IMG/VR virus record: IMGVR_UViG_3300030108_003783
Coordinates: 1 to 64,000 of that record
Length of the DNA: 64,000 bases
From: a virus
Strand: one strand, 5' to 3'
The position numbers and the translations under genes are program-made. Numbering within the stretch: the stretch's first letter is position 1; each line of letters starts with the position of its first letter. A model generated the notes under the pieces. The model did not search any database and had not been told where the DNA came from. It was given only the letters and a program-made list of their open reading frames with translations. This document shows, one piece after another, positions 1 through 64,000 of the stretch.

Positions 1-1
1 T

Positions 2-247
2 AATAAAAGACCAAGAAAGTTACCAGAAGATATGGTTAAAAAATCTTGGCAAGCAGTACAAAATAACATGGGAAAATTTCAAACTCTATTTGGAGCAAGT
101 AATATGTTAATTGTTGATAATTCAGAATATAAAGAATTTTCAAGAGTAGTTAAAAAAGCTGCTAATTCATTTGTAATTAAACCAATTAAAAATCCTATTG
201 CAAAGAAATGGATTAAAAAAGAATTGGAGCTAAGAAAGAAAATATGA
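2..247 (+). CDS. C-terminal end of a P-loop kinase-like protein (5' end outside window)
   Basis: The frame is open from the left edge, so this is the tail of a longer gene; the ATG at 32 is internal. The visible residues (KLPEDMVKKSW, then GKFQTLFG, ending in a basic segment) parallel the C-terminus of the complete kinase encoded next door (VVERSWQSV, YKSMFGS, AVKWLKHA). The two genes are therefore tandem paralogues. The stop overlaps the next ATG by 4 bases. The P-loop itself is not visible here, so function is inferred from the neighbour. Confidence 0.7.
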   Translation, partial: NKRPRKLPEDMVKKSWQAVQNNMGKFQTLFGASNMLIVDNSEYKEFSRVVKKAANSFVIKPIKNPIAKKWIKKELELRKKI

Positions 248-1413
248 AACTAGCAAATTGGTTAGCTAAAAATATAATGTATGATCACGTTGATGTTGAT
301 ACTGTTGAAGAATTTATAGTATCGGGTAATGTCAAAAGAATTCTAGAAGCCAGTGCAACTTCAACTTCTGCAACTGGTGATGTAGACGACGGACCTACAA
401 CGTGGTATACAAATAATGCTTCATATAAAAAAGACAATGATATGATGGCTAAGAAACTTGGAATGCAAGTTGTAGATTATCTTTTGTCTAATGAAGAACC
501 AATGCAAGGCAGAGTAAATGACAACATCCCTTCTTATTATCCAGCAGGAATACCAGGTGTAACAACAGCAACGAATAAAGATTACAAAGGTACACAAGCT
601 TATAAAAGATGGAGTAAAAGAATAAAAGATATTGCATTAGTTATAGGGTATGAGTTTATAGACTTTTTAGATAAAGAAGAGATTCCTTCAAAAACTCCTG
701 ATGGTGAAAAAATAAAAGATCAATTAAATGAAGCAGTTAAAAATAAATACGCATTTAAAGCTATTTTCTTAGCTGGTGGTCCTGGGTCTGGTAAATCAAC
801 TGTTATTAATAAATTATTCGGAATACCAGAAAAATCAAAGATACAATCTAATTTAACAAGAGCAGGATTAAAAGTAATAAACTCAGATCAAGCTTATGAA
901 TATTTAAAAGCTAAAAATAAAATACCACCATCGGAAAATGACATGGATGATGCTCAAAGATCTCAAGCTGGTAAGCTTATGGCTAAAGCTGTAAAGGTAG
1001 CAAAGAAACAATTGCAACTTTATGTAGATAGTAAACTGGGTATTATAATAGATGGTACAGGAGCATCATCAAATGCTCTTGGAAAAAAGAAAGCAATGAT
1101 AGAAGAATTGGGATACGATTGTTATATGATATTTGTATCTACTTCTTTGGAAACTGCTTTAGAAAGAAACAGAGCTAGAAAAGAAAGAACATTGCTAGAT
1201 AAAGTAGTAGAAAGATCTTGGCAATCAGTTATGGACAATTTAAAAACTTATAAATCTATGTTTGGATCTAATTTTTCAGAAGTATCTACAGAAGGTAAAG
1301 AAACAAACAATTTACCTAATGGAGTTAGATCAAAGATAAACAAGTTTTTAAATAAACAACCAAAAAATAAAATTGCTGTTAAATGGTTAAAACATGCAAG
1401 GGAGTTATTATAA
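244..1413 (+). CDS. P-loop (zeta-toxin-like) kinase, possibly head-packaged
   Basis: A 389-residue protein. Walker A (GGPGSGKST) is at about residues 178-186 and a second strand reads IIIDGTG. Further on come LETALERNRARKERT, typical of lid arginines in zeta-toxin and polynucleotide-kinase-type P-loop proteins. The first 170 residues are not kinase. They contain ILE followed by ASATSTSATG at residue 35, resembling a gp21 prohead-protease site, then a GPTTWY stretch. It sits just upstream of the terminase in the late region and follows a paralogue. Substrate unknown. A role as an injected effector is inference. Confidence 0.75.
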   Translation: MKLANWLAKNIMYDHVDVDTVEEFIVSGNVKRILEASATSTSATGDVDDGPTTWYTNNASYKKDNDMMAKKLGMQVVDYLLSNEEPMQGRVNDNIPSYYPAGIPGVTTATNKDYKGTQAYKRWSKRIKDIALVIGYEFIDFLDKEEIPSKTPDGEKIKDQLNEAVKNKYAFKAIFLAGGPGSGKSTVINKLFGIPEKSKIQSNLTRAGLKVINSDQAYEYLKAKNKIPPSENDMDDAQRSQAGKLMAKAVKVAKKQLQLYVDSKLGIIIDGTGASSNALGKKKAMIEELGYDCYMIFVSTSLETALERNRARKERTLLDKVVERSWQSVMDNLKTYKSMFGSNFSEVSTEGKETNNLPNGVRSKINKFLNKQPKNKIAVKWLKHARELL

Positions 1414-1988
1414 TGAGAAAATCTATTAGTGAATCAAAAGTTCAAAGAATGAGAAACCTTGCTACAGGTAACATTCATGCTAAGTCTAAAATAAGAAGTG
1501 GGTATACAACTAAAAGAATTATTAGAAAAGAAGGCGATGTCTGGGAAGAAAGAGGTAAAACTTGGACAATACAAAATGGTTTAAAACAAACTGTAAATAA
1601 ACTTGATAAAGCAAGAAAAGAAAATGCTGTACCTTTATGTTGCCCTAATTGTAATAAAAGAATGAGACATATAACAGATAAATTTGCATATTCACATTTT
1701 AAATTTTGTATGGATTGCTTAGCAGATTTCGAAACGAATATAAAAAAGAAGGGTAAAGAGCATTGGTTAGAATATGTTAAATCTGTAAAGTCAAAAAACT
1801 TTGATTCTTGGTTAAAAGAAATTAAAGAAGAGTATAGCGATTTCTTAAATCAAAGAGAATCTAAAACTATGATTTCAGAACACGGCGATATAGAAGATTG
1901 GGGAACAGGTCAAACAAAAGAAGAATTACAAAAATTATTTGACAAAGAAATTAAAAAGATAATGGAGCTAAAAAATGAAAAACTCTAA
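1413..1988 (+). CDS. hypothetical zinc-ribbon protein
   Basis: I chose the ATG at 1413, which shares its A with the previous stop (TAATG) and has GGAG 9 bases upstream; an upstream ATG at 1383 lies inside the previous gene. The 191-residue product is very basic at the N-terminus. It carries a four-cysteine zinc ribbon (C77-x2-C80 and C99-x2-C102), followed by a charged helical C-terminus. ISE-S at residues 5-8 resembles a prohead-protease site. Family not recognised; it could bind nucleic acid. The small terminase is expected near here in T4-like order, but nothing shows that this is it. Confidence 0.7.
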   Translation: MRKSISESKVQRMRNLATGNIHAKSKIRSGYTTKRIIRKEGDVWEERGKTWTIQNGLKQTVNKLDKARKENAVPLCCPNCNKRMRHITDKFAYSHFKFCMDCLADFETNIKKKGKEHWLEYVKSVKSKNFDSWLKEIKEEYSDFLNQRESKTMISEHGDIEDWGTGQTKEELQKLFDKEIKKIMELKNEKL

Positions 1989-2316
1989 AAAGATAAAAGA
2001 AATAATAAACGAAGAGATGGAAAGAATCATTGAAGCTTCAATGACAAAGGGTTTTAAGAAAGCAATTGAAGCTTATCAAGACGTTCAATTAAAGCAGCAA
2101 AAATTAAGAAAAGCCTTTGTAGCAGAAAAGAACCCTAAGAAAAGGGAACAATTAAAACAAGCTTTAATTAAAATGCATAAAATCGTAAAGAAAGCTGAAT
2201 CAGATTTCAATGCAGCTTTAATGCAAGAGCCTGTTGATTTAGATGAAAATGCATCTTATTATTTAGACAAGAAAAAAGATAAGATAATGAAATTTAGAAA
2301 ACAAAAAGGAGAATAA
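1975..2316 (+). CDS. small charged helical protein, unknown
   Basis: A 113-residue lysine- and glutamate-rich protein, probably almost entirely coiled coil. It overlaps the previous gene by 14 bases, with GGAGC just before its ATG. The N-terminus (KKIKEIINEE, then RIIEAS) matches the pattern of capsid-targeting leaders in this genome, with IIE-A as a candidate gp21 cut. It lies directly upstream of the holin and terminase genes, a position where a small terminase could be expected, but no helix-turn-helix is evident. Confidence 0.65.
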   Translation: MKNSKKIKEIINEEMERIIEASMTKGFKKAIEAYQDVQLKQQKLRKAFVAEKNPKKREQLKQALIKMHKIVKKAESDFNAALMQEPVDLDENASYYLDKKKDKIMKFRKQKGE

Positions 2317-2319
2317 GTT

Positions 2320-2715
2320 ATGGGACTAGGATTAGGAAAATTATTTTCAGGTGGAGCTGGAGAACTGGTAGAATCAGTTGGTGGTGTACTTGATAATCTT
2401 ACAACAAGCAAAGAAGAAAAGCTAGAAGCTAAACGTAAAATGAAACAATTAATTTCAGATTACGAAACTAAAATGGAACAGAATATTACAGATAGATGGA
2501 AATCTGATATGAATTCTGATTCATGGTTATCTAAAAATGTAAGACCATTGGTATTAATATTTTTAGTTGTATGTACAGTATTAATGATATTTATAGATGC
2601 AGGAACTATTGCATTTGAGGTAGAAGAAAAATGGACTGATCTTTTACAATTAGTTTTAATCACAGTAATAGGTGCTTATTTTGGAGGACGTTCATTCGAA
2701 AAACGTAAAAAATAG
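2320..2715 (+). CDS. putative holin (GTA/3TM holin-like)
   Basis: A 131-residue protein with a glycine-rich amphipathic start, a charged helical stretch (residues 30-65), and two hydrophobic helices at about 76-92 and 106-123 joined by a short acidic loop. It ends with a basic tail (RSFEKRKK). The pattern DRWKSDMNSDSWLSKNVRP followed by membrane helices is characteristic of the 3TM holin family found in gene transfer agents and many marine phages. It would form inner-membrane lesions at lysis. No endolysin is visible in the window. Confidence 0.65.
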   Translation: MGLGLGKLFSGGAGELVESVGGVLDNLTTSKEEKLEAKRKMKQLISDYETKMEQNITDRWKSDMNSDSWLSKNVRPLVLIFLVVCTVLMIFIDAGTIAFEVEEKWTDLLQLVLITVIGAYFGGRSFEKRKK

Positions 2716-2717
2716 TT

Positions 2718-4292
2718 ATGAGTCAAAACCTTAAACAAATTATAGCAGCAGAATATAAAAAGTGTGCTACTAACCCAACGCACTTTATGAGAAAATATTC
2801 TTATATTCAACATCCAAATAGAGGAAAGATATTATTTGATTTATATCCTTTCCAAGAAAAGTCTTTGGATATAATAGCAGAAAGCGATTATAATATAATA
2901 CTTAAATCAAGACAATTAGGTATATCAACTTTAACTGCTGGATATGCTTTATGGTGCATGTTATTTAATGAAGACTTTAACGCATTGGTAATTGCAACAA
3001 AGCAAGATGTAGCAAAAAACTTAGTAACAAAAGTTAGAGTGATGCACCAATATTTACCTTCTTGGTTAAAGGGTGGAGTAGTAGAAGACAATAAACTTTC
3101 TTTGAGATTAAGTAATGGTTCTCAAATTAAAGCCATATCTTCATCTCCAGAAGCTGGTCGTTCTGAAGCACTATCTTTATTAGTAATGGATGAAGCAGCA
3201 TTTATTGACCATATAGATGATATATGGGCATCATCACAACAAACACTTGCAACTGGTGGTAAATGTATAGCATTATCAACACCAAATGGTATGGGTAACT
3301 GGTTTCATAAAACTTGGGTTAAAGCTGAAAATAATGAAAACAAATTCAATACGATAAGATTGCATTGGTCAGTACATCCAGATAGAGATGAAACTTGGAG
3401 ACAAGATCAAGACGAATTACTAGGTCCAAAGATGGCAGCACAAGAATGCGATTGTGATTTCCTATCTTCAGGTAATTCTGTTGTACCATCTGAGTTATTA
3501 CAATGGTATAAAGAAACTGTATGTCAAGATCCAGTAGAACAAAGAGGTCCTAATGGAGAATATTGGATATGGGAGTATCCTGATTATTCAAGAGATTATA
3601 TGGTTGTTGCCGATGTAGCTCGTGGAGATGGTGGAGATTATTCAACTTTTCAAATAATAGATGTTGAAACTGTTACACAAGTTGCAGAATACAAAGGACA
3701 AGCTGGAACAAAAGAATTTGGTAACATGTTAGTAAATGTTGCTACAGAATATAATGAAGCATTATTAGTTGTTGAAAATGCCAATGTAGGTTGGGCAGCA
3801 TTACAACCAGCAATAGATAGAAATTATAGAAACTTATATTATACATATAAACACGACGGCGTTACAGATGCAACAACACAATTAACTAAAGGGTATGATT
3901 TAAAAGACCGCTCTCAAATGACTCCTGGTTTTACAACATCATCTCGCACAAGACCCCTTTTAGTTTCAAAACTTGATATTTATTTTAGAGAGAAGTCCTG
4001 TGTAGTCAAGTCCAAAAGATTGATAGATGAACTATTAGTTTTTGTATGGAATGGCAATAGGCCAGAAGCTCAAAAGGGTTATAATGATGACTTGGTAATG
4101 GCTTTTGCAATATCTTTATTCGTTAGAGATCATGCTTTAAAATTAAGGAATGAAGGTATTGAATTAAATAGATTAGCACTAAACAATTTTGAAAGGGGTA
4201 GTGGTATATATAACAAAAGTAATCTTCCTAATGATGGCTGGACAATGAAAACTGGAAATGATGAAGAAGATTTAACTTGGCTTTTACGATAG
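2718..4292 (+). CDS. terL: terminase large subunit (gp17-like packaging ATPase-nuclease)
   Basis: A 524-residue protein of normal length for the family. The N-terminal ATPase has a Walker A-like SRQLGIST at residues 64-71 and Walker B LLVMDEAA at 154-161. A coupling-type motif (LSTPNG) follows. The RNase H-fold nuclease starts near residue 297 with VVADVARGDGGDYST, whose first aspartate is metal-binding, and continues to NDDLVMA near the C-terminus. It pumps DNA into proheads through the portal encoded next and cuts concatemers. Confidence 0.96.
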   Translation: MSQNLKQIIAAEYKKCATNPTHFMRKYSYIQHPNRGKILFDLYPFQEKSLDIIAESDYNIILKSRQLGISTLTAGYALWCMLFNEDFNALVIATKQDVAKNLVTKVRVMHQYLPSWLKGGVVEDNKLSLRLSNGSQIKAISSSPEAGRSEALSLLVMDEAAFIDHIDDIWASSQQTLATGGKCIALSTPNGMGNWFHKTWVKAENNENKFNTIRLHWSVHPDRDETWRQDQDELLGPKMAAQECDCDFLSSGNSVVPSELLQWYKETVCQDPVEQRGPNGEYWIWEYPDYSRDYMVVADVARGDGGDYSTFQIIDVETVTQVAEYKGQAGTKEFGNMLVNVATEYNEALLVVENANVGWAALQPAIDRNYRNLYYTYKHDGVTDATTQLTKGYDLKDRSQMTPGFTTSSRTRPLLVSKLDIYFREKSCVVKSKRLIDELLVFVWNGNRPEAQKGYNDDLVMAFAISLFVRDHALKLRNEGIELNRLALNNFERGSGIYNKSNLPNDGWTMKTGNDEEDLTWLLR

Positions 4293-4307
4293 AGGGTAAT
4301 AAATAAA

Positions 4308-6140
4308 ATGGAAAACAATACATTTTTTAATAGACTAAGAGGGTTATTTTCTACTAATACAATCGTAAGACGTATTGGAACTAATAAATTAAAGGTTATA
4401 GATGTAAATAAAACCCAAGCACAAGAAAAATTAAGTACAAACAGATTAGTAGATAGGTTTAGTAAACTTTATTCTACAATGGGAATTATAAACCCAACTA
4501 ATGATCCAAACTTTCATACACTAAAATTGCAATTATATGGTGATTATGAAGTAATGGATGAAGATTCAATAGTATCAGCAGCACTAGATATTTACTCTGA
4601 TGAATCTACACTCAGAAATGAATACGGAGACGTATTAACTATTAATTCTAAAGATGAAGAAATAAAGAAAATATTACACAATTTATTTTATGACGTTTTA
4701 AATATAGAATTTAACTTGTGGCCATGGATAAGAAACATGTGTAAATACGGCGACTTCTATTTAAAATTAGATATAACTGAAAAAATTGGTATTGTAGGAG
4801 TATTACCTTTATCTTCATATGAAATGTATAGGTCAGAAGGATTTGATCCTGCAAACCCTGAGCTAGTAAAGTTTGTTCAAGATCAATCTATGGGTGGATA
4901 TACAACTGGTTATAATTCTCAAACAAAATCTAAGATAGAATACGATAATTACGAAATAGCTCACTTTAGATTATTATCAGATACTAACTTTTTACCATAC
5001 GGTAAATCTATGATAGAATCAGCTCGTAAAGTTTGGAAACAGTTAACTCTTATGGAAGATGCAATGATGATTCATAGAATTATGAGAGCTCCAGAGAAAA
5101 GAATATTTAAAGTTGATATTGGAAATATACCTCCTGCAGAAGTTGATACCTACATGCAAAGAGTAATTAACAAATCAAAGAAAACTCCATTTGTTGATCA
5201 AAAGACTGGTCAATACGATATGAAATACAATCTTAATAATATGATGGAAGATTTTTATTTACCAGTTAGAGGAGGTCAATCTGGAACAGAGATTGATACA
5301 CTTTCGGGTATGGAATGGACAGGTATCGATGATGTAAATTATTTAAAAGAAAGAATGTTTGCTGCATTGAAAATTCCTAAAGCTTTTATTGGTTATGAAG
5401 AAGGCGTTGAAGGTAAAGCTACATTAGCAGCACAAGATGTAAGATTTGCAAGAACGATAGAAAGAATACAAAGAATAATTACCTCAGAATTAACTAAGAT
5501 AGCAATTGTACATTTATATTCTCAAGGGTATACAGATGAACAACTAGCAGATTTTGATTTAGAATTAACTAATCCATCAACTATTTACAAACAAGAAAAA
5601 ATAGAATTATGGAATAGTAAAATAGAATTAGCAAGAAATATAAAAGAAGGTCAAATGCTTTCTGAAGATTGGATATACAAAAACATCTTTGAATTAAGTG
5701 ATAGAGATATGACAGAAGAAAGAGAAAGAGTAGTAGACGATGCAAAAGAAAGATTTAGAAAGAGACAATTAGAAGATGAAGGTAATGATCCAAAACAATC
5801 CGGCGAATCTCTTGGTACACCTCATACTCTTGCTATGATAGATCAAGACGATGAAGGAGACAGTGGAGGAGAAACTGCAACAGCTTTTGAAAATAGGAAC
5901 GAAAGAAACGGAAGACCGCCAGAAGGTCCAAAACCAGGAACTCAAGATTCAGCTAGAGGAAGAGATCCGTTAGCAAAGGAGATAAGAAAAAGGACTTCTA
6001 AATTATCTAATAATATAAGAGGAGCTAGGAAAAGCCCATTGAAAAGAGAATCTAATTCTTCTATAGCTAAAAAGCTATTTTCTTCAAGTGAAAAGATCTC
6101 TATATTAAATGAAAACAATCTATTAGACGACGATATTTAA
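4308..6140 (+). CDS. gp20: portal protein (gp20-like)
   Basis: A 610-residue protein immediately after the terminase, as in T4-like genomes. Recognisable portal stretches include PTNDPNFHTLKLQLYGDYEVMD, the segment with FLPYGKSMIESARKVWKQL, and MHRIMRAPEKRIFKVDIGN, all typical of gp20 stem and wing. It forms the dodecameric head-tail vertex that DNA passes through. The C-terminal about 110 residues are low-complexity and charged, as in related portals. AGAGGG lies 12-17 bases before the ATG. Confidence 0.94.
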   Translation: MENNTFFNRLRGLFSTNTIVRRIGTNKLKVIDVNKTQAQEKLSTNRLVDRFSKLYSTMGIINPTNDPNFHTLKLQLYGDYEVMDEDSIVSAALDIYSDESTLRNEYGDVLTINSKDEEIKKILHNLFYDVLNIEFNLWPWIRNMCKYGDFYLKLDITEKIGIVGVLPLSSYEMYRSEGFDPANPELVKFVQDQSMGGYTTGYNSQTKSKIEYDNYEIAHFRLLSDTNFLPYGKSMIESARKVWKQLTLMEDAMMIHRIMRAPEKRIFKVDIGNIPPAEVDTYMQRVINKSKKTPFVDQKTGQYDMKYNLNNMMEDFYLPVRGGQSGTEIDTLSGMEWTGIDDVNYLKERMFAALKIPKAFIGYEEGVEGKATLAAQDVRFARTIERIQRIITSELTKIAIVHLYSQGYTDEQLADFDLELTNPSTIYKQEKIELWNSKIELARNIKEGQMLSEDWIYKNIFELSDRDMTEERERVVDDAKERFRKRQLEDEGNDPKQSGESLGTPHTLAMIDQDDEGDSGGETATAFENRNERNGRPPEGPKPGTQDSARGRDPLAKEIRKRTSKLSNNIRGARKSPLKRESNSSIAKKLFSSSEKISILNENNLLDDDI

Positions 6141-6152
6141 TATACTTTGTGA

Positions 6153-6160
6153 TATTTATA
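6153..6160 (+). promoter_or_regulatory. late promoter motif TATTTATA
   Basis: GATATTTATA in the 42-base gap after the portal gene, 22 bases before the next ATG. It is one of about 14 copies of this motif that sit in gaps before late genes. Confidence 0.5.
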
Positions 6161-6182
6161 ATTACATTATAGGCAGGAATAT

Positions 6183-7046
6183 ATGAAAAAGAAAACTAAT
6201 AAACATTCGAAATTCAAAAATACAGGCGTATTATTTGAACTACTAGTAAGACAAATTACTAGCGATACTCTAAGCGGAGTAAAAAATTCTCCTGCTATAA
6301 AGATATTGGAAAAATATTTCAATTCTAAAACAAATATTAGAAAAGAAATACAATTATATCATACTTTGCAAAATCAAAAGTTTAATTCTGAAACTAAAGC
6401 AAATAGATTTATTGACGCTGTTATAAAAGAAAACAAGAAAATAAATAAATCAATTCTTAGAAATGAAAAGTATAATTTAATTAAAGAGATAAAATCTAAT
6501 TATAATTTAGAAAGCTTTTTTAAAACTAAAATTTCAAATTATAAATTAAATGCATCTATTTCTAAAACTTTAGATAGAGAATATACTAATCCAAGTGATA
6601 AGGTTAGATCAAGATATACAGTTATTGAGCATATCATAGGTAATAATCCTATCAAAGTTAATGATGCAAAAGAAAAAGTTATTAAAGAATACAAGAAACA
6701 AGATACAGACTTAAGAGTTTTATCTTATAAAATTTTATTAGAAAAATTCAATAGTAAATATGGTAAATTAAATGTTAACCAAAAAACTCTATTGAGAGAA
6801 TATATAAATAATATTTCTAATAGTAAAAAGTTAAAAGAGTATTCAGATTCAGAAGCAATTAAAATTGCTGATGCAATAAATAAGAAGGTAAATAAAGTAG
6901 ACGATAAAGTTATTAAAATTAAATTAAATGAAGTAAAAGATCAAATTGTAAAAATGCAATCTGAAAGAAAACTAAAAGATGTACACTTAGTTTCTTTACT
7001 TCGTTCTTATGATTTATTAAGGGAGCTTAAAAATGTCACTAAATAA
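6183..7046 (+). CDS. conserved T4-like phage protein, possible prohead core component
   Basis: A 287-residue, strongly basic, mostly helical protein opening KHSKFKNTGVLFELLVRQI, a stretch I associate with a conserved unnamed protein of marine T4-like phages. It lies between portal and protease, where T4 has the core proteins gp67 and gp68. A late motif precedes it and it overlaps the next gene by 14 bases. The structural role is inferred from position only. Confidence 0.65.
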   Translation: MKKKTNKHSKFKNTGVLFELLVRQITSDTLSGVKNSPAIKILEKYFNSKTNIRKEIQLYHTLQNQKFNSETKANRFIDAVIKENKKINKSILRNEKYNLIKEIKSNYNLESFFKTKISNYKLNASISKTLDREYTNPSDKVRSRYTVIEHIIGNNPIKVNDAKEKVIKEYKKQDTDLRVLSYKILLEKFNSKYGKLNVNQKTLLREYINNISNSKKLKEYSDSEAIKIADAINKKVNKVDDKVIKIKLNEVKDQIVKMQSERKLKDVHLVSLLRSYDLLRELKNVTK

Positions 7047-7479
7047 AAAATTAAAAGAATTAGAAGATAAGTTAAAAGAAGAGGAAGTGGACGAAGCAAA
7101 TGTAACTGGTACTGCTGATGGCCCTTATAATACACCTTATGCTTTTGGTAAAAAGAAAAAGAAAGATATAGAAGTACTTGGCTATAAGAAAGTAAAAGAA
7201 TCAAAGTTTATGACTTTAGCAAAAACTACATTTCTAAATGAAAGATCTTATAAAGAATACAAGAAAGATGAAACTTATACTTCTAAGCAAAAAGTAAACA
7301 ATTCTATCAAAGAAATAAATAGCAAATTAGCTAAGATTGAAAGAATTGTAAATCAGAATATAAAATTAAAATCTGAAACTGGAGTAGATAGAAATAGTTA
7401 TTGGAAATCTACTAGAAGTAACCTGCAAAAAATTGCGGAAAGAATGGCAAGAATTACAGAAAGGTTAAGAAGATTTTAA
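7033..7479 (+). CDS. small prohead-region protein with GPYNTPYAFG motif
   Basis: A 148-residue protein with an acidic coiled start (residues 1-20), then VDE-ANVTGTADGPYNTPYAFG. The TG-x-ADGPYNTP-x-AFG motif recurs in marine T4-like virion proteins, and the E-A junction resembles a gp21 cut. The C-terminal half is a basic coiled coil. Its position between portal and protease suggests a prohead core protein (gp67/gp68 position). GGGAGC precedes the ATG. Confidence 0.65.
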   Translation: MSLNKKLKELEDKLKEEEVDEANVTGTADGPYNTPYAFGKKKKKDIEVLGYKKVKESKFMTLAKTTFLNERSYKEYKKDETYTSKQKVNNSIKEINSKLAKIERIVNQNIKLKSETGVDRNSYWKSTRSNLQKIAERMARITERLRRF

Positions 7480-7610
7480 TGAAAGCTAAAAAGAAAATAA
7501 CAGAAAAACTTGATAATAATGATTTAGAACAAATACGAAAAATCATTAGACAAGAAATTGCAGAGTTATTTTTTGACTTATATAGAAAAAGAACCGTTTG
7601 GAGTAAATAA
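7479..7610 (+). CDS. 43-residue conserved prohead-region protein
   Basis: A very short ORF starting in a TAATG overlap and ending in a TAATG overlap with the protease gene, so it fills the gap exactly. The product, opening MKAKKKITEKLDNNDLEQIR, has an amphipathic helix (IRKIIRQEIAELFFDLYRKR) and ends in VWSK. Exact overlaps at both ends argue that it is translated. Its position is that of T4 gp67/gp68 core proteins; function is otherwise unknown. Confidence 0.65.
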   Translation: MKAKKKITEKLDNNDLEQIRKIIRQEIAELFFDLYRKRTVWSK

Positions 7611-8242
7611 TGAAACAAGTACTTATAGATACTATACCATTTAACGTTTCTCCTCAATTGATAAGAGAATCAGAAGAAAGAAATGGAGGAAGAATAATTG
7701 TTACTGGCGTTTTACAAAGAGCCGGTGCTAAAAATCAAAATGGAAGAGTTTACCCAAAAGAGATATTAGCAAGAGAAGCAAAGAAATATGAACAAGTAGA
7801 AATTGCAGAAAGAAGAGCTTTAGGGGAATTAGATCACCCAGATTCTTCTGTGGTTAATTTAGCAAATGCTTCTCACAATATCAATAGAATATGGTGGAAA
7901 GAAAACGACTTATTAGGAGAAGTTGAAATTCTGTCTACACCTTCTGGAAATATATTAAAAGAATTGCTTAAAGCAAATATAAGATTAGGTATATCTTCAA
8001 GAGGAATGGGATCTGTAAAACAATTATCAGAAGATGGAACATTAGAAGTACAAGGCGATTTTGAATTAGTTTGTTGGGACTTCGTTTCCAATCCTTCTAC
8101 ACATGGTGCTTTTATGAACCCAGTAAACGAATCAGTTACAATGGAAACAGTAAATACAAAATATGATAGATTAAACAATATCATTAACGAAATGCTTTGC
8201 GATTTAACATGCAAATGCTCTTTACCTACTAGGAGAAAATAA
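7610..8242 (+). CDS. gp21: prohead core protease (gp21-like)
   Basis: A 210-residue member of the herpesvirus assemblin-like U9/S78 prohead protease group. Catalytic residues appear as H76 in GELDHPDSS and the serine pair S129-S130 in GISSRGMGS. The opening segment RIIVTGVLQRAGAKNQNGRVYP is typical of gp21. The protease matures the head by cutting after (L/I)-x-E in scaffold, capsid and packaged proteins, then degrades itself. Candidate sites are visible in the capsid gene downstream and in several other proteins. Confidence 0.93.
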   Translation: MKQVLIDTIPFNVSPQLIRESEERNGGRIIVTGVLQRAGAKNQNGRVYPKEILAREAKKYEQVEIAERRALGELDHPDSSVVNLANASHNINRIWWKENDLLGEVEILSTPSGNILKELLKANIRLGISSRGMGSVKQLSEDGTLEVQGDFELVCWDFVSNPSTHGAFMNPVNESVTMETVNTKYDRLNNIINEMLCDLTCKCSLPTRRK

Positions 8243-8964
8243 TGAAACTTAGAAATTTATTAAAAGAAAATGCTGAAGATAAAGCTAAAAAGCTAACATC
8301 AGAACAAAGAGCAAGAATTCTTGATGGCGTTTCTAAATTCAATGAATACGGTAAATCTGTTTACAGAGAAACTGATATTAGAGAATTAACAAAAACCCTA
8401 AAAGAATTATCTGAGCAAGCTTCTAATTTAGCTATAACAGAAGCTGGAGATTGGTTCGATGAAATTTCAGTTAAAAGAGATATGAAAGAAGTAAATTCTG
8501 CAGTAAGCTTATTTGAAAAGACTGCAAATGAAATTACAACTTTACAACAAAGAATGGAATCTGTATTTGAAGATATAGGTAACAAGCTTGGTAAATATTA
8601 CGAAATTGCAGAGGCAGTAGATAAAATAGATGATAAAGAAGCTGAAATGGACTTTAAAGATTTACCAGACAAAGATATTGATAATGATGGTGACGTAGAT
8701 GATTCTGATGAGTACTTACATCACAAGTTAGGAGTTGTAGCAAAGAAAACTGAAAATTTATCTTTAAGTAAATTGAAAAATGAAGCAGCACCAAGAATGA
8801 AAACAGCAAAAGAAACAGAAAATATTAAAAAAGTTTATTTAGCTCTTTCAGGATTAAAAAAAGCAGGTGGCTCAGGAAGATATGGTAGAGAATTTGATAG
8901 TGCAAAGAAAAAAGCTCTTAAGGCTATGAACGATATGTTAACATATTCTAGAATAGGAGGATAA
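8242..8964 (+). CDS. conserved phage protein with EF-hand-like calcium loop
   Basis: A 240-residue helical protein. The N-terminus MKLRNLLKE-N resembles a capsid-targeting leader, and a second candidate gp21 site is AITE-AGDWFD at residue 67. Residues 68-120 (GDWFDEISVKRDMKE onward) look like a conserved T4-like phage segment. At 145-157 the run DIDNDGDVDDSDE matches a dockerin or EF-hand calcium loop. The first codon overlaps the protease stop. It probably belongs to the head or core. Confidence 0.7.
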   Translation: MKLRNLLKENAEDKAKKLTSEQRARILDGVSKFNEYGKSVYRETDIRELTKTLKELSEQASNLAITEAGDWFDEISVKRDMKEVNSAVSLFEKTANEITTLQQRMESVFEDIGNKLGKYYEIAEAVDKIDDKEAEMDFKDLPDKDIDNDGDVDDSDEYLHHKLGVVAKKTENLSLSKLKNEAAPRMKTAKETENIKKVYLALSGLKKAGGSGRYGREFDSAKKKALKAMNDMLTYSRIGG

Positions 8965-8966
8965 TA

Positions 8967-9923
8967 ATGAATTCTAAAATGATTAGAAAAATAATTAAAG
9001 AAGAATTACAAGCTCTTCTTATAACAGAAAAATTTGAATCGAAAAAGCTTTCAAATCTATACTCTATGCTATCAGCTGAAAGATGGTCAGGTGGTAAAAC
9101 TATCTTTACAAAAATAGCAGCAACAAAGAAATTTGATTGGGCAAACACACCAGACTCTGCAATTAAAAAAGCAACATCAGGTAATGCTGGAGCAAACATA
9201 TTAAATGTATTTGTAGTAACAAAGAAAAAGCAAAACATGCAAGACAGAGGCTATTACTATAACACTATACAACCAGGTTTACTTGGTATGACTTTAGGAA
9301 AGAAGATATTAGGAGCTAATGGTAATATAGTTAATAGAAAAGGTGATAGAGCTGGAGCTGATTATACTAAGAAAGGCGTTCACAATTTCAAACAATTTAA
9401 TGCTTATGCAGATGAAGTTTATCAAATAGATACAACTAAAGTTCCAAGCTCAGTTGATATAGCAAACGCAAGAGCAGCTGCAAAAGCTGGAGCAACAGCA
9501 TTACTTTCAGCAAGAGATGTATTAAGAAATAACAAAAAAAGATACCAAGATGCTTTAACAATGAAAGCTGGAGAAGGTGGTTGGAAATCAGCAAGAGATT
9601 ATGTAAAACGTGCAACTGAAACTTTACAAAAGGCTGTAGAAAATCATACAAAAATGTTATCCAATGGAATGTACATGAACACTTGGAATAATGAATATGG
9701 TAATGCTTCAACATTATATGGTAACATAATGGAAAAGTTTAAAAGATTTCAAGAGCAAAACAAATCTGCTTTGAAACATAAAGCCGACGGTAGAGAAACC
9801 GATTATCATAAAGATAGAATGGCTTCAACTCTAAAAGAAATGAAAGATTTATTTATAGATTTTAATAGAAGAATGAAACAATTAGAAGGCGCTAAACCAC
9901 AAAAAATTCAAGCAGGTTGGTAA
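8967..9923 (+). CDS. hypothetical protein, probably virion-associated
   Basis: A 318-residue protein not assigned to a family. It opens MIRKIIKEELQALLITE-K, the same kind of short helical leader ending in a gp21-like ITE site seen in other genes here. The middle is alanine-rich and basic with a long predicted helix. It lies between protease and scaffold genes behind a weak GGAGG, so it is probably made late and placed in or on the prohead. Confidence 0.65.
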   Translation: MNSKMIRKIIKEELQALLITEKFESKKLSNLYSMLSAERWSGGKTIFTKIAATKKFDWANTPDSAIKKATSGNAGANILNVFVVTKKKQNMQDRGYYYNTIQPGLLGMTLGKKILGANGNIVNRKGDRAGADYTKKGVHNFKQFNAYADEVYQIDTTKVPSSVDIANARAAAKAGATALLSARDVLRNNKKRYQDALTMKAGEGGWKSARDYVKRATETLQKAVENHTKMLSNGMYMNTWNNEYGNASTLYGNIMEKFKRFQEQNKSALKHKADGRETDYHKDRMASTLKEMKDLFIDFNRRMKQLEGAKPQKIQAGW

Positions 9924-9967
9924 AAAATACAACCCTCATCGCTCTCAATAAAAAAGTTGGCTTATTC

Positions 9968-9999
9968 TTTGGATAAGTCAATTTTTTTTGTTATATTTA
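9968..9999 (+). promoter_or_regulatory. early/middle promoter: TTTGGATAAGTC ... TATATTTA
   Basis: TTTGG box and TATATTTA box with exactly 20 bases between TTG and TATATTT, 35 bases before the bS21 gene. The -7 region also contains TATTTATA (9994-10001), so the late motif overlaps it. This is the only early-type promoter inside the head-gene block. Confidence 0.75.
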
Positions 10000-10034
10000 T
10001 ATGTAATTAAAATTATTCACTAAAACAAAATTAT

Positions 10035-10370
10035 ATGAAAAAATTTGTTCCTAGAGATAGATCTGGTAAACCTATTTCTAATTATAAGAAAAGACATGAA
10101 TTTGTTATACCGGGTATACCTTCCGGTGTCAAAGTTCCAGGTAATACATCTGGTGATTTAGAAAAAGCTTTGAAAATCTTTAAAAGACAATTGAAAGACA
10201 CTGGAAAGTTGGAGGAGCTGAGAGATCGGCGATATTATGAAAAGCCTTCTGCTGCAAGAGTTAAAAAGATGGACAAAGCTATCAGATTACAGCAAAAGAA
10301 AACAAGACTTGAAAAAGCTTGGGATAAAAAGCATATCTGGACTTCTATTATAGACGGCAAAGCTCAATAA
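10035..10370 (+). CDS. rpsU: ribosomal protein bS21 homologue
   Basis: A 111-residue protein. Residues about 30-85 match bS21: GVKVPGNTSGDLEKALKIFK, then KDTGKLEELRDRRYYEKPSAAR, the family signature with FYEKPS-type core. It has about 30 extra N-terminal and 25 extra C-terminal residues compared with cellular bS21 (about 65-70 residues). bS21 sits beside the 3' end of 16S rRNA and affects start-site choice. The gene has its own early-type promoter and no SD, unlike the late head genes around it. Phage bS21 genes are known from metagenomic phages. Confidence 0.85.
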   Translation: MKKFVPRDRSGKPISNYKKRHEFVIPGIPSGVKVPGNTSGDLEKALKIFKRQLKDTGKLEELRDRRYYEKPSAARVKKMDKAIRLQQKKTRLEKAWDKKHIWTSIIDGKAQ

Positions 10371-10394
10371 TTTAATTATTACATTTTAAAGCAG

Positions 10395-10424
10395 TTTAGA
10401 CAATAGTTAATTTTATTGTCTAAA
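10395..10424 (+). terminator. 11-bp hairpin after bS21 gene, possible terminator
   Basis: A perfect inverted repeat (TTTAGACAATA / TATTGTCTAAA) with an 8-base loop, 24 bases after the bS21 stop. It is not followed by a T-run, so it may be an RNA-processing or stability element rather than a classical terminator. The 220-base gap 10371-10590 holds this hairpin, a late motif and a leader hairpin (10538-10557, TAAGGTT / AACCTTA). Confidence 0.4.
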
Positions 10425-10462
10425 TTGTTGTGGAAAAACTATTCTTTTTCTATATTTCTATA

Positions 10463-10470
10463 TATTTATA
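10463..10470 (+). promoter_or_regulatory. late promoter motif TATTTATA
   Basis: TATATTTATATTC, 120 bases before the scaffold gene. It would give the scaffold a long leader that contains the small hairpin at 10538-10557. Confidence 0.5.
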
Positions 10471-10590
10471 TTCGAATCAAGCATACAAAAATGCGTTATC
10501 ACTATATAATGCAGTATGTATTTAAAAACATTCCTATTAAGGTTCCCAATAACCTTATTTCCAAATTTAACATATTAAAGGAGAGAACAA

Positions 10591-11577
10591 ATGTCAAAAG
10601 ATTTGTTAAAAGAAGCTATTGCTGATGCGAAGGCTGTTAGAGAAACTGCAATTGCAAACGCAAAATTAGCTTTAGAAGAAGCTTTCACTCCAAGACTTCA
10701 AAGTATGTTGTCTGCTAAGATTCAAGAAGAAGACGACATGGATGAGAATGATGATGTAGAAGAACAACATGACGCTGCAACTGAAGATCCAGGCAAGAAC
10801 GACGTATTTGCTGAAGACGAGGAAATGGAAGAAGATGAGGAAACTAACGAAACTGAAGATATGGACGAAACAGAAGACGCTGAAGAAGGCTATCATAAAG
10901 AAGGCGAGGACATGGAAGAAGGTGAAGATATGGACGAAGCTGACGATATGGACGAAACAGAAGAAACTGAAGAAGGCATGTACGAAGATGAATTAGAAGA
11001 AATCATCAAAGAATTAGAGGAAGAGGATGATATGGATGAAACTGAAGATATGGATGAAGCAGAAGACATGGATGAAGAAAAAGAAGACATGAAAGAAGCT
11101 GAAGACATGGATGAAGATGAAGACATGGATGAAAACCTTGACCTTGACGAAGTAATCAAAGCATTACGTGAAGAAGATGATATGGATGAAGAAGAAAAGA
11201 AAGAAGAAGGTATGTATGAAGACGAACTTGAAGAAGCTTACAAGACTATTAGATCTTTAAAAGCAACTATCAATGAAGTTAATTTACTTAACGCTAAGCT
11301 TTTATTCTCAAACAAATTATTCAGAAGTAATGATTTGAAAGAATCGCAAAAAATGAAAGTAATTGAAACGTTCGATAGAGCTAACTCTGTAAGAGAAGTT
11401 AAATTAGTTTATTCTACTTTAGCTGAATCTTTCAAAGGATACACTCCAAAGAGAACTAAAAAGATTACTGAAGGCTTTGCTTCTAAAGCTTCAAGATCTA
11501 CGGCACCAAAGAAAGGTGCAATTGTTGAATCTTCTAATTTTTCAAATAGAATGAAAAAATTAGCAGGTTTATTGTAA
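10591..11577 (+). CDS. gp22: prohead scaffold protein (gp22-like)
   Basis: A 328-residue protein with strong AAGGAG. It opens MSKDLLKE-A, a candidate gp21 site. Residues about 45-215 are an extremely acidic repeat built from DMDE and ETED units. The C-terminal third (INEVNLLNAKLLFSNKLF, then ESQKMKVIETFDRA and NRMKKLAGLL) has the conserved gp22 core-protein character. It lies directly before the capsid gene as in T4. It forms the internal core on which capsid assembles and is digested by gp21. Confidence 0.88.
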   Translation: MSKDLLKEAIADAKAVRETAIANAKLALEEAFTPRLQSMLSAKIQEEDDMDENDDVEEQHDAATEDPGKNDVFAEDEEMEEDEETNETEDMDETEDAEEGYHKEGEDMEEGEDMDEADDMDETEETEEGMYEDELEEIIKELEEEDDMDETEDMDEAEDMDEEKEDMKEAEDMDEDEDMDENLDLDEVIKALREEDDMDEEEKKEEGMYEDELEEAYKTIRSLKATINEVNLLNAKLLFSNKLFRSNDLKESQKMKVIETFDRANSVREVKLVYSTLAESFKGYTPKRTKKITEGFASKASRSTAPKKGAIVESSNFSNRMKKLAGLL

Positions 11578-11612
11578 AATTATTAACTTAGAAATTGAAT
11601 AGGAGACACAAA

Positions 11613-13253
11613 ATGTCAAATCAAATTTCAAACTTATTAGCAAACTCAGAAGCTTCATTTCGTGCACAAAGAAATGAAACTAAAGTTCTTGTTAATAAAT
11701 GGGAAAAAACTGGTCTTCTAGAAGGTATCGATAAAGAATACGATAAGCACAATACTGCTATCCTTTTAGAAAATCAAGCTAAGCAATTGATTACAGAGGC
11801 TAACTCTACTTCAACTACTTCAAAAGAAGAATGGAACGGCGTTGCTCTTCCACTAGTTAGAAGAATCTTTGGTGAACTTAGCGCAAAAGAATTCGTTAGC
11901 GTACAGCCGATGAATTTACCATCAGGTCTAGTATTCTGGTTAGATTTCAAATATGGCTCAAATGCTATGGGAGATGCTAACGGAAGAAGATTTAACGATG
12001 GAACTGATATCTTAGGTGATACTTCATCTTCAAGCACACCAACTGGTGGTCTTTACGGAAGAGGTAAATCTGGATATACTACTGCTTTAACTGAATCAGC
12101 TGCTGTAACTGCAACACACGCTACTGCATCTTGGGAAGACTTAGGATATGATGGTGCACTTTCTGCATCTGTAGCTGCTGGTAAAGTAATGAAAGTTACT
12201 TTAGCTTCATCTAATTATCCAACTGATTTTGATGCAGACGCTGTTAAGTCTGTAGCTATTTCTGCTTCAGATGGTGGTAAATATGATGTAGCTGATAACT
12301 TACAAGCTTATAACTATACTTCAGGAACTAACTCATACTTCTTTACTTCAAAAGATTCTGCTGGTGGAGCTGCTCCAACTGCAATCGGAAAAATCTTTTA
12401 TGGTAAAGCTCCTGCTGATAATTTATCAAGAGGTGACTTTGAGGATAGATCAGGTGGTCAAGCTGCTGCTGCAAATGGTACAATCGGTCAAACTGATTTA
12501 GCTATTCCAGAAATCGATGTAGCTTTAAAGCAAGAAGCTTTAATTGCTAAAACTAGAAAGCTAAAAGTTGTTTGGACTCCAGAGTTTGCACAAGACTTAA
12601 ATGCATACCACTCTATCGATGCTGAAGCAGAATTAACTTCAATGCTATCTGAGTATGTATCAATGGAAATTGATATGGAAATCTTAGAAATGGTATCTGA
12701 TGCTGCACTTCACACTGATAACTGGATTGCTGAATTAGGTAAGATTGCTACTGCTGGTTCTGATGTATTAACTGCATCTGATAACGTAGCTGCTTATACG
12801 CAACACACTTGGTTCCAAACGTTAGGTACTAAACTACAGAAAGTTTCTAACAAGATTCATGCTTCAACAATGAGAGGGGGTGCAAACTTCGTAGTAGCTT
12901 CTCCAGATGTATGTACAATCTTAGAATCTTTAACTGGGTTTGGAGCTGACACTGATGGACTTAAAAATCAGTTTGCAATGGGTGTATCTAAAGTTGGTGC
13001 TATCAACAACAGATATACTGTATACAAGAATCCTTACTGGCAAGACAATGAATTATTAATGGGCTTCAGGGGAGCACAATTCCTTGAAACTGGTGCTGTT
13101 TATGCTCCGTACATTCCGTTAATTATGACTCCACTTGTTTATGATCCTACTAACTTTACTCCAAGAAAAGGTGTAATGACAAGATACGCTAAGAAAGTTG
13201 TTAGACCTGAGTTCTACGGTAAGATCTACATAGGACAATTAAATCAAATTTAA
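11613..13253 (+). CDS. gp23: major capsid protein precursor (gp23-like)
   Basis: The ATG at 11613 has AGGAGA 6 bases upstream; the TTG at 11595 is not needed. The 546-residue product matches gp23: SVQPMNLPSGLVFWLDFKYG, then YSIDAEAELTS-type segments, ANFVVASPDVCTILE, and a C-terminal MTRYAKKVVRPEFYGKIYIG. A cut at LITE62-A63 would remove a propeptide about as long as that of T4 gp23 (65 residues). It is followed by a strong terminator. Confidence 0.95.
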   Translation: MSNQISNLLANSEASFRAQRNETKVLVNKWEKTGLLEGIDKEYDKHNTAILLENQAKQLITEANSTSTTSKEEWNGVALPLVRRIFGELSAKEFVSVQPMNLPSGLVFWLDFKYGSNAMGDANGRRFNDGTDILGDTSSSSTPTGGLYGRGKSGYTTALTESAAVTATHATASWEDLGYDGALSASVAAGKVMKVTLASSNYPTDFDADAVKSVAISASDGGKYDVADNLQAYNYTSGTNSYFFTSKDSAGGAAPTAIGKIFYGKAPADNLSRGDFEDRSGGQAAAANGTIGQTDLAIPEIDVALKQEALIAKTRKLKVVWTPEFAQDLNAYHSIDAEAELTSMLSEYVSMEIDMEILEMVSDAALHTDNWIAELGKIATAGSDVLTASDNVAAYTQHTWFQTLGTKLQKVSNKIHASTMRGGANFVVASPDVCTILESLTGFGADTDGLKNQFAMGVSKVGAINNRYTVYKNPYWQDNELLMGFRGAQFLETGAVYAPYIPLIMTPLVYDPTNFTPRKGVMTRYAKKVVRPEFYGKIYIGQLNQI

Positions 13254-13300
13254 TAATTAATCTATTTAATTATTTAATATTATTAATTGAAAAATGCATT

Positions 13301-13326
13301 AGGGCCCTCATAACGAGGGCTCTTTT
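13301..13326 (+). terminator. Rho-independent terminator after capsid gene
   Basis: AGGGCCCTC / GAGGGCTCT stem with loop ATAAC, then TTTT. Flanking AATGCA and TGCGTT can extend the stem. It closes the head operon 48 bases after the capsid stop. Confidence 0.85.
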
Positions 13327-13349
13327 GTGCGTTATCTTTTGCAACTTGA

Positions 13350-13357
13350 TATTTATA
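13350..13357 (+). promoter_or_regulatory. late promoter motif TATTTATA
   Basis: TTGATATTTATATAA just after the capsid terminator and 20 bases before the phoH ATG, which has an AGGAG. Confidence 0.6.
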
Positions 13358-13377
13358 TAAAAGAATAGGAGATTGTT

Positions 13378-14061
13378 ATGAGTGTAAAATTTACGAATGG
13401 TCCAAAGAATAATAAAAAAGGATATAGATTTCTTTTATCTTTAAATGAAGAACAGAAATTAACTAAACCTTATATATTAGAAAATGACGTTTCCGTTATA
13501 ACTGGTAAAGCTGGTTCTGGTAAAACGTTATTAGCTTGTCAAATTGCATTACAAGGAGTATTGGAAAAACGATATAAAAAGATCATAATTACTAGACCAA
13601 CAGTTTCAAAAGAAGATCTAGGATTCTTACCTGGTGGAGTAGAAGAAAAAATGGCACCATGGCTTTCTCCGATATATGGTAACATGTATCAATTGCTAAG
13701 AAGAGAAAGAGTTGATCAAATGATAAGAGCAGATCAAATAGAGATAGTGCCTGTATCATATATGAGAGGAAGAACTTTTTTAGAATCTGTAATTATAATA
13801 GATGAATGTCAAAACCTAGATAATGAACAAACTCTAATGATATTGCAAAGACTAGGTAAAGGTTCAAAGATGTTATTTTGTGGTGACACTGATCAAGTAG
13901 ATTTAAAAAATGCTTCGACAAGCGGATTAGCTTTTTTACAATCAATTACCAATTTATCAGGTTTTTATGTTAAAAATTTAGAAACAAATCATCGTCACCC
14001 AATACTAGACAATATATTACCAATATATCATAATTTCTTCAAAGTTAACAAGAGAAAGTGA
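13378..14061 (+). CDS. phoH: PhoH-like ATPase
   Basis: A 227-residue P-loop ATPase with Walker A GKAGSGKT at residues 43-50, the family stretch TRPTVSKEDLGFLPGG at 72-87, Walker B VIIIDE at 138-143 followed by CQN, and sensor-like GDTDQVDL. It resembles cellular PhoH in length and order. Phage PhoH proteins are widespread, and their role is not settled (RNA or nucleotide metabolism proposed). It sits between capsid and neck genes behind a late motif and AGGAG, so here it is expressed with virion genes. Confidence 0.9.
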   Translation: MSVKFTNGPKNNKKGYRFLLSLNEEQKLTKPYILENDVSVITGKAGSGKTLLACQIALQGVLEKRYKKIIITRPTVSKEDLGFLPGGVEEKMAPWLSPIYGNMYQLLRRERVDQMIRADQIEIVPVSYMRGRTFLESVIIIDECQNLDNEQTLMILQRLGKGSKMLFCGDTDQVDLKNASTSGLAFLQSITNLSGFYVKNLETNHRHPILDNILPIYHNFFKVNKRK

Positions 14062-14069
14062 TATTTATA
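14062..14069 (+). promoter_or_regulatory. late promoter motif TATTTATA
   Basis: GTGATATTTATATAAAAGG, overlapping the end of phoH; 15 bases before the neck gene ATG with AAGGAG between. Confidence 0.6.
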
Positions 14070-14084
14070 TAAAAGGAGAAAAGC

Positions 14085-15245
14085 ATGGCAGTTAACATAC
14101 CAATATGGCCGGGGTCGGCTTCTTTATCTGATGTAGCAGGAAATACACCATTCGGATTATATGATACTGATGACGCATACGTTACAGCATCAATACAAAC
14201 TGCAGATTGGTGTGCAAAACGTCTTGGTTATCCTATAGTAGATATAGAACTACAAGATAAACAATTTTTTGCTTGTTTTGAAGAAGCTGTAACGGAATAT
14301 GGTGCTCAAGTAAATAGATTTAATATAAGAGAAAATTTATTAACTGTTAAAGGTGGTGCAACTGGTTCTTCTTATACTGGTAAAAATATAGAAGGCGGTT
14401 TAGATGGAGTTATTCAAATAGCAAAAACTTATGGATCTGAAGCTGGATCTGGTGGTAATATAGATTGGTATAGCGGCTCAATAGCAATTACATCTGGATC
14501 ACAAGTTTACGATTTAGCTTCAACTGCTAATTCATGTTCATATGAATCAGGTACTCCAGGAACAGATGCAATAGAAATTAAAAAGATATTCCATGAAGGA
14601 ACACCAGCAATACAAAGATTATTTGATCCTTATGTAGGAACAGGAGCTGGAGCTTCACAATTAATGCAATCTTTTGGTTGGGGTGGTTATTCTCCTTCTA
14701 TCAATTATTTAGTAATGCCATTATACGATGATATGCTAAGAATGCAACAAATAGAATTTAATGATCACGTTAGAAAATCAGCATTTACTTTTGAATTGAT
14801 AAATAATAAATTAAGAGTATTTCCAAAACCAATTTCAAATTATACATTCTATTTCCAATATATAAAAATATCAGATAGAAGAGGTAGATCAACAGAAGGA
14901 GTTATTTCTGACTTTTCAAATGTTGCTTATGATAATATACCTTATACACATATTAATGATCCAGGTAGATCTTGGATAAGAAAATACACATTAGCTTTAA
15001 CTAAAGAATTACTTGGAACTGTTAGAGGAAAATATTCAACAGTGCCAATACCAGGTGCTGATACATCTTTAGATGGAGACGCTTTAAGATCAGAAGGAGC
15101 TGCAGAAAAAGAAGGTTTGATTGCACAATTAAGAGAAGACCTAGAAGCTGCATCTAGAAGAAATTCAATGGAAAGATCCAAAGAAGAATCAGAATTTCAA
15201 CAAGAATTAATAAACAAAGTACCATTAGGTATTTATCTAGGATAA
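14085..15245 (+). CDS. gp13: neck protein (gp13-like)
   Basis: A 386-residue protein whose N-terminus (ADWCAKRLGYPIVDIEL, then QFFACFEEAVTEYG) is the gp13 signature of T4-like neck proteins. A glycine- and serine-rich insertion occupies about residues 90-150. The segment KLRVFPKP and the C-terminal helix (EKEGLIAQLREDLE) follow. It closes the filled head and joins it to the tail with gp14. Late motif and SD upstream, next gene 4 bases downstream. Confidence 0.8.
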   Translation: MAVNIPIWPGSASLSDVAGNTPFGLYDTDDAYVTASIQTADWCAKRLGYPIVDIELQDKQFFACFEEAVTEYGAQVNRFNIRENLLTVKGGATGSSYTGKNIEGGLDGVIQIAKTYGSEAGSGGNIDWYSGSIAITSGSQVYDLASTANSCSYESGTPGTDAIEIKKIFHEGTPAIQRLFDPYVGTGAGASQLMQSFGWGGYSPSINYLVMPLYDDMLRMQQIEFNDHVRKSAFTFELINNKLRVFPKPISNYTFYFQYIKISDRRGRSTEGVISDFSNVAYDNIPYTHINDPGRSWIRKYTLALTKELLGTVRGKYSTVPIPGADTSLDGDALRSEGAAEKEGLIAQLREDLEAASRRNSMERSKEESEFQQELINKVPLGIYLG

Positions 15246-15249
15246 ACAT

Positions 15250-15762
15250 ATGCCATTATTCGGTGGAGAAAGAGATATAAGTTTATTTAGGAGGATTAAT
15301 CGCGAATTGATCAATGAGATTGTAGATACAAAAGTAGATATAATAAAATATGCAATTAGAGATATAAAAGAAAACTTATACGGTGAAGCAATAGGAAAAC
15401 AATATTTTAAGAATGTTAGAGTTGGTGCTTTAATAGAACAAGGTTCAACAGAAATTACAGATACAGAGTTTGGACCAGATGTAAATAAAGAAGTAACATT
15501 TAAATTCTTAAGAGACGATATAAAAGACGTAGCAAATTTAAAATTAGAAATAGGCGATTTATTATTCTGGGATAATGCTTATTGGGAAATAGATAAAGTA
15601 TCTTCTGGTAATCAATATTTCATGGGTAGAAATCCTTCTACTAATTATGCTGGTGATCAACATGGATACAATCTAGCTGTAATTTGTGAAACGCATATGA
15701 CAAGAAGAAGCAAAGTAGACAGAGAACAAACTAATACAGGATATGATAGGGATCTATATTAA
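15250..15762 (+). CDS. gp14: neck protein (gp14-like)
   Basis: A 170-residue protein with the gp14-type elements LFRRINRELINEIVDTKVD, LYGEAIGKQYF and LLFWDNAYWEIDKV. It directly follows the gp13 homologue and overlaps the gp15 homologue by one base. The expected role is completing the neck at the head-tail junction. Confidence 0.75.
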   Translation: MPLFGGERDISLFRRINRELINEIVDTKVDIIKYAIRDIKENLYGEAIGKQYFKNVRVGALIEQGSTEITDTEFGPDVNKEVTFKFLRDDIKDVANLKLEIGDLLFWDNAYWEIDKVSSGNQYFMGRNPSTNYAGDQHGYNLAVICETHMTRRSKVDREQTNTGYDRDLY

Positions 15763-16565
15763 TGGCTAAGAATCCAACAGCAAGAGAAACAAGAGAAAAA
15801 TCTATAGATAGATCAGCTCAGATAAAAAGAGACGATAAAGTTTCTATACCTGAAGTTGGTTTATATGATATAGATTTAGCTGTAAAATTTTACATTGATA
15901 ATGTAATACAACCAAACATATTAAATGGAAATGGGTCTATCATGCAATTGCCTGTTATATATGGTTCATCTGAAAGATGGAAATCTGTACAAAAAACAAA
16001 CTTTTATAGAGACGCTAGAGGTAAAATACAATTACCATTGTTTATGTATAGAAAAACAGATATCGTTAAAAATAGAGAATTGGGAAATAAAGTAGACCCT
16101 AATGCTCCAGTTTTTCAAAGTATAAAAATGAAATATACAAAGAAAAACCAATACGATAATTTTTCAAGATTATATGGAAGAAAGAAAATAGAAGAATATC
16201 ATAACGTTGTAGTACCAGATTATGTTAGAGTTTCATATGAATGTATTATATGGACAGATTTAATAGCACAAATGAACTCTGTAGTTGAAGCTATAAATTA
16301 TGCAGAAGGTGCATATTGGGGAGATCCGAATAAATTTAGTTTTAAATCAAAAATAGATTCTTTCTCACCTGCAACAGAAATAAGTAAAGGAACAGACAGA
16401 GCTACTAAATGTTCTTTTAATTTGCAATTAGACGGTTTTATAATACCGCAAACAATACAAAAACAAGTAAATAGTCAAATGACAAAAACATACTCTACTT
16501 CTCAAATAGTATTTGGGTCAGAGGTTACAAGTAATATAGACGATGCTCTATCAGGAAATTATTAA
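15762..16565 (+). CDS. gp15: tail sheath stabiliser / completion protein (gp15-like)
   Basis: A 267-residue protein placed exactly where gp15 is expected, between neck and sheath genes. The pattern IMQLPVIYGSSERWKSVQ, then KIQLPLFMYRKTD, YVRVSYECIIWTDLIAQMNSV and a C-terminal LQLDGFIIPQ matches the layout of T4 gp15 (IRVPITYAS, LPR, yel-i-t, QIVEQ, NGWMYPP). It would cap the tail tube and sheath at the head-proximal end. Similarity is at the level of motif order. Confidence 0.75.
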   Translation: MAKNPTARETREKSIDRSAQIKRDDKVSIPEVGLYDIDLAVKFYIDNVIQPNILNGNGSIMQLPVIYGSSERWKSVQKTNFYRDARGKIQLPLFMYRKTDIVKNRELGNKVDPNAPVFQSIKMKYTKKNQYDNFSRLYGRKKIEEYHNVVVPDYVRVSYECIIWTDLIAQMNSVVEAINYAEGAYWGDPNKFSFKSKIDSFSPATEISKGTDRATKCSFNLQLDGFIIPQTIQKQVNSQMTKTYSTSQIVFGSEVTSNIDDALSGNY

Positions 16566-16585
16566 TAAAGTTATAGGAGATAAAA

Positions 16586-16846
16586 ATGGCATTACCAAAA
16601 AGAGAAAAATTTACAAAAGACGAATTAAAAAGTCTAACAGATATCAGAGATAAGTTCTCTGAAGTATCTTATAAAATAGGTCAAATAAGAATACAAAAAA
16701 TACAATTAGATGAACAAGAAAAATTAGTTTTAAAAGAATTAGATGCTAACTTCGATAAAGAAAAGGAAGTAGCAAAAACATTAATAGATAAATATGGTAA
16801 AGGTACAATTGATATAGATTCAGGAGAATTTATTCCTGCATCATAA
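16586..16846 (+). CDS. small coiled-coil protein between gp15 and sheath genes
   Basis: An 86-residue protein (IRDKFSEVSYKIGQIRIQKI, then YGKGTIDIDSGEF) with a long heptad-like helix and a short C-terminal beta segment. Similar small proteins occur at this position in marine T4-like phages, as far as I recall. TAGGAG precedes the ATG. Function unknown. Confidence 0.7.
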   Translation: MALPKREKFTKDELKSLTDIRDKFSEVSYKIGQIRIQKIQLDEQEKLVLKELDANFDKEKEVAKTLIDKYGKGTIDIDSGEFIPAS

Positions 16847-16868
16847 TCATTTTGATTTTTCTTTATGA

Positions 16869-16876
16869 TATTTATA
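16869..16876 (+). promoter_or_regulatory. late promoter motif TATTTATA
   Basis: TGATATTTATATACG, 58 bases before the tail sheath ATG. It leaves a purine-rich leader of about 50 bases ending in TTAGGAG. Confidence 0.55.
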
Positions 16877-16934
16877 TACGAGACGAAAGTAATAATAGTA
16901 GAATTACTTAAAGAAATAAAATTAGGAGATTAAC

Positions 16935-18713
16935 ATGGCAGAAAAAATAGTCAGTCCTGGTGTATTTACCAGAGAAAATGATCTTTCATTTGTACCCCAG
17001 GGTGTAGCTGAGATTGGCGCTGCAATTGTAGGACCAACAGTAAAAGGGCCAGCTTTAGTACCAACTGTGGTTTCTAGCTTTGGCGAATATTCAACAATAT
17101 TCGGTACTACTTTCAACAGTGGTTCAGATCAGTATGAGTATTTAACATCCTTAGCAGCAGAACAATATTTGCAAAATGCTGGACAATTAACAGTAGTAAG
17201 AATTTTATCAGGAAGTTTTTCTAACGCAACTTCAAACTTCTTAGATAAATCATTCGTTCCTACATCAGAATCTAATGCACAATCAACAAGTACTAACCAT
17301 AGTTCTTCGTTTGCAATTAAAACTAGATTCGATGGAGCAATCTTAAACTCTACTGGTTCACAAGGAACAAATGGATTATTAACCAATGGAACAGAAAACA
17401 ATTATAGATGGGAAATTACCAACGTAAATAAAAATACTGGTACTTTTACATTATTAGTTAGACAAGGAAATGATACTCACACAAATAAGATTATTCTTGA
17501 AACATGGAATGATTTATCATTAGATCCTAAATCAAACAATTATATAAGAAGAGTAATTGGTGATCAAAGATATACTATAGCAGATTCAACAACTACAGAT
17601 CCTTTCTTACAATTAACTGGTGATTATGCAAATAAATCACAATTTATTTATGTAAGCTCAAATCAAACTACAATTGATTATTTAGATGAAAATGGAAACA
17701 CTGGTTCATTAACTAATGCTTTAGGATTATATACAGCATCATTACCAGCAGCAGTTTCTGGTACATTTAAAGCTGGATCTGATGGAGCAGTTAAAGCAGC
17801 ACCAAAATTCTTTGATAATATAGCAAATGGAAATGCACAAGGATATGATCCAGATCAAGATGGTAATACATACCAAACAGCATTTAGATTATTAAAGAAT
17901 CAAGATCAATACGATGTAAATATGATCCTAGCTCCAGGTATAATACAACAAAATGATTCAGCAACTACAACTTTATTAAAAGAAGTTTGTGAAGCTAGAG
18001 GAGATGCTTTCTTTATAGTTGATCCAGTAAATCATAATACAACTTCATTAGCAACTGTAACAGGAGTAACAGAACAATTGATTACTTCATACGGAGCTAT
18101 GTATTGGCCATGGGTTAAGATCTTCGCTTCTAGATTAGGAAAGAATGTTTGGGTACCACCATCAGTAGTAATGGGAGGAGTAATTGCTTTCAATGATAAA
18201 GTAGCTGCAGAATGGTTCGCACCAGCAGGTTTAAATAGAGGAGGAATCGGAGCTGCAATTCAAGCAGAAAGAGGATTAACTCATGCAAACAGAGATACTT
18301 TATACGAATCAAGAATTAATCCACTAGCAACATTCCCAGGTCAAGGGGTTTGTGTTTGGGGACAAAAAACTCTACAAAAAAGACCAACAGCTTTAGATAG
18401 AGTTAATGTTAGAAGATTATTGATTAACCTTAAGAAATTTATTGCATCTACAACTAAGTTCTTAGTATTTGAAAACAATACTTCAACTACAAGAAATAGA
18501 TTCTTAAGTACAGTTAATCCGTATATGGAACAAGTACAACAAAACCAAGGTCTATTTGCTTTCAGGGTTATTATGGATGAATCTAATAATACACCAGATG
18601 TAATTGACAGAAATCAAATGAAAGGTGAAATATTTATTCAACCAGCAAAAGCTGCAGAATTTATAATAGTAGACTTTAATATTATGCCAACCGGAGCAAC
18701 CTTCGGGGAATAA
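16935..18713 (+). CDS. gp18: tail sheath protein (gp18-like)
   Basis: A 592-residue contractile sheath protein. The N-terminus has the typical SPGVFTRENDLSFVPQGV and IGAAIVGPTVKGPA stretches. The conserved core is in the C-terminal half: YGAMYWPWVKIFA, WVPPSVVMGGVIA, INPLATFPGQGVCVWGQKTL, DRVNVRRLL. The variable middle domain spans about residues 90-300. It is paired with the tube gene 25 bases downstream. Confidence 0.95.
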   Translation: MAEKIVSPGVFTRENDLSFVPQGVAEIGAAIVGPTVKGPALVPTVVSSFGEYSTIFGTTFNSGSDQYEYLTSLAAEQYLQNAGQLTVVRILSGSFSNATSNFLDKSFVPTSESNAQSTSTNHSSSFAIKTRFDGAILNSTGSQGTNGLLTNGTENNYRWEITNVNKNTGTFTLLVRQGNDTHTNKIILETWNDLSLDPKSNNYIRRVIGDQRYTIADSTTTDPFLQLTGDYANKSQFIYVSSNQTTIDYLDENGNTGSLTNALGLYTASLPAAVSGTFKAGSDGAVKAAPKFFDNIANGNAQGYDPDQDGNTYQTAFRLLKNQDQYDVNMILAPGIIQQNDSATTTLLKEVCEARGDAFFIVDPVNHNTTSLATVTGVTEQLITSYGAMYWPWVKIFASRLGKNVWVPPSVVMGGVIAFNDKVAAEWFAPAGLNRGGIGAAIQAERGLTHANRDTLYESRINPLATFPGQGVCVWGQKTLQKRPTALDRVNVRRLLINLKKFIASTTKFLVFENNTSTTRNRFLSTVNPYMEQVQQNQGLFAFRVIMDESNNTPDVIDRNQMKGEIFIQPAKAAEFIIVDFNIMPTGATFGE

Positions 18714-18738
18714 TAAAATAACAAAGAGGAGAAAATAA

Positions 18739-19227
18739 ATGGCTAATTTAATAGACCCAAATGAAATGATGTTTACTTCCTTTCAACCAAAGGTAGCTAA
18801 CAGGTATGTAATGTATATAGACGGGATTCCTTCTTTTTTAATTAAGAAAGCTGCAAGACCATCTGTTAAATTTAATACTATTACTATGGATCACATGAAT
18901 ACACAAAGAAAGATTCAAGGTAAAGCTTCTTGGGATGATATCACAGTAACACTCTATGATCCAATCGTTCCTTCAGGTGCACAAGCAACTATGGAATGGG
19001 TAAGACTTGGATATGAGTCTGTAACTGGTAGAGCAGGATATTCAGATTTTTACAAGAAAGATATTGTATTCAACGTATTAGGTCCAGTAGGTGATAAAGT
19101 TGAAGAATGGACATTAAAGGGTGCATTCGTAACTTCAGCAGGTTTTGGAGAGATGGATTGGTCATCTGATACTCCAATGGAAATATCTATTGGTATTGCA
19201 TACGATTACGCAATATTACAATACTAA
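18739..19227 (+). CDS. gp19: tail tube protein (gp19-like)
   Basis: A 162-residue protein of normal gp19 length, with MMFTSFQPKVANRYVMYIDG, ASWDDITVTLYDPI and the closing MEISIGIAYDYAILQY. It polymerises into the inner tail tube under the sheath. AGAGGAG precedes the ATG, and a terminator follows 21 bases after the stop. Confidence 0.95.
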   Translation: MANLIDPNEMMFTSFQPKVANRYVMYIDGIPSFLIKKAARPSVKFNTITMDHMNTQRKIQGKASWDDITVTLYDPIVPSGAQATMEWVRLGYESVTGRAGYSDFYKKDIVFNVLGPVGDKVEEWTLKGAFVTSAGFGEMDWSSDTPMEISIGIAYDYAILQY

Positions 19228-19248
19228 AATAAATTTAAGTTAGAAGAG

Positions 19249-19270
19249 GGCTCTGGAATAGAGCCTTTTT
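19249..19270 (+). terminator. Rho-independent terminator after tail tube gene
   Basis: GGCTCT / AGAGCC stem with loop GGAAT followed by five T residues. It ends the sheath-tube unit. Confidence 0.88.
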
Positions 19271-19282
19271 CTGCTTTCTTCA

Positions 19283-19290
19283 TATTTATA
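19283..19290 (+). promoter_or_regulatory. late promoter motif TATTTATA inside an 8-bp palindrome
   Basis: The motif overlaps an inverted repeat CTTCATAT (19278-19285) / ATATGAAG (19293-19300). It lies right after the terminator and 42 bases before the gp26-like gene. Confidence 0.6.
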
Positions 19291-19332
19291 TTATATGAAG
19301 TTTAACGTTATAGAGAAATAGGAAAGGTTATT

Positions 19333-20217
19333 ATGAGCGGAAAACCAACAAGACTGTCGGATCAAGAATTAAAAGATCAATTAATTGATAAGGCAAATTT
19401 TCAAGAAAAAACAGAAATAGTAAAAGACAATAAATTTCCAACTGAAATTATTGACTTGCCTTCTAAAGGTATACCATATCCAGAAGATCATCCATTATCT
19501 TCAGGAAAGATTGAAATGAAATATATGACTGCTAAAGAAGAAGATATTTTAACAACTCAATCTTATATTACACAAGGAACTGTATTAGATAAATTATTTA
19601 AAGCATTGATTATTTCTAATGGTGAAGGAAAACAAGTAAAATATAATGATATTTTAGTTGGAGATAAAAATGCAGTAATGATTGCTGCAAGAGTATTAAG
19701 TTATGGTAAAGATTATGCCATATCTATTCCAGACCCATTTAATGCTGGTGAACCTCAAGAAGAAACTATAGATCTTACAAAGATAGATCATTTACCTTTG
19801 CACGAAGAAATTACAAAGTTTCCAAACCACTCAGAGTTTGAATTTGAATTACCAGTATCAAAGAAAAGAGTTACTTTTAAATTAATGACTCATGGTACAG
19901 AGAAAAAAATAGATTACGCTTTAAAGGATTTAAAAAAGCAACAAAAAAGAATTAAAGATGACGTAGACAGAACAATGTCTACAAGATTGAAACATATCAT
20001 CACAGCTGTAGACGGTGAAAAAGATAGAAAAATAATTGATGATTTTGTAGATAATCATATGTTAGCTTTAGATTCTAGAGGCTTTAGAAATTATTTAAAG
20101 TCAGTACAACCAGATGTAGATCTAACCTATCAGTTTATATCCAATGAAACTGGAGATGAAAGGGAGGTGGAGATACCCATTGAAGTGAGCTTTTTTTGGC
20201 CTGACTCCAAAATATAA
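19333..20217 (+). CDS. gp26: baseplate hub assembly protein / tail chaperone (gp26-like)
   Basis: A 294-residue member of the T4 baseplate gp26 family: FPTEIIDLPSKGIPYPEDHPL, then YMTAKEEDILTTQSYI, and a C-terminal PIEVSFFWPDSKI. It lies between the tube and tape measure genes, the position of tail-assembly chaperones in other tailed phages. Its last codons contain AGC followed by seven T residues, where a frameshift would join it to the gp51-like frame. Confidence 0.85.
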   Translation: MSGKPTRLSDQELKDQLIDKANFQEKTEIVKDNKFPTEIIDLPSKGIPYPEDHPLSSGKIEMKYMTAKEEDILTTQSYITQGTVLDKLFKALIISNGEGKQVKYNDILVGDKNAVMIAARVLSYGKDYAISIPDPFNAGEPQEETIDLTKIDHLPLHEEITKFPNHSEFEFELPVSKKRVTFKLMTHGTEKKIDYALKDLKKQQKRIKDDVDRTMSTRLKHIITAVDGEKDRKIIDDFVDNHMLALDSRGFRNYLKSVQPDVDLTYQFISNETGDEREVEIPIEVSFFWPDSKI

Positions 20218-20443
20218 ACAAGATTTACATTCAACCATATTTTTATTGCTGTATAAAGTACCAGGCTTTACTCATGACGATTTATACAATATGCCAATCT
20301 GGCTTAGAATATATTATTTAAAAGAATATAAAGAATGGAAAAAAGCTGAAAATGAAAATGCAAGCGGTCAAGAATCTGCAGATCAAGGACAAGAAGCAGC
20401 ATATCAACAGTACTTAAAAACACGTCAAAACAATCCTAGCTAG
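20189..20443 (+). CDS. gp51: gp51-like hub assembly protein, frameshift product of the gp26 gene
   Basis: The frame opens after a TGA at 20186-20188 and reads FFGLTPKYKQDLHSTIFLLL, then GFTHDDLYNMPIWLRIYYLK, the signature I associate with gp51-like proteins. There is no ATG or GTG start before that conserved sequence; a TTG at 20246 would delete it. The overlap with gp26 holds the run TTTTTTT at 20191-20197. A +1 (or -2) slip there would give SFF-GLTP. The C-terminus is Gln/Ala-rich. The position before the tape measure fits a tail-chaperone extension. Confidence 0.7.
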   Translation, partial: AFFGLTPKYKQDLHSTIFLLLYKVPGFTHDDLYNMPIWLRIYYLKEYKEWKKAENENASGQESADQGQEAAYQQYLKTRQNNPS

Positions 20444-20474
20444 ATATTTATATTAAATTAATAATCTAGCTAGG
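20435..20474 (+). promoter_or_regulatory. 10-bp inverted repeat enclosing a late promoter and covering the SD
   Basis: CCTAGCTAGA (20435-20444) pairs with TCTAGCTAGG (20465-20474). The 20-base loop contains TATTTATA (20445-20452). The right arm includes the first bases of the AGGAG that serves the gene at 20485. Read-through RNA would hide the SD; RNA begun in the loop lacks the left arm and would expose it. Confidence 0.7.
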
Positions 20475-20484
20475 AGTTTTGTAA

Positions 20485-20694
20485 ATGAAAGAAAAAAATC
20501 AAATAGACGAAGGTTTATTTAGTAAAACAATAGGCAGAGCTTTATTGTTCTTATCTGGTGCAGGTAAAGATTATAAAAAATTAAAGAAAAATATAAATGA
20601 TCCTGTATACAAAAGAAAGATGAAAGATCTAGAAGACAGTCTAAAAACAGTAGCACAAAAATTTGATGATATAGATAAAATGTACGGAAGATAA
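20485..20694 (+). CDS. small helical protein upstream of tape measure
   Basis: A 69-residue protein (MKEKNQIDE-GLFSKTIGRA, then KDLEDSLKTVAQKFDDIDKM) with a C-terminal coiled coil. IDE-G near the start resembles a gp21 site. The AGGAG is part of the inverted repeat described for this leader. Family not recognised; its position suggests a tail-assembly accessory role. Confidence 0.6.
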   Translation: MKEKNQIDEGLFSKTIGRALLFLSGAGKDYKKLKKNINDPVYKRKMKDLEDSLKTVAQKFDDIDKMYGR

Positions 20695-20700
20695 TAATCT

Positions 20701-23466
20701 ATGGGGCTAAAAGACGAATTAAGAGCTCGGAAAGAGATACTACAAGCAGCAAGAGATGAAGTATCTGTTCAACAACAGAAACTTGATAACTTGATTGCTC
20801 AACTTGGGACTATGGATAAAATGGACCCAAAGTTCCAAGCTATGCAAAATAAAGCAACGGCTATGTCTAATGCCATTGCTGATGCAACAAGAAATGCTAA
20901 TGAATTAGCTAGTGAAGTTGGAAAAACTGAAGATTCTATTTCAAAAGCAGAAGACAGATTGCAATCCTTTTCAGATAAAGTACAAGGCATAGTTTCTAAG
21001 GTTCCTATAATAGGTGAATCATTTGCAAACGGAATACAAACAGCTACTGATAAAGCAAAAATAATGATGGACAGATGGTTGAAAGAAACTGATGGAAGTT
21101 GGAGAAGAACATTTAAAATAATGGGTGCTGTAACTGCTGGTTTATTATTAGGAGGATTATTTGCTGCTTGGAAATTGTTTCAATCTTTATTAAGTACATC
21201 TAATGAAACAATGATGGAATTCTCTACTGCAATGACTGATACTGCAAGAACATTGCAAATGTCTAAAAAAGACGTAAGAGATATTGGAGCTGGAGTTGGA
21301 GACTGGGTTAGATACGGTTCAGGTTGGGCATCAGCTGTGGCACAAATTCGTGATGATATGGGATTCATTCCTAAATTAACAGAAAAAGAAAATAACTTGG
21401 TTGCTAAGCTTGCAACTAATGCAGGATTAGGTGCTGATCAAATAGCAAACATGTACAGACAATCTCAAAACTTAGGAATGGAATTAGATGTATATGTTAA
21501 AAATCAACAAAAGAAAATATTACAATTAAATCAAGAAAATGGAACATTCTTTACACAAGCAGAAATAATAAAAGAAATAGCTGGTGCTTCTGATGAAACA
21601 TTAGCAATGTTTGGTAAACAAAATCAAGAATTAGAAAAGCAAGTTTTAATTGGTAAAAAAATAGGTTTAAATTTAAATCAACAAGCTTCTATAGCAAAAT
21701 CCTTATTAGATATTGAATCTAGTATAGAAGCAGAAATGGAAGCTAGAGTTTTAACAGGAAAAGAAATAAACTTTGATAAAGCAAGAGAATTAGCATTAAA
21801 TGGTGATATCTCTGGAGCTTCCGAAGAGATAATGGGTCAACTAGGTGGAATAGACGAATTCAATAAAATGAATATCGTACAAAAAGAAGCTATTGCAAAA
21901 GCAGCAGGATTAGAAGTTGGTCAATTGCAAAAATCATTAGAAATGCAAGCAGGATTAGCTGATCAAGCTAATGTTGGTGGGGCAGCTGGAGCAGGGGGAG
22001 CAGGAGTAGCAGGAGCTGCAAGTAATGCAGATTTAGCAGCAGCCGATGAAGCAAGAAGAAGAAAGTGGGGAGGAGTTTTAATGCCAATAGCTAAAGCTCT
22101 TAGATCTTTAAGAATTGCAATAGAAGATAAATTATATACATGGTTAACAGGACCAGATGGTTCTGCTTTCATAACTGGAGTTGCAAATTCAATTGGTGAA
22201 GTAGCAAATTGGATTGCAACCGGTACAGCACCTTCATGGTTTACAAAATTTGAAACCGATTATATACAACCTATCAAAACTAAGCTTGAAGAATGGACAG
22301 CATGGATAGCTGAAAACCCGTTAACTTCTATTGGTATAGCTTTAGGTGGTACAGTTGGTATTACCCAATTAGGAGAATACCTAGGAATACTATCAGACAA
22401 AGACAGAGATGGAACATCTAAATCTAGAGCATTATGGGTTAGACAAACAGATGGTGTATTCGGAGATATATTAGGTTCACTTGGTGGAAGAAAAGGTGGA
22501 TTAGGAAGATTTGGAAGAGCATTTAAGAAGGGAGGCTTTAAAGGTTTAGGTAAATCTTTATTTAGAGCATCAGGGTTAAAAGGGATAACAAAAAGTTTAA
22601 AGGGTGGAATAAAATCTTTAAGTGGATTAGCTAGTAAATTAGGGGGATTTTTAAAGAAAAGCTTTGCTAAAAAGAAACCTAAGGTTAAAGCAAAGAAAGG
22701 TGGATTATTTAGTAGAATAGGTGGAGCAATAAAGAAAGGAGTTAGCAAAGCAGTAAAAACTGTTAAGAAAGGTGCTTCAGCAGTAAAGAAAGGAGCATCC
22801 AAAGGTATTCAATTTGTAAAGAAAACTGGATCTAAAATAATATCAGCAGTTAATCCTATACCAAAACTTAAAAAAGGATTAACTAGTAAAGCTGGAGCTT
22901 TCGTAAAGAAAGCAGCTAAAGGAGTTGGAAAGATAGGTGGAAAAGTAGTTAAGGGTGGTTTAGTTGGAGCATTATTTAATGCTGCTGCTTTAGCATCAAT
23001 CTTATCTTCTGATATGCCAGCAATGGATAAAGCAAAAGAAGTTGTAAGAACAGGAGCTGGTATCTTAGGTGGAGCTCTTGGTTCTATAGCTGGTTCAATA
23101 ATTCCAGTAGTTGGTACATTAGGTGGAGGTATTCTTGGAGGTTTAGTTGGAGACTTGATTGGTAGTACACCAGCTATACAAAATGCACTTGCTCCCCCAC
23201 TAGCAGGTTTATTTAAAGGAGAAGAAGTAGAAGACTTTATATTATCAGATAGAGGTTTAATTAAATTTAGAAAAGACGATTTAGTTATAGGTGGAACAAG
23301 ATTAAACGAGGGCTTAGGAACTGGTGATAATAAAGCTTTAGATAGATTAGTAGAATTAATGGAAAAACTAATCAAAGTAACAATTCAAGATAGAGTAATG
23401 TCAGTAGACGGTAAAGAGTTAGCAACAGCTTTAGCTGAAACAGAAAATTATAGAGGGGTAGCATAA
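20701..23466 (+). CDS. gp29: tail tape measure protein
   Basis: A 921-residue protein. It starts with a coiled coil (residues 1-100), then a hydrophobic segment (VTAGLLLGGLFAAWKLF, about 141-157), a long helical middle, and a very basic Gly/Lys-rich region (about 600-760, with KKGASAVKKGASKG). Near the end is a glycine-rich hydrophobic stretch (about 780-825). This is the usual tape measure design: it sets tail length and may form a membrane channel on ejection. At about 0.15 nm per residue the tail would be near 140 nm (inference). The assignment rests on length, composition and position after the gp26/gp51 chaperones. Confidence 0.85.
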   Translation: MGLKDELRARKEILQAARDEVSVQQQKLDNLIAQLGTMDKMDPKFQAMQNKATAMSNAIADATRNANELASEVGKTEDSISKAEDRLQSFSDKVQGIVSKVPIIGESFANGIQTATDKAKIMMDRWLKETDGSWRRTFKIMGAVTAGLLLGGLFAAWKLFQSLLSTSNETMMEFSTAMTDTARTLQMSKKDVRDIGAGVGDWVRYGSGWASAVAQIRDDMGFIPKLTEKENNLVAKLATNAGLGADQIANMYRQSQNLGMELDVYVKNQQKKILQLNQENGTFFTQAEIIKEIAGASDETLAMFGKQNQELEKQVLIGKKIGLNLNQQASIAKSLLDIESSIEAEMEARVLTGKEINFDKARELALNGDISGASEEIMGQLGGIDEFNKMNIVQKEAIAKAAGLEVGQLQKSLEMQAGLADQANVGGAAGAGGAGVAGAASNADLAAADEARRRKWGGVLMPIAKALRSLRIAIEDKLYTWLTGPDGSAFITGVANSIGEVANWIATGTAPSWFTKFETDYIQPIKTKLEEWTAWIAENPLTSIGIALGGTVGITQLGEYLGILSDKDRDGTSKSRALWVRQTDGVFGDILGSLGGRKGGLGRFGRAFKKGGFKGLGKSLFRASGLKGITKSLKGGIKSLSGLASKLGGFLKKSFAKKKPKVKAKKGGLFSRIGGAIKKGVSKAVKTVKKGASAVKKGASKGIQFVKKTGSKIISAVNPIPKLKKGLTSKAGAFVKKAAKGVGKIGGKVVKGGLVGALFNAAALASILSSDMPAMDKAKEVVRTGAGILGGALGSIAGSIIPVVGTLGGGILGGLVGDLIGSTPAIQNALAPPLAGLFKGEEVEDFILSDRGLIKFRKDDLVIGGTRLNEGLGTGDNKALDRLVELMEKLIKVTIQDRVMSVDGKELATALAETENYRGVA

Positions 23467-25745
23467 TGCCTATAAATTTAACTGCAAACTTATTAGAATA
23501 TTACAATCAACAAGGTTCAAGCTTGGATGATGGAGCAGGGAATGCATTTTCAACTACACCATTACAATCTTCAGCTGGTTCCTCAACGCTTGGACAAGCT
23601 AATACTATTTTTAGTACAACACCATTAGGAGCAACTAATGCTGCAACAGTAAATAACCCATTTTCTACAACACCATTAGATGGGTCAAATGCTGCTACAA
23701 TAAATAATCCATTTTCTACAACTCCATTGGATGGGTCAAATTCTCCTACAATAAATAATCCATTTTCTACTGCAGCTTTGCCTGCTGGACTGAATATTAA
23801 TGCAATATTAAACCCATTCTCTACAACTGCAATTTCAAATGTAACATCATTAACAAACCCTCCAAACATACCAGCATTTACTCCACCAGTATTTGCAACA
23901 GGAGTACCAGGAACATTAACATTTAATAATGCTTATACGGATCCAAACATTCCACCAACTGTGACAATGAATAATCCAACAGGGTATTTTAATCCAAATG
24001 GAAGCTTATTATCTTTAGGTGAAGGTATACCTCAACCACCTAATGTTATGTCACCTCTGTCTTCTTTAGGTACATCTGGAGAAACTTGGAAAAGCATATC
24101 AGCTGCGGGAACACCATCATATAGAGAAGCAAAGACTTTATCTTTATTGGGACCAAACAAAACTTTAAATGAAACAAACTTCTTAGATATAAATTCAGAA
24201 TATGCAACAGGTTTTACTAAAAACTTTACGCCTGGTATACCATCTAAATACACAGGGATACAAGGTTCTCCTGGTGCATTAACTTATGATAGAAAAGCTG
24301 GTGTAATAGAAGGCTTATATTCAAATACATTTAATTCAACAAATAGATACGAAGGAAGTGAAAAGCTATTTAGTAAATTTCAAGCATTAGATACAGAAGT
24401 ACAAGTTAATCAATTTGTTGGTACAAAAACATTACAGCAATTATATACTCAAACAAATTTCGATAAAATACAAATAAAATTTGATGGAATAGCTGGAAGC
24501 GGTCCTTTAGTTAAAAGAGGAATACAAAATTCATTAGATTTAAATTTTAAATCAACTTCAGCAAAAAGCGGATTAGAACCAACAACTTTGAAAGATGCTG
24601 CTGCAGAACATAAAATTAGATTAGAAGCTGCAATAGAAAATTCAGGGTTCTTAGATAGAAGAAAGGGTAATACTATATTACAATTACAATCAAGATTCCA
24701 ATTGGGATTAGGTATAATTCCGCAATTATTAGCAACAGGTAATTATGAAATAGGAGCTGGTTTTAAAATAAGAGAAGAAGGTTTATTAGATAAATTTCAA
24801 AAACAAGCTTTTATACTTGGTGGAACATTAGCTAAAATACCTCATCATATAATTAATTACAGTGTATTAGAATCTTTAACAATGAAGCATGGCTTTAATA
24901 AAGATGATCAAGGCTTTTACAAAAAAGGTAAACTTGCTTCGCTTCTTGGATTAAAAGAACCTAATAACGATTTAATACCATTTTACTTTGAAGTAATGCA
25001 TAAAAACTTTCCTCATTTCGATGGTAAAGAATTTTCAAATTTAATAACAGATGGTAACGGGATATTAACTTTTAGAGGTACATTAAAAACTATAGGTCAT
25101 TCTATAACTCCTCAATGGTCAAGTAAGAAATATTTTGGAAGACCAGATTCAGTACACACATATTCTGGCTTTTCTCAAAATTTATCTTTTTCTTTTCAAG
25201 TTTATGCTCCATCTGTAAAAGATATGCCAGATATGTATCATAGATTAAATGAATTAATCAATTTAACTAAACCAGGCTGGAATGAAGAAAAATCTTTTAT
25301 GAAAGGTCCAATAACAAAATTAACTATTGGCGACTATATGAATTCCCAACCAGGGTTTATAGCTTCTTTAAGTATATCTCCAGATGAACAAGTTTATTGG
25401 GATATGGGTAAAGATCCAATGAGAGGTTTACCTCAGGTTGCTCAAATAGTACCACAAGGATTAGTAGACAATCTCCTTCCACCTATAATAGGCGGTAATA
25501 GAAAAACAGATAGACCTAAAGTACCAAGAGCATTTAATGTATCAATAACTTATACAATAATAGAAAAAGAAATGCCAAACGCAGATGGACAAGGTTTCTG
25601 GAAGGTTGCTAATCTAGAAGGACCCAACGGAGTTAAGTTACCAGCAGGAGGAAAGAAAGGAAGAGCAACAGATCTTAAAGCTCCAACAAGTACAGATGGA
25701 ATTAACGATTCTGGTAGAAGGTTTATTATAGGAGGTACTATATAA
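23466..25745 (+). CDS. baseplate / tail-tube initiator-like protein with FSTTPL repeats
   Basis: A 759-residue protein. Residues 27-125 hold six FSTT(P/A)L-type units, mostly 17 residues apart. The C-terminal half reads IPFYFEVMHKNFP, GTLKTIGHSITPQWSSKKYFGRPDSVHTYSGFSQNLSFSFQVYAPS and LNELINLTKPGW. This resembles the tube-initiator domains of gp48/gp54-type baseplate proteins. It follows the tape measure (overlap of 1 base) and precedes the gp53-like gene, so it probably nucleates the tail tube at the baseplate. Confidence 0.7.
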   Translation: MPINLTANLLEYYNQQGSSLDDGAGNAFSTTPLQSSAGSSTLGQANTIFSTTPLGATNAATVNNPFSTTPLDGSNAATINNPFSTTPLDGSNSPTINNPFSTAALPAGLNINAILNPFSTTAISNVTSLTNPPNIPAFTPPVFATGVPGTLTFNNAYTDPNIPPTVTMNNPTGYFNPNGSLLSLGEGIPQPPNVMSPLSSLGTSGETWKSISAAGTPSYREAKTLSLLGPNKTLNETNFLDINSEYATGFTKNFTPGIPSKYTGIQGSPGALTYDRKAGVIEGLYSNTFNSTNRYEGSEKLFSKFQALDTEVQVNQFVGTKTLQQLYTQTNFDKIQIKFDGIAGSGPLVKRGIQNSLDLNFKSTSAKSGLEPTTLKDAAAEHKIRLEAAIENSGFLDRRKGNTILQLQSRFQLGLGIIPQLLATGNYEIGAGFKIREEGLLDKFQKQAFILGGTLAKIPHHIINYSVLESLTMKHGFNKDDQGFYKKGKLASLLGLKEPNNDLIPFYFEVMHKNFPHFDGKEFSNLITDGNGILTFRGTLKTIGHSITPQWSSKKYFGRPDSVHTYSGFSQNLSFSFQVYAPSVKDMPDMYHRLNELINLTKPGWNEEKSFMKGPITKLTIGDYMNSQPGFIASLSISPDEQVYWDMGKDPMRGLPQVAQIVPQGLVDNLLPPIIGGNRKTDRPKVPRAFNVSITYTIIEKEMPNADGQGFWKVANLEGPNGVKLPAGGKKGRATDLKAPTSTDGINDSGRRFIIGGTI
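23544..23840 (+). repeat. six in-frame FSTTPL repeats
   Basis: Units start with Phe at residues 28, 49, 66, 83, 100 and 118 of the 759-residue protein. The central units share GSNAATINNPFSTTPLDG almost exactly, with near-identical DNA (51-base period). Confidence 0.8.
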
Positions 25746-26032
25746 TGAGATATTCTAAATCTAAAATAAAAATAAATAAAGAAACTGGTAATAGATACAC
25801 AGAAACTATAAGTTATCCTACGATACCAATAACTTTAGGTGATTTATATATTCAAGCAAATGAAGGTTTAAGACTAGATCTAATATCCCAACAATATTAT
25901 AATACTCCAAAATATTGGTGGGTAATAGCTTTAGCAAATAATATGGGAAAGGGAACATTATATGTAACAGCAAGTAGTCAATTAAGAATTCCTGCTAACC
26001 CTCAATCATATGAAAATAAAATAAGAGGATAG
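25745..26032 (+). CDS. gp53: baseplate wedge protein (gp53-like)
   Basis: A 95-residue LysM-like protein: IPITLGDLYIQANEGLRLDL, then ISQQYYNTPKYWWVIALANN and LRIPANP. This matches the compact gp53 fold, in which a LysM-type domain is followed by a short tail. It joins wedge and hub. It is shorter than T4 gp53 (196 residues) but complete for the marine-phage version, judging from the conserved LRIP end. It overlaps the previous stop by one base. Confidence 0.8.
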   Translation: MRYSKSKIKINKETGNRYTETISYPTIPITLGDLYIQANEGLRLDLISQQYYNTPKYWWVIALANNMGKGTLYVTASSQLRIPANPQSYENKIRG

Positions 26033-26039
26033 TTACAAT

Positions 26040-29000
26040 ATGGCTTTTAGAGGTATATCATTAGAACCTATACACAGACACATTCAAATGAGACTGGAGG
26101 AATTAAAAGAGCAGCATTCTTATTTTAATAGAGGTAATATAGGTTTTCACTTTGAGCAAAATTTAAATGTCACTTCTGGTGCTGATGCTTTTTTAAAATT
26201 AAATGAAAAAACGTGTTGGTATTCTTTAAGATCCAATGCAATGTTTCAAAACGATGCAGGAGAATATACAGAACCTTTATATAATAAATTAGGACCCATT
26301 TGGGATAATGCTCAACAAACTACTGTTGAACAACTTTTATCTGGGCCAAACGCTGTAAGAGATTTTCAATTTAGATATGCAAGACAAGATTACGACTTAA
26401 CTCCTCCACCAGGAGTAGAAGCAATAAATATTACGAATAAAGGTACTTTAGGGTCTATTAAAACTGCAGATATAAAATTAAGATGCTTTCATCCGAATGA
26501 TATATTAGATATAGAAAGAGCTTATTTAATGCCAGGAATAACATTATTCTTAGAATGGGGTTGGACTGGTACTACACCTATAGATACCGTTACCTATGAA
26601 AGCTTAAAAGGTAAACCTGCTATAGAATTAGAAAATGAAATTTTAAGAAAAAAACTAGCAATACCATCAGGACCTTTAACGATAACTAATGGTCAACAGC
26701 CTGCAGATGTATTATCTTTAAAACCTGGTCAATATGACGGAATGTTAGGAGTTATAACAAAATTTAATTGGTCTTTAGATTCAGATGGAAGTTACGGAAT
26801 AAATGTATCTATTATATCTCCAAACTCTTTAACAATGGGTGTAGAATTAGAAACTCATCTTTTAAATGCTAAAAAAGCAAGTGGTTTTGTTTGGAGTAGA
26901 AGGAAAAAGAAATATATAGGAGAAAGTGGAAAAGAAGGTGGTCAAGTTGTATCCAAGGTAAATGAGACACCAATTTCAGATCCAGAGTTTATAGCAAGAT
27001 CTATAAAGAAGATACTGTCTTTAGATTCAGAAGACGACTTACCAGCTATTTTACCTAAGTATCCAATGGAATACGATTTAGGACTGGAAAAGAAAAAAGA
27101 CGCAGCTAATGCAAGATTGAATTCTAAAAAGAAATCTGGTAAAGCTTTAATAAAACAATTGGAAAAAGCAATAGCCCAAGCTAAAAAAAGAAAAGCCGAA
27201 TTAATAAAAGCTAATAATGCAATACAAGCAGCAACAAAAGCAATGGGTACTGCTTATGCAACTTTTAATAGAACAGTGAATCCTCTGGGTGTTAATGCTC
27301 CATATATCGTTAGTAACGATTTAGTTTTATTAAAGGGTAAAATCAAAGGAACTCAGACAACTATAGAGCATTGGTATTTTTACGGTCCGTTTAAAGAATA
27401 TGTTGATGTATTCCCATTTAGCACTAGTCCATTATCTGAATTATATGACCCTTCTTCAGAAGCAGACTTTCTCGAGTTAAGTGGTGGAAATTATGCATTA
27501 TTTCAAGATGCAGACGAGGCAGTAATTCATATTGAAGATGAATTAGATTTTATACAAGATAATTTACCTGGAGTAGAAAAAAGATTGGCAAACGCAGAAG
27601 CTAAATTAAAAAGAGATACTGAAAAAGGTGAACAAGAAGTAAAAGCAATAGAAGAACAACAAAATGCTGAAGTTAATGCTAAAGCGCAAATCAATCCTCT
27701 TTCTTCAGATGGATCATTTGTATTACCTGGTGGTAAAGATAAAAAGTTTATTTATCACGCTTCAGATGGAATGGGTTTATTTGCAGATGCTTTTTCAAAA
27801 ACAAAATACAAAAAAGTAAAAAAGAAACAAATATTTTTTAGAAATAGAAATTATTCCTATCTTTATGCAAAACCAGAAGCTCAGTTTCAAAGAAATGGAA
27901 AAGATGTAAGATACTGGTGGCAAACAGATTTTGCTTTTTCAACTTCTAAACAATCAGGTAAACCTTTAACGGAAGGAGCATTATATGCAATTAGAGGATG
28001 GTTTCCTTCACCTGATGGTGAAAACCGAATAACAAAAGATTTTGTAACTTGGAGATTTATTGAAGACGTTGTATTATCTTTTGCACAACCAAGAGAAAAG
28101 AGAGCATTAGGAGACGGTGAAGAAGACGTATTAACAGATCCAGGCTTTCCAGTATTAACATTAAGTTCTACACATGTTTCTGAATATCTAGCAGAAGACG
28201 AGAGTCAAGGGCAAACAACTCTTTTTCCCAATCAATGCGTTAATCATCCTTCTATATTATCAATGGATACAAACGTTTGCTTATTATGGGATAAACAAAG
28301 TCTTGATCACTTAGATTCTTTAGCAGATGTTATGCCATTTACAGCCGCTGCAAATAAATTATTAAATCATAAAAAAGACTATGAAAAAAAATGCGGTGGT
28401 AGATTTGTAGAAGACGTAACTGCAAACGGAGAATCAATTACTACTTTTGGTACTTATGATACAGCAAATATTAGAGATATATTAGTAAACGTAGACCATT
28501 TAATATCAGTTTTAAATTCGCAAAGAACATTTGAAACTATGGTAACAACTTTGTTAAATGATATAAACGATTCATGCGGTAAACCTTGGGATTTTGTTTT
28601 ACAAGCTCATGAAACAGATGCTCATGTTTTAAAGGTTGTAGATAGAAATTGCACAGACAGTGTAGAAAAAGAAAATCCTAATCCTTATATAATTGGTAGA
28701 ACTATTATAGGTGATGCACCGATAAGTCCTTTACCAAAAGATAATATGGTACAAGACGATGAAGCAATTGAAAGTAACAATAAATACGGGTTAAAAGAAG
28801 GCCCAGGTCAACCTCCTGCTGCTTCAGAATTCGATTTTAAATTTCAAAACAACTATTTATTTAAAGGTAAAGGGGTAGGTAATATATTAAAATCAGTTAA
28901 GATGAATTCTAAATTACCAAAGTCTGTCCAAACTATGGCATTTATATCTAATAAAAGACCGCCTTCAAATACTTCAGAAAAGAAAATGAATACTTTTAAT

Positions 29001-29504
29001 ATATATGGAGAAAACATAGTAGATTCATTTTATAGAGGAGCTGTAACAGGTAAAAGGCCTAAAAAGTTTGAGCAACAAGCACAAGATTTATTAGCAACAA
29101 AACAAGAAAACTATAAAAATTATGTAATGGGATATAGATCATTATTCACATTAAAAGAAGCTGCATCAAAAAGCTCTATAAATATAAGACAGATACAAAA
29201 AAATATTATCAATCAATTGATATATCCAAACTTGTCATTGATGAAATCACCACAAACAAAAGCTAATGTTTCTCAAAACCCTAGATTATTACCTTTAGAA
29301 TTGCAATTAGAACTTGATGGTATATCTGGAATCTATCAAGGAAATTCTTTAGCAATGCAAACTATAAGTGATGGAGGAGTTTTACCAGATAGATATAAAG
29401 ATAAAGTTGTATTTCAAATAACAAAAGTTGCACAAAGTATAAGCGATTCTGGTTGGACTACAAGTTTAACATGTTTAATGAGAATGAAACCACTGGAGGA
29501 TTAA
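26040..29504 (+). CDS. large baseplate hub-like structural protein
   Basis: A 1154-residue protein immediately after the gp53 homologue. The N-terminal region (AINITNKGTLGSIKTADIKLRCF, then MPGITLFLEWGW) is of a type I associate with large hub or wedge proteins of T4-like phages. A charged coiled coil occupies about residues 350-400 and another about 500-545. No lysozyme or peptidase motif is evident. Assignment rests on location, size and this local similarity. Confidence 0.6.
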   Translation: MAFRGISLEPIHRHIQMRLEELKEQHSYFNRGNIGFHFEQNLNVTSGADAFLKLNEKTCWYSLRSNAMFQNDAGEYTEPLYNKLGPIWDNAQQTTVEQLLSGPNAVRDFQFRYARQDYDLTPPPGVEAINITNKGTLGSIKTADIKLRCFHPNDILDIERAYLMPGITLFLEWGWTGTTPIDTVTYESLKGKPAIELENEILRKKLAIPSGPLTITNGQQPADVLSLKPGQYDGMLGVITKFNWSLDSDGSYGINVSIISPNSLTMGVELETHLLNAKKASGFVWSRRKKKYIGESGKEGGQVVSKVNETPISDPEFIARSIKKILSLDSEDDLPAILPKYPMEYDLGLEKKKDAANARLNSKKKSGKALIKQLEKAIAQAKKRKAELIKANNAIQAATKAMGTAYATFNRTVNPLGVNAPYIVSNDLVLLKGKIKGTQTTIEHWYFYGPFKEYVDVFPFSTSPLSELYDPSSEADFLELSGGNYALFQDADEAVIHIEDELDFIQDNLPGVEKRLANAEAKLKRDTEKGEQEVKAIEEQQNAEVNAKAQINPLSSDGSFVLPGGKDKKFIYHASDGMGLFADAFSKTKYKKVKKKQIFFRNRNYSYLYAKPEAQFQRNGKDVRYWWQTDFAFSTSKQSGKPLTEGALYAIRGWFPSPDGENRITKDFVTWRFIEDVVLSFAQPREKRALGDGEEDVLTDPGFPVLTLSSTHVSEYLAEDESQGQTTLFPNQCVNHPSILSMDTNVCLLWDKQSLDHLDSLADVMPFTAAANKLLNHKKDYEKKCGGRFVEDVTANGESITTFGTYDTANIRDILVNVDHLISVLNSQRTFETMVTTLLNDINDSCGKPWDFVLQAHETDAHVLKVVDRNCTDSVEKENPNPYIIGRTIIGDAPISPLPKDNMVQDDEAIESNNKYGLKEGPGQPPAASEFDFKFQNNYLFKGKGVGNILKSVKMNSKLPKSVQTMAFISNKRPPSNTSEKKMNTFNIYGENIVDSFYRGAVTGKRPKKFEQQAQDLLATKQENYKNYVMGYRSLFTLKEAASKSSINIRQIQKNIINQLIYPNLSLMKSPQTKANVSQNPRLLPLELQLELDGISGIYQGNSLAMQTISDGGVLPDRYKDKVVFQITKVAQSISDSGWTTSLTCLMRMKPLED

Positions 29505-29505
29505 A

Positions 29506-29991
29506 ATGGCAAAATTAAATGAACAAGAACCAATAGACCAAGAAGCATTACCAGATAGAGTTAAAAGATCTAAATTACCAATTGATCCTCTTTATCCAAA
29601 ATCTAGATATGACTCACAAGATTATTTTGAAATAATAGGAGAAGATGTTCCAGATGATATTGTAACACCTGTAACAACTTTTATTCCTCCAACAGAGAAA
29701 GATTATGAAAAGGGATTTTTTAATAGATACTTTATAGCAAGGTACGATTCAAATTTTGCAACTGAAGTTTCAATGAAATATTTTACAAAAAAATTCTCAA
29801 AATTACCAGACGGTCTTTATTTGGGTACAAATATGAAATGGTACATAACTAATAATAATTTACCAGTATTAGATTCAATAAGAACTACTATAACAGCAGA
29901 ATCTGTAAATAGGCATAATACAGAAATAGAATCTAAAAGATTGCCGCAATTAAAAAATACTATAAAAGATTTTACTCAATTCTTTCGATAA
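29506..29991 (+). CDS. conserved structural protein, unknown
   Basis: A 161-residue protein with a Pro/Asp-rich start and a conserved-looking centre (IPPTEKDYEKGFFNRYFIAR, then MKYFTKKFSKLPDGLYLGT). It has GGAGG upstream and follows the hub gene by one base, so it is probably a baseplate or tail component. An early-type promoter overlaps its 3' end. Confidence 0.6.
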   Translation: MAKLNEQEPIDQEALPDRVKRSKLPIDPLYPKSRYDSQDYFEIIGEDVPDDIVTPVTTFIPPTEKDYEKGFFNRYFIARYDSNFATEVSMKYFTKKFSKLPDGLYLGTNMKWYITNNNLPVLDSIRTTITAESVNRHNTEIESKRLPQLKNTIKDFTQFFR

Positions 29992-30013
29992 GTCAAATAA
30001 ATTTCTTATATTA
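29983..30013 (+). promoter_or_regulatory. early/middle promoter variant: TTTCGATAAGTC ... TATATTA
   Basis: One base differs from the consensus upstream box; spacing to TATATTA is the same 20 bases. The ATG of the polA-like gene is 5 bases after the -7 box, so the RNA is probably leaderless. Confidence 0.65.
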
Positions 30014-30018
30014 GGAAT

Positions 30019-31047
30019 ATGAATATAAAACAGGTTACATTAGATAAAGAGAAAAAAGTGTGCGTTCATTCTTATATAAAGAATGGAAGGGTTATAGATT
30101 TAGATTCAATAAAAACATCAACTCATTTATTTTATCAAAGAATGTACTGGAATAGGCCAGATATTTTTGATATTATACCAAACTGCAAACATCGTGAATA
30201 TATAAATAGTTTAGATAAAAGCTTAGACAGTTTTGAATTATCAGAGTATGATATTAACATAGCACAAACTTACGAAAATCTGATTTTACCTTTATTTAAT
30301 AAAATAGAAGAAAATGGCTTATACACTAAAAATGGTTATGAACATTCCAAGTACAATTTATTTACTATTACTGGTAGACCATCAAATGCAAACAATGGTA
30401 TAAATTATGCCGCATTAAATAAAGCTGATGGCTCAAGGGAAAGGTTTACTAGTAGGTTTTCTAATGGCTTTTTATTAGAAATGGACTTTGATGCATATCA
30501 TATCAGATTGATTGCAGATTTAATAAATTATAAATTACCTGATTCTTCTGTTCATGAATACTTTGCAAAACAATTTTATGGTGTTACTTCTGTAACTAAA
30601 GAAGAATACGAACAATCTAAAGCAATGTCTTTTCAAGTTTTATATGGTGGTGTTCCAAAAGAATTGGAAGCAATAGAATATTTTAATAAAACTAAGCAGT
30701 ACATTTTTAAGCTTTGGGATAATTATAATTATAAGGGTTACATACAAACACCAGTATTCAATAGAAGGTTATATAAAAACAATCTGGAAAATATGAATCC
30801 TCAAAAGTTATTTAATTATTTAATACAAGCTTACGAAACTGAAAGGAACATTAAAGCAATAGAAAAAATTCATAATATCCTTAAAGGTTATAATTCTAAA
30901 TTAATCCTTTATACATACGATGCATTTTTATTTGATTGCGCAAAAGAAGAAATATCAATTATAAAAAATGAAATTGCAAACAATTTAGATTTTCCAGTTA
31001 AAATGCATGTAGGTAAGAACTACAATGATATGAAGCTTTTAACGTGA
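30019..31047 (+). CDS. family A DNA polymerase-like palm/fingers protein
   Basis: A 342-residue protein containing, in order, the landmarks of the Pol I polymerase domain: TGRPSN (118-123), motif A with D156 in LLEMDFDAYHIR, O-helix motif B KAMSFQVLYG (K201, F205, Y209-G210), GYIQTPVFNRR, FNYLIQ (Q270), and motif C as TYDAFLF (D301). In motif C the usual HDE is YDA, and the O-helix arginine is replaced by Tyr197. There is no exonuclease domain and the thumb is short. The phage also encodes a family B polymerase, so this is a second, possibly specialised or regulatory polymerase. Confidence 0.85.
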   Translation: MNIKQVTLDKEKKVCVHSYIKNGRVIDLDSIKTSTHLFYQRMYWNRPDIFDIIPNCKHREYINSLDKSLDSFELSEYDINIAQTYENLILPLFNKIEENGLYTKNGYEHSKYNLFTITGRPSNANNGINYAALNKADGSRERFTSRFSNGFLLEMDFDAYHIRLIADLINYKLPDSSVHEYFAKQFYGVTSVTKEEYEQSKAMSFQVLYGGVPKELEAIEYFNKTKQYIFKLWDNYNYKGYIQTPVFNRRLYKNNLENMNPQKLFNYLIQAYETERNIKAIEKIHNILKGYNSKLILYTYDAFLFDCAKEEISIIKNEIANNLDFPVKMHVGKNYNDMKLLT

Positions 31048-31055
31048 TTTATTGA

Positions 31056-31063
31056 TATTTATA
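31056..31063 (+). promoter_or_regulatory. late promoter motif TATTTATA
   Basis: TTGATATTTATATTC, 24 bases before the next ATG, which has an AGGAG. Confidence 0.6.
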
Positions 31064-31087
31064 TTCAAAGATAAATAGGAGCAAAGT

Positions 31088-32230
31088 ATGAACATAAACT
31101 CTATAGTTAAAGAATGGGCTTGGCGAACAAATGATGGTATGCCTAATCCTAATGATAGAGATCATATAGAATTATTAGAAAATATACTATTAGCTCATAA
31201 GTACGATAGAGATTTTGTAGATCAATTCATTCATCAAATAGCACCATTAAATGAAGCAGCAATTAAAAATTCAAAAGTATTAGCTGCTATAAAAGCTAAG
31301 AATAAAAATGCAGCTTTTAAAAAGTTTTTAGGTAATTTACCTAGTGGTGATCCAGCAAGACAGATGAAAAATTATCTAGAAAAATTAGACGATAAAAAAG
31401 CTGAAGAATTTGCAGATATACTATACTCTTCTGCTAATCCTCCAAAATCAATTGGTGGTGGAGTACAAAGAGATATATTTAATATTGATGCAAAGGGAAT
31501 AGGTAAAGGTGAACTTTGGTTAGCAGTTATGACTAAGAACTCCGAGATACAAGGTGGAGGAGTTTCTTTCGATTTAAAAGCTGGCGGTAAAAAATACGAA
31601 GTAAAAGTATATGACACTTCTGCTTCTGCTGTAATTAGATTAGGAACTGAAGGAGCATTAGGATCTACAATATTTTGGCAAGAGATATTAGACACTTTAA
31701 AATTATTAGAAAAATTAGTTAAGTCTGTTAATATAAAGGATTACTTTGATAATGATTTTGCATCAGCAATAGATAAAATGATATCTAGAAAAGGTATGAC
31801 ATTGAAGGGAGAATTCAATAAAGCTGATATGAAAACGTATGAAACTTTCTATAGATTAGCAGAAGCTAAAACTAAAGTTGCTGAAGATGGTTTTAATAGA
31901 ATAGATTTAAGAGGGCCTAACACAAGACCTCAATCATTCACCATCAAACCAATACCTTCTAATATATCTGGTAACAGTATAAAAATAGAATTAGTAAAAG
32001 GTAACACTAAAGATACAGTTTTATCTAATATCATAACTGAATTAAGAAGATTAAAATACGTTAGACAACCTGGAGCTTTAGCAACTGACGTACAAAAATC
32101 TGTTGATAATGCAATTGCAAGTGGACCAGCTGATGCCTTCATAGTATTCAGACCAGGAAGAATATACGTTGGAAATAAATTTAAATTTGGTGTAATTTCT
32201 CAAGGTGGTATAAAGATTATTGAAAGGTAG
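31088..32230 (+). CDS. PD-(D/E)XK nuclease-like phage protein
   Basis: A 380-residue protein. The N-terminus (EWAWRTNDGMPNPNDRDH, then ending in APLNE-A at residue 56) resembles leaders of virion proteins and offers a gp21 site. The central segment GKGELWLAV, VSFDLKAGGKKYEVKV and IRLG gives the order E, D-x8-E-x-K expected for a restriction-endonuclease-like active site. The rest is helical and unassigned. It has a late promoter motif and strong SD. A DNA-processing enzyme carried in the virion is possible but unproven. Confidence 0.6.
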   Translation: MNINSIVKEWAWRTNDGMPNPNDRDHIELLENILLAHKYDRDFVDQFIHQIAPLNEAAIKNSKVLAAIKAKNKNAAFKKFLGNLPSGDPARQMKNYLEKLDDKKAEEFADILYSSANPPKSIGGGVQRDIFNIDAKGIGKGELWLAVMTKNSEIQGGGVSFDLKAGGKKYEVKVYDTSASAVIRLGTEGALGSTIFWQEILDTLKLLEKLVKSVNIKDYFDNDFASAIDKMISRKGMTLKGEFNKADMKTYETFYRLAEAKTKVAEDGFNRIDLRGPNTRPQSFTIKPIPSNISGNSIKIELVKGNTKDTVLSNIITELRRLKYVRQPGALATDVQKSVDNAIASGPADAFIVFRPGRIYVGNKFKFGVISQGGIKIIER

Positions 32231-32232
32231 AT

Positions 32233-32634
32233 ATGAGAACAAATTTATTATGCACATTTACTAATCCTAGAGATAAAAGAAAAACTATCGATTTAATTAT
32301 TGATAAGTATGATATATTGTACAATAAGATTTTTCTTTTAAAGAATGTAGATAATGATAGAGAACTTATGTGCACTTATAATATATCTATAGAAGAAAAT
32401 TATTCTGAACTGGAAAATACTATTTTGTTGCATAGAAAAAAACAAACAAATACTTTATATACTATTAACGCTTTAAATTCTTTAATAAAGATTTTAAACA
32501 ATGGTGTATTAGATACAACATACCAATTAGATTGGGAAAATTATAGAAATACAATGTTGTTAACTAATGAGGAAGGTTTAAAAAGAGTTGAAACTGAAGT
32601 AGAAGATATTATCTATATAAAAATAAAAAGGTAA
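32233..32634 (+). CDS. conserved phage protein (INALN motif), unknown
   Basis: A 133-residue protein with LLCTFTNPRDKRKTIDLI, then LMCTYNIS, ILLHRKKQTNTLYTINALN. These stretches look conserved in T4-like phages of marine origin, but no function is known to me. It begins 3 bases after the preceding stop, behind GAAAGG, and is probably co-transcribed with the PD-(D/E)XK gene. Confidence 0.65.
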   Translation: MRTNLLCTFTNPRDKRKTIDLIIDKYDILYNKIFLLKNVDNDRELMCTYNISIEENYSELENTILLHRKKQTNTLYTINALNSLIKILNNGVLDTTYQLDWENYRNTMLLTNEEGLKRVETEVEDIIYIKIKR

Positions 32635-32639
32635 GAGCT

Positions 32640-33203
32640 ATGATTAAATTAAAAAATTTATTACACGAAAGCAATATTTCAGAAAACTTGAAATATCATA
32701 TTAGAAATCAAATATCATTAAATGAATCAGTATTTAGATATGGCTCTAAATCTCACTTCGATTTAATTAATGAAGCAAGAAAATTGCATAACAAGGGTGC
32801 TGAATTTGATCCTTATTCTAAATATATACTAGAAACGGATATGGGAACTATGGGATTATATGAAGGTGAAGAAGTACCATTAGACTTTCCAATGATAAAT
32901 GAAGCAGAGTATCAAGGTAGAAAAGTAGATTTGAATAAACCTAAAAGAGGTGGTTCTGCAAAATATTACGTTTATGTAAAAGATCCTAAATCTGGTAACA
33001 TTCGTAAAATAGCTTTTGGTGCAAAAGGTGGTGGTGGAAAATTAGCTGTAAAAATTAAGGATCCAAAAGCAAGTAAAAACTTCGCAGATAGGCACAACTG
33101 TGATCAAAAGAAAGATAGAACGAAAGCTGGATATTGGTCTTGTAACTTACCAAGATATGCAAAACAATTAGGCTTAGGTTCTAATATGAATAAATTCTGG
33201 TAA
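32640..33203 (+). CDS. conserved phage protein with INE-A site and YWSC motif
   Basis: A 187-residue protein. The first 85 residues (MIKLKNLLHE-S onward) look like a removable leader, ending in FPMINE-AEYQGRKV, a good gp21 cleavage context. The remaining part has NKPKRGGSAKYYVYVKD, then DRHNCDQKKDRTKAGYWSCN, with two Cys and a His that could bind a metal. I recognise this as a family common to many myoviruses, without assigned role. Head packaging is a guess from the leader. Confidence 0.65.
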   Translation: MIKLKNLLHESNISENLKYHIRNQISLNESVFRYGSKSHFDLINEARKLHNKGAEFDPYSKYILETDMGTMGLYEGEEVPLDFPMINEAEYQGRKVDLNKPKRGGSAKYYVYVKDPKSGNIRKIAFGAKGGGGKLAVKIKDPKASKNFADRHNCDQKKDRTKAGYWSCNLPRYAKQLGLGSNMNKFW

Positions 33204-33467
33204 ATGAATCCATATACAGACGAAAATAATACAGGTTATAAAATAAGAACATTTGAAAAAGATGTTCCAGAAGAAGAGTTGATTTGGCATACTGATGAAA
33301 GAACTAGAGTAGTTGAAGTATTAGAAAGCAAAGGTTGGCAATTTCAATTCGACGATGAATTACCATTCGGATTACAACGTGGTACTATAATAAACATACC
33401 AAAAGGTAAAATACATAGGATCATCAAAGGTAATAGTAATTTGGTAATTAAAATCAAAGAAATTTGA
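33204..33467 (+). CDS. small cupin-like protein
   Basis: An 87-residue protein starting directly at the base after the previous stop. VPEEELIWHTDERTRVVEVL, then GWQFQFDDELP and IINIPKGKIHRIIKGN give a single-domain cupin barrel with conserved His residues (WH, KIH). Such mini-cupins occur in T4-like cyanophages; the ligand is unknown. Confidence 0.65.
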   Translation: MNPYTDENNTGYKIRTFEKDVPEEELIWHTDERTRVVEVLESKGWQFQFDDELPFGLQRGTIINIPKGKIHRIIKGNSNLVIKIKEI

Positions 33468-33475
33468 TATTTATA
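33468..33475 (+). promoter_or_regulatory. late promoter motif TATTTATA
   Basis: TTGATATTTATATTAAAGG, overlapping the end of the cupin gene and 87 bases before the next gene, which also has an early-type promoter. Confidence 0.45.
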
Positions 33476-33496
33476 TTAAAGGTTTTTGCCATTTTC

Positions 33497-33528
33497 TTTG
33501 GATATGTCAAAAATTTTTCTTATATTTA
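33497..33528 (+). promoter_or_regulatory. early/middle promoter: TTTGGATATGTC ... TATATTTA
   Basis: Exact upstream box, 20-base spacing, -7 box TATATTTA. It precedes the membrane protein gene by 34 bases; the leader has no SD. Confidence 0.8.
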
Positions 33529-33562
33529 ATAAACATTAACAATTAACACTAAGCAGTAAAAA

Positions 33563-33907
33563 ATGAAAGATTTATTATTAGCAATGGGCTTTTTTGCCAT
33601 TGGGCATACATTAATTTGGTTTCAAACAAACGGTCAATTCCTATGGAAATGGTTTCGTGAAAACCCTCTTATAATATCTATAATAGGTGGTACAATTATA
33701 TCATACTTCTTTATAGCAGGCACTAAACATATAGTGACTTTTTCTAATGGTCTATTATGGCCTGGAAGATTATTAGGTTTTGGTATTGGTATCTCATCTT
33801 TTACTATCTTAACAATAATTTATATGGGTGAGGGTTTAACAACAAAAACAATTACTTCTTTGATATTAGCAGTAGCATTAGTTAGTATACAAATATTTTG
33901 GAAGTAA
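33563..33907 (+). CDS. four-helix membrane protein, unknown
   Basis: A 114-residue protein with four predicted membrane segments (about residues 2-19, 37-54, 66-86, 92-112) separated by short loops; the layout resembles small multidrug-resistance or DMT-type proteins, but no family signature is visible. It is transcribed from an early-type promoter, so it acts during takeover rather than lysis; superinfection exclusion or transport are possibilities only. Confidence 0.65.
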   Translation: MKDLLLAMGFFAIGHTLIWFQTNGQFLWKWFRENPLIISIIGGTIISYFFIAGTKHIVTFSNGLLWPGRLLGFGIGISSFTILTIIYMGEGLTTKTITSLILAVALVSIQIFWK

Positions 33908-33933
33908 ATTGTTAATAACTTTTTCAAATTATA

Positions 33934-33965
33934 TTTGGATAAGTCGAAAAAAATTATTATATTTA
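33934..33965 (+). promoter_or_regulatory. early/middle promoter: TTTGGATAAGTC ... TATATTTA
   Basis: Exact upstream box and 20-base spacing. The UV endonuclease ATG is 4 bases downstream of the -7 box, implying a leaderless mRNA. Confidence 0.85.
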
Positions 33966-33969
33966 CAAT

Positions 33970-34899
33970 ATGAAAAACAAAAATCTAACACTAGGATATG
34001 CATGTATCAATATGGAATTACGTAAAGACAAAATCTTTACTAATCGTCACATGCGTCAAAAAACGTTCGAAGCAAAAGGTATTGAATATGCTTCTGAACT
34101 TAATTTACTAAATGTCAAAGATCTTGTAAAAATTATACAATGGAATATTGACAATGATATTAAATTGTATCGTATGTCTTCAGATATATTTACATGGCAT
34201 TCTCATTACAATCTTACAGATTGCCCAGATTATCCTGAAATCAAACGCCATCTTGAAATTGCTGGTAAACTGGCAAGGGACAATGGTATTCGTCTTTCAG
34301 CTCACCCTGGTCAATACACTGTACTTGCATCTCCCAACGAAGACATTGTTGTCCGGGCAATTGATATCTTGGACAAAACTGCAATTGTAATGGATCTTAT
34401 GGGTATGCCAAAAACACCAGAATGCAAAATCAATATACATATCGGTGGTACTTACGACGACAAAAAAGCTACAATGGCTAGGTTCTGTAAAAATTTCAAA
34501 CGTATCATTCCATCTGCACAAGCTCGTCTCACAATAGAAAACGACGACAAAGCTTCAATGTATTCAGTATCGGATCTATATGAAGGTATATACAAAGTAA
34601 TTGGTATTCCAGTTGTATTCGATTATCATCACCACAGATTCTGTACTGGTGGTTTATCCGAAGCTGAAGCTTTACATCTTGCAGCTAAAACTTGGCCAAA
34701 AGATATTCGTCAATGTACTCATTATTCCGAATCTATGGCACTAATGGAAGGAGCTGAAGATAAACGTGAACAAGCTCATTCAAATTATATTTACAACGAA
34801 ATTAACACGCACGGTCTTTCTATCGATTGCATGGTGGAAGCAAAGATGAAAGAAAAAGCTGTTCAAAGGTATTATGATAAACATTTGGTTTTATCGTAA
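33970..34899 (+). CDS. uvsE: UV damage endonuclease (UvdE/UvsE family)
   Basis: A 309-residue TIM-barrel enzyme that nicks DNA 5' of UV photoproducts. Family landmarks: LGYACINMELR, YRMSSDIFTW, RLSAHPGQYTVLASP, INIHIGGTYDDK, LTIENDD, VVFDYHHHRF and a late CTHYSES, supplying the metal-binding His, Glu and Asp. Arginine codons differ from neighbours: about 11 of 15 are CGN, while most genes here use AGA, suggesting separate acquisition. It has no SD and is probably leaderless. Confidence 0.93.
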   Translation: MKNKNLTLGYACINMELRKDKIFTNRHMRQKTFEAKGIEYASELNLLNVKDLVKIIQWNIDNDIKLYRMSSDIFTWHSHYNLTDCPDYPEIKRHLEIAGKLARDNGIRLSAHPGQYTVLASPNEDIVVRAIDILDKTAIVMDLMGMPKTPECKINIHIGGTYDDKKATMARFCKNFKRIIPSAQARLTIENDDKASMYSVSDLYEGIYKVIGIPVVFDYHHHRFCTGGLSEAEALHLAAKTWPKDIRQCTHYSESMALMEGAEDKREQAHSNYIYNEINTHGLSIDCMVEAKMKEKAVQRYYDKHLVLS

Positions 34900-34914
34900 T
34901 TTTTTATTATATTA
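34884..34914 (+). promoter_or_regulatory. variant early promoter before gp32: TTTGG ... TATATTA
   Basis: TTTGG at 34884-34888 and TATATTA at 34908-34914 keep the 20-base spacing but lack the GATAwGTC extension. It lies inside the UvsE 3' end. Confidence 0.5.
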
Positions 34915-34915
34915 G

Positions 34916-34939
34916 TAACAATTATTTATTTAACAATTA
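34916..34939 (+). repeat. direct repeat TAACAATTA in the gp32 leader
   Basis: TAACAATTA at 34916-34924 and again at 34931-34939, just before AAGGAG. It is a candidate unstructured binding site for gp32 on its own mRNA. Confidence 0.55.
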
Positions 34940-34952
34940 AAAGGAGAAAAAA

Positions 34953-35717
34953 ATGGCAATTGATTTAGATGCTATCCGCAAGAAGCTTCAAGGCTTACAA
35001 ACAACGACGACAAGAACGTCAAATTTATGGAAACCAGAACCTGGTAAAAATGTAATTCGTATTGTACCTTATCAATTTAATAAGGACAATCCATTCCAAG
35101 AATTATTCTTTCACTATGGTTTAGGCAAAAGAAATTATTTATCACCTGTTACTTTTGGTGATGCAGACCCAATAGTTGAGTTTGCTGATAAACTAAAACA
35201 AACTGGTAACAGAGATGATTGGAAATTAGCTAAAGGGCTTACACCAAAAATGAGAACTTATGTTCCAGTTATAGTTAGAGGTCAAGAATCAGAAGGTGTT
35301 AAATTATGGGGCTTTGGTAAAACTGTTTATCAAGAACTATTAACATTTATAGCTGATCCTGATTATGGTGATATCACAGATGTTAAATCTGGTAGAGATA
35401 TTACAGTTACTTTTACTCCAGCTGAAGGAGGTGAAAGATATCCTAAAACTGCAATAATGGTTAAACCTAACCAAACACCTGCAACAGAGGATAAAACAAT
35501 AGCTGACAATATTATGAATGGTCAAGAAGACATTTTCAATATTTTCAAAAGAGTTTCTTATGAAGATTTAAAAGAAGCTTTAGAAAACTGGTTAAACCCT
35601 GAAAATGATGAAAATTCTAATGAAGTACCAGCAACTGATAAGAAAGAAGAAGTACCAGCTGGTGTTAAACAATCTGACGATATAGATTCAGCATTTGATG
35701 ATTTATTTAATAATTAG
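34953..35717 (+). CDS. gp32: single-stranded DNA-binding protein (gp32-like)
   Basis: A 254-residue protein with a basic N-terminus, central OB-fold region (NVIRIVPYQF, FHYGLGKRNYLSP, KLWGFGKTVYQEL) and an acidic tail ending DDIDSAFDDLFNN, used for protein contacts. It contains no cysteine, so the zinc site of T4 gp32 is missing. It coats replication and recombination intermediates with UvsX, whose gene follows after 10 bases. Strong AAGGAG; a repeated AU-rich leader suggests autoregulation. Confidence 0.9.
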   Translation: MAIDLDAIRKKLQGLQTTTTRTSNLWKPEPGKNVIRIVPYQFNKDNPFQELFFHYGLGKRNYLSPVTFGDADPIVEFADKLKQTGNRDDWKLAKGLTPKMRTYVPVIVRGQESEGVKLWGFGKTVYQELLTFIADPDYGDITDVKSGRDITVTFTPAEGGERYPKTAIMVKPNQTPATEDKTIADNIMNGQEDIFNIFKRVSYEDLKEALENWLNPENDENSNEVPATDKKEEVPAGVKQSDDIDSAFDDLFNN

Positions 35718-35727
35718 GAGATAATTT

Positions 35728-36876
35728 ATGGCAAGGAAAAGTAAAGCTCAAAAAGCAGCTATTGATTCTAGAGATGAACTTGCTGGAGTTATCGCTGACT
35801 CATTAAATAAGAAATTCAAGTCAATGAAAGTGGCTTATTTCTTAGATGGAGCGGAAGAGACACCAACAGATTTAACTGAATGGGTTTCTACTGGTTCATC
35901 ATTATTAGATCTTGCAATTTCAAATAGACCTCATGGGGGATTACCAGTAGGAAGGATTACAGAGCTAACTGGATTAGAAGCTTCTGGTAAATCTTTAATT
36001 GGTGCTCACTTATTAGCAAACACTCAAAAGCAAGGTGGACTAGCAGTTTACATTGATACAGAGAATGCTATGAATGAGGAATTTGCAAGAGCTATTGGTA
36101 TTGATATTTCTAAATTACTTTATGTACAACTCGAAGCTATCGAGGATATATTTGATGTAATTGAAAATATAATACTAAAGATCCGTGAATCGGATAATGA
36201 TAGATTAGTTACTATCGTAGTTGATTCAGTTGCAGCTGCAACAACCAAAGTTGAACAAGAAGCAGATTTTGAGAAAGATGGTTGGGCAACCTCTAAAGCT
36301 ATTATTATATCTAAAGCTATGAGAAAGGTTACTCAATTAATTGGTAGACAGAGAATCTGTTTGGTATTTACAAATCAATTGAGAGTTAGATTGGGTGTAT
36401 CATTTGGTGATCCTTATACTACCTCAGGTGGTAAAGCATTAGGATTCCATGCTTCATGTAGACTTAGGTTAAAAGCTGCTGGTCAAATAAAAGCTAAGAT
36501 TGATGGGAAAGAGCAAGTAGTTGGTATTAAAACTAAAGCTCAAGTTGTCAAGAATAGAATGGGACCACCATTAAGAACTGCAGAATTCCAAATCTATTTT
36601 GATAGAGGAATTGATGATTATGGTTCATGGTTACAAGTTATGAAAGACTATAACTTAGTCAAACAAGGTGGGTCTTGGTATACTTATATTGACCAAACAA
36701 CTGGTGAGGAAATCAAATTTATGTCTAAAGAATTTGAAGATAAAATCCTCTCCGATGAAACTAGGAAAGAACGTATTTACAATTCTATATGTAATGCGTT
36801 AACCATGTCTTACAAATCAGACGATATTGGTATTGATGATGTAGAGATTGGTAACGACGACGTTCCTATTAACTAA
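35728..36876 (+). CDS. uvsX: RecA-like recombinase (UvsX)
   Basis: A 382-residue RecA-family protein. LPVGRITELTGLEASGKSL gives Walker A at about 82-90; Walker B-type LVTIVVDSVAAAT, L2-type region and VFTNQLRVRLGVSFGDPYTTSGGKALGFHAS follow. It ends with an acidic tail (DDIGIDDVEIGNDDVP). It promotes strand exchange for recombination-dependent replication on gp32-coated DNA. SD is AGGAG, with the preceding gene 10 bases away. Confidence 0.95.
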   Translation: MARKSKAQKAAIDSRDELAGVIADSLNKKFKSMKVAYFLDGAEETPTDLTEWVSTGSSLLDLAISNRPHGGLPVGRITELTGLEASGKSLIGAHLLANTQKQGGLAVYIDTENAMNEEFARAIGIDISKLLYVQLEAIEDIFDVIENIILKIRESDNDRLVTIVVDSVAAATTKVEQEADFEKDGWATSKAIIISKAMRKVTQLIGRQRICLVFTNQLRVRLGVSFGDPYTTSGGKALGFHASCRLRLKAAGQIKAKIDGKEQVVGIKTKAQVVKNRMGPPLRTAEFQIYFDRGIDDYGSWLQVMKDYNLVKQGGSWYTYIDQTTGEEIKFMSKEFEDKILSDETRKERIYNSICNALTMSYKSDDIGIDDVEIGNDDVPIN

Positions 36877-36879
36877 TCG

Positions 36880-36958
36880 GTTATTAATACGGAGGGTAGA
36901 AAAAATGGTAGCTTAAGCAATTGTGGTAGCTTAAACTTTTTCTCCCTCTGTTAATAAC
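36880..36958 (+). ncRNA. long imperfect hairpin after uvsX (terminator or structured RNA)
   Basis: Three paired blocks, GTTATTAA/TTAATAAC, CGGAGGG/CCCTCTG and AGAAAAA/TTTTTCT, make a 22-bp stem broken by two small bulges. The loop contains GGTAGCTTAA twice. The left arm includes a perfect SD (GGAGGG) 8 bases before ATG GTA GCT TAA, a three-residue mini-ORF. The following T tract is interrupted, so a simple terminator is only one option. Confidence 0.55.
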
Positions 36959-36972
36959 TTTCTTCCATTTTC

Positions 36973-37004
36973 TTTGGATATGTCAAAAAAATTTCTTATA
37001 TTTA
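36973..37004 (+). promoter_or_regulatory. early/middle promoter: TTTGGATATGTC ... TATATTTA
   Basis: Exact upstream box, 20-base spacing, 18 bases before the RNase H gene; no SD in the leader. Confidence 0.85.
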
Positions 37005-37022
37005 CAATGTAAATAAAACAAA

Positions 37023-38063
37023 ATGAAAAAATACTATAGCGAAATATTAAAGAATTTAAATGAAGATACTGAGCCTTTAAAGCTTAATGATAGAGTATTA
37101 TTAGTAGATGGCTTAAATACATTTATCAGAGCTTTTGTTATGAACCCATCAACTAATGAAGATGGTATTCATATTGGTGGTATCAAAGGGTTTATGTTGT
37201 CAATGGGTTATGCCATTAAAAATATTAAACCAACAAGAGTTATTGTTTGCTTTGATGGGGCTGGTGGTTCACAAAGACGTAGAAAGCTTCATCCTGAATA
37301 CAAACAAAACCGTAAAGTAAATAGAAGATTATTAAGGGCTGCTCATCAAGATCATTCAGATGAAGATAACAAGCTTGCAATGAAACATCAGCTACAAAGG
37401 TTATTAGAATATTTAAGCAATTGTCCTGTTACATTAGTATCTATTGATAAGATAGAAGCAGACGATTCTATTGCATATATAACAAAGCAAATATTAAAAA
37501 ATAGCAAATGCTTTATCATGTCTTCAGACAAAGACTTTTTACAATTGGTGGATAAAAGAGTTACAGTTTGGTCACCAACGAAAAAGCAATATTACTTTGA
37601 TGAAAACGTTAAAGAAGAGTTCGATTTAATACCGGAAAACTATATTTATTATAAATGTCTTTTAGGAGATAAAGGTGATAATGTTCCAGGTCTTTCTGGT
37701 TTAGGTCATAAAACGTTATATAAAAATTTACCAATATTATTTGGTCCAGATCCAATAACAATGGACGATATAATAGATTATGCTAAAACAAATGCATTAC
37801 AAACAAAAGCTTTAAAATTGATTGCTGATAATGTAGACCATTTAAATTTAAATTATCAATTAATGCAATTACATGAAACAGATATTTCTGGTTCTGCAAA
37901 AGAAAGATTACAAAATTTAGTTAAAGCTAAAATACCTTCTTTTGTCAAATACGATTTTATGAAAATGCTTTTAGAGGACAGGATGTGGATTGTTAAAAAT
38001 ATAGAATTTTGGATAAGAGATGTCTTCTTATCATTAGACACAAGGGGAAGGGATGATAAATAA
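37023..38063 (+). CDS. rnh: 5'-3' exonuclease / flap nuclease (T4 RNase H-like)
   Basis: A 346-residue FEN-type nuclease. Metal-binding motifs: LLVDGLNTFIRAF near residue 26, VIVCFDGAGGSQRRRKLHPEYK, IEADDSIAYI, IMSSDKDFLQL and LGDKGDNVPGLSGLGHKT (helix-hairpin-helix). It removes RNA primers and flaps during lagging-strand synthesis. It overlaps the helicase gene by 11 bases, forming an early replication operon. Confidence 0.92.
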   Translation: MKKYYSEILKNLNEDTEPLKLNDRVLLVDGLNTFIRAFVMNPSTNEDGIHIGGIKGFMLSMGYAIKNIKPTRVIVCFDGAGGSQRRRKLHPEYKQNRKVNRRLLRAAHQDHSDEDNKLAMKHQLQRLLEYLSNCPVTLVSIDKIEADDSIAYITKQILKNSKCFIMSSDKDFLQLVDKRVTVWSPTKKQYYFDENVKEEFDLIPENYIYYKCLLGDKGDNVPGLSGLGHKTLYKNLPILFGPDPITMDDIIDYAKTNALQTKALKLIADNVDHLNLNYQLMQLHETDISGSAKERLQNLVKAKIPSFVKYDFMKMLLEDRMWIVKNIEFWIRDVFLSLDTRGRDDK

Positions 38064-39396
38064 AATTTCAGATTTCGGTTATAACTTTCAAACAAAGTTA
38101 ATTGCAGCATTACTTACTGATAAAAACTTTCTGCAACAGATTTCAGATATACTTGATCACAAATACTTTGAATCAGAAGCAGCATCATTTTTAGTTAAAT
38201 GTATAAAAGATCATGTATCAGAATTTAAAGCTGCTCCAACAATGGAAGTTTTAAAGGTTAAAATAAAAGAACTAACAGATGAAGTTTTGGAAACATCTGT
38301 TGTTTCTACTTTAAAAGATTCAATGAGAAATGTTGAATCTACTGATTTGGAATTTATTAAAGAAGAATCTATTAAGTTTTGTAAAAATCAAAAATTAAAA
38401 GCTGCAATTGTTGAATCTGTTAATTTATTGCAAAGTGGAGAATTTGATGCAATCAAAACAAAAATAGATGAAGCAATGAAAGCCGGGGGTGATAGAAATA
38501 TTGGCCACGAATATAATAAAGAAATAGAAGATAGATATAAGGAATCTGTCCGTAATACAATAACAACTGGTTGGGAAGTTATAGACGATTTGGCAGATGG
38601 AGGATTAGGAAGTGGGGAGCTTGGTGTAATGGTTGCACCAGCTGGTATTGGTAAATCTTGGGCTTTAGCTAATGTTGGAGCTAATGCTGTTAAAGCTGGT
38701 AAAACCGTTTTGCATTATACTTTGGAATTAAATCAAGCTTATGTAGGATTAAGATATGATTCTATATTTACAGGCATTGCAGCTCAAGATTTAAAATATA
38801 ATTTAGACGATGTAAAGAAAAGGTTAAAACAAATACCTGGCGAGTTAGTTATTAAATATTTCCCAACAAAAGGTGCAACGGTTTTATCTCTTGGTGCTCA
38901 TATTGAAAAATGTAAAATACAAGGAAAGAGTCCAGATTTAATTATAGTTGATTATGCAGATTTATTAAGAGGTAATGGAAGAGAAGTTAGACATGAGCTT
39001 GGTAATATTTACGAAGATTTAAGAGGATTAGCTGGTGAATATGAAATACCGATTTGGACTGCATCTCAAGCAAATCGTTCTGCATTACAAGAAGATGTTA
39101 TACAAGCAGACAAGATTGCAGAATCATATTCTAAAATAATGACTGCTGATTTTGTGGTTTCATTGTCAAGAAAGATTGAAGATAAGGCAGCTGGAACTGG
39201 AAGATGGCATGTTATTAAAAATAGGTTTGGTCCAGATGGTATTACTTTACCTTCTAAAATGAATGCATCAAATGGTCAAATCGATATTTATGATGGAGCA
39301 ACTATTCAAGGTCAAGCTGCTCAAGAGGATATCAATAACAACTCCGAATATTTAAGAAAAATGTTAGGAAATAAATTTAAAGAATTAAATACATAG
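38053..39396 (+). CDS. gp41: replicative DNA helicase (gp41, DnaB-like)
   Basis: A 447-residue DnaB-family helicase. An N-terminal helical domain (LLTDKNFLQQISDILDHKYF) is followed by the RecA-like motor with Walker A APAGIGKS at about 195-202, the H1a-like HYTLELNQ, Walker B LIIVDYADLLRG and IWTASQANRS. It is the hexameric fork helicase. The primase partner (gp61) is not in the window. A terminator follows. Confidence 0.93.
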   Translation: MINKISDFGYNFQTKLIAALLTDKNFLQQISDILDHKYFESEAASFLVKCIKDHVSEFKAAPTMEVLKVKIKELTDEVLETSVVSTLKDSMRNVESTDLEFIKEESIKFCKNQKLKAAIVESVNLLQSGEFDAIKTKIDEAMKAGGDRNIGHEYNKEIEDRYKESVRNTITTGWEVIDDLADGGLGSGELGVMVAPAGIGKSWALANVGANAVKAGKTVLHYTLELNQAYVGLRYDSIFTGIAAQDLKYNLDDVKKRLKQIPGELVIKYFPTKGATVLSLGAHIEKCKIQGKSPDLIIVDYADLLRGNGREVRHELGNIYEDLRGLAGEYEIPIWTASQANRSALQEDVIQADKIAESYSKIMTADFVVSLSRKIEDKAAGTGRWHVIKNRFGPDGITLPSKMNASNGQIDIYDGATIQGQAAQEDINNNSEYLRKMLGNKFKELNT

Positions 39397-39421
39397 ACAG
39401 GGTTATATAAATATATATTCA

Positions 39422-39429
39422 TATTTATT
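39422..39429 (+). promoter_or_regulatory. late-type motif variant TATTTATT
   Basis: TTCATATTTATTATGG before the terminator hairpin and 68 bases before the ribonucleotide reductase gene. One base differs from the usual motif, and the terminator that follows would block it, so its activity is doubtful. Confidence 0.25.
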
Positions 39430-39434
39430 ATGGA

Positions 39435-39465
39435 GACTGGCTATAACATAGGCCAGTCATTTTTA
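39435..39465 (+). terminator. Rho-independent terminator after gp41
   Basis: GACTGGC / GCCAGTC stem with a 10-base loop followed by ATTTTTAT, 38 bases after the helicase stop. Confidence 0.85.
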
Positions 39466-39497
39466 TCTAAAAACGAAACAGAATAGAGGAATACAAA

Positions 39498-41357
39498 ATG
39501 GAAGTATCAAATCAAATATTATCAGAGATTACAGTTTATATGAAGTACGCAAAGTACTTACCAGAAAAAAATAGAAGAGAAACTTGGGAAGAGTTAGTAA
39601 CAAGAAATAAAGAAATGCATATAAAAACTTACCCGAAAATGAAAGAAGAAATAGAAGAAGCTTATAAACTAGTATACGATAAAAAAGTACTTCCATCTAT
39701 GAGATCATTACAGTTTGGTGGTAAACCAATAGAAATATCGCCTAATAGAATATACAATTGCGCTTATTTACCTATCGACTCTGTTGATTCATTTAGTGAA
39801 ACTATGTTTTTGTTGTTAGGTGGTACTGGCGTTGGTTATTCTGTACAAAGACATCACGTTGCAAAGCTGCCTGTAATAAATAAACCTTTTCCTAAAAGAT
39901 CAAGAAGATTTTTAATTGGAGACTCTATTGAAGGTTGGGCTGATGCAATAAAGGTGTTGATGAAATCTTATATGAATGGAGGAGGATCAAGAATAGAATT
40001 TGACTTTTCAGATATTAGACCAAAGGGAGCAAGACTAATAACGTCAGGTGGTAAAGCTCCAGGTCCACAACCATTAAAGGAATGTATATTAAAATTGACT
40101 GGTATTTTAGAATCAAAAGAAACTGGTGATAGAATAACAACATTAGAAGCTCACGATATGATTTGTCATATAGCCGATGCTGTTTTAGCTGGAGGTATTA
40201 GAAGAGCTGCTTTAATTAGTTTATTTAATGCAGATGATGATGCAATGATATCATGTAAATCGGGTAACTGGTGGGAATTAAACCCTCAACGAGGTAGAGC
40301 AAATAATTCAGCTGTACTAATGAGACACAAGATTACTAAAAAGTTCTTTTTAGATTTATGGGAAAGAGTTGAAAAGTCTGGTGCTGGTGAACCTGGTATT
40401 TATTTTAATAATGATAAAGATTGGGGAACTAATCCATGTTGTGAAATAGCATTAAGACCATTTCAATTTTGCAATTTATGCGAAGTAAATGCAAGTGATA
40501 TAAAAGATCAAGAAGATTTAAATAATCGTGTAAAAGCTGCATCATTAATTGGTACTTTACAAGCTGGTTATACTCAATTCCATTATCTTAGAGATATATG
40601 GAGAGAAACAACAGAGAAGGAAGCACTGATTGGAGTATCTATGACTGGTATTGGTTCTGGTACTGTTTTAGGTTATGATACAGAAGAAGCAGCAAAAGTT
40701 GTTAAAAAGGAAAATGCAAGAGTTGCAAAACTTCTAGAAATAAATAAAGCAGCTAGATGCACAACTGTTAAACCTGCTGGAACAACATCATTAGCTTTAG
40801 GAACATCATCAGGTATCCATGCATGGCATAACGATTATTATATAAGAAGAATAAGAGTTGGAAAGAATGAAACAATATATAATTATTTGAAAACGAATCA
40901 CCCTGAGTTAGTAGAAGATGAATACTTCAGACCTCATGATACTGCAGTAATTCAAATTCCTCAAAAAGCTCCAGCTGGTGCAATATTAAGAACAGAATCT
41001 CCATTCCAATTATTAGAAAGAGTAAAGAAAATAGCTACGGAATGGGTTAAGTCGGGTCACAGAAAGGGTTCTAATACTCACAACGTTTCAGCAACTATAT
41101 CATTGAAACAAGAAGATTGGGAATTAGCTGGTCAATGGATGTGGGAAAATAGAAAACACTATAACGGTTTATCAGTATTACCTTATGATGGTGGAACGTA
41201 TACTCAAGCACCATTTGAAGATATTACAAAAGAAAAATATGATGAAATGATGAAAACTTTAACAGAAGTTAATTTATCAAATGTTATAGAAGTAGAAGAT
41301 AATACAGATCTATCTGGAGAATTAGCTTGTGCAGGAGGTTCTTGTGAAATTACATAA
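39498..41357 (+). CDS. nrdJ: class II (B12-dependent) ribonucleotide reductase
   Basis: A 619-residue monomeric-type reductase: PSMRSLQFGGKP, NRIYNCAYLP, a GGTGVGYSVQ loop, active-site region NPCCEIALRPFQFCNLCEVN at about 311-330, then PAGTTSLALGTSSGIH, and redox-active CAGGSCE at the C-terminus. These fit the adenosylcobalamin enzymes rather than class I NrdA, and no NrdB is nearby. It makes deoxynucleotides for phage DNA and depends on cofactor in the host. SD is AGAGG. Confidence 0.88.
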   Translation: MEVSNQILSEITVYMKYAKYLPEKNRRETWEELVTRNKEMHIKTYPKMKEEIEEAYKLVYDKKVLPSMRSLQFGGKPIEISPNRIYNCAYLPIDSVDSFSETMFLLLGGTGVGYSVQRHHVAKLPVINKPFPKRSRRFLIGDSIEGWADAIKVLMKSYMNGGGSRIEFDFSDIRPKGARLITSGGKAPGPQPLKECILKLTGILESKETGDRITTLEAHDMICHIADAVLAGGIRRAALISLFNADDDAMISCKSGNWWELNPQRGRANNSAVLMRHKITKKFFLDLWERVEKSGAGEPGIYFNNDKDWGTNPCCEIALRPFQFCNLCEVNASDIKDQEDLNNRVKAASLIGTLQAGYTQFHYLRDIWRETTEKEALIGVSMTGIGSGTVLGYDTEEAAKVVKKENARVAKLLEINKAARCTTVKPAGTTSLALGTSSGIHAWHNDYYIRRIRVGKNETIYNYLKTNHPELVEDEYFRPHDTAVIQIPQKAPAGAILRTESPFQLLERVKKIATEWVKSGHRKGSNTHNVSATISLKQEDWELAGQWMWENRKHYNGLSVLPYDGGTYTQAPFEDITKEKYDEMMKTLTEVNLSNVIEVEDNTDLSGELACAGGSCEIT

Positions 41358-41419
41358 GGATTGGATTGTAGATTTATATTACGAGGAAATGGTTATTGGG
41401 TCCAATAAGGAGAACAACC

Positions 41420-41614
41420 ATGACAGATATAAACGACCTAAACAACAAACTGAAAAAGATTCAAAAAGATATAAAGGAATATCAAAAAGCTTGCAATCAC
41501 AAAAATCAAGCTATGAAAATGAATGATAAAAATGAAATACAATGGCGCTGTTTAAAATGTGATTCATTTATTAGAATACCAACACAAGAGGAAGTTACAA
41601 AATGGCTGAAATAA
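41420..41614 (+). CDS. small zinc-ribbon protein
   Basis: The ATG at 41420 with AAGGAG 7 bases upstream is preferred to the in-frame TTG at 41396. The 64-residue product has a coiled N-terminus and a CNH ... CLKC zinc-binding pattern. A short palindrome (TTATTG / CAATAA, 41393-41408) reaches into the start of the SD. Function unknown. Confidence 0.65.
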   Translation: MTDINDLNNKLKKIQKDIKEYQKACNHKNQAMKMNDKNEIQWRCLKCDSFIRIPTQEEVTKWLK

Positions 41615-41847
41615 AAGAGCAAAAGGATTTAGTTTTACAAAGAGTACCACCAGGAGATCAATGGTCTCCAGTAAATGGTGACACCAATATAATATTACCA
41701 TCGTTAACAGAAGGACTAGAATATATCTTTCAAAGAGACGGTGTAAGAGATTTTCATTTAGCTGCATTAGATGGTAAAGTTTATGCAGTACAAGAAGTAG
41801 AAGTAGCACCGCCACCACCAAAAACTTTCAATTTATATGGTGAATAA
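41602..41847 (+). CDS. small hypothetical protein with proline-rich tail
   Basis: An 81-residue protein (LVLQRVPPGDQWSPVNGDTN, then EYIFQRDGVRDFHLAALDGK, ending PPPPKTFNLYGE). It overlaps the previous gene by 13 bases, with AGAGGAAG upstream. No family recognised; it lies between ribonucleotide reductase and a nucleotide kinase. Confidence 0.6.
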   Translation: MAEIKEQKDLVLQRVPPGDQWSPVNGDTNIILPSLTEGLEYIFQRDGVRDFHLAALDGKVYAVQEVEVAPPPPKTFNLYGE

Positions 41848-41879
41848 TTTGGATAAGTCCAAAAAATTTGTTATATTTA
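41848..41879 (+). promoter_or_regulatory. early/middle promoter: TTTGGATAAGTC ... TATATTTA
   Basis: Exact upstream box and 20-base spacing; the kinase ATG is 4 bases after the -7 box, so the mRNA is probably leaderless. Confidence 0.85.
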
Positions 41880-41883
41880 GTAT

Positions 41884-42402
41884 ATGATTACAATGATAGA
41901 AGGCCCACGTAATACGGGCAAAACACACTTATTAAAAGAGTCTGGAATTAAGGTTTATAAATTTCCATTTGCAAAATGGTACGATATACTTGACCTTGGC
42001 AGAGATAAGCTTGCTGCTAATGCTTTTGGCATGGGAAGATTAATGCTGCATGATTTATCTAATAATGGGTATATAGATAATATTATAACTGATAGAAGTA
42101 TAATATCGCCATTAGCTTGGGGTGTAATAGAAGGAAGAGTATCGCAAAAAGAATCTCATACTTTATTGATGCATATGATTCACGAAGGTATTTTAAATGC
42201 AGATGATAAAGTAATCTATGTTACTGGTGATAACCCAAATGGTAGAAGCAGAGGTGATCATTGGGATGATTCTGATTTTGAAATAGAATCTAAAATGTAT
42301 TATCATATAATGGAAACCTTAGATAAGTATCTAGGCAATGTAATAGAATTTGAAAATAAATTTGATAACCTTTCAACAGCATTATTTAAAAAATTATTAT
42401 GA
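41884..42402 (+). CDS. P-loop nucleotide kinase (thymidylate/deoxynucleoside kinase-like)
   Basis: A 172-residue P-loop protein with Walker A EGPRNTGKT at residues 6-14 and TDRSIISPLAWG, which recalls the DR(S/Y) motif of thymidylate and deoxynucleoside kinases. An LID-like segment NGRSRGDHWD follows. It is shorter than typical kinases (about 200 residues). It overlaps the ThyA-family gene by 4 bases and stands with dUTPase, so a nucleotide role is likely; substrate not determined. Confidence 0.75.
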   Translation: MITMIEGPRNTGKTHLLKESGIKVYKFPFAKWYDILDLGRDKLAANAFGMGRLMLHDLSNNGYIDNIITDRSIISPLAWGVIEGRVSQKESHTLLMHMIHEGILNADDKVIYVTGDNPNGRSRGDHWDDSDFEIESKMYYHIMETLDKYLGNVIEFENKFDNLSTALFKKLL

Positions 42403-43148
42403 ATTTAATTTATCACCCTTCAATAGCAATAGAAAAATCTAAAGAAAAATTATATTCTTTAGGTCAAGAAGTATTCAGTGGAAAATGGCAATCAGTAGAC
42501 GTAGACCAATCTATGTGGGAATTATTTAATCACACTGTAAAATGTGCAATGCCTCAAACTGTAAAAGAAATGGTCAAAGAAATAAAACCTAATTTACCTT
42601 GGGCTGATGATCACTTTGAAGAAAGAATAGGGGGTAAACCTTTAAACCCACCACCAAGTAATGAATGGTGGCCTTTTGCTCAAAGAGGTAATAAGCAATT
42701 CAAAGCAGATGAAAAATTTTCTCATACTTATCCAGAAAGATTATGGCCACCATACAGAAAAGGTGTTAGATTTAATTATGGTTCTATGAATGATGTAATA
42801 GATTTATTGGAAAGAGAACCTTATACAAGGCAAGCATTTTTGCCAATATGGTACCCTGAAGATACTGGTGCTCATCATAAAGAAAGAGTTCCATGTACAA
42901 TAGGTTATCATTTTATCAGAAGAGATGATTGGTTACATTTATTTTACTTCATTCGTTCTTGTGATATAATAAGGCACTTCAGAGATGATATTTACATGGC
43001 AATGAGAAAAGCTAAATTTGTATTAGATGAATTAAAGAAAAGAAATAAAGAATGGGAAAATGTAAAACTTGGAATATATGATATGAAAATTATTTCATTA
43101 CATTGTTTCTCTAACGAAAAAGGAATATTAAAACAAAAAAATATATAG
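42399..43148 (+). CDS. thymidylate synthase / dCMP hydroxymethylase family enzyme
   Basis: A 249-residue ThyA-superfamily enzyme. TRQAFLPIWYPEDTG, then the catalytic-cysteine motif RVPCTIGYHF (Cys at about 167) and RSCDIIRHFRDDIYMA are clear. Where thymidylate synthases have the pyrimidine-contacting Asn (GLPFNI), this protein reads FRDDI, with Asp. An Asp there is the known switch towards dCMP in T4 gp42. The dUTPase next door argues for dTMP synthesis, so both activities remain possible. Confidence 0.8.
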   Translation: MNLIYHPSIAIEKSKEKLYSLGQEVFSGKWQSVDVDQSMWELFNHTVKCAMPQTVKEMVKEIKPNLPWADDHFEERIGGKPLNPPPSNEWWPFAQRGNKQFKADEKFSHTYPERLWPPYRKGVRFNYGSMNDVIDLLEREPYTRQAFLPIWYPEDTGAHHKERVPCTIGYHFIRRDDWLHLFYFIRSCDIIRHFRDDIYMAMRKAKFVLDELKKRNKEWENVKLGIYDMKIISLHCFSNEKGILKQKNI

Positions 43149-43157
43149 GAGAATAAA

Positions 43158-43595
43158 ATGAAATTTGCAAAAGTAAGAGATGTAAAAACACCAACAAGAG
43201 CTAATCCAACTGATGCTGGAATTGACTTTTTTGTACCAAATGATATGCCAATACATGAAATACGAAAAAACGAAAAAGCTTTAATTCCATCTGGTATAAA
43301 AGTTGATGTTCCTGAAGGTTTCGCTTTAATAGCATTTAATAAATCTGGCGTTGCAACAACTAGAGAATTACAAGTTGGAGCATGCGTAGTAGATTGCGGA
43401 TATCAAGGTGAAGTTCATTTTCATTTATTTAATTATGGCAAAAATACAGTTTATATCAATCCAGGAGATAAAATAGTTCAGTTTGTTTTATTACCATTAG
43501 GAGATCCAATTGTAGAAGAAGTTAAAGAATCTGAATTATATAATTCAATATCTTCAAGAGGAACTGGAGGTTTTGGTTCAACTGGGACAAAATAG
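43158..43595 (+). CDS. dut: dUTPase
   Basis: A 145-residue trimeric dUTPase with all motifs: I PTDAGIDFFVP, II NKSGVAT, III VDCGYQGEVHFHLFN, IV PGDKIVQFVLLP and V RGTGGFGSTG. It hydrolyses dUTP to dUMP, feeding thymidylate synthesis and keeping uracil out of DNA. AGGAG precedes the ATG, 9 bases after the ThyA-family gene. Confidence 0.95.
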   Translation: MKFAKVRDVKTPTRANPTDAGIDFFVPNDMPIHEIRKNEKALIPSGIKVDVPEGFALIAFNKSGVATTRELQVGACVVDCGYQGEVHFHLFNYGKNTVYINPGDKIVQFVLLPLGDPIVEEVKESELYNSISSRGTGGFGSTGTK

Positions 43596-43606
43596 TTCTC
43601 AAAAAA

Positions 43607-43637
43607 TTTGGATAAGTCGAAAAAATTTCTTATATTA
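43607..43637 (+). promoter_or_regulatory. early/middle promoter: TTTGGATAAGTC ... TATATTA
   Basis: Exact upstream box and 20-base spacing, 22 bases before the DNA polymerase ATG; leader without SD. Confidence 0.85.
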
Positions 43638-43659
43638 GTATATAATAAAAAAGTTACAT

Positions 43660-46095
43660 ATGAAAGTATCAAAAATAACATCAGTATTTAATAAAGGTAA
43701 ATATGATATATATTTATCTGGCTATGACGACAATGGTAAAAATGTAAAGAAAATTGAAAAGTTCGATGATTATTTCTTTTATGAAGCAGAAAACATTTCA
43801 GATATAGATGATTACCCAGGATTAAAATGTATCCCTGATAAAATCTATAAATCTGTTGAAGGTAAAGACTTATTAAAAGTTCATTATACTTCTGTTAAAA
43901 ATAAACATAAATTGCAAAAGAAATTTATCAAACGTACATATGAAGCAGATTTAAAACCTGAATTTAAATATATGCTTGATCAAAAATTGGAGTGGTCTTC
44001 AAAACGTCACTTCATGTATTTGGATATTGAAACATGGTATGATCCAAACGATTCATCTCAAAACAGACCTGAAACACCTAATATGCCAATTACTTCGATT
44101 GTTGCATATTCAAGTGAAGCTGATAAATATTTTGTATTTTCATGGCATCCTGAAAAAACTAAAAAGTTTGATGAACCAAAATTTGTTGACAAAGAAAACG
44201 TAACATACGTATTTTGTAAAACGGAACAAGAAGTATTATTAGGTTTTATAAACTTGATTAAAACAAGCAATCCAGATATTCTTTCTGGTTGGTATTCGTC
44301 AGGTTATGATATGCCTTATATATTAAATCGTTCTAAAAGATTAAATATTCCTATTGAAGAGATATCTGTTGTAAAAGATTATTACATCAGAAAGCGTGGT
44401 GATTATTGGAAATTTCAAATAAAAGGTTTAGACCATATAGATATGATGGAAGCTTTACAAGATTTAAAATATAATTTACCAAACTGGAAATTAGCAACAG
44501 CAGCTAAAGTTATTTTAAAAGATGAAGAATTTGGAAAGCTTACTGATACTACTTGGAAGAATTGGATTGATGATTACGAAGGCTTCTTAAAATATGCTGT
44601 TAGGGATGTTGAAATTTTAAAAGAAATAAATGAAAAAGTTCAAGTATTTGATTTATATATTTCAATGCAACAAATTGCAAACCTTGAAACATTAAATTTA
44701 GTATTCTTTAAATCAATGCTAATTGATAATTACATGTGCAAGGAATTTCATAATGAAACTATATTCCCAACAAGATATACTAAAAAGCGTAGAGACTATC
44801 AAGGTGCTATTGTTATTGAACCAACTGAACCGGGTTTAAATGAAAATGTAACTGTTATGGATTATACTTCACTATATCCAACAACTGTAATGGCATTTAA
44901 CATTTCACCTGAAACTTTTATATGCTCTCAAGAACAGTGCGAAAAAGCTGGTATGGATATCGAAGATGTAGTCAAGCAATTGAAAGCTGATAATATAGAT
45001 TACGTAGATACTGGATATTCTAAGGATCTTTTCGGAAGGAGGTATTTGTTTTATGGTCATACTCACAAAGTTGGTATTCTACCTCAAATACTTAAAAAGG
45101 TATTTGTACAAAGGGTTGAAATTAACCGGGCATTAAATGCAGGTGAAATTCCAGATGATCAATATGAAGCAATGCATAAAAGACAATGGTCATATAAAAT
45201 TATTATGAACAGTGCTTATGGTGCAATGGGATATTCACTTTTCAGAATGTGTTTATTTGAATGTGCTGATTCAACTACTTATTTTGCAAGGCAAGCTTTA
45301 AAATTTGGTTTAGTACATTTTAATAATAAAGGTCATAAACCGTTATATGCTGATACTGATTCTGTATTTATTAAATCTAATGGCAAAGATGAAAATGGTA
45401 TGAAAGGTATGCAAAAAGAATATAATGATTCTTTATATAATAATTTCGTTAAAAAGCATAATACAGGTCCAGTTAAAGATTACATGTTTTTAGATTTAAA
45501 ATTTGAATATTATCTTGATAGAATATACTTCGGTGATGTAAAGAAAAGATATTATGGTATTGTAAAAGGTTCTGGTAAAAAGGTTATTAGGGGTATGAAT
45601 ATTATTCGTAAAGAAACACCAGAGTATTTAAAGAAAAGGTTAAATGATATGGCTGAGTTAGCTGTTACTAATAAGTTAACATTGGATTGGGTATTAGATT
45701 TACGTAAAGAAGTTGAATCCCAGCCATATCAAAAAATAGGTATGGCCAAAGGCTTTGGTAAACCTTTTAATACTTATACTAAAACAATGCCTCAACATGT
45801 AAAAGCTGCTGTTTGGGCTAATGAAATATTAGGTACAGAATTAACAAATTTAGATAATCCATATTTATTTTATGTAAAATCTAAAATCGAAGATGATAAA
45901 AAAGTTAAAGAAAGGCATAAAGCTATTTGTATTAATGAAGATGATTTACATTTAATTGATACTAATAAAGATAAATTTGAAATTGATTACGATACTTTAT
46001 TTTATAAGCAATGTATTGTTCCTATTGAAGAATTTAAACAAATGCCATATATAGTAGATTTACTTGAAAAATATAATGAAACTATCAAGTCTTAA
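43660..46095 (+). CDS. gp43: family B DNA polymerase (gp43-like)
   Basis: An 811-residue replicative polymerase. Exonuclease I motif MYLDIET at about 119-125, ExoII region DILSGWYSSGYDMPYILNR, ExoIII YAVRDVEILKE. Polymerase motif A MDYTSLYPTTVMAFNISPE near 400, motif B KIIMNSAYGAMGYS, motif C YADTDSVF near 563. It is somewhat shorter than T4 gp43 (898 residues). It is the main replicase; clamp and loader genes lie outside the window. Confidence 0.96.
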   Translation: MKVSKITSVFNKGKYDIYLSGYDDNGKNVKKIEKFDDYFFYEAENISDIDDYPGLKCIPDKIYKSVEGKDLLKVHYTSVKNKHKLQKKFIKRTYEADLKPEFKYMLDQKLEWSSKRHFMYLDIETWYDPNDSSQNRPETPNMPITSIVAYSSEADKYFVFSWHPEKTKKFDEPKFVDKENVTYVFCKTEQEVLLGFINLIKTSNPDILSGWYSSGYDMPYILNRSKRLNIPIEEISVVKDYYIRKRGDYWKFQIKGLDHIDMMEALQDLKYNLPNWKLATAAKVILKDEEFGKLTDTTWKNWIDDYEGFLKYAVRDVEILKEINEKVQVFDLYISMQQIANLETLNLVFFKSMLIDNYMCKEFHNETIFPTRYTKKRRDYQGAIVIEPTEPGLNENVTVMDYTSLYPTTVMAFNISPETFICSQEQCEKAGMDIEDVVKQLKADNIDYVDTGYSKDLFGRRYLFYGHTHKVGILPQILKKVFVQRVEINRALNAGEIPDDQYEAMHKRQWSYKIIMNSAYGAMGYSLFRMCLFECADSTTYFARQALKFGLVHFNNKGHKPLYADTDSVFIKSNGKDENGMKGMQKEYNDSLYNNFVKKHNTGPVKDYMFLDLKFEYYLDRIYFGDVKKRYYGIVKGSGKKVIRGMNIIRKETPEYLKKRLNDMAELAVTNKLTLDWVLDLRKEVESQPYQKIGMAKGFGKPFNTYTKTMPQHVKAAVWANEILGTELTNLDNPYLFYVKSKIEDDKKVKERHKAICINEDDLHLIDTNKDKFEIDYDTLFYKQCIVPIEEFKQMPYIVDLLEKYNETIKS

Positions 46096-46107
46096 ATCGA
46101 AACTATA

Positions 46108-46115
46108 TATTTATA
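46108..46115 (+). promoter_or_regulatory. late promoter motif TATTTATA
   Basis: CTATATATTTATATTATAC, 41 bases before the groES ATG. It suggests that the chaperonin is made with the virion proteins although it lies among replication genes. Confidence 0.55.
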
Positions 46116-46156
46116 TTATACAAAATAAGTTATAAAATTAATAAATGGAGGTTAAC

Positions 46157-48062
<1,906 letters not shown>

Positions 48063-48064
48063 CT

Positions 48065-48295
48065 ATGGAAAATAAACAAAATATCAATATCAACCCAGAA
48101 GACTTAACAGATGTTGTTTGCGATGAATGCGGAGGTCAAGTATTTGTACCAGCATTTTTATTTAAAAAGATCTCTGCAGTTTTATCACCTAATGGTAAAG
48201 CTTCTATGATACCATTAAACGTTTTTAAATGTGATCATTGTGGTCATATAAATAAAGATTTTATACCTAATCAAGGTGGAAAAAAAGTCTTATAA
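48065..48295 (+). CDS. conserved zinc-ribbon phage protein
   Basis: A 76-residue protein with paired cysteines CDECGGQVFVPAFLFKKI and CDHCGHINKDF, a rubredoxin-like zinc ribbon. The stretch KKISAVLSPNGKASMIPLNV seems familiar from T4-like marine phages. It follows groEL by 2 bases and is probably co-transcribed. Function unknown. Confidence 0.7.
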   Translation: MENKQNININPEDLTDVVCDECGGQVFVPAFLFKKISAVLSPNGKASMIPLNVFKCDHCGHINKDFIPNQGGKKVL

Positions 48296-48326
48296 TTTGG
48301 ATAAGTCCAAAAAATTTGTTATATTA
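48296..48326 (+). promoter_or_regulatory. early/middle promoter: TTTGGATAAGTC ... TATATTA
   Basis: Exact upstream box and 20-base spacing; the DUF3310 gene ATG is 4 bases after the -7 box, so the mRNA is probably leaderless. Confidence 0.85.
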
Positions 48327-48330
48327 TAAT

Positions 48331-48546
48331 ATGAAAGAAATACAGCACAAACATCCAGACCATTATAATAAAGGCGAAATAGAAGTATGGGACTTTATAG
48401 CTGATCAAAAATTAGATTTCTTTGAAGGAAATATAGTAAAATATATTTGCAGATGGAAAACTAAAAATGGATATAAAGATTTATTAAAAGTAAAAGAATA
48501 CATAGATAAATACTTAGAAGTCGTATCAAAAGACTATGAACTTTAA
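48331..48546 (+). CDS. DUF3310-family protein
   Basis: The ATG at 48331 is preferred to the in-frame TTG at 48316, which lies inside the promoter. The 71-residue product has HPDHYNKGEIEVWDFIADQ, then FFEGNIVKYICRWKTKNGYKDLLKVKEYI, the DUF3310 pattern (HY, GN-KY-R-K-DL-K). Members are common in phages, often near nucleotide or recombination genes, without settled role. It overlaps the nuclease gene by 11 bases. Confidence 0.8.
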   Translation: MKEIQHKHPDHYNKGEIEVWDFIADQKLDFFEGNIVKYICRWKTKNGYKDLLKVKEYIDKYLEVVSKDYEL

Positions 48547-49486
48547 TATATTAAATATAAAAGATCCACTGGCAATGTCACGTGAAGCAAAGAAGCTTGG
48601 GAAAAAGATGATATCTAATTCTCAAATAAAAACTTATTCACAGTGTCCTCACAAATGGAGAACTATGTATATAGATGGGAATAAAGAATATCAACAATCT
48701 TTATTCTTTACATTTGGTACAGCTATGCATGAAACATTGCAACACTTTTTGCATGTAATGTATACTCAAACTGCTAAAGCTGCTGAATCTTTAGATCTTC
48801 CTAAAATGTTAAAGGAAGAAATGACTAAAGCTTATAAGATGGGTTTGAAAAGAAATAAAGGCGAACACTTCACAAATAAGTTTGACCTTGAAGATATATA
48901 CAAAGAAGGTGTAAAAATATTAGAATTTTTTATTAGAAAAAGAGGAGCTTATTTTTCAAAAAAGAATTGTGAGCTTTTAGGTATTGAAGTTCCTATATTT
49001 GTAGAATCTGATTGCAATCCCAATATATTAATAGGTGGTTTTCTAGATGTCGTTATGAAAGAGCACGATAAAATTAAAATATACGATATTAAAACTTCAT
49101 ATAAAACTTGGGATAAGAAAAAGAAAAAGGACAGTTCTTTCCAATTAAGATTATATAAAAAATACTTTTCAAAGCAATATGATATACCAGAAGAAGATAT
49201 TGATATAGAATATTTTATTGTAAAAAGAACCATATATGAAAATTCAGATTTTCCTCAAAGCAGAATACAACAATTTTCACCTTCATCTGGTAAACCAACT
49301 ATGAATAAAACAGCTGCAATAGTTGACGATTTTATTTTGGGAGTATTTAATGAAGATGGTTCATATAATACAGATAGAGAATATAAAGCCCTTTCTGGTG
49401 TCAAAGGTAGAAATTGCAAATATTGCCCATTTAAAACTGATTATATTAACTGCCCAAAAGAAAATAGAATAAAAACAATAATGTAA
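48536..49486 (+). CDS. RecB/Cas4-like PD-(D/E)XK exonuclease with Fe-S cysteines
   Basis: A 316-residue nuclease. C37 in YSQCPHKW and the C-terminal trio CKYCPFKTDYINC give the four cysteines of an AddB/Cas4-type iron-sulfur cluster. The nuclease core has FGTAMHETLQH, GGFLDVVMK, IYDIKTS and QLRLYKKYF (motif QxxxY). It would resect DNA ends; no CRISPR array accompanies it, so a phage recombination role is likely. No SD; translation may be coupled to the preceding gene. Confidence 0.88.
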   Translation: MNFNILNIKDPLAMSREAKKLGKKMISNSQIKTYSQCPHKWRTMYIDGNKEYQQSLFFTFGTAMHETLQHFLHVMYTQTAKAAESLDLPKMLKEEMTKAYKMGLKRNKGEHFTNKFDLEDIYKEGVKILEFFIRKRGAYFSKKNCELLGIEVPIFVESDCNPNILIGGFLDVVMKEHDKIKIYDIKTSYKTWDKKKKKDSSFQLRLYKKYFSKQYDIPEEDIDIEYFIVKRTIYENSDFPQSRIQQFSPSSGKPTMNKTAAIVDDFILGVFNEDGSYNTDREYKALSGVKGRNCKYCPFKTDYINCPKENRIKTIM

Positions 49487-49517
49487 TTTGGATATGTCGT
49501 AAAAATTTGTTATATTA
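49487..49517 (+). promoter_or_regulatory. early/middle promoter: TTTGGATATGTC ... TATATTA
   Basis: Exact upstream box and 20-base spacing, starting right after the nuclease stop; the ATG is 5 bases after the -7 box, so the mRNA is probably leaderless. Confidence 0.85.
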
Positions 49518-49522
49518 ATATC

Positions 49523-49930
49523 ATGAAACAAAAAATAGGCATAATAGGAAGTAGAGAATACTCTAATAAAAGAAAGATAAAAGATACTATATTCAAATTA
49601 AAAAACAAGTTTGGTGAAAACGTTGAAATAGTATCTGGAGGTTGTCCTCATGGAGCTGACAAATATGCAAAGAAATATGCTCTAGATTTTGAATTAAAAT
49701 ACAGGGAATTCAACCCAGCTCATACAGTTCAAAATTTATATTCAGCTATGCATGAAAATTATTATGGAAAAGAATATACTCCAAAACATTTTTTCCATAG
49801 AAATAAATTACTTGCAAAATACGTAGATTATATAATAGCTTTTATACCAAAAGATGCTCCATCTAATGGTACAATAGATACAGTTAAACATGCTAAAAAA
49901 TTAGGAAAAAAAGTTGTCGTAATTACCTAG
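49523..49930 (+). CDS. SLOG-superfamily protein (YspA/DUF2493-like)
   Basis: A 135-residue Rossmann-like protein: KIGIIGSREYSNKRKI, then VEIVSGGCPHGADKYAKKYA, ending VKHAKKLGKKVVVIT. The GSR and SGGxxGAD motifs define the DprA/LOG-related SLOG group, proposed to bind nucleotides or nucleotide-derived signals. It is transcribed alone from an early-type promoter and has no SD. An insert with HENYYGKEYTPKHFFHRN separates the two halves. Role in infection unknown; a defence or counter-defence link is possible. Confidence 0.8.
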   Translation: MKQKIGIIGSREYSNKRKIKDTIFKLKNKFGENVEIVSGGCPHGADKYAKKYALDFELKYREFNPAHTVQNLYSAMHENYYGKEYTPKHFFHRNKLLAKYVDYIIAFIPKDAPSNGTIDTVKHAKKLGKKVVVIT

Positions 49931-49948
49931 TTTAAATATATATCTATA

Positions 49949-49956
49949 TATTTATA
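49949..49956 (+). promoter_or_regulatory. late promoter motif TATTTATA heading the glycan operon
   Basis: TATATATTTATATACGAAGG, 16 bases before the RHH gene ATG. No other promoter motif is evident in a gap until 63579, so it may drive about 13.6 kb. Confidence 0.6.
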
Positions 49957-49972
49957 TACGAAGGAAATGGTT

Positions 49973-50146
49973 ATGAAATGTCGAGAAACAAAATTAACAT
50001 CTGTAAATGTCAATGACAATATAAGGAAAGAATTCAAGAAAATTGCAATTGATGAAGATATTACTTTTCAAAAGTTAGTAAATATAGCTTTGGAATTGTA
50101 TACAAAAGATGAGCAGTTTAGAAAGACTATAAATAAAAGGAGATAG
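49973..50146 (+). CDS. ribbon-helix-helix (Arc/CopG-like) small protein
   Basis: A 57-residue ORF with GAAGGAAA upstream. The product (KLTSVNVNDNIRKEFKKIA, then DITFQKLVNIALELY) has a beta strand followed by two helices as in ribbon-helix-helix DNA-binding proteins. It stands at the head of the glycan operon, 5 bases before the first glycosyltransferase gene, and could regulate it or another target. Confidence 0.7.
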   Translation: MKCRETKLTSVNVNDNIRKEFKKIAIDEDITFQKLVNIALELYTKDEQFRKTINKRR

Positions 50147-50151
50147 GTTAT

Positions 50152-51588
50152 ATGCAATTACCCAAGCTAAGCAGAGTTGTCAAAAGAAAGAAAAAAAAGA
50201 TTTTGCTATTATCTGATGATATGAGACTAAAGTCTGGCGTTGGAACAATGTCAAAAGAAATAATAAGAGGTACAGTAGATAAGTATGACTGGGTTCAAAT
50301 CGGAGGAGCACTCAATCACCCAGATGCAAACAAAGGCTTTTTTGATATATCTCAAGATGTAAAAAAGATGAGCGGAGTAGATGATGCAAGTGTAAAGATT
50401 TTACCAGTTGCTGGTTATGGTGATCCTCATGTCTTAAGAAATGTAATTAAACATGAAAAACCAGATGCAATTGTACATTTTACAGACCCAAGATTTTGGG
50501 GGTGGTTGTATAATATGGAACACGAAATAAGACAAAACATTCCAATTGGATATTTAAATATTTGGGACGATTTACCATTCCCTCATTGGAATGAAAATGC
50601 CTATGAATCATGCGATTTATTAATGGCTATTTCTAAACAAACTTATAATATAAATAAAAATGTTTGTCAAAGAAAACCAAGAACTAATTGGGACTTAACA
50701 TACGTTCAGCATGGTATAGATGAAAATATATTTAAACCGATAGACAAAACTGATCCAGAGTTTATAAAATTCAAAAGCGATATTTGTAAAAACAAGGAAT
50801 ACGACTTCATAGCATTTTTTAATTCTAGAAATATTAGAAGAAAATGCCCATCTGATTTAATTTTAGCTTTTTCAAAATTTTGTGATATGCTTCCAAAAGA
50901 AAAATCTGAAAAATGTTTACTCTTAATGCATACAGACCCAGTTGATCCTAATGGTACAGATTTACCAGCAGTAGCATCAGCTCTATGTAAAAATGCAGAA
51001 GTAAAATTTAGTGCACAAAAATTAGACGAAAAGAATTTAAATTTTATGTATAATTTAGTCGATTTATGTTGCAATCCATCTTCAGCTGAAGGTTTCGGTT
51101 TATCTCATATGGAAGCAATGATGTCAGGTACACCAACTATAGCAACTGTATTAGGAGGTTTACAAGATCAAATGGGATTCAAAATAGACGGAGAAGAGTT
51201 TAACGTTGACCACTTGACTTCGGAAATACCAAGTAATTCAACTGGAGAGTTATCAACTGATCACGGTTCTTGGACTTTACCATTATGGCCTCAAATGAAT
51301 TTGCAAGGTTCACCAGCAACACCTTACATTTATGATTCAAGAGCAAGTGTTAGTCAAATTGCAAATCAATTAAAAGTTTGGTATGACAGAGGAAATGATG
51401 ATAGAGAGAAAAGAGGATTAGAAGGAAGGAACTGGGCAATAGAAAATGGTTTTAATAATAAAGGTATGTGCAAAGCTTTCATCGATTCTATGGAGGGTTT
51501 ATTTGAAAATTGGAAACCAAGAGAAAGATTTACTTTAGAAAAAGTTGAAGAAAGTAAATGCATATATCCACAGGGAGAGTTAATATGA
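50152..51588 (+). CDS. glycosyltransferase, GT4-like (GT-B fold)
   Basis: A 478-residue protein with N-terminal KKILLLSDDMRLKSGVGTMS and the donor-site motif CNPSSAEGFGLSHMEAMMSGTPTIA near residues 305-325, whose E-x7-E arrangement is typical of retaining GT4 enzymes. FIAFFNSRNIRRKCPSDLI marks the start of the C-terminal Rossmann domain. It transfers an unknown sugar. SD AAGGAG; its last codons overlap the next gene (ATGA). Confidence 0.85.
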   Translation: MQLPKLSRVVKRKKKKILLLSDDMRLKSGVGTMSKEIIRGTVDKYDWVQIGGALNHPDANKGFFDISQDVKKMSGVDDASVKILPVAGYGDPHVLRNVIKHEKPDAIVHFTDPRFWGWLYNMEHEIRQNIPIGYLNIWDDLPFPHWNENAYESCDLLMAISKQTYNINKNVCQRKPRTNWDLTYVQHGIDENIFKPIDKTDPEFIKFKSDICKNKEYDFIAFFNSRNIRRKCPSDLILAFSKFCDMLPKEKSEKCLLLMHTDPVDPNGTDLPAVASALCKNAEVKFSAQKLDEKNLNFMYNLVDLCCNPSSAEGFGLSHMEAMMSGTPTIATVLGGLQDQMGFKIDGEEFNVDHLTSEIPSNSTGELSTDHGSWTLPLWPQMNLQGSPATPYIYDSRASVSQIANQLKVWYDRGNDDREKRGLEGRNWAIENGFNNKGMCKAFIDSMEGLFENWKPRERFTLEKVEESKCIYPQGELI

Positions 51589-52844
51589 GAAAGATATATA
51601 TAAGTTGTCCTGCAACATCTAGATCTGGTTATGGCGACCATTCAAGAGATTTAATTAGAAGTTTTATAGAAATAGATAATTCTCAAGTTACTATCATTGA
51701 TCAGAAATGGGGCGATTGTCCTCAAAACGCTTTAACAGCAAAAGATATAGATATCTCATCTAGGATATCACAAGATGGTAAGATTAAAGAAAAGCCTGAT
51801 ATTTGGGTTCAAATAACTGTACCAAATGAATTTCAACCCATAGGAAAATTTAATATAGGTATAACTGCTGGAATGGAAACAACAATGGTTTCACCAGAAT
51901 GGATAGATGGTATGAATAAAATGGACTTAAATATAGTTCCATCTAAACATTCAAAAGCAGTATTTGAAAATACAGTTTACGATAAGCATGATAAAAGAAC
52001 GAATCAAAAAGTTGGCACTTTAAAAGTTGAAAAACCTATAGAAGTAGTATTTGAAGGATCAGACTTAGAAGTTTATAAGAAAACTCAAGATATACCTGAA
52101 ACTATTAAAAAAGCTTTTTCAAACGTAAAAGAAGACTTTTGCTTCCTAACAGTTGGGCACTGGTTGCAAGGAGACTTTGGTCACGATAGAAAAGATCTCG
52201 GAACCACTATAAGATTATTCTGTGAAACATTTAAAAAGAAAGGTAATAAAAAGCCAGCATTAATTTTAAAAACTTCAGCAGCAGGTTTTTCAATAACTGA
52301 TAAAGAAGAAATGAAAAGGAAAATAAATGCAGTTTTAAAAGCTTGCAATTATTCTTGCAATGTTTATTTATTACACGGAGATCTAACTGACGAGGAAATG
52401 AATGGTTTATATAATCATCCTAAAGTAAAAGCAATGCTATCAATGACTCATGGTGAAGGGTATGGTAGACCATTACAAGAATTTTCAATAACTGGAAAAC
52501 CTACGATTGCTTCTAATTGGTCTGGCCAAACAGATTTTCTTTCAGAATACGGTTTGATGTTAGCTGGAGAATTAAAACAAGTTCATCAATCTGCAGTTTG
52601 GGATAAAGTTATATTAAAAGAATCTAAATGGTTTTATGCTGATATAAATTATACTTCAGCTGTTATTAGCGATGTATTTAAAAATTATAAAAAGCATTTA
52701 GAAAGAACTAGAAAACAAACTAAATACATAAAAGATAACTTTTCTTTAGCTGCAATGAATGATAAATTAAAAGAAGTTATTGAAAGAAATTATAATATAC
52801 CAGAAAAGGTTGAATTGAATTTACCAAAATTGGAGAAAATATAA
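51585..52844 (+). CDS. glycosyltransferase, GT4-like
   Basis: The ATG at 51585 overlaps the previous stop as ATGA and has GGGAG 8 bases upstream; the ATG at 51558 is inside the preceding gene. The 419-residue product has SCPATSRSGYGDHSRDLI at the N-terminus (GYG loop) and SMTHGEGYGRPLQEFSITGKPTIASNWSG at the donor site. It differs in sequence from the upstream transferase, so the two probably act in sequence on one glycan. Confidence 0.85.
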   Translation: MRKIYISCPATSRSGYGDHSRDLIRSFIEIDNSQVTIIDQKWGDCPQNALTAKDIDISSRISQDGKIKEKPDIWVQITVPNEFQPIGKFNIGITAGMETTMVSPEWIDGMNKMDLNIVPSKHSKAVFENTVYDKHDKRTNQKVGTLKVEKPIEVVFEGSDLEVYKKTQDIPETIKKAFSNVKEDFCFLTVGHWLQGDFGHDRKDLGTTIRLFCETFKKKGNKKPALILKTSAAGFSITDKEEMKRKINAVLKACNYSCNVYLLHGDLTDEEMNGLYNHPKVKAMLSMTHGEGYGRPLQEFSITGKPTIASNWSGQTDFLSEYGLMLAGELKQVHQSAVWDKVILKESKWFYADINYTSAVISDVFKNYKKHLERTRKQTKYIKDNFSLAAMNDKLKEVIERNYNIPEKVELNLPKLEKI

Positions 52845-53284
52845 TGAAAAAAGAAAACGAATGGATTAAAAGTCCAATAACAAATAGAGAAGAAGTTTTA
52901 ATGCACGAAGATCCAGCTGATGGAATTAGCAAAATGTGTATTGGTAGCGGTTTCTATACAAATGAAAACCCTTTAAATTATAAAAAGAATCCAGATTTTG
53001 ATATAGAAAAGTATGAATCTAAAATGCCAACTATATTGAAAGAGTTAAGATTTGATGATGGGGAATCTTATTGGTACCCATGCACAATATCTACAGCAAC
53101 AGCAATAGTATTTCCAGCTGGAACAAAGGAAGATTGGAAATGGTGCTATGCTGAGATAAAAGACCTTGAAGATCAAGTTGGAGATTATACAAGAAAATTA
53201 GATATTGAATCTGCTCAATACTTTGATAGATTTATTGAAGCAAGTAAACAAATAAATGGGTACAATTTAGATGAATTATCTTAA
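52844..53284 (+). CDS. hypothetical protein in glycan operon
   Basis: A 146-residue protein with SPITNREEVLMHEDP, then ELRFDDGESYWYPCTISTAT and GTKEDWKWCYAEI. No recognised family. It overlaps the preceding stop by one base and the following gene by 14 bases, so it is translated with the glycosyltransferase genes. No membrane segment or catalytic motif is apparent. Confidence 0.6.
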   Translation: MKKENEWIKSPITNREEVLMHEDPADGISKMCIGSGFYTNENPLNYKKNPDFDIEKYESKMPTILKELRFDDGESYWYPCTISTATAIVFPAGTKEDWKWCYAEIKDLEDQVGDYTRKLDIESAQYFDRFIEASKQINGYNLDELS

Positions 53285-53708
53285 CGAACATAGATATAAA
53301 TCTGAAGGTTTGCAAAGAGTCTCAACTTCGGGATTAGAAAAGGGTATGATAGTTTCTTGTAGATACACTAATAAAAAGGGAAGATCAAAGTCTCTTTTCA
53401 TATTAATTTTGAATCCTGGTTATGAAGGAAAAGTTCATGCAATAACCTTAGAAAAATTTTCACCTAAAGATTTAAATGGCTTAGCTGGTAAAGTTGGCGT
53501 TAGATTAATACCAAAATTTAGTGTAAGAGGTTTGAATTTCCCTAAGCTTGAAATGATCCAATCGTCTAGAAGATTTTATGGATCATTTTTAAGAAATATA
53601 AGAGATAAGTACGATGATTGTTATAGAACATATTTTACTAATAAACTTACAACAACATTCGTAGTAGATTATAAATTTGACGAAGATATAGAAAAGTTTT
53701 TACAATGA
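53271..53708 (+). CDS. conserved phage protein, unknown
   Basis: A 145-residue basic protein: GMIVSCRYTNKKGRSKSLFI, then ILNPGYEGKVHAITLEKFSP and RFYGSFLRNIRDKYDDCYRTY. The start, with a compact beta domain that ends in LNP, reminds me of a family shared by T4-like phages. Role unknown. Short overlaps at both ends tie it to the operon. Confidence 0.6.
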   Translation: MNYLNEHRYKSEGLQRVSTSGLEKGMIVSCRYTNKKGRSKSLFILILNPGYEGKVHAITLEKFSPKDLNGLAGKVGVRLIPKFSVRGLNFPKLEMIQSSRRFYGSFLRNIRDKYDDCYRTYFTNKLTTTFVVDYKFDEDIEKFLQ

Positions 53709-54142
53709 ATAAAATTATTACAGGTTTCACAGCAGGGAATTTTGATTTATTACATCCTGGATATATAATTACATTTGAGGAAGCAAAAAGGCATTGTGAT
53801 AGGTTTTTAGTTTTTTTACAAGATGATCCATCATTACATAGAAAATCAAAATATAAACCAGTTATACCATTGTACGATAGATACAGAGCTTTAATGTCTA
53901 TAAAATATATAGATGGAGTTTACACTTATCAGACTGAAGAAGAGTTATACGAGCTTATAAAGTTTTGGAAACCAGAAATAAGAATACTTGGTGAAGATTA
54001 TATTGGGAAACCTTTTACTGGTGATGACTTACCACCAAAGGTTATTTATACTTCAAGGTCTCATAAGTGGTCAACAACTAAATTAAAAGATTTGATAACT
54101 AGACAAACTATCAAACAAAACCCGGAGATATTTAAAAAATGA
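53705..54142 (+). CDS. cytidylyltransferase-like nucleotidyltransferase
   Basis: A 145-residue protein of the HIGH-superfamily. GFTAGNFDLLHPGYIITFEEA gives the GxFDxxHxGH-type site (here HPGY), and YTSRSHKWSTTKLKDLI gives the ISxT-type second motif. Relatives such as glycerol-3-phosphate cytidylyltransferase and HldE domains activate polyols or sugars with CTP or ATP. Here it would prepare an activated building block for the neighbouring transferases. The second His is replaced by Tyr. Confidence 0.8.
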   Translation: MNKIITGFTAGNFDLLHPGYIITFEEAKRHCDRFLVFLQDDPSLHRKSKYKPVIPLYDRYRALMSIKYIDGVYTYQTEEELYELIKFWKPEIRILGEDYIGKPFTGDDLPPKVIYTSRSHKWSTTKLKDLITRQTIKQNPEIFKK

Positions 54143-54765
54143 AAATAAGTTACGCAATAACAGTATGCAATGAGCATAAAGAAATAGAAAAATTATTAAC
54201 ATTTTTATTTGAACACAAAAGAAAAGAGGATCAAGTCGTAGTTCAAATGGATATGAATGCAACTGAAGAAGTTATTAATATATGCGAAAAGTTTGAAAGT
54301 AAACCTATATCAGAATATAGTTTGAATCAATTTGCATTAAATAAAAATTTCGCATCATATAAAAACAATCTAAATAAAAATTGTAATGGAAATTGGATAT
54401 TTCAAATAGATGCAGATGAAATACCTAATGAATATTTAATCGAAGCTCTTCCGTTTATATTAGAAACTAATCCTGATATTGAAGCCTATTGGGTACCTAG
54501 AGTAAATACAGTTGCAGGTATAACTGATGAACATATTGCTAAATGGGGATGGAGATTAAATGAAGATGGCTGGGTAAACTTTCCAGATTGGCAAATGAGA
54601 ATATATAAAAATGATAAAAATATATATTGGATAAAACCAGTTCATGAACAATTGAAAGGATATACTAAATTTGCAAATTTACCAGCTGAAGAAAAATTTG
54701 CTTTATATCATCCAAAGGATATTGGAAGACAAGAAAAGCAAAATGCATTTTATGAAACGATATAA
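54139..54765 (+). CDS. glycosyltransferase family 2-like
   Basis: A 208-residue GT-A enzyme: ISYAITVCNEHKEIEKLL at the start and the metal-binding DADE at residues 91-94 after NWIFQI. The segment WIKPVHEQLKGYTK towards the end resembles small LPS-core type GT2 proteins (VHE motif). It starts in a 4-base overlap with the cytidylyltransferase gene. Confidence 0.85.
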   Translation: MKISYAITVCNEHKEIEKLLTFLFEHKRKEDQVVVQMDMNATEEVINICEKFESKPISEYSLNQFALNKNFASYKNNLNKNCNGNWIFQIDADEIPNEYLIEALPFILETNPDIEAYWVPRVNTVAGITDEHIAKWGWRLNEDGWVNFPDWQMRIYKNDKNIYWIKPVHEQLKGYTKFANLPAEEKFALYHPKDIGRQEKQNAFYETI

Positions 54766-54776
54766 GGAATAGAATT

Positions 54777-55424
54777 ATGGCAAATGGAATTTATAAAGTA
54801 ACAGAACAATTTGAAGAGAGACTTGCATCTTATACGGGAGCTAGATATGCAGTTACAGTTGACAATATGAGTAATGGCTTGTTCTTAGCTTTATATTACG
54901 AAAAAAATATTGCAAAATCAATAAAAGAAGATTTTGTGACAATACCTAATAGAACATATCCATCTGTTCCATGTGAAATTATACATGCAGGTTTAAAAGT
55001 AAAATGGAAAAAGTTAAAAAGTAAAACGTTAACTGGTGCTTATAAATTAGAAGGTTCAAATATTTGGGATTCGGCTTTAAGATTTACTCATAATATGTAT
55101 AAACCAAAAACTCATATGTGCCTTTCATTTACTGGCCCATATAAAACTTTCAAACTTAGTAAAGGTGGTTGCATATTAACAGATGATCATGAAGCTTATC
55201 TTTGGTTTAAGAGAGCTAGATTTAGTGGAAGGAGAGAATGTTCATATGAAGATGACAATTTTGATATGCTTGGTTGGAACTTTTATATGATGCCAGAATT
55301 AGCCGCAAGAGGTTTACTTTTAATGAATCAATTTTACAATATAGATGGAACTCCAAAAAAGAACAAAGATATAACTCATACTTATCCAGATTTGAGTAAA
55401 TTTGAAATTTATAATAAGTCATGA
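54777..55424 (+). CDS. shortened DegT/DnrJ-type sugar aminotransferase-like protein
   Basis: A 215-residue protein matching the PLP-dependent DegT family: FEERLASYTGARYAVTVDNMSNGL, PNRTYPSVPCEIIHAGLKV, IWDSALRF (Asp that pairs with PLP nitrogen), and SFTGPYKTFKLSKGGCILTDD, where the Lys after PY is the expected Schiff-base residue. Usual length is about 370 residues; the C-terminal small domain is missing. It may be a minimal or inactive version. The next gene overlaps by 4 bases. Confidence 0.75.
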   Translation: MANGIYKVTEQFEERLASYTGARYAVTVDNMSNGLFLALYYEKNIAKSIKEDFVTIPNRTYPSVPCEIIHAGLKVKWKKLKSKTLTGAYKLEGSNIWDSALRFTHNMYKPKTHMCLSFTGPYKTFKLSKGGCILTDDHEAYLWFKRARFSGRRECSYEDDNFDMLGWNFYMMPELAARGLLLMNQFYNIDGTPKKNKDITHTYPDLSKFEIYNKS

Positions 55425-56065
55425 AAATAGCAATAATGCAACCTTACTTTGTGCCCTATTTGGGATATTTTCAATTGATCAATGAAGTAGATATATTCGT
55501 TTTTTATGACGACGTTAATTTTATTAATAGAGGTTGGATAAATAGAAATACTATAACTATGAATAACGAAATAAAAAGATTCACTGTGCCTCTTATAAAG
55601 TCTAGTCAAAATAAAAAGATAAATGAAATTGATGTTAATTGGGATAGTAAAGAAATTAATAAGTTATTAAAAACTTTCAGATACAATTTAAAAGGTAAAT
55701 CAAAAGCTATAAAAATAATAGAATCTATCTTTGAAGATAAACCAAAAAGCATTTCAGATATGGCAATTCAATCAATCAAATACTTTTGCAAAGAACTAGG
55801 TATTAAAACTAAATTTGAAAAATCTTCTGAGATAGAGTATAAAAAATCTGAAGATAAATTGTTAAACTTAGTTAATATATGCAAAAGTAAAAATATATCT
55901 AATTATGTAAATGCAGAAGGTGGGCATAAATTGTATACAAAGAAAGATTTTAAGGCTAATGGTATAGATTTGAAATTTCTAAAGGGAACGCCATCTACAT
56001 CAATTTTAGATATAATAGATTCTAAAGATATAAAAGAGAGATTACTTAATTATGAAACAATATAA
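55421..56065 (+). CDS. WbqC-like family protein
   Basis: A 214-residue protein with the hallmark start AIMQPYFVPYLGYFQLINEV, then FVFYDDVNFINRGWINRNTI and VNAEGGHKLYTKKDF. WbqC proteins occur in O-antigen and other polysaccharide clusters; their reaction is not firmly established. Together with the DegT-like gene it points to an amino-sugar containing glycan. Confidence 0.88.
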   Translation: MKIAIMQPYFVPYLGYFQLINEVDIFVFYDDVNFINRGWINRNTITMNNEIKRFTVPLIKSSQNKKINEIDVNWDSKEINKLLKTFRYNLKGKSKAIKIIESIFEDKPKSISDMAIQSIKYFCKELGIKTKFEKSSEIEYKKSEDKLLNLVNICKSKNISNYVNAEGGHKLYTKKDFKANGIDLKFLKGTPSTSILDIIDSKDIKERLLNYETI

Positions 56066-56831
56066 TAAAATATGCACAATAGATATGAGCAAGTCTTCTA
56101 AAAGTATATTAGAGGAATTGCAGCCAGTTTGGGGTAAGTTCAAAGCATATCATATTGAAAACGTAAATACCAAAGATTTTGAAAAAGAATACGAGGAAGC
56201 AGCAGAAAAATTAGGTGAAATTAGATTATGCCATCCTGTCAATGATAAAAGTACAGAATTTTCAAAGTCAAGAGATATAAAGTACAATCCAGAAATATAT
56301 CATTACTTTGCTTCTAATACTAGGCAACCATTGCATACAGATTATGCTTACTATCACGAGACAGAAAGTCCTGATTGGTTAATGTTATATTGCATGCAAC
56401 CTTCAGAATATGGCGGTAAAACTCACTTGCTGTCTACAGAGTCTTTGATTTCTATATTGAAAAAATATAATCCAAAACTTTTAGAAGATATAAAAGTAGA
56501 TGTTACTTGGAAATATAATGGAAAAGATGGAGACAAAATTCATAAAAAACCTATACTAGAAGGTCATAAAATAAATTGGAATTATTGGCAAATAAAAGAA
56601 GAATTAAATACACCAGAGGTAATGAAAATCAGAGAAGAATTTTTTACATTCTTAGAGAAAGTTATTGTTGATGGTTGTATGTATGACTTCTCAAAGATTT
56701 GGAAACCTGGAGACTGTATAATTTTTAATGACAAATTTACTTTGCATGGAAGAGATGCTTTCTTAGGTCAAAGATGGCTAAAAGATCATGCATTTTATTC
56801 AAAACAAAAAGAAAGGATGTATCATATATGA
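56052..56831 (+). CDS. TauD/TfdA-like Fe(II)/2-oxoglutarate dioxygenase
   Basis: A 259-residue protein with the iron site H95-x-D97 in RQPLHTDYAYY and the distal His in FNDKFTLHGRDAF, followed by the arginine of the WLKDHAFY region. GGKTHLLSTESLI is typical of TauD relatives. It would hydroxylate an unknown small substrate or sugar-linked group. The first 14 bases overlap the WbqC gene. Confidence 0.82.
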   Translation: MKQYNKICTIDMSKSSKSILEELQPVWGKFKAYHIENVNTKDFEKEYEEAAEKLGEIRLCHPVNDKSTEFSKSRDIKYNPEIYHYFASNTRQPLHTDYAYYHETESPDWLMLYCMQPSEYGGKTHLLSTESLISILKKYNPKLLEDIKVDVTWKYNGKDGDKIHKKPILEGHKINWNYWQIKEELNTPEVMKIREEFFTFLEKVIVDGCMYDFSKIWKPGDCIIFNDKFTLHGRDAFLGQRWLKDHAFYSKQKERMYHI

Positions 56832-58501
56832 AATACGTAATATGGGTAGATAGTTACAGATCAAATAGTGGTGGTATTGCTGTATTGCATAAGTTAGGAC
56901 AGAAACTTCAAGAGAAAGGTTGCAGTGTATATATGTATTCACCTAAAAGTTTACCAGGATTAAATCTGATAGATAACTATGGTGTTGAAAGAATAAAAGA
57001 TGAAGCTTGGATAATATATCCAGAAATAGTAATAGGTAATCCTTTAAATGCTAAAAATGTAATCAGGTGGGTTTTAAATAGTCCTGGATATATTGGAGGC
57101 GATTCAAATACTTGGGGTAACAATGATTTAGTATATTCTATAGGTGATTATTTCAAAATAGACAAGTCAATAAATGTAGAAGGTTATCTGAAGATTTGGG
57201 ACTTTAAGCTTGATTATTGGAAAGATGAAAATTTGGAAAGGTCTATCGATACTCATCTTATTAGAAAAGCAAAAGATAGAGCTGGTTCTAAAAAGAATGC
57301 AACTTTTGATATGCACTCTAAAGATTCTATTTGTTTAGATGGAGATATTGCAAATGACTTTTCAAAATTAAAAGAAAAATTAAATCAGACAAAAACTTTT
57401 ATTAGCTATGACTCAGCTACATACTATTCAACAATTGCAGCATTATGCGGAGCAATATCAGTTGTAATACCAGATGGAAAAAATAGCAAAGAAGAATATA
57501 AAAGAAAATTCCCTTTATGTAAATATGGAGTTGCTTGGGGCTTAGACGATATTCAATGGGCAATAGATACAAAAGATAAAGTAAGACCTCACTTAGAAGA
57601 TATGGAAAAAGAATCCGATGATCTTTTAGATGAATTTATATTAAACACTTCAAAAGCAAAATTGTTTTTAAGAACAGCAAACAACAAAATCTTTTCAGCT
57701 GGTGAAGTATACAAATTAGGATTTCCAATTGAAGAACCTTTTTATATACCAAAAGAATACATTGAATCTAAAGAATATACAATATTAAGAACATGTCATG
57801 GCCTTGGAGATTGGGGTATTATTTCTTCTTTACCTAGAAAATTGAAAGAAGCATATCCTAATTGCAAAGTAAATATTCCATCGCCTAAATTACTTAGTGA
57901 ATTGTTCAAGGGTCACGAAGAAAGATGGTCTTCATGGGATAACCCTTTCAATGTAGTTAAAACTATATTTGATAATAATCCTTATGTTGATAATTACATA
58001 GACAGCTTTCAAGGTGAAATTTACAATGATCATTATCATATTTACGATGGAACAAAAGATGAACCTTTAGCAAAACAAATTCTAAGGTTTTGGAGAGTAA
58101 AAGATTTAAGTAATATACAACCAGAAATATATTGGACAAAAGATGAAGAAGAAAAAGCAAATGAAATTATAAAAAATAATCTTGGTGATGAATTTGGTTC
58201 TTTAATGTTATCTAATAGATTCAATAATGAAAGCATTGATACTATTCAATCTATATTAAATGATCAAAATTTACCTATAGCTTATTGGACTTCATCAGAA
58301 AATCATGGATTAGTATTTGACAAAAAATTAGATTTAAAAGATATAGATATAAGAATTCAATTGCTAATAAGATCCAAGGGCAAATTTACAGTTGGCAATC
58401 AATCTGGAGCTGTAGACGTTTTACCTAGGTACACTAAAACTTTTATTTTACCTAGAACTAAATTAAGAAGTAACATAATAGATGGAGCATATTATATATG
58501 A
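56828..58501 (+). CDS. two-domain glycosyltransferase (GT-B plus GT9-like)
   Basis: The ATG at 56828 overlaps the previous stop (ATGA); the ATG at 56774 lies inside the upstream gene. The 557-residue product has an N-terminal transferase-like half (VDSYRSNSGGIAVLHKLGQK, later TFISYDSATYYSTIAALCGA). From about residue 317 it has a second half resembling heptosyltransferase-type GT9 proteins (TCHGLGDWGIISSLPRKLKE, ending FTVGNQSGAVDVLPRY). A fusion of two sugar-transfer units is inferred. Confidence 0.72.
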   Translation: MKYVIWVDSYRSNSGGIAVLHKLGQKLQEKGCSVYMYSPKSLPGLNLIDNYGVERIKDEAWIIYPEIVIGNPLNAKNVIRWVLNSPGYIGGDSNTWGNNDLVYSIGDYFKIDKSINVEGYLKIWDFKLDYWKDENLERSIDTHLIRKAKDRAGSKKNATFDMHSKDSICLDGDIANDFSKLKEKLNQTKTFISYDSATYYSTIAALCGAISVVIPDGKNSKEEYKRKFPLCKYGVAWGLDDIQWAIDTKDKVRPHLEDMEKESDDLLDEFILNTSKAKLFLRTANNKIFSAGEVYKLGFPIEEPFYIPKEYIESKEYTILRTCHGLGDWGIISSLPRKLKEAYPNCKVNIPSPKLLSELFKGHEERWSSWDNPFNVVKTIFDNNPYVDNYIDSFQGEIYNDHYHIYDGTKDEPLAKQILRFWRVKDLSNIQPEIYWTKDEEEKANEIIKNNLGDEFGSLMLSNRFNNESIDTIQSILNDQNLPIAYWTSSENHGLVFDKKLDLKDIDIRIQLLIRSKGKFTVGNQSGAVDVLPRYTKTFILPRTKLRSNIIDGAYYI

Positions 58502-59139
58502 AAAAGATAGTATACAATTCTGAAAAATTTAATTGGCAAAATTCTATTGCAAAATTATTTGGTGTAGATTATTTACATAACATAAATGAAAATGTAGAAG
58601 TATTCAAAAGAGAAACTGACCAGAATACAAAATTCCATAGTTTATTCTATGATTGGATAAGAAAGGAATCAACTGTAAAAATGTATACAGACTTTATAAA
58701 TGAAGTGGTAAGACCTCTTTACGATGAAGAAATAGTTTATCAATCCATCCCTACTTTCAGAGTTTGCTATCCTAATAATATAGCAGTTGGGGAATTTCAC
58801 AAAGATAAATATTATAGGAATATAGAATGGGCTGAAAAAGTAAAAGAGCTAAATTACTTTTTACCGATAACTGATGCATTTGAAACTAATACTATTTGGG
58901 TAGAATCAGAAGAAGATAAAGGCGATTATAAACCTATGAATTGCAATTATGGCGAATTAATTCAATGGGACGGAAGCAATCTAAGTCACGGAAATAAAAT
59001 AAACAAAACGGGAATGTGCAGAATATCAATGGACTTTAGAGTAATTAAAAAGTCAAACTATATAGACAGCGACCACGAAACGATTAACACTAAAACAAAA
59101 TTTGGTATTGGTGGATATTATAAAGAAACAGGAGAGTAA
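58498..59139 (+). CDS. 2-oxoglutarate/Fe(II) dioxygenase-like protein (StrG-like)
   Basis: A 213-residue protein. FRVCYPNNIAVGEFHKDKYY supplies H101-x-D103, and LSHGNKINKTGMCRISMDFRV supplies the distal His and the 2-oxoglutarate-binding Arg. The pattern is like the streptomycin-cluster StrG oxygenases. It is the second oxygenase of the operon and unrelated in detail to the TauD-like one. 4-base overlap upstream. Confidence 0.72.
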   Translation: MKKIVYNSEKFNWQNSIAKLFGVDYLHNINENVEVFKRETDQNTKFHSLFYDWIRKESTVKMYTDFINEVVRPLYDEEIVYQSIPTFRVCYPNNIAVGEFHKDKYYRNIEWAEKVKELNYFLPITDAFETNTIWVESEEDKGDYKPMNCNYGELIQWDGSNLSHGNKINKTGMCRISMDFRVIKKSNYIDSDHETINTKTKFGIGGYYKETGE

Positions 59140-59141
59140 AT

Positions 59142-60608
59142 ATGTTTTTAATAAAAGACTTAAAGAAAAAGTATACAACAGACGATACCGTAAAAAATCA
59201 AATCAAGATTCACTTTGGTGATTGCTCAAAGCTTGAAAAGGAATACGATGAATTTTGGGATAATCAATTGATGGGTCAAATTTTAAATCACTGGGCTAAT
59301 CCTGACCGTCACGTTGCTGGAGCTGGGCCAATAGATTATAATGAAGGTAAAATTTTATATTTATATATTAGAACTAAAAAACCAAAAAACGTTTTGGAAA
59401 TTGGTCATGCTGGTGGAGCTTCATCTATTGTTATATTAAAAGCTTTGGAAGAAAATGGAAATGGTAAATTATGCACTTGTGACTTGAAGTCTTGGAGTGA
59501 AGATCCTAATCTATTACCACTTTTTAGAGATTATATAGATAACAAATCTGATATGCTAGAAATGCATGGTCATATCGATGCACTAGAACTGATACCTAGA
59601 TTAACTACTAAATTCGATATAGTATTTACAGATGCAAGTCATGAGCTAGAATTTTGTTTACCAATGGCAAAAATACTAAAAGAAAAATATCCAGAAGCAT
59701 TACATTTATATCATGAATGGGCATTCTCACCTTTCTCTAGTAAAGAAGCTCAAGATTATTTAAGTATAAAAGAAAATATATATCATCAAAAAATGGCAGA
59801 AAGAGAAGCTTTTGAAAAGGTTTTTGATATAGCTGATTATCATCATTTTGGTTTTTATGGAAGTTGCGGATTGGGAGTTGTAAAGAAAAGAGAAGAAACT
59901 CAAACAATAAAAGTTTATTATAGATTATCAAATCAGCAAGCTGGTATTCACAAAAATAAAATTGCAAATGCAAACAAAAAAAATTGTTTAGAAAATTGCA
60001 TAAATAAATTTGGAAAAGAGAATATAACTGTTTTAGGCGACAATTTAAATACAGAACATATAGAATGGCTTAGAGATTTAGGTATAAGATTTATAGAAGT
60101 TTCTAATGGAAATGGTTCTGGAACTTTTAGAGATGCATTAAATTTATGCATAAAAGAGAATTTAGAATCTGATTTTGTATATTTATTAGAGGATGACTTC
60201 TTACACAAAGAATCATCAAAAGAGTTATTAATAGAAGCATTAAATAAATACGACGGTTATATTACATTGTACGATCACCCAGATAAATACATCAATAAAG
60301 AAGATGGCGGTAACCCTTTTATAGAAGAGGGAGGAGAAGTAACAAGAGTTGTTACTACTAAGAATGTGCATTGGAAAATTACAAATTCAACAGTTATGTC
60401 TTTTGCTGCAAGAGTATCTAGATTGAAACATGATAAAGAATTATTAGAAAAATATTCTTCTAATAGAATAACAGATTCTTTTAGTTTCTTTACAGAATTA
60501 TCTAGAGAAAAAGGTATACCAGCATTAAGTTCTATTCCAGGTTTTTCTACTCATTGTGAATCTGCATGGTTATCACCGTTTACTAATTGGGAGGAGATAA
60601 ATGATTAG
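59142..60608 (+). CDS. methyltransferase-glycosyltransferase fusion
   Basis: A 488-residue protein. Residues about 80-250 form a class I SAM-dependent methyltransferase (motif I VLEIGHAGGASS, then GKLCTCDLKS, FDIVFTDASHE). From about residue 252 a second domain begins (IKVYYRLSNQQAGIHKNKI), with GT-A-like FVYLLEDDFLH carrying a candidate DxD site. Sugar O-methylation coupled to transfer is a reasonable inference. SD AGGAG; it overlaps the next gene by 8 bases. Confidence 0.78.
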   Translation: MFLIKDLKKKYTTDDTVKNQIKIHFGDCSKLEKEYDEFWDNQLMGQILNHWANPDRHVAGAGPIDYNEGKILYLYIRTKKPKNVLEIGHAGGASSIVILKALEENGNGKLCTCDLKSWSEDPNLLPLFRDYIDNKSDMLEMHGHIDALELIPRLTTKFDIVFTDASHELEFCLPMAKILKEKYPEALHLYHEWAFSPFSSKEAQDYLSIKENIYHQKMAEREAFEKVFDIADYHHFGFYGSCGLGVVKKREETQTIKVYYRLSNQQAGIHKNKIANANKKNCLENCINKFGKENITVLGDNLNTEHIEWLRDLGIRFIEVSNGNGSGTFRDALNLCIKENLESDFVYLLEDDFLHKESSKELLIEALNKYDGYITLYDHPDKYINKEDGGNPFIEEGGEVTRVVTTKNVHWKITNSTVMSFAARVSRLKHDKELLEKYSSNRITDSFSFFTELSREKGIPALSSIPGFSTHCESAWLSPFTNWEEIND

Positions 60609-61389
60609 TGTAATAATTCCATCTTACAGGAATCCAAAATGCTTAGATATTTGTTTAGAGTCTGCATTAAGAGGGCAAGATAAAGATAATGAAATAATAT
60701 GCATTTTAGATGGTTACCCTAAAGAATCTGCAAACGTTTTAGAAAAATATAAAAACGATGTAAATTTTTTACCCTTACCTGAAAATAAAGGTATGCAATA
60801 TGCATTGAATATGGGTGTTTATAATGCTTCATATGATAAAGTTCTAATAGTAAATGACGATAATGTATTCCCTATAGATTGGGATAAAATATTATTAGAA
60901 GATTATAATGATAATTTAATTTTAACACCCAATCAAATAGAAAAAGCAGAAAGCTTATTTAATTTTGAGACAAATGATTTGGGAAGCCCTGATAATTTTG
61001 ATTTAGAAAATTTCTTTAATGAAGAGCTTAATCATAGAAAAAATAATATTACAGATGACGGTGGCATCTTCCCTTTTCTAATTTCAAAGAAAAAGTATAT
61101 GATGGTTGGAGGATTTGATACTTTATACCCATCTCCATTTATTTGCGATTGGGATTTCTTTTTAAAATGTGAAATTGCTGGAATGGAAACAAAGCGTTCA
61201 AGAAAGTTATGTTTTTATCATTTTGGTTCGGTTTCAACTAAAAATGGAAAAGAGGGTGAAAGATTCAAGCAATCAGAATTACAAGCTGTAGATTTATATA
61301 AATATAAATGGGGATTCGATATGGTATTAAATGAAGATAACTCTCATTCGCCTAAAGGTCAAACAATAAAAGGAATTAGATATGAATAA
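60601..61389 (+). CDS. glycosyltransferase family 2
   Basis: A 262-residue GT-A enzyme: ISVIIPSYRNPKCLDICLES at the N-terminus, ENKGMQYALNMGVYNAS, the metal site VNDDNVFP at about 84-91, and CDWDFFLKCEIAGME near the acceptor region. It overlaps both neighbours by 8 bases. Donor and acceptor unknown. Confidence 0.88.
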   Translation: MISVIIPSYRNPKCLDICLESALRGQDKDNEIICILDGYPKESANVLEKYKNDVNFLPLPENKGMQYALNMGVYNASYDKVLIVNDDNVFPIDWDKILLEDYNDNLILTPNQIEKAESLFNFETNDLGSPDNFDLENFFNEELNHRKNNITDDGGIFPFLISKKKYMMVGGFDTLYPSPFICDWDFFLKCEIAGMETKRSRKLCFYHFGSVSTKNGKEGERFKQSELQAVDLYKYKWGFDMVLNEDNSHSPKGQTIKGIRYE

Positions 61390-62389
61390 AAAAATATTGA
61401 TAACTGGAGTCGCTGGATTATTGGGATCAAGACTAGCAGATTGGATAATAAAAAATACAGACTATAAAGTAATTGGTATAGATGATATGTCTGGTGGATA
61501 TATTGAAAATGTACCTAATGGTGTAAAACTTTATAAGTTTGATTTAAAAGAATTAGACAGAGTAAAAGATCTATTCAGAAAGCATAAACCAGAAATAGTA
61601 TATCATTTTGCAGCTTATGCTGCTGAAGGCTTGTCACCATTTATTAGAAAATTTAATTATGAAAATAATTTAATAGCTTCTACAAATCTTATAACTTGCA
61701 GTATAGAACAAGATGTAAAAAGATTTATTTTTGCAAGTTCTATGTCTGTATATGGAAATAAATATGAACCACCTTTCCATGAAGATTTACAACAATGCCC
61801 TATTGATCCTTATGGTATTGCAAAGTTTGGTGTAGAACAAGATTTGAAGATTGCTTATGAACAACATGGTTTAAAATATACAATTATCAGACCTCATAAC
61901 TTTTATGGTCAAAATCAAAATATTTGGGATAAATACAGAAATGTATTAGGAATATGGATGTATCAAATAATAAATGGTATGCAACCTACTATATTTGGTG
62001 ATGGTGAACAAAAAAGAGCTTTCAGTTATGTTGACGATTCAATTATCCCATTTTGGAATGCTTCACAAAGAGATGAATGCATAGATGAAATAATTAATCT
62101 TGGTGGTATAAAAGAATATACAATAAATGAAGCTTGTAATATTTTATGCAAAGTTACTGGCACTGATTTAAAACCTAAATATTTAGAAGCAAGGCACGAA
62201 GCAAAACATGCATGGTCAACATGGGAAAAATCTCAAGATCTTTTAGATTTCAAACACGAAATAGATTTAGAAGAAGGTTTAACTAGAATGTGGAATTGGG
62301 CACAAACACAACCAAACAGAAAAAGATTCTTTTGGGGAGATTACGAATTAAATAAAGGAATTTACGATTATTGGAAAACAGAAAAATGA
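61382..62389 (+). CDS. NAD-dependent nucleotide-sugar epimerase/dehydratase
   Basis: A 335-residue extended short-chain dehydrogenase. GVAGLLG at 9-15 binds NAD; FASSMSVYG and YGIAK supply the catalytic Ser and Tyr-x3-Lys; RPHNFYGQNQ and RAFSYVDDS are typical of UDP-glucose 4-epimerase relatives. The C-terminal 40 residues (YELNKGIYDYWKTEK end) are less conserved. It likely supplies an epimerised sugar nucleotide to the transferases. Confidence 0.9.
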   Translation: MNKKILITGVAGLLGSRLADWIIKNTDYKVIGIDDMSGGYIENVPNGVKLYKFDLKELDRVKDLFRKHKPEIVYHFAAYAAEGLSPFIRKFNYENNLIASTNLITCSIEQDVKRFIFASSMSVYGNKYEPPFHEDLQQCPIDPYGIAKFGVEQDLKIAYEQHGLKYTIIRPHNFYGQNQNIWDKYRNVLGIWMYQIINGMQPTIFGDGEQKRAFSYVDDSIIPFWNASQRDECIDEIINLGGIKEYTINEACNILCKVTGTDLKPKYLEARHEAKHAWSTWEKSQDLLDFKHEIDLEEGLTRMWNWAQTQPNRKRFFWGDYELNKGIYDYWKTEK

Positions 62390-63210
62390 AAACACTAGGA
62401 ATTATTGGTCAAGGATTTGTTGGAACTGCAGTCTTTGAAGGTTTAAAAGAGCATTATATTATAGAGACTTATGATATCAGTAAAGAATCAACATGTAAAT
62501 CCTTAGATGAAATATATGGAAAATCTGAGGTTTTGTTTTTATGTTTACCTACACCAATGGATATTAATGGTTCATGCCACTTAGGAATCATAGAACCAGT
62601 ATTAAAAGAATTAAATTCATTTGGAAAAAAAATAATTATTGTAAAATCTACAATCCCACCGGGCACAACGGAAAAATGGAACTCAGAATATAAAAATTTA
62701 GATATAGTATTCAATCCAGAATTTTTAACTGAAGCAAATTCAATTGAAGATTTTAAAAATCAAAATAGAATTATAATTGGTGGTCCAAGACCAGCATCAA
62801 CAAAAGTAAGAAGATTATTTAAAAAAGCATTTCCAAGAGTTGCAATAATTAAAACAAGTTCAACAATAGCAGAAATGGTTAAATACTTTACAAATTGTTT
62901 TTTAGCAACAAAAGTATCATTTGCAAATGAGATGTACGAAATCAGTAAAGCTTTAGATATAGATTACGATAAAGTAATTGAATATGCTCAATATGATACA
63001 AGGATAGGTAATTCCCATTTAGAAGTACCAGGACCAGATGGAGACTTTGGATACGGGGGTCATTGCTTTCCAAAAGATGTTAGAGCTTTAATTGATAAAG
63101 CTGAAAAGCTTGGACTGATGCCTTTGATGCTAGAAGCAACAATGACAAAAAATAATATAATTAGAACCAATAGAGATTGGGAAAAACAAAAAGGAAGAGC
63201 AGTAATATAA
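62386..63210 (+). CDS. UDP-glucose/GDP-mannose dehydrogenase-like, lacking C-terminal domain
   Basis: The ATG at 62386 overlaps the epimerase stop (ATGA). The 274-residue product has GQGFVG at residues 8-13 (NAD), LCLPTPMD, VKSTIPPGTTE, NPEFLTEANSIEDF, and GYGGHCFPKD with the catalytic Cys at about 227. Normal enzymes are about 430 residues; the C-terminal UDP-binding domain is absent, so substrate binding must differ or the enzyme may be a partial one. Confidence 0.85.
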   Translation: MKTLGIIGQGFVGTAVFEGLKEHYIIETYDISKESTCKSLDEIYGKSEVLFLCLPTPMDINGSCHLGIIEPVLKELNSFGKKIIIVKSTIPPGTTEKWNSEYKNLDIVFNPEFLTEANSIEDFKNQNRIIIGGPRPASTKVRRLFKKAFPRVAIIKTSSTIAEMVKYFTNCFLATKVSFANEMYEISKALDIDYDKVIEYAQYDTRIGNSHLEVPGPDGDFGYGGHCFPKDVRALIDKAEKLGLMPLMLEATMTKNNIIRTNRDWEKQKGRAVI

Positions 63211-63452
63211 TGCAATATTTTATTTTATTTCCAGAAGACACAGAAAAAGAAGTTGTATTCGAAGATAACCTATTAGGAGAAAGTTCTTTTAAAACCTTTT
63301 GGGGTGGAAGAGGATTAATTAAATTAATGACCATGGTAGATAAGACTCCAGAATTATTAGGGTTAGTTAGAATAAAAGATGATAAAGGAAAAGAATACGA
63401 AGTTTTAGAATTTTTAGATTCAATTAAAAAATTAAAAGTCAGGACAAGATAA
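63210..63452 (+). CDS. conserved small phage protein, unknown
   Basis: The ATG at 63210 shares a base with the previous stop (TAATG). The 80-residue product (QYFILFPEDTEKEVVFEDNL, then GESSFKTFWGGRGLIKLMTM) looks like a small protein conserved in T4-like phages. Role unknown. It ends in another TAATG overlap. Confidence 0.65.
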   Translation: MQYFILFPEDTEKEVVFEDNLLGESSFKTFWGGRGLIKLMTMVDKTPELLGLVRIKDDKGKEYEVLEFLDSIKKLKVRTR

Positions 63453-63574
63453 TGAAAATTAATATCAATAAATTAGTAATTGACGATGATGGTGAAATTA
63501 AATTACCAAAAAGAAAAAGAAAAAAATCTGTTAAGAAACATAGAGAAGAAAAAGATCATCCTAACAAAAAGTAA
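63452..63574 (+). CDS. 40-residue basic protein
   Basis: A short ORF linked to the previous gene by a TAATG overlap. MKININKLVIDDDGEIKLPK is followed by an almost purely Lys/Arg tail ending HPNKK. Coupling supports translation. A nucleic-acid-binding role is possible from charge alone. Confidence 0.55.
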   Translation: MKININKLVIDDDGEIKLPKRKRKKSVKKHREEKDHPNKK

Positions 63575-63578
63575 TATA

Positions 63579-63586
63579 TATTTATA
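63579..63586 (+). promoter_or_regulatory. late promoter motif TATTTATA
   Basis: AATATATATTTATATATTTAATAAGGAG, 20 bases before the next start codon. Confidence 0.55.
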
Positions 63587-63606
63587 TATTTAATAAGGAG
63601 ATTATA

Positions 63607-63867
63607 TTGGCAAACCCTAGTAAATCAGAAAAGATAGGAAGCTTCGTTAAAAGTGTAGGTTATCTTTCTATAAGACAAAAAATAACACAACCGAGAAAAA
63701 AGAAATTACCGAATGGTAGTTTTGAAACAATAGGTGGTTCTGTAGAAATAAGTTTATTTCATGCTAAAAATAAAATAGGGGGACCATATAAATCTCATGC
63801 ACTTGCAGAAGCAGAAGCTCTCAAACTATTAGCGGATAAGTTCAAGTATAGAAAGCCAAAAAAGTAG
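63607..63867 (+). CDS. small basic protein with TTG start
   Basis: An 86-residue protein starting at TTG, chosen because AAGGAG lies 8 bases upstream and there is no ATG until well inside. The product (IGSFVKSVGYLSIRQKITQP, then VEISLFHAKNKIGGPYKSHA and ALKLLADKF) is basic and unassigned. A late motif precedes it. Confidence 0.6.
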   Translation: MANPSKSEKIGSFVKSVGYLSIRQKITQPRKKKLPNGSFETIGGSVEISLFHAKNKIGGPYKSHALAEAEALKLLADKFKYRKPKK

Positions 63868-63901
63868 TATTTAGTTTGGTTTTTTGATATTTATTAAAGA
63901 A

Positions 63902-63909
63902 TATTTATA
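63902..63909 (+). promoter_or_regulatory. late promoter motif TATTTATA
   Basis: GAATATTTATACG, 25 bases before the last start codon; a related TATTTATT lies at 63889-63896. Confidence 0.5.
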
Positions 63910-63934
63910 CGAAAAAAGAAAGAGGAATACTTCT

Positions 63935-64000
63935 ATGAACGAAGCAAACGAATATAAAATAACCTTCGGACCATATTCTGCAGAATTAAAATCTGGTCAG
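63935..64000 (+). CDS. start of a late gene running off the right edge
   Basis: ATG with AGAGG upstream and a late motif 25 bases before. Only 22 residues are visible (MNEANEYKITFGPYSAELKS). No assignment possible. Confidence 0.55.
   Translation, partial: MNEANEYKITFGPYSAELKSGQ

Follow-up and report, generated by a model that had tools for sequence, protein, structure and literature searches.

The window analysed here covers the first 64 kb of a virus record of 133,730 bases, and essentially every gene in it lies on the + strand. Homologues of gp17, gp20, gp21 and gp23 follow one another in the head-block order of T4-like myoviruses, and a gene for the ribosomal protein bS21 sits among the terminase, portal, protease and capsid genes, on their strand (Table 1). 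The gene in the scaffold position had no family match in profile searches.

Table 1. Features of the head block around the bS21 gene (window coordinates; a single number is a start position)
Feature	Position	Strand	Basis or remark
Terminase (gp17 homologue)	2718	+	Head-block order
Portal (gp20 homologue)	4308	+	Followed by two genes without assigned function before the protease
Prohead protease gp21	7610..8242	+	Family match
gp8242	8242	+	Between prohead protease and gp8967
gp8967, upstream head-block gene	8967..9923	+	Function not assigned; Shine-Dalgarno site AGGAGG
Terminator-like hairpin with T-run at the end of the upstream head genes	9950..9988	+	3' arm lies within the promoter
Early-type promoter TTTGGATAAGTCAATTTTTTTTGTTATATTTA	9968..9999	+	-33-like TTTG 9968-9971; -7-like TATATTTA 9992-9999
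Inferred 5' leader, about 31 nt	10004..10034	+	No Shine-Dalgarno site
Extended bS21 gene	10035..10370	+	111 aa, ATG start; Pfam, PHROG, alignment, AlphaFold2
bS21 N-terminal extension	residues 1-34		F. johnsoniae alignment
bS21 core	residues about 35-98		F. johnsoniae alignment
bS21 C-terminal extension	residues 99-111		F. johnsoniae alignment
Hairpin downstream of bS21, terminator-like	10396..10424	+	Compensatory changes in L002, L003 and L005
Late-type promoter element CTATATATTTATATTC ahead of scaffold gene	10458..10473	+	
Shine-Dalgarno site AAGGAG of scaffold gene	10578..10583	+	
Scaffold-position gene, acidic, gp22 slot	10591..11577	+	Assigned by position
Major capsid protein gp23, Shine-Dalgarno-led	11613..13253	+	Family match
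PhoH	13378	+	After capsid gp23

Residues 40-84 of the bS21 ORF match the Pfam family Ribosomal_S21 (PF01165) at 5e-13 and 48.9 bits, above the curated cut-off of 27. The ORF is also matched by PHROG 21469 ('ribosomal protein S21'), and it is the sole bS21 on the 133.7-kb record. The helical core expected of bS21 is present in the structure predicted by AlphaFold2 (pLDDT 81, pTM 0.41), which has helices at residues 39-56, 58-66 and 71-99 and leaves residues 1-38 without a regular fold; a Foldseek search of the PDB with this model returned no significant match. The original prediction had described a bS21 core with extra residues at both ends, and this was borne out by the Pfam match and by alignment with the 64-aa Flavobacterium johnsoniae (F. 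johnsoniae) protein, which leaves about 34 residues ahead of the core. Its figure of about 25 extra C-terminal residues depends on the yardstick, since about 13 residues extend past the F. johnsoniae protein and 27 past the Pfam domain. The position of F. johnsoniae Tyr54 is occupied by Arg in the phage protein, and the other members of the extended clade that were scored have Arg or Ala there, not an aromatic residue. Judged by sequence, the ORF is a real, extended bS21 inside a T4-like head block.

The placement of bS21 in this slot is not unique to this phage. Relatives L002-L016 have identical gene order, with a bS21 in the matching slot that is 45-72% identical over its full length and has both extensions, while L017-L019 and phage Mel-JY01 have a shorter bS21 in the matching slot. 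A bS21 near head genes was found in 72 of 146 relatives and is thus common in the phage group. N-terminal extensions were present in most of the group's bS21s (47/64, using a crude anchor), and 27 have a PG..GVxV-like motif immediately before the core. A separate observation concerns the N-termini MIKLKNLLHE, MKLRNLLKE and MKLKKIIKE, which recur and end in (L/I)xE (window 8242 and 32640; genome 73330, 75706, 76076 and 76600). They resemble the T4 prohead-targeting peptides cut by gp21, and their bearers are possibly internal head proteins.

The bS21 promoter matches TTTGGATAWGTCRA-N9-TTATATTTA with 0 mismatches. A genome-wide scan allowing up to 4 mismatches finds this motif 22 times, always on the coding (+) strand; the opposite strand has none. 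The motif also lies ahead of small, widely spaced genes at 78-92 kb, a region that looks like an early one. The promoter is kept in L002-L005 and in L186; in other members of the extended clade, bS21 is preceded by a TTATATT element and a leader poor in Shine-Dalgarno (SD) sites. Compared with the Bacteroidota consensus TTTG / TAnnTTTG (-33/-7) (PMC6847099) and its 19-20 nt spacer, the arrangement TTTG-N20-TATATTTA differs in the final G alone. The TATATTTA element is found in Flavobacterium phage immuto as well, which also has promoters paired with a hairpin in the way seen ahead of bS21. Since a generic sigma-70 scan for the bS21 promoter gave no more matches than shuffles, the case for the promoter rests on the recurrent motif and its conservation. 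A CATCGCTCTC element ahead of the hairpin was considered and dropped, being a single copy conserved in near relatives only.

The arms of the upstream hairpin covary in L005, where GGCTTAT/GATAAGTC becomes GGCATAT/GATATGTC. The T-run after the downstream hairpin is clear in relatives and weaker in the window, and an Rfam search of the window gave no match. By the F. johnsoniae rule of a start 4-5 nt past the -7 element, transcription of bS21 would begin near 10004; the resulting leader is SD-free in the window phage and in L002-L005. Elements containing ATATTTATA number 29 forward versus 4 reverse on the record, a count that includes early elements with that string. We infer the 'early' and 'late' promoter classes from promoter type and genome layout. 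With that understanding, the earlier claim that bS21 has its own early promoter and a hairpin is upheld as regards an early-type promoter and hairpins on both sides, and the claimed contrast with its late neighbours holds at the level of promoter class, the scaffold gene having the late-type element. In L189, L195, L184 and L183 a second early-type promoter lies directly 3' of bS21, and between it and the scaffold gene there is a small additional ORF.

The head-gene location and the long basic extensions could also indicate a protein that is no longer ribosomal, a bS21 derivative that binds RNA or associates with the head. This would explain where the gene lies, but we regard it as very improbable: the conserved core scores above the Pfam cut-off, the promoter is early-type, and the bS21 of a related phage, Pelagibacter phage HTVC008M, enters E. 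coli 70S ribosomes (Mizuno et al. 2019; PMC6375957). The HTVC008M protein, described along with bS21s of other aquatic phages, differs in being 67 aa long and of alphaproteobacterial type, as is its host, compared with 111 aa here.

The host is very probably a member of the Bacteroidota, as indicated by a type IX secretion tail, Q-rule signal peptides and Bacteroidota-like promoters. A 1057-aa protein at 67074-70247 (L082:3074-6247) has a type IX sorting tail (PF18962, E=1e-9) at its C-terminal end, and a protein with such a tail is also found in relatives G001-G003. Signal peptides with Gln after the cleavage site (FA/QTTDSW, HS/QSVKTI and QA/QTQGDW, the slash marking cleavage) occur here and likewise in G001-G003; this Q-rule is specific to Bacteroidota and does not extend to the wider FCB group (PMC5837995). 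With both a Q-rule signal peptide and the type IX tail, the 1057-aa protein, which is conserved in G001-G003, is apparently exported via the host type IX system. The phage also encodes GroES and GroEL (window 46145-48062), in common with G001-G003 and immuto. The highest GroEL scores were obtained with Bacteroidota (60 genomes, 572-623 bits, compared with 564 for Nitrospirota and Salmonella), and 578 bits was the best among the matches listed against plasmids. The GroEL tree was rejected as a host marker: the phage protein groups with that of immuto, which alone is insufficient to place the host. Bacteroidia ribosomes sequester the anti-Shine-Dalgarno (ASD) with bS21, bS18 and bS6, and characterised members are SD-blind (PMC9976891). 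Because such ribosomes hide the ASD, an SD-led late programme in a Bacteroidota host is a puzzle that bS21 could solve.

A gene was scored as having an SD site if positions -4 to -20 contained at least 5 nt (stricter) or at least 4 nt (looser) of TAAGGAGGTG, and the results were compared with control windows; gene starts came from a simple longest-ATG rule, on which the SD calls depend. In the phage's own genome, 32% of genes had a site at the stricter threshold and 56% at the looser one, against 3-6% and 11-12% in control windows. The corresponding values were 0% and 4% in immuto and 6% and 8% in RM378, and neither phage has bS21. The sites are unevenly distributed over promoter classes. Only 3/21 genes behind the strict early motif had an SD site, compared with 81/136 other genes (p=1e-4), and in relative G001 the counts were 2/22 and 85/139 (p=4e-6). 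When four genomes were pooled, using a loose early-type class that includes elements outside the strict motif, sites followed 25/78 early-type and 38/46 late-type elements (p=4e-8); position as first or internal gene is therefore not the whole explanation. When only 0-6 nt separated the end of the promoter element from the start codon, 0/25 genes in the four genomes had a site. Genes of this kind include those at window 30019, 33970, 41884, 48331 and 49523 and at genome 76076, 77160 and 114451, with 3-5 nt between the -7-like element and the first ATG. Such elements predict leaderless mRNAs for the 25 genes, although translation of some may truly start at an ATG further on. In immuto and in the clade with a 66-aa bS21 (L094, L156 and others), AAAGG abuts the start codon (AAAAAGGTT-ATG, GTAAAGG-ATG), too near for a normal SD.

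We propose, with a probability of roughly 60%, that an early, SD-free phage bS21 replaces host bS21, frees the ASD and favours the SD-led late mRNAs. In host ribosomes the ASD tail of the 16S rRNA would be tucked away with bS21, bS18 and bS6, and initiation would take place on A-rich, SD-free leaders. The first phage genes, bS21 among them, would be read from host-type promoters, and because their leaders are SD-free or nearly so, unmodified ribosomes could translate them. Phage bS21 would then displace the exchangeable host protein on the 30S subunit. Its altered ends would cease to hold the ASD away, or would actively present it, so that SD sites become readable; the release perhaps depends on the N-terminal extension, situated ahead of the helix that overlies the ASD (PMC9723584). 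Scaffold, capsid, sheath and other late genes, with SD sites and late-type promoters, would finally outcompete SD-free host mRNAs.

Phage bS21 could instead replace the host protein without any switch, keeping the 30S pool replete with bS21 or resisting a phage-encoded removal of host bS21, while SD sites serve re-initiation in long late operons. Operon-internal genes do carry many SD sites, bS21 can be exchanged and limits initiation (PMC6375957), and McNutt et al. speculate that a phage protease acts against host bS21 (PMC9976891). We nevertheless consider this account improbable, since first genes behind late promoters are SD-led as well, in the late-type proportion given above, and relatives lacking bS21 have the same late operons without SD sites.

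Co-variation of bS21 and SD usage, a coupling absent from the original prediction, was examined across relatives. Four capsid-based IMG/VR scans yielded 146 non-redundant loci covering the bS21 slot, on contigs that are often incomplete; a first capsid tree of 72 rows had 5 changes, too few independent pairs, and was enlarged to this set. The median SD fraction was 0.60 in loci with bS21 (n=72) and 0.11, the background level, in those without it (n=74; Mann-Whitney p=2e-20, kinship ignored). The enlarged tree has at least 9 changes of bS21 state. Of 7 well-supported independent pairs, 5-6 show SD usage changing in step with bS21 and about 0 show the opposite, a result of borderline significance in a kinship-aware sign test (p about 0.03-0.06). 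Locus L264 combines high SD usage with a slot lacking bS21, but it is no true exception because a bS21 lies 116 kb off on the same contig; its sisters L257 and L286 have no bS21 and an SD fraction of 13%. Discordant cases are two or three high-SD loci, among them L519 and L512, on whose incomplete contigs no bS21 was found, and L250, L302, L538, L530, L496 and L306, which have bS21 and little SD usage. That an early phage protein turns SD-blind Bacteroidota ribosomes into SD-readers, and that the phage genome follows two initiation codes (SD-free for early genes, SD-led for late ones) which come and go with bS21, is in our judgement an even bet.

The co-variation could also arise if phages with bS21 infect hosts, Bacteroidota lineages or others, whose ribosomes already read SD sites, with bS21 topping up or matching the host protein and SD usage tracking the host. 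Both bS21 presence and SD usage are clustered on the tree, the hosts of the contigs are inferred, and the sole isolate of the bS21-bearing kind is recorded from Microcystis elabens, all of which would fit such a host effect. Against it, type IX tails and the Q-rule place the phage's own clade in the Bacteroidota, whose characterised members are SD-blind (PMC9976891). The promoter element is common to both groups, and TATAAT/TTGACA, the sigma-70 consensus, is enriched in neither. Type IX tails occur in phages with bS21 (our phage, G001-G003, L261 and L299) and without it (immuto, L333 and L340), and SD usage is high in the former and 0.04-0.12 in the latter; since tails and promoter element are found in both groups, a difference of host phylum fails for these phages. 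SD-free early genes in the same genomes would also be unexpected in a host that always reads SD sites. We therefore hold this explanation to be unlikely, although it deserves more weight than the two discussed above.

The bS21 genes themselves are in keeping with the proposed switch. In SD-using phages the bS21 gene was SD-led in 17/60 cases, compared with a mean of 62% for other genes, and such mostly SD-free genes fit a protein that is needed before ribosomes can read SD sites. A promoter element was found within 140 nt of the bS21 gene in 25/69. Early timing would not be general, because in the L156 type bS21 lies in a common operon and has no promoter of its own; in metatranscriptomes, other Bacteroidota phages co-express bS21 and their late genes (PMC9723584).

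A close experimental parallel is F. johnsoniae (McNutt et al. 2023; PMC9976891), where the state of bS21 sets the readability of the ASD. Tyr54 stacks on A1534, and the Y54A change or loss of the bS21 C-terminus leads to 3- to 5-fold better translation of strong-SD mRNA, so that a missing or altered bS21 works in favour of SD-led mRNA. The phage differs: in F. johnsoniae only rpsU has an SD, for autoregulation, and it is read when the ribosome lacks bS21, whereas the phage bS21 gene is SD-free and the late genes are SD-led. F. johnsoniae also needed a very strong SD, with pairing below -13 kcal/mol, and most sites in the phage are the weaker AGGA/AGGAG. Tyr54 as the single determinant of SD state, which the first set of relatives suggested, was rejected because it did not hold within the capsid lineage. 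Several SD-using relatives with bS21 keep Tyr, so release of the ASD must rest on features beyond this residue. Chlorobia have no Tyr54 and are yet SD-poor (PMC9976891), and the logic of residue 54 is loose.

Phage bS21, its head-block location and the notion that it steers ribosomes towards phage mRNA are already known (PMC6375957, PMC9723584, PMC9976891). In Bacteroidota jumbo phages, Chen et al. 2022 found bS21 near terminase, portal, protease and capsid genes and proposed that it replaces host bS21 (PMC9723584). Location and, very probably, host phylum are as in our phage. Those genes, however, lie on the strand opposite the structural genes, while ours is on the same strand, and their products always have an aromatic residue at position 54, with no link to SD reported, where ours has Arg. 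Ours is further set apart by its extensions at both ends, its early-type promoter and the SD-using genome in which it lies; G006, a relative of the Chen type with Tyr54, has SD sites in 8% of genes. Phage immuto (NC_055915) shares the T4-like head block (terminase 54% and capsid 49% identity) and the promoter element, but has neither bS21 nor SD usage. Within the open-access literature, which leaves preprints and most subscription journals outside, we found no earlier report of bS21-SD co-variation or of an SD-free early-type bS21 gene combined with SD-led late genes. Among ribosomal proteins, bS21 is the one that phages carry most frequently, and the link to SD usage would give it a concrete job. 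If the proposed switch is true, it would constitute a virus-made specialised ribosome that separates viral from host messages by the SD signal. It would also account for the sharp differences in SD usage among Bacteroidota phages, allow the phages that do this to be predicted from sequence, and offer a possible tool for SD-controlled expression in Bacteroidota.

Some further observations concern the wider genome and its relatives. Phage Mel-JY01 (PP395634.1; L095, L553-L555) is recorded from Microcystis elabens, yet is nearest to Bacteroidota phages; it has no annotated photosynthesis genes and has a 'major paralogous domain' protein, which makes the recorded host questionable. A permuted tmRNA (RF04321, 72.9 bits) with the tag GKQVEYAMAA lies at L083:9038-9196 (genome 93038-93196) and is also present in G001; it was not found in G002-G005, immuto, Mel-JY01 or RM378. 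The early-like region contains a match to the DUF805b cis-regulatory RNA family (RF02914, 40.5 bits) at L083:8113-8148 (genome 92113-92148).

What the first reader, a model, noticed from the sequence alone, without database searches (positions are those of the whole stretch)
20180..20260. Probable programmed frameshift joining gp26 and gp51 homologues
The gp51-like conserved sequence (FFGLTPKYKQDL onward) has no ATG/GTG/TTG start in its frame before position 20246 and begins inside the last codons of gp26, at AGC TTT TTT TGG. Slipping +1 (or -2) on the seven T residues joins SFF to GLTP. Tail-assembly chaperones located between tube and tape measure use frameshifts in many tailed phages; I do not know of a report for the T4 gp26/gp51 pair.
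Basis: partly seen in the sequence, partly recalled or inferred. Interest (0 to 1): 0.8.

Follow-up and report, generated by a model that had tools for sequence, protein, structure and literature searches.

The report
+1 ribosomal frameshift makes tail chaperone
In this T4-related phage and well over a hundred relatives, the ribosome almost certainly slips forward one base at a conserved run of Ts, so that a few copies of a tail-building helper protein (gp26) gain an extra domain (gp51-like) that has no start signal of its own; this trick is known from other tailed phages, but T4 has been described as the exception.

Summary
gp26 (19333-20217) ends AGC TTT TTT TGG CCT GAC TCC AAA ATA TAA. The gp51-like ORF lies in the +1 frame, is blocked upstream by TGA (20186-20188), and has no ATG/GTG/TTG before 20246. 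Relatives settle the interpretation. In 143 distinct contexts from viral contigs, MAG contigs and isolate phages, the second ORF is in the +1 frame, overlaps the end of gp26 and starts at the same residue. Of these, 63 have no start codon in that frame upstream. The two Phe codons are the least synonymously variable of 70 conserved codons. Every site in the set fits "YUU_Y" (UUU_U 131, UUU_C 7, CUU_U 5), so the P-site tRNA re-pairs on UUY; -2 slipping fails in 11, and transcript slippage fails where there is no T-run. Position (tube - gp26 - T - tape measure), fold (HK97 tail assembly chaperone is the top, though modest, PDB match; T4-like hub chaperones in BFVD) and domain split all fit the lambda G/GT arrangement. 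T4 itself has 26 and 51 divergent with their own starts. So this is a +1 version of the known tail-chaperone frameshift, conserved across a large T4-related lineage. No product has been measured.

The parts
19333..20217 (+). gp26-like tail assembly chaperone G form (294 aa, zero-frame product)
   Evidence: phrog_150 baseplate hub E 1.4e-9; AF2 model pLDDT 87.6; BFVD matches to T4-like baseplate hub proteins down to E 1e-17; HK97 tail assembly chaperone best PDB row, Z 5.3
20191..20199 (+). slippery site T7-GG: E/P/A codons TTT TTT_TGG; P-site codon 20194-20196 re-pairs at 20195-20197
   Evidence: conserved at nucleotide level in relatives
20198..20443 (+). T domain (gp51-like) coding sequence in the +1 frame, read only after the shift; GLTPKYKQDL... 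stop 20441-20443
   Evidence: AF2 helical model pLDDT 82
20186..20188 (+). TGA that closes the +1 frame just upstream, so no upstream start can serve the T domain
20200..20217 (+). short zero-frame tail of gp26 after the slip site (PDSKI + stop)
   Evidence: the gp26 stop follows 4-8 codons past the P-site codon in 141 of 143 contexts and 11 in two
18739..19227 (+). tail tube protein (gp19-like), upstream neighbour
   Evidence: phrog_4542 E 3.9e-27; PF06841 E 1.1e-4, below its cut-off
16935..18713 (+). tail sheath protein
   Evidence: phrog_23 E 8e-84
20485..20694 (+). small ORF between T domain and tape measure, also present in Mel-JY01 and others; role unknown
20701..23466 (+). probable tape measure protein (921 aa)
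   Evidence: same position annotated tail tape measure in phages immuto and SP-15

Best explanation
The locus encodes a two-form tail assembly chaperone. Most ribosomes read gp26 to its stop (G form, 294 aa). A minority reach UUU UUU UGG, and peptidyl-tRNA-Phe in the P site slips +1 from UUU to the overlapping UUU while the A site waits on UGG. They then read GGC CUG ACU..., giving gp26(1-288)-GLTPKYKQDL..., a G-T fusion of about 370 aa. By analogy with lambda gpG/gpGT, G would coat the tape measure protein and the scarce GT would recruit tail tube subunits. Shown by sequence: overlap, missing start, conserved shifty site, frame relation, gene order, fold. Inferred: that the shift occurs, its efficiency, its +1 direction in this phage, and the chaperone role.
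For: T ORF in the +1 frame, joined at the same residue, in 143 distinct contexts, three more read by hand. 63 of 143 have no ATG/GTG/TTG in that frame upstream; only 18 have any start with an SD-like motif. Both Phe codons are TTT in 65/65 contexts, the lowest synonymous entropy of 70 conserved codons, against 12-16% TTC at other conserved Phe columns. P-site variants UUU_U, UUU_C and CUU_U all land on UUY; CUU_U is the prfB codon context, and a TTT-CGC site is proposed for +1 in HF1-group halovirus tail chaperones (PMC7230728). The second viral scan used patterns that exclude the site. Isolate phages Mel-JY01, immuto, SP-15 and GXN1 show the same layout. HK97 tail assembly chaperone is the top PDB structure, Z 5.3, 81 residues, 4.1 A, next row 2.9.
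Against: No protein or ribosome-profiling data. The codon before the P site is TTT in 136 of 143 contexts, more than P-site slipping alone demands. No stimulator common to all: SD-like motifs sit 33-40 nt upstream, and a 3' hairpin exists only in a subset that excludes the window. Contexts are phylogenetically related, so counts are not independent, and the 143 were selected by the YTT_Y rule. HK97 Z 5.3 is modest.
Confidence: 0.9

Rival explanations
1. -2 ribosomal frameshift on the T7 run, adding one more Phe (SFFFGLTP), as in phage Mu.
For: Gives the same final frame; 132 of 143 sites let a P-site Phe tRNA re-pair two bases back, and the first Phe codon is nearly invariant TTT. -2 is used by Mu (PMC5009743).
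Against: In 11 contexts the -2 landing codon is TTC under tRNA-Leu, or TCT or ACT under tRNA-Phe, while +1 always lands on UUY. One mechanism for the family is simpler.
Confidence: 0.1
2. Transcriptional slippage: RNA polymerase drops one U (or adds two) in the T7 run, so some mRNAs encode the fusion in frame.
For: A T7 homopolymer is present in most sites, 8 Ts in L057/L060.
Against: Sites TTT CTT TGG, TTC TTT TGG, TTC TTT CGT and AAC TTT CTA keep the arrangement with no run longer than four Ts.
Confidence: 0.04
3. The T domain is a separate protein started at a non-canonical codon or by termination-reinitiation at the gp26 stop.
For: S-PM2 gp51 has an ATG right after gp26, and one eCIS locus has a TGATG overlap (L191), so separate translation exists in distant relatives.
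Against: The conserved T frame begins upstream of the gp26 stop, often with no start codon at all; it would not explain invariant TTT TTT codons.
Confidence: 0.04
4. Homopolymer sequencing or assembly error splitting a single fused gene.
For: Metagenomic contig; a T7 run is error-prone.
Against: Same frame relation in over 140 distinct contexts and in isolate genomes, including sites with no homopolymer.
Confidence: 0.005

Closest known systems
lambda gpG/gpGT tail assembly chaperone frameshift and its homologues in long-tailed phages (Xu, Hendrix and Duda 2004; reviewed in PMC5009743)
   Same: [quoted passage not shown]
   Different: +1 rather than -1; a much longer G domain of the T4 gp26 type; no known common stimulator.
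T4 gp26 and gp51 (baseplate hub proteins or assembly chaperones; TAC role argued by Vladimirov, Gautam and Davidson 2022)
   Same: G domain belongs to the gp26-type fold family (phrog_150, BFVD); T domain resembles the cyanophage gp51.
   Different: In T4, 26 and 51 are divergent genes with own starts and gp51 is a 249-aa protein; no frameshift.
Cyanophage S-PM2 gp26/gp51
   Same: Adjacent gp26 and short gp51; gp26 ends ...SFFA.
   Different: gp51 is in the -1 frame with a possible U UUU UUC heptamer and also has an ATG.
Vandenendeviridae/Andersonviridae tail chaperone -1 frameshift at GTTTTT (PMC12846349)
   Same: Myovirus tail chaperone joined by a slip on a T-run.
   Different: -1 direction, other motif.
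HF1-group halovirus tail chaperone, proposed +1 shift at TTT-CGC (PMC7230728)
   Same: [quoted passage not shown] SP-15-like and GXN1-like members here use UUU_CAC or UUU_CGU.
   Different: Archaeal viruses; homology with this family not tested; the main site here is UUU_UGG.
Bacterial prfB (RF2) +1 site CUU_UGA
   Same: CUU_U or UUU_U P-site re-pairing onto UUU.
   Different: Here the A-site codon is sense (UGG), not stop, and no SD lies 3 nt upstream.

Membership tests
Frameshifted tail assembly chaperone (G/GT) module | Overlapping ORF pair between major tail or tube gene and tape measure gene | tested here: met
   Window order sheath-tube-gp26-T-small ORF-tape measure; same in Mel-JY01, immuto, SP-15
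Frameshifted tail assembly chaperone (G/GT) module | Second ORF has no start of its own and is open through the overlap | tested here: met
   Window: TGA 20186, first TTG 20246; 63 of 143 contexts have no start upstream, 18 have one with an SD-like motif
Frameshifted tail assembly chaperone (G/GT) module | Conserved slippery sequence under nucleotide-level selection | tested here: met
   TTT TTT 65/65, lowest synonymous entropy of 70 codons; YTT_Y rule
Frameshifted tail assembly chaperone (G/GT) module | G fold like known tail assembly chaperones | tested here: inconclusive
   HK97 TAC 2ob9 top row, Z 5.3 over 81 residues, 4.1 A, next row 2.9; not significant in Foldseek
Frameshifted tail assembly chaperone (G/GT) module | Both products made in a fixed ratio; bind tape measure; absent from virion | not testable with these tools
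   Needs proteomics and a reporter
T4 gp26/gp51 family | G homologous to gp26 | tested here: met
   phrog_150 E 1.4e-9; BFVD T4-like baseplate hub matches E 1e-17 to 1e-4
T4 gp26/gp51 family | T domain homologous to the gp51 C-terminus | tested here: inconclusive
   Cyanophage gp51 pairwise E 2.7e-6, Prob 88; T4 gp51 C-terminus only a weak local match; phrog_634 in 4 of 44, best E 0.006
T4 gp26/gp51 family | Separate genes with own start codons, as in T4 | tested here: not met
   T4: 26 on minus, 51 on plus strand; here overlapping, no start
prfB-type +1 frameshift | YUU_U P-site slip | tested here: met
   UUU_U or CUU_U in 136 of 143
prfB-type +1 frameshift | Stop codon in A site and SD 3 nt upstream | tested here: not met
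   A-site UGG, UAC, CCC, CGU, CUA or CAC; SD-like motifs at -33 to -40, one at -28
DUF6760 (PF20546) | Passes the Pfam cut-off | tested here: not met
   Window 16.3 bits against cut-off 27; 10 of 44 members match weakly, best E 3.3e-5

The most novel reading that the evidence does not exclude
Joining G and T at the end of a gp26-type chaperone may be ancestral to T4-type contractile tails and possibly related injection systems, and the way of joining has changed repeatedly: +1 (UUU_U, CUU_U, UUU_C) in this lineage, -1 in L129, a jumbo phage and perhaps cyanophages, in-frame fusion in some eCIS, and gene splitting and duplication in T4.
Probability: 0.4. Interest if true: 0.7.

Novelty: new variant of a known kind. 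Interest (0 to 1): 0.55.

Why it matters
The tail-chaperone frameshift was described as conserved in long-tailed phages "except T4" (PMC5009743). A large T4-related lineage uses it, in the rarer +1 direction, with a simple rule (YUU_Y) seen in natural variants. That makes T4 a likely secondary loss, gives isolated phages (immuto, SP-15, Mel-JY01) in which it can be tested, and shows that automatic annotation truncates, mis-starts or misses the T domain in these genomes.

Tried and rejected
A general 3' RNA structure was sought: weak overall (mean z about -0.6, not beyond control windows), real only in a subset (12 of 139 with a perfect 7-bp stem against 0.76 shuffled) that excludes the window. 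SD stimulator rejected: 33-40 nt upstream, in 35 of 66. PDB sequence searches found no relatives of G or T. T-domain fold searches gave nothing significant. A frameshift in eCIS DUF6760 loci was looked for and is mixed. Vladimirov 2022 is not held; it is known here only from its title and citing text.

Full report
WHAT IS IN THE WINDOW. gp26 (19333-20217) runs into AGC TTT TTT TGG CCT GAC TCC AAA ATA TAA. The second ORF is in the +1 frame: TGA 20186-20188, then GCT TTT TTT GGC CTG ACT... to a stop at 20441-20443, with no ATG/GTG/TTG before 20246. Neighbours: sheath 16935-18713 and tube 18739-19227 upstream; small ORF 20485-20694 and a 921-aa probable tape measure 20701-23466 downstream. TTTTTTTGG occurs once in the whole 133.7-kb record, whereas 3.4 are expected in the 64-kb window alone. 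Slippery strings are often avoided inside genes, so this fits a functional site.

RELATIVES, CORE SET. Two viral-contig scans, the window's own copy and phage records gave 66 distinct contexts with the xTT TGG site: TTT TTT TGG in 64, CTT TTT TGG in one, TTT CTT TGG in one. The T ORF is in the +1 frame and overlaps gp26. 33 of 66 have no ATG/GTG/TTG in that frame upstream of the site, and an internal start would usually cost a third or more of the T domain. Among 70 codon columns with a conserved, synonymously variable amino acid, the two Phe codons at the site have zero synonymous entropy and are the two lowest, followed by the next Pro codon; other conserved Phe columns carry 12-16% TTC. The third positions of these Phe codons lie before the shift, so overlap coding does not explain their invariance. 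One of the six patterns of the first scan, FFWPDSKI, covered the site as degenerate protein; this does not bias TTT against TTC.

RELATIVES, WIDE SET. An alignment of diverged gp26 proteins was used to scan 84,980 genomes and the viral contigs, with patterns far from the site. In the combined set, 143 distinct contexts have the T ORF in the +1 frame with the site at the join. P-site codon and next base are TTT_T 131, TTT_C 7, CTT_T 5. The A-site codon is TGG 133, CCC 3, TAC 3, CGT 2, CTA 1, CAC 1. 63 of 143 have no start upstream in that frame and 18 have one with an SD-like motif. The 143 were classed by the YTT_Y rule, so that rule is partly by construction. Loci outside it were read by hand. 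L096, L108 and L112 also fit (+1 at TTT_CGT). L036/L172, L148 and L179 are cut by contig ends. L061 has a second gp26-like copy directly downstream. L129 and L091 carry T in the -1 frame.

MECHANISM. Every P-site variant re-pairs on UUY after +1. A -2 slip would land on TTC under tRNA-Leu (5), or on TCT (5) or ACT (1) under tRNA-Phe. Transcript slippage cannot act at sites with no T-run. I therefore favour +1, at about 0.85 given that a shift occurs. The near-invariant TTT before the P site is not explained by P-site slipping alone; an E-site effect or some -2 contribution in T7 members remains possible. A 7-bp hairpin with compensatory changes starts eight bases past the P-site codon in a subset (12 of 139 perfect against 0.76 shuffled; others at other registers). 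The window lacks it, so it is at most an accessory.

WHAT THE PROTEINS ARE. G models well (pLDDT 87.6). In BFVD it matches T4-like baseplate hub and hub-assembly proteins (E 1e-17 to 1e-4). Among solved structures the top row on VIA-align is the HK97 tail assembly chaperone (2ob9, Z 5.3, 81 residues, 4.1 A; next row 2.9), while Foldseek ranks it without significance. T is a small helical domain (pLDDT 82), resembling cyanophage gp51 (pairwise E 2.7e-6) and weakly DUF6760 (10 of 44 members, best E 3.3e-5). Homology to the T4 gp51 C-terminus itself was not established.

COMPARISON WITH WHAT IS KNOWN. The lambda-type G/GT frameshift is conserved among long-tailed phages "except T4", with -1, -2 or +1 used in different phages (PMC5009743). 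T4 26 and 51 are divergent genes with their own starts. Cyanophage gp51 is only about 20% of the length of other gp51 proteins and matches their C-terminal region (PMC3037559). Vladimirov et al. 2022, known here only by title and citations, argue for a mechanism other than frameshifting in T4-like phages; a citing paper attributes poly-T -1 signals in T4-like TAC genes to it (PMC12846349). A +1 shift at TTT-CGC is proposed for the HF1-group halovirus tail chaperone (PMC7230728). I found no report of the +1 gp26-T arrangement described here in the papers searched, but the key paper was not readable. Filed as a new variant of a known kind.

LIMITS. All evidence is comparative; no product has been seen. 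Contexts are related by descent. Shift efficiency, product ratio and chaperone function are inferred by analogy with lambda.

Noticed in passing
L129 (IMGVR 3300020442_002272), near 3140-3170: The site is TTC TTC TGG and the T domain lies in the -1 frame, with a canonical A AAT TTC heptamer at the join: an apparent switch of frameshift direction inside the family.
   Followed up: partly
L091 (LR756511, 595-kb phage) and S-PM2 (L095:5100-5364): T domain or gp51 in the -1 frame after GGG TTT TTC and TCT TTT TTC respectively; possible -1 frameshifts (S-PM2 gp51 also has an ATG).
   Followed up: partly
L187, L188, L189, L190, L191 (bacterial genomes): Loci that look like contractile injection systems carry a gp26-like ORF beside or fused to DUF6760: in-frame fusion in L188/L189, TGATG overlap in L191, no clear start in L187. 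DUF6760 may be the chaperone T domain of these systems.
   Followed up: partly
L167 and L177, just 3' of the slip site: Synonymous compensatory changes preserve a hairpin (GCCGAC..GTCGGC against GCGGAC..GTCCGC); a 7-bp hairpin with similar covariation is found in 12 further contexts (L144, L123, L165, L044 and others).
   Followed up: partly
L061:3801-3960: The first gp26 has lost its T domain (18 codons left) and a second gp26-like ORF follows directly: a tandem duplication, reminiscent of T4 having both gp26 and gp51.
   Followed up: no
L001-L035 group, 33-40 nt before the slip site: An AGGAG-like motif followed by an in-frame ATG in the gp26 frame (ERREM region) might start a short second G-frame product; found in 35 of 66 contexts.
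   Followed up: no
window 20485-20694: Small 69-aa ORF between the T domain and the tape measure, positionally kept in Mel-JY01 (71 aa); no family match above noise.
   Followed up: no
phage records MW353175, NC_031245, PP395634, PQ819873: Current annotation truncates (immuto, SP-15), mis-starts with TTG (Mel-JY01) or misses (GXN1) the T domain.
   Followed up: yes

Follow-up and report, generated by a model that had tools for sequence, protein, structure and literature searches.

Why would a T4-like phage that already encodes a replicase carry a second DNA polymerase? T4-type replication is the textbook system with one DNA polymerase, and T4 manages with gp43 plus RNase H. The question is raised by one gene in the window, a 64,000-nucleotide stretch of viral DNA (positions 1 to 64,000 of IMG/VR record IMGVR_UViG_3300030108_003783). 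The original prediction had described this gene as a minimal family A polymerase beside a family B replicase. Its coordinates and length were exact, the open reading frame being a complete gene of 342 amino acids, and a gp43-type family B polymerase is indeed present at 43660–46095, but at a distance of 12.6 kb the two are not neighbours. We call the protein mini-PolA.

30019–31047, + strand: mini-PolA, family A DNA polymerase core (thumb, palm and fingers) without a 3'-5' exonuclease domain (from profile, fold and residues)

Profile, fold and catalytic residues all place mini-PolA in family A, as had been claimed. The Pfam DNA_pol_A profile (PF00476) matched it at 3.2e-12 and 46.5 bits, above the curated cut-off of 34.3, and phrog_17 matched at 3e-14. 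An AlphaFold model built on 41 relatives (mean pLDDT 92, pTM 0.88) showed the right-hand Pol I fold when compared with the PDB by Foldseek, with Pol theta, Bst Pol I, mycobacterial Pol1 and Taq Pol I as best matches (E 6e-15 to 1e-13, query TM 0.50–0.59); the rmsd of these matches is large because the alignments span domains absent from the query. The fingers and thumb of mini-PolA are shortened, not extended. In the model, D156 is found where the motif A strand (151–157) ends, and D301 where strands 294–299 and 302–307 meet in a turn. Read from these strand positions in a confident model, the predicted placement of the two residues is that of the Pol I palm, on which the original prediction had staked its assignment. 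A profile–profile comparison of mini-PolA with T7 DNA polymerase gave no significant match, scanning with the LR756508 protein added no relatives, and a literature search found no description of the family.

Is the active site intact? We mapped mini-PolA residues onto Klenow by profile alignment (223 columns) and counted conservation among 237 relatives (145 at 90% non-redundancy), using the rows that cover each position. The following segments were recognized:

30364–30387, + strand: TITGRPSN segment, R120 corresponding to Pol I R668 (alignment, counts)
30478–30507, + strand: motif A, EMDFDAYHIR, D156 corresponding to Pol I D705 and H161 replacing the steric-gate residue E710 (alignment, counts)
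30607–30648, + strand: motif B (O-helix), YEQSKAMSFQVLYG, Y197 replacing R754, with K201, F205 and Y209 corresponding to K758, F762 and Y766
30739–30768, + strand: GYIQTPVFNR(R) segment (sequence)
30811–30828, + strand: FNYLIQ segment, N266 and Q270 corresponding to N845 and Q849 (alignment, counts)
30913–30936, + strand: motif C, TYDAFLFD, Y300 replacing H881, D301 corresponding to D882 and A302 replacing E883

Motifs A, B and C and the FNxxIQ segment are thus all present, as originally listed (D156; K201, F205 and Y209; Y300-D301-A302; FNYLIQ), and so is the segment given there as GYxxTxxxRR, whose correct spacing is GYxxTxxxxRR. The catalytic aspartates are kept throughout (D156 in 237/237 relatives, D301 in 235/235), K201 is found in 236 of 237 (the remaining row being unreadable), and F205, Y209 and Q270 are invariant. 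The unusual motif C, whose conservation it had been proposed to check, is a family trait: Y300 is present in 234 of 235 relatives, the single exception being Phe, and position 302 is Ala or Ser in all 235 covering relatives, motif C always reading Y/F-D-[A/S]. This change was real, but larger departures from Pol I had been missed, namely His at the Glu710 position in 237/237 relatives (H161) and Tyr at the Arg754 position in 230/236 (Y197). Some mini-PolA loci had been collected with patterns that include motif A, and we repeated the count on 38 copies reached solely via a neighbouring gene: D156, H161, Y300 and D301 were present in 38/38. The conservation therefore does not result from searching by motif. 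All four residues persist even in the most divergent copy, that of Microcystis phage Mel-JY01, at 27% identity. Because the two aspartates are universal, even at 27% identity, the family looks catalytic, with a nucleotide-binding site that appears consistently remodelled. Estimates of dN/dS between close relatives (0.09–0.43 in the short clade, 0.11–0.16 in one long clade) indicate constraint, but are rough, with dS up to 1.2.

What might the substitutions do? R754 binds the dNTP triphosphate in Pol I, and its loss together with that of the E710 gate could mean that mini-PolA activity is weak or different. It is our conjecture that His161 and Tyr197 alter nucleotide selection or lower fidelity. 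In Pol I, Glu710 is the residue that blocks ribonucleotides (PMC9324360). In the Pol of Thermus phage Tt72, changing the equivalent of E710 to Ala leaves 35% of the activity, whereas changing either catalytic Asp leaves 4% (PMC9324360). The same enzyme is active with D615-S616 in motif C, and its S616A variant retains 76% activity (PMC9324360); loss of the E883 carboxylate is thus not fatal.

The original prediction also held that mini-PolA has no exonuclease domain. This is true of the window protein; most relatives, however, are 417–459 amino acids long, with some 90–100 additional N-terminal residues, and retain a degenerate exonuclease-like domain there. The model of one long relative (447 residues) aligns with Klenow from end to end (TM 0.78 to 1kfd), and the extra segment is predicted to adopt a shortened Klenow exonuclease-like fold. 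Compared by eye on the predicted first strand, long relatives carry IPxYSD, VPxxLN, LLQMYSD or EVIxxN where Pol I has the metal-binding D-x-E. An active DEDD 3'-5' exonuclease is therefore found in neither form, the domain being absent from the window protein and D-x-E from the long relatives. The 341–342-residue forms make up one clade of five (support 100/100), which argues that the window's lineage lost the exonuclease remnant once.

To which set of genes does mini-PolA belong? Its surroundings are as follows:

29983–30013, + strand: early/replication-class promoter of mini-PolA, TTTCGATAAGTCAAATAAATTTCTTATATTA (class element 29990–30013; -10 TATATT at 30007–30012; from gene-start comparison)
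32233–32634, + strand: 133-amino-acid partner candidate, with the same distribution as mini-PolA across the 16 genomes tested
33970–34899, + strand: UvdE-type UV endonuclease, early promoter class, not conserved with mini-PolA
34953–35717, + strand: gp32-type single-stranded DNA-binding protein
35728–36876, + strand: UvsX-type recombinase
37023–38063, + strand: Pol I-type 5'-3' exonuclease (5'-nuclease), early promoter class, proposed functional partner
38053–39396, + strand: gp41/DnaB-type replicative helicase
43660–46095, + strand: gp43-type family B replicase with exonuclease domain

The order baseplate, mini-PolA, 31088 homologue, 32233 homologue, gp32, UvsX, 5'-3' exonuclease, gp41 holds at almost every locus. 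It recurs from baseplate to gp41 in LR756508 (a 484-kb phage) and in Microcystis phage Mel-JY01, and from mini-PolA onwards in Flavobacterium phage immuto; the gp32-UvsX-5'-nuclease-gp41 synteny with mini-PolA spans phages of marine, freshwater, Flavobacterium and Microcystis origin. Mini-PolA belongs to the core genome of a large clade of phages. As side observations, the gene at 31088–32230, between mini-PolA and 32233, varies from 380 to 780 amino acids and has a late-type promoter, a stretch of it (GVSFDLKAGGKKYEVK) looks like a PD-(D/E)XK nuclease motif, and a phage GroES and GroEL pair lies directly downstream of gp43 (46145–48062).

Mini-PolA was proposed to have its own early promoter, which proved real. 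Comparison of gene starts revealed a promoter class with the consensus TTTGGATAAGTCnAAAAAATTTnTTATATTW; at up to 5 mismatches, 17 copies in the genome fit and an outlier at 128960 matches weakly, each of them on the + strand, against 0–2 copies in simulated genomes (none at up to 4 mismatches). Copies lie at window positions 29990, 33504, 33941, 36980, 41855, 43614, 48303 and 49494, with further ones up to genome position 114421, and precede mini-PolA, gp43, the 5'-3' exonuclease, UvdE, thymidylate kinase and the primase (114421); the gp43 copy resembles that of mini-PolA most closely. The class was not found before the baseplate genes that precede mini-PolA. Among relatives, 30/40 have a -10-like element in front of mini-PolA, compared with 0/14, 0/24, 1/20 and 0/8 for the four preceding baseplate-region genes. 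Mini-PolA starts the replication cluster, and the baseplate genes upstream are late-type. The next gene, 31088, has a different, late-type element (GATATTTATAT).

Several further features of these promoters emerged. The mini-PolA mRNA may be leaderless because TATATT ends six bases before the ATG, and a similar spacing at several other early-class genes suggests leaderless mRNAs there too. The TTTG ... TATATTT layout resembles Bacteroidota promoters and may point to the host. The late-type element (GATATTTATA; window 6151, 13348, 14060, 16867, 31054 and others) has 12 genome copies on the + strand and one on the - strand, several of them upstream of structural genes, and a similar one precedes GroES at 46145. 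A simple sigma-70 scan gave no signal (36 sites, 37.9 expected).

Is mini-PolA the replicase? We examined 11 long or complete mini-PolA genomes, some of them partial, with T4, P-SSM2, HTVC008M, RM378 and phiM12 as controls; mini-PolA was not found in any of these five. All 11 genomes encode a separate replicase, DNA_pol_B in ten and a full-length PolA in one (immuto), and mini-PolA is the main or only polymerase in none. The gp43 position of immuto, next to GroES/GroEL (L085:37854-40187), holds a 777-amino-acid PolA with an exonuclease domain, which argues that mini-PolA is not a spare replicase. Moreover, mini-PolA is kept although the replicase has been swapped, so its role is separate from the type of replicase. 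In the T4-like genome of immuto itself, a family A replicase thus appears to have taken the place of a family B one by non-orthologous replacement. In LR756508.1, family B polymerase matches fall in two frames (260623–262308 and 266583–266900) about 4.3 kb apart, from a gene that is either split or interrupted by an insertion.

Which repair and priming functions accompany mini-PolA? A strong Pol I-type 5'-nuclease (PF02739, 1e-31 to 1e-37) was found in 11/11 mini-PolA genomes, whereas the five control phages had a T4-RNase-H-like match (1e-13 to 1e-19) or none; in the window it is encoded in mini-PolA's own cluster. The window's genome further encodes an ATP-dependent DNA ligase (89329–90642) and a gp61-type primase (114490–115350, profile phrog_47) with its own early promoter; phrog_47 also finds the primase in two other long IMG/VR genomes and in 3/3 database phages tested, whereas searching mini-PolA phages directly with T4 gp61 yielded no significant match. 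Mini-PolA is therefore not a substitute for a missing primase; this idea, prompted by the gene cluster and the missing steric gate, was dropped. UvdE is encoded in only three of the 11 genomes, and a UvdE excision pathway was therefore rejected as the main role.

The 133-amino-acid protein occurs in the same 11 of 16 genomes as mini-PolA, and in exactly six of 50,697 phage records, all six among the best mini-PolA matches. Conversely, 37/37 loci fetched through its gene, counting those with at least 3 kb upstream of it, carry mini-PolA. In Flavobacteriaceae contigs (relatives among Bacteroidota phages), the two genes touch or overlap. The protein gave no Pfam, PHROG or PDB match worth naming and no fold recognizable from sequence. 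The co-occurrence may reflect functional coupling or merely shared ancestry.

What, then, does mini-PolA do? We think it probable that it is a dedicated non-proofreading polymerase for gap filling or primer replacement, working with the 5'-nuclease and ligase as a "split Pol I". Mini-PolA would do the patch-synthesis share of cellular Pol I, with gp43 (or the full-length PolA of immuto phages) acting as replicase, and the two Pol I activities would fall to two genes of a single replication cluster. The separate 5'-nuclease would remove RNA primers or damaged flaps, mini-PolA would fill the resulting gap by two-metal catalysis via D156 and D301, and the phage ligase would seal it, while gp32, UvsX and gp41 would handle the DNA. 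Judging from its conserved residues, mini-PolA is presumably active as a DNA polymerase, and we infer that it acts on gaps or nicks, in partnership with the 5'-nuclease. Location in the replication cluster does not prove gap filling.

Alternatively, mini-PolA could be a translesion or recombination polymerase resembling Pol theta or Pol nu: a family A enzyme with a dead exonuclease, able to replicate across lesions or to elongate badly paired primers that UvsX has made. Pol nu has a pseudo-exonuclease domain and bypasses lesions (PMC5472330); the mini-PolA family has a degenerate exonuclease domain and an altered active site, counts Pol theta and Pol nu among its best structural matches, and has UvsX downstream and UvdE in 3/11 genomes. 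However, no lesion-bypass insertions are visible in its shortened fingers and thumb, the steric-gate and R754 changes alone do not imply bypass, and UvdE is not conserved with mini-PolA, and we regard this role as possible but unlikely. The invariant His161, at the position that blocks ribonucleotides in Pol I (PMC9324360), raises another prospect, that an opened sugar gate lets mini-PolA use NTPs to make or extend primers, with the gp41 helicase in the same cluster. This seems improbable given the gp61-type primase of the window's genome and of relatives, the bulk of His itself, and F205 and Y209, which are as in DNA polymerases. Broader, and in our view distinctly doubtful, is the proposal that by swapping the steric-gate Glu for His, and usually Arg754 for Tyr, the lineage came to select nucleotides differently, for instance by tolerating ribonucleotides or modified dNTPs, and acts with the 133-amino-acid partner in a step conserved among the phages.

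The changed equivalents of R754, H881 and E883 and the compact size would also suit a regulator or scaffold of Pol I descent that has lost catalysis. The invariance of D156 and D301 across the 237 relatives makes such a protein very unlikely; the equivalents of K758, F762, Y766 and Q849 are kept as well (145 non-redundant relatives), and E883 is dispensable in phage Tt72 Pol A (PMC9324360). That mini-PolA is the decaying remnant of a former replicase is scarcely credible: the proofreading domain is degenerate or lost, but dN/dS is well below 1, the gene is retained in 37/37 loci and the catalytic core is intact. Of the four roles first suggested for mini-PolA, gap filling or repair is thus best supported and translesion synthesis is possible, while primer synthesis is weakened by the primase and a non-catalytic regulator by the aspartates, invariant down to 27% identity.

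How does mini-PolA compare with known enzymes? It shares with Pol I/Klenow (PF00476) the fold and the equivalents of R668, D705, K758, F762, Y766, N845, Q849 and D882, and its long relatives keep the position of the exonuclease-like domain. It differs in four active-site positions (Glu710 to His, Arg754 to Tyr in 230/236, His881 to Tyr, Glu883 to Ala/Ser), two of them contacting substrate, in its shortened fingers and thumb, in a degenerate or absent exonuclease without proofreading, in having no fused 5'-nuclease, and in not being the replicase. None of the Pol I enzymes in the comparison shows the signature D-x-x-x-[YF]-H, Y-x3-K-x3-F-x3-Y-G, Y-D-[AS]. Pol theta and Pol nu, high-ranking structural matches, are likewise family A enzymes with an inactive exonuclease, accessory to another replicase, but their gate residue differs; the Pol theta helicase domain and the long inserts of eukaryotic Pol theta and Pol nu are absent from mini-PolA. 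The phage PolA replicases (T7 gp5, Herelleviridae, Tt72 Pol) are also phage-encoded family A enzymes lying beside replication genes, and motif C of Tt72 is also D-S, but they are replicases with an exonuclease and a Glu gate, whereas mini-PolA coexists with a separate replicase. Two database proteins with the same synteny are members of the family, gene 1 of Flavobacterium phage immuto (QQO91919, "DNA polymerase family A") and WWT39333 of Microcystis phage Mel-JY01 (hypothetical protein); 27–33% identical to the window protein, they are annotated by domain name only or not at all.

T4-like phages of a large, abundant aquatic clade thus have a second DNA polymerase in their core genome. If active, mini-PolA would offer, in only 342 residues, a Pol I core that naturally lacks an exonuclease and has an altered sugar gate; it could serve as a tool enzyme and would also test what Glu710 and Arg754 are needed for. 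Its presence raises the question of how these phages divide synthesis between a replicase and a repair polymerase.

Follow-up and report, generated by a model that had tools for sequence, protein, structure and literature searches.

A glycosyltransferase operon with a fixed core and a swapped sugar cassette in aquatic T4-like phages: a tentative case for phage protein glycosylation

Borders and predicted timing of the operon

The window, i.e., the whole stretch of 64,000 nucleotides of viral DNA analysed here, carries an operon of about 13 kb with its genes at the positions that a first-pass annotation had assigned to them (all window features given below as coordinate ranges lie on the + strand). 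A late-class promoter-like motif, TATTTATA (49949..49956), stands at the operon head, as that annotation had noted, and a second one (63579..63586) follows directly after the operon and marks the right border of the transcription unit. Right-border motifs occupy the equivalent place in the relatives G003 and L100 and in the cultured phage immuto (Flavobacterium phage vB_FspM_immuto, Immutovirus; motif at 59947), where another late-class motif at 48911 lies between the PD-(D/E)XK nuclease and RHH genes. Upstream late-class motifs were found in 82 of 118 relatives (from 119 non-redundant loci), compared to 18.1 ± 3.5 in shuffles. Early-class motifs were found at replication genes, and the late-class motif at the operon head suggests, as far as timing can be read from a motif, that the operon is expressed late. 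A further early-class motif at 49488 precedes the SLOG gene ahead of the operon, and read-through into the operon is therefore possible.

From the RHH gene (49973) to the ORF that ends at 63452 there are 16 junctions, with spacings of +5, -4, -1, -14, -4, -4, +11, -4, -14, -4, -4, +2, -8, -8, -4 and -1 bases, using the ATG starts that we judged most plausible. Overlaps of 1–14 bases, previously described as near-universal, were confirmed at 13 of them, an enrichment over the 55 of 157 + strand junctions genome-wide (hypergeometric P ~1e-4; ORFs from a simple greedy caller).

Close DNA relatives of this large phage, whose host is probably a member of the Bacteroidota, were not found in the phage collection. 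Matches to immuto were obtained for 59 of 164 ORFs, with virion and replication genes in common and in similar order; the capsid protein is 50% and the terminase 54% identical. We withhold a genus-level claim.

Core and downstream genes

The operon opens with a gene for an Arc-like RHH protein of 57 aa, a possible autoregulator (49973..50146), whose position agrees with the first-pass annotation and whose family support (phrog_3180, E=0.0044) is weaker than claimed there; tblastn matched it in 82 of 168 related loci, which comprise the best 80 per query and thus lean to close relatives. Two core GT-B glycosyltransferases follow, GT4a (50152..51588; PF00534 over cut-off, phrog_2170) and GT4b (51585..52844, with the ATG at 51585 chosen over 51558; phrog_2170 at 4e-20, PF00534 sub-cut-off). 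Among 84,980 species in genome_contigs, GT4b had 16 matches, all on MAG contigs and adjoined by GT4a in 15 cases; GT4b is a phage gene. Next come two conserved small core proteins, unk1 (52844..53284; 100 profile matches among proteins of 154 two-GT loci, a Cys-rich ribbon-like N-terminus in some homologues) and unk2 (53271..53708; 48 profile matches), for whose models (pLDDT 87.9 and 89.3) no PDB fold match at E<=0.001 was found; sequence matches to UHRF1 and others were set aside as too weak. The proposed cytidylyltransferase is backed at family level as a HldE-II/TagD-like nucleotidyltransferase (53705..54142; PF01467, 49 bits; phrog_7878), and the core closes with the GT-A glycosyltransferase GT2a (54139..54765; PF00535 over cut-off).

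Although best PDB matches depend on which structures have been solved, those of the core glycosyltransferases point to viral and protein-directed enzymes. GT4a is closest to chlorovirus B736L (profile 1.5e-16), which is also the sole match of GT4b (2.4e-6, over only 74 residues within the common nucleotide-sugar motif region). GT2a is closest to the flagellin glycosyltransferase GmaR over nearly its full length (profile 6.4e-15 over 3–202; single sequence 4.8e-7) and is a candidate protein O-glycosyltransferase.

Downstream lie the cargo genes, in which the earlier DegT-like, WbqC-like, epimerase and sugar dehydrogenase assignments all found family support. The short DegT aminotransferase (54777..55424; PF01041) comprises the large domain only, retains the PLP-site Asp and Lys, and shares 71% identity with a 214-aa immuto protein (71–75% across immuto, L003 and L212). 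The WbqC-like protein (55421..56065; PF08889, 1.6e-51) has only one relative among 50,697 phage records. The epimerase/dehydratase is an NDP-sugar SDR enzyme with a YxxxK motif (61382..62389; PF01370, 1.1e-43), and the short UDP-glucose-dehydrogenase-type enzyme (62386..63210; NCBIfam NDP-sugDHase 194.7 bits, cut-off 189.8) lacks the C-terminal domain, carries GGHCFPKD and has homologues of 273–281 aa that are 52–57% identical. Decay of this gene and of the short DegT gene was considered and rejected, as similar-length homologues are conserved.

Other earlier assignments were upheld in part. The claim of at least five glycosyltransferases reduces to four with family support, namely GT4a, GT4b, GT2a and GT2b (60601..61389; PF00535 5.2e-19, over cut-off), and two that are putative: a two-domain protein with half-length homologues (56828..58501), whose C-terminal half is free-standing in relatives, and the C-terminal GT-A domain of a fusion protein (59142..60608), which exists alone in relatives. 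Family support for the former and for the C-terminal half of the latter was sought and not found, and one homologue, L073, gave a sub-cut-off PF00535 match; the O-methyltransferase half of the fusion is supported by PF13578. Likewise, of two proposed Fe(II)/2-oxoglutarate oxygenases, the first is of TauD type (56052..56831; PF02668 1.2e-19, HTD motif), while the second (58498..59139) is putative, with an HKD (HxD) motif, a TIGR04324 score of 27.5 bits, below the curated cut-off of 150 for this sporadic carbohydrate cluster, and no relative in the 50,697 phage records. The right-flank gene unk3 (63210..63452) has matches in L006, L008 and L100 and one of 78% in G003. As first proposed for an unusual glycan, the operon encodes predicted enzymes for making amino and uronic sugars and for methylating and hydroxylating sugars.

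Fixed core and swapped cassette among relatives

The most informative feature of the locus, a fixed core followed by a swapped cassette, is invisible from a single sequence. The order PD-(D/E)XK nuclease, RHH, GT4a, GT4b, GT2a recurs on aquatic viral contigs, and two phages in culture, immuto and Mel-JY01, have it as well, the latter with two short glycosyltransferase ORFs replacing GT4a. The fixed enzymes are shared among considerably more than a hundred sequences of aquatic phages; at 60 loci, window phage included, all four marker genes are present. In the 62 loci with the required flank length (a subset of the 119), 490 downstream proteins fell into 265 families, whereas 331 upstream proteins formed only 70; pairs of these loci are not independent. 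Between the window phage and G003, the middle is exchanged and the flanks are conserved. Judged from these comparisons, downstream sugar genes are swapped between relatives behind the fixed core. A GT2a type that 15 divergent phages have in common has passed horizontally from one backbone to another. S-type pairs have 0.107 of their other downstream genes in common vs. 0.049 in other pairs, and joint travel of GT2a with its cargo is only weakly supported. The protein at 63884 was rejected as a right-border marker, having a match in only 14 of 42 records, mostly partial.

Among the cargo families, 254 of 265 were eligible (pick of at least 120 aa, GT2a excluded) and 140 of these were scanned. 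Their sugar classes, including NeuB, match those of O-antigen clusters, and translations of some relatives include, in our reading, NeuB/NeuA-like cargo.

Such extremely variable cargo could also accumulate neutrally, with host sugar genes piling up as filler at a tolerant recombination hot spot, as raised for cyanophage LPS genes in the available portion of PMC3037559. We consider this very unlikely, because dozens of alignment columns in the core glycosyltransferases are invariant or nearly so across 22–25 divergent sequences, the frames are open and tightly coupled with intact catalytic motifs, and even the short DegT is conserved in immuto, L003 and L212.

In the literature searched, which mostly excluded subscription journals, no title or abstract start describing this locus was found. 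The immuto locus (MW353176, 48941–59944) is the closest cultured counterpart, sharing the order DUF3310, PD-(D/E)XK, RHH-like, GT4a, GT4b, small protein, GT2a and cargo with late motifs on both sides, but its cargo differs and its thymidylate synthase is of the ordinary kind. The 7-deazaguanine genes annotated in immuto are the best match of no window-phage ORF.

Acceptor of the predicted glycan

The first-pass annotation had left decoration of virions or of the host surface undecided. None of 22 window proteins tested has a membrane segment, and no polytopic protein occurs among 782 downstream products of 106 loci, although, applied to the O-antigen cluster of E. coli K-12, the same script did detect WbbH with 6 segments and RfbX with 9. 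The 782 products therefore include no flippase or polymerase (Wzx, Wzy), and neither a ligase nor a GtrA/GtrC-like membrane protein was found among them, which sets the locus apart from O-antigen clusters and Gtr serotype conversion. Since glycosyltransferases of the LPS core are soluble as well, this absence is still compatible with a host-surface acceptor: the cassette could act late in infection on the LPS core or on some other glycolipid that faces the cytoplasm, and so prevent superinfection or keep progeny from being lost to debris. The O-antigen-like sugar classes fit such a role, which was also assigned to pelagimyophage glycosyltransferases in the accessible text of PMC7029224. However, a change made late by a virulent phage would hardly have time to take effect, and the phage-restricted core enzymes would need to suit the surface glycans of hosts as different as Flavobacterium and Microcystis; we regard host-surface remodelling as unlikely. 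Together with the GmaR and chlorovirus affinities of the core glycosyltransferases, the lack of polytopic proteins tilts towards a cytoplasmic protein acceptor.

DNA had been disfavoured as acceptor on grounds of late timing. The late-class motif agrees with that argument, but DNA was set aside too easily, as the genome encodes a dCMP-hydroxymethylase-like thymidylate-synthase homologue (42399..43148; phrog_160, 4.4e-23), which makes a DNA acceptor chemically possible. The phage would then produce 5-hydroxymethylcytosine, to which the cassette would add a variable oligosaccharide, masking the DNA from restriction and CRISPR. The protein aligns with T4 gp42 and shares its Thr (E. coli TS position 147) and Asp (177), the two positions that distinguish thymidylate synthases of C-modified contigs according to the available part of PMC8670742; the gene is adjoined by a kinase-like (41884) and a dUTPase-like gene (43158), and Asp-type enzymes occur in eight carriers of the glycosyltransferase locus (G001, G002, G003, G006, G007, G026, G029 and G030). 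Against this, a PF00303 match is absent from 31 of 42 locus-bearing records, many of them fragments but including Mel-JY01 (190,001 bases, deposited complete) and records of 168 kb and 123 kb, while immuto and G024 encode Asn-type enzymes. Furthermore, the hydroxymethylase unit carries an early-class and the operon a late-class motif. As in T4, a hydroxymethylase-like gene is present, but the operon encodes many more sugar enzymes than T4 glucosylation involves, and none of its proteins matched T4-type DNA glycosyltransferases (alpha/beta-GT) in Pfam or PHROGs. Tet/JBP matches were likewise absent from 12 records and G000, a weak control, as the model gave no over-cut-off match in control genomes. 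Altogether, DNA glycosylation appears improbable.

We therefore favour, with a probability of about 50%, glycosylation of virion protein: the late cassette would build an oligosaccharide in the host cytoplasm, and at least one virion protein would receive it before assembly. Gene content, the fixed core, the swapped middle, the horizontal movement of GT2a, the late-class motif and the solubility of the enzymes are read from the sequence; acceptor, sugar order and benefit are what we infer here. Sugar-nucleotide enzymes would supply unusual activated sugars, one core glycosyltransferase, with GT2a as candidate, would start the chain on a Ser or Thr residue of such a protein, a conserved inner core would be built by GT4a and GT4b, and exchangeable enzymes would add or modify outer amino, uronic, methylated or hydroxylated sugars. 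As the middle of the locus would be swapped by recombination between conserved flanks, the coat type could change while the attachment machinery stays. The phage could benefit by evading particle-binding defences or grazers, or by adjusting its adsorption. For widespread T4-like aquatic phages as a group, we propose more tentatively a phage-specific protein glycosylation with a fixed GT4a–GT4b–GT2a set, late-promoter brackets and an outer-sugar cassette swapped between lineages.

Known systems offer partial parallels. GmaR adds a single GlcNAc and doubles as a regulator, and chlorovirus glycosyltransferase genes are scattered in the genome. Flagellin O-glycosylation resembles the locus in the GmaR match of GT2a and the NeuB/NeuA-like cargo of relatives, given that FlmG, which uses NeuB sugars, acts in the cytoplasm on assembling flagellin subunits (PMC7591256, available portion); the phage, however, has no flagellin. 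Chloroviruses (PBCV-1, NY-2A) encode cytoplasmic glycosyltransferases that build a conserved core with other sugars outside and a dimethylated rhamnose cap, according to the accessible part of PMC7019647. Soluble viral enzymes, B736L as nearest solved relative of GT4a and GT4b, and a conserved core with variable periphery, seen here in gene content only, are shared features, although chloroviruses infect eukaryotes and the present genes form a single operon in a tailed phage with a putative protein acceptor. In T4-like phages, glycosyltransferase and sugar genes also lie together in variable regions, namely the hypervariable host-recognition cluster of pelagimyophages and the LPS clusters of cyanophages (PMC7029224 and PMC3037559, available text). 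Those clusters are sited in the tail-fibre island or close to hli/phoH and tRNAs, whereas here a nuclease, RHH and a fixed glycosyltransferase trio occur and no fibre gene.

Phage sugar clusters are usually classed as host-surface modifiers or filler. If virions are decorated, the locus would give tailed phages an equivalent of the capsid glycosylation of chloroviruses in which types switch rapidly. Their particle serotypes, made of complex glycans and in some relatives including sugars like nonulosonic acids, would then be exchangeable in the way that bacteria exchange capsule or O-antigen types, with consequences for adsorption, immune recognition and the ecology of phages. No virion glycan of immuto or any relative was found in the literature searched, and immuto, cultured on Flavobacterium sp. 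LMO8, opens the question to direct experiment. Moreover, the conserved phage-specific glycosyltransferases and hundreds of cargo families constitute a source of sugar enzymes.

A conserved glycosyltransferase core in a tightly packed operon

The window comprises the opening 64 kb of an IMG/VR virus record of 133,730 bases, and all genes of the sugar operon, from the RHH gene (49973) to 63452, lie on the plus strand. The near-universal gene overlap proposed in the first-pass annotation was borne out, with overlaps of 1-14 bases at 13 of 16 operon junctions compared to 55 of 157 genome-wide. Of the five or more glycosyltransferase (GT) genes it counted, four are backed by family searches, and two more (the product of 56828-58501 and, in the fusion protein of 59142-60608, the C-terminal half, both on the plus strand) are graded as putative. 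Searches also back a nucleotidyltransferase, a short DegT, WbqC, TauD, a methyltransferase domain, an epimerase and a short UDP-glucose-dehydrogenase-type enzyme (UGD); the second oxygenase claimed is putative, with an HxD motif and a family match below the cut-off. DegT (54777-55424) and UGD (62386-63210) are miniature, lack the C-terminal domains and form stable phage families.

Three genes, GT4a (50152-51588), GT4b (51585-52844) and GT2a (54139-54765), constitute a core that recurs among relatives. Across 168 related loci, which were fetched as the best 80 per query and thus lean to close relatives, matches were found for a PD-(D/E)XK nuclease in 158, GT4a in 161, GT4b in 159, GT2a in 122 (some loci stop short of it), the SLOG gene preceding the operon in 88 and RHH in 82. 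Both GT4a and GT4b are present in 154 loci (119 non-redundant), side by side in 153 of them. Viral contigs hold at least 598 relatives of GT4b and 115 of GT4a. As GT4b was found in genome_contigs at only 16 loci, each on a MAG contig whose gene order is phage-like and 15 of them with GT4a, the family looks phage-restricted. Where MAGs assigned to Euryarchaeota, Woesearchaeota or Pelagibacter contain phage contigs with the locus (L199-L214), misbinning is probable. GT and LPS gene clusters are described for variable regions of T4-like marine phages in the accessible parts of two papers (PMC7029224, PMC3037559), and the accessible part of a third (PMC12619734) cites mycobacteriophage virion glycosylation; our literature search found no description of a fixed phage-specific GT trio with exchangeable cargo beside a nuclease gene and an RHH gene.

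Exchange of cargo and movement of GT2a

Among long relatives, G003 is the closest to the window phage, and the two are 59-88% identical on the left flank (SLOG to GT2a) and 67-91% on the right (methyltransferase fusion to unk4), whereas the middle differs: DegT, WbqC, TauD, a two-domain GT and an oxygenase in the window stand against ten other genes, with distant relationship confined to an oxygenase (43%), a DegT (28%) and a GT-like half (43%). Three further phages (G006, G007, G026) retain GT4b (54-55%) and GT2a (82-88%) next to unrelated cargo that spans some 15 kb or more, in whose translations we read NeuB-, NeuA- and KdsB-like proteins. Over 62 non-redundant loci, 490 downstream proteins fall into 265 families compared to 331 upstream proteins in 70, and gene sharing is lower downstream in 1,821 of 1,891 locus pairs, which are not independent. 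The 140 cargo families sampled matched 78 Pfam families, and among the 25 listed, sugar-nucleotide enzymes, methyltransferases and GTs predominate, with NeuB in two. Relatives L196, L197 and L198 have NeuB-, NeuA-, KdsB- or carbamoyltransferase-like genes at this locus, which suggests sialic-acid-like sugars in phages.

GT2a itself is >75% identical among fifteen phages including the window phage (79-88% to its copy), and in 87 pairs of these GT4b is <60% identical. In quick trees, this type is a single clade for GT2a (SH-aLRT 99), but the GT4b tree requires eight changes to place it, well-supported branches forcing at least six of them. GT2a has thus moved from one backbone to another, mostly without the remaining cargo.

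Probable host and timing of expression

No close DNA relative was found in the phage collection. Among cultured phages, the closest relative found was Flavobacterium phage immuto, with matches to 59 of 164 ORFs, including those for terminase (54%), capsid protein (50%), sheath and baseplate; both phages carry GroES and GroEL upstream of the locus. One downstream protein of the window phage starts with a signal peptide whose last residues are ..FAQ, as is typical of Bacteroidota. Together, these traits make a Bacteroidota host probable. In record G000 (locus L011), a 1057-aa protein (67074-70247) that has a signal peptide but matches no PHROG is unusual for a phage, and a run of neighbouring genes (73330-77663) encodes proteins sharing an N-terminal MIKLK..I-like start; an early-class promoter box precedes two of these genes.

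Promoter-like motifs fall into two clearly distinct classes, one at replication genes and the other at head and tail genes, the gene names being partly taken from immuto matches. TTGGATA(T/A)GTC followed by TTATATT(T)A precedes the DNA polymerase (43608), the kinase-hydroxymethylase unit (41849), an exonuclease gene (36974) and the primase (114415); bare TATTTATA sites precede head, sheath and hub genes, GroES (46108), the operon (49949) and the post-operon gene (63579). Examples from the window and L011-L014 are 41849, 43608 and 49488 versus 13350, 16869 and 49949. The first box of the replication class has no site in immuto. ATATTTATA lies upstream of 19 of 44 genes with gaps of at least 40 bases, compared to 1 of 100 with short gaps. 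Upstream of GT4a, TATTTATA or TATAAATA occurs at a distance of up to 400 bases in 82 of 118 loci (200 shuffles: 18.1 ± 3.5, maximum 28), and motifs of this kind bracket the locus in immuto, G003 and L100 as in the window, four other stretches being too short to show it. The late timing claimed earlier is thus likely as far as motifs can indicate; transcription may also read through from the SLOG promoter (49488).

Acceptor of the glycan

None of 782 downstream proteins (106 loci) is predicted to span a membrane more than once, and the script detected both flippase and polymerase of the E. coli K-12 cluster. Single segments, predicted in 19 proteins, were attributed to buried strands or helices within soluble folds, the exception being L010 with a likely signal peptide. 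A phage-made lipid-linked polymer is thus unlikely. The best solved relative of GT2a is GmaR (profile 6.4e-15; single sequence 4.8e-7, the only such match at E<=0.01), a flagellin O-GlcNAc transferase. For GT4a (1.5e-16) and GT4b (2.4e-6) it is the chlorovirus GT B736L, and in chloroviruses the capsid glycans contain a conserved core region and are built by virus-encoded enzymes in the cytoplasm, according to the part of PMC7019647 consulted. These affinities and the lack of polytopic proteins favour a virion protein as acceptor.

DNA as acceptor had been set aside in the first-pass annotation, too readily in view of a hydroxymethylase-like thymidylate-synthase homologue (42399-43148) with Cys-Thr and Asp placed as in T4 gp42, positions reported to distinguish C-modified contigs (PMC8670742, in the part available). 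The phage's DNA may hence carry modified cytosine, but that DNA is the general acceptor of the operon's glycan appears unlikely: no thymidylate-synthase match was found in the Microcystis phage Mel-JY01 or in two records >120 kb, all with the GT locus, the enzyme of immuto and G024 is an ordinary thymidylate synthase, and the hydroxymethylase unit carries another promoter class than the GT operon. The dCMP-hydroxymethylase-like gene itself lies between kinase-like and dUTPase-like genes, upstream of the DNA polymerase.
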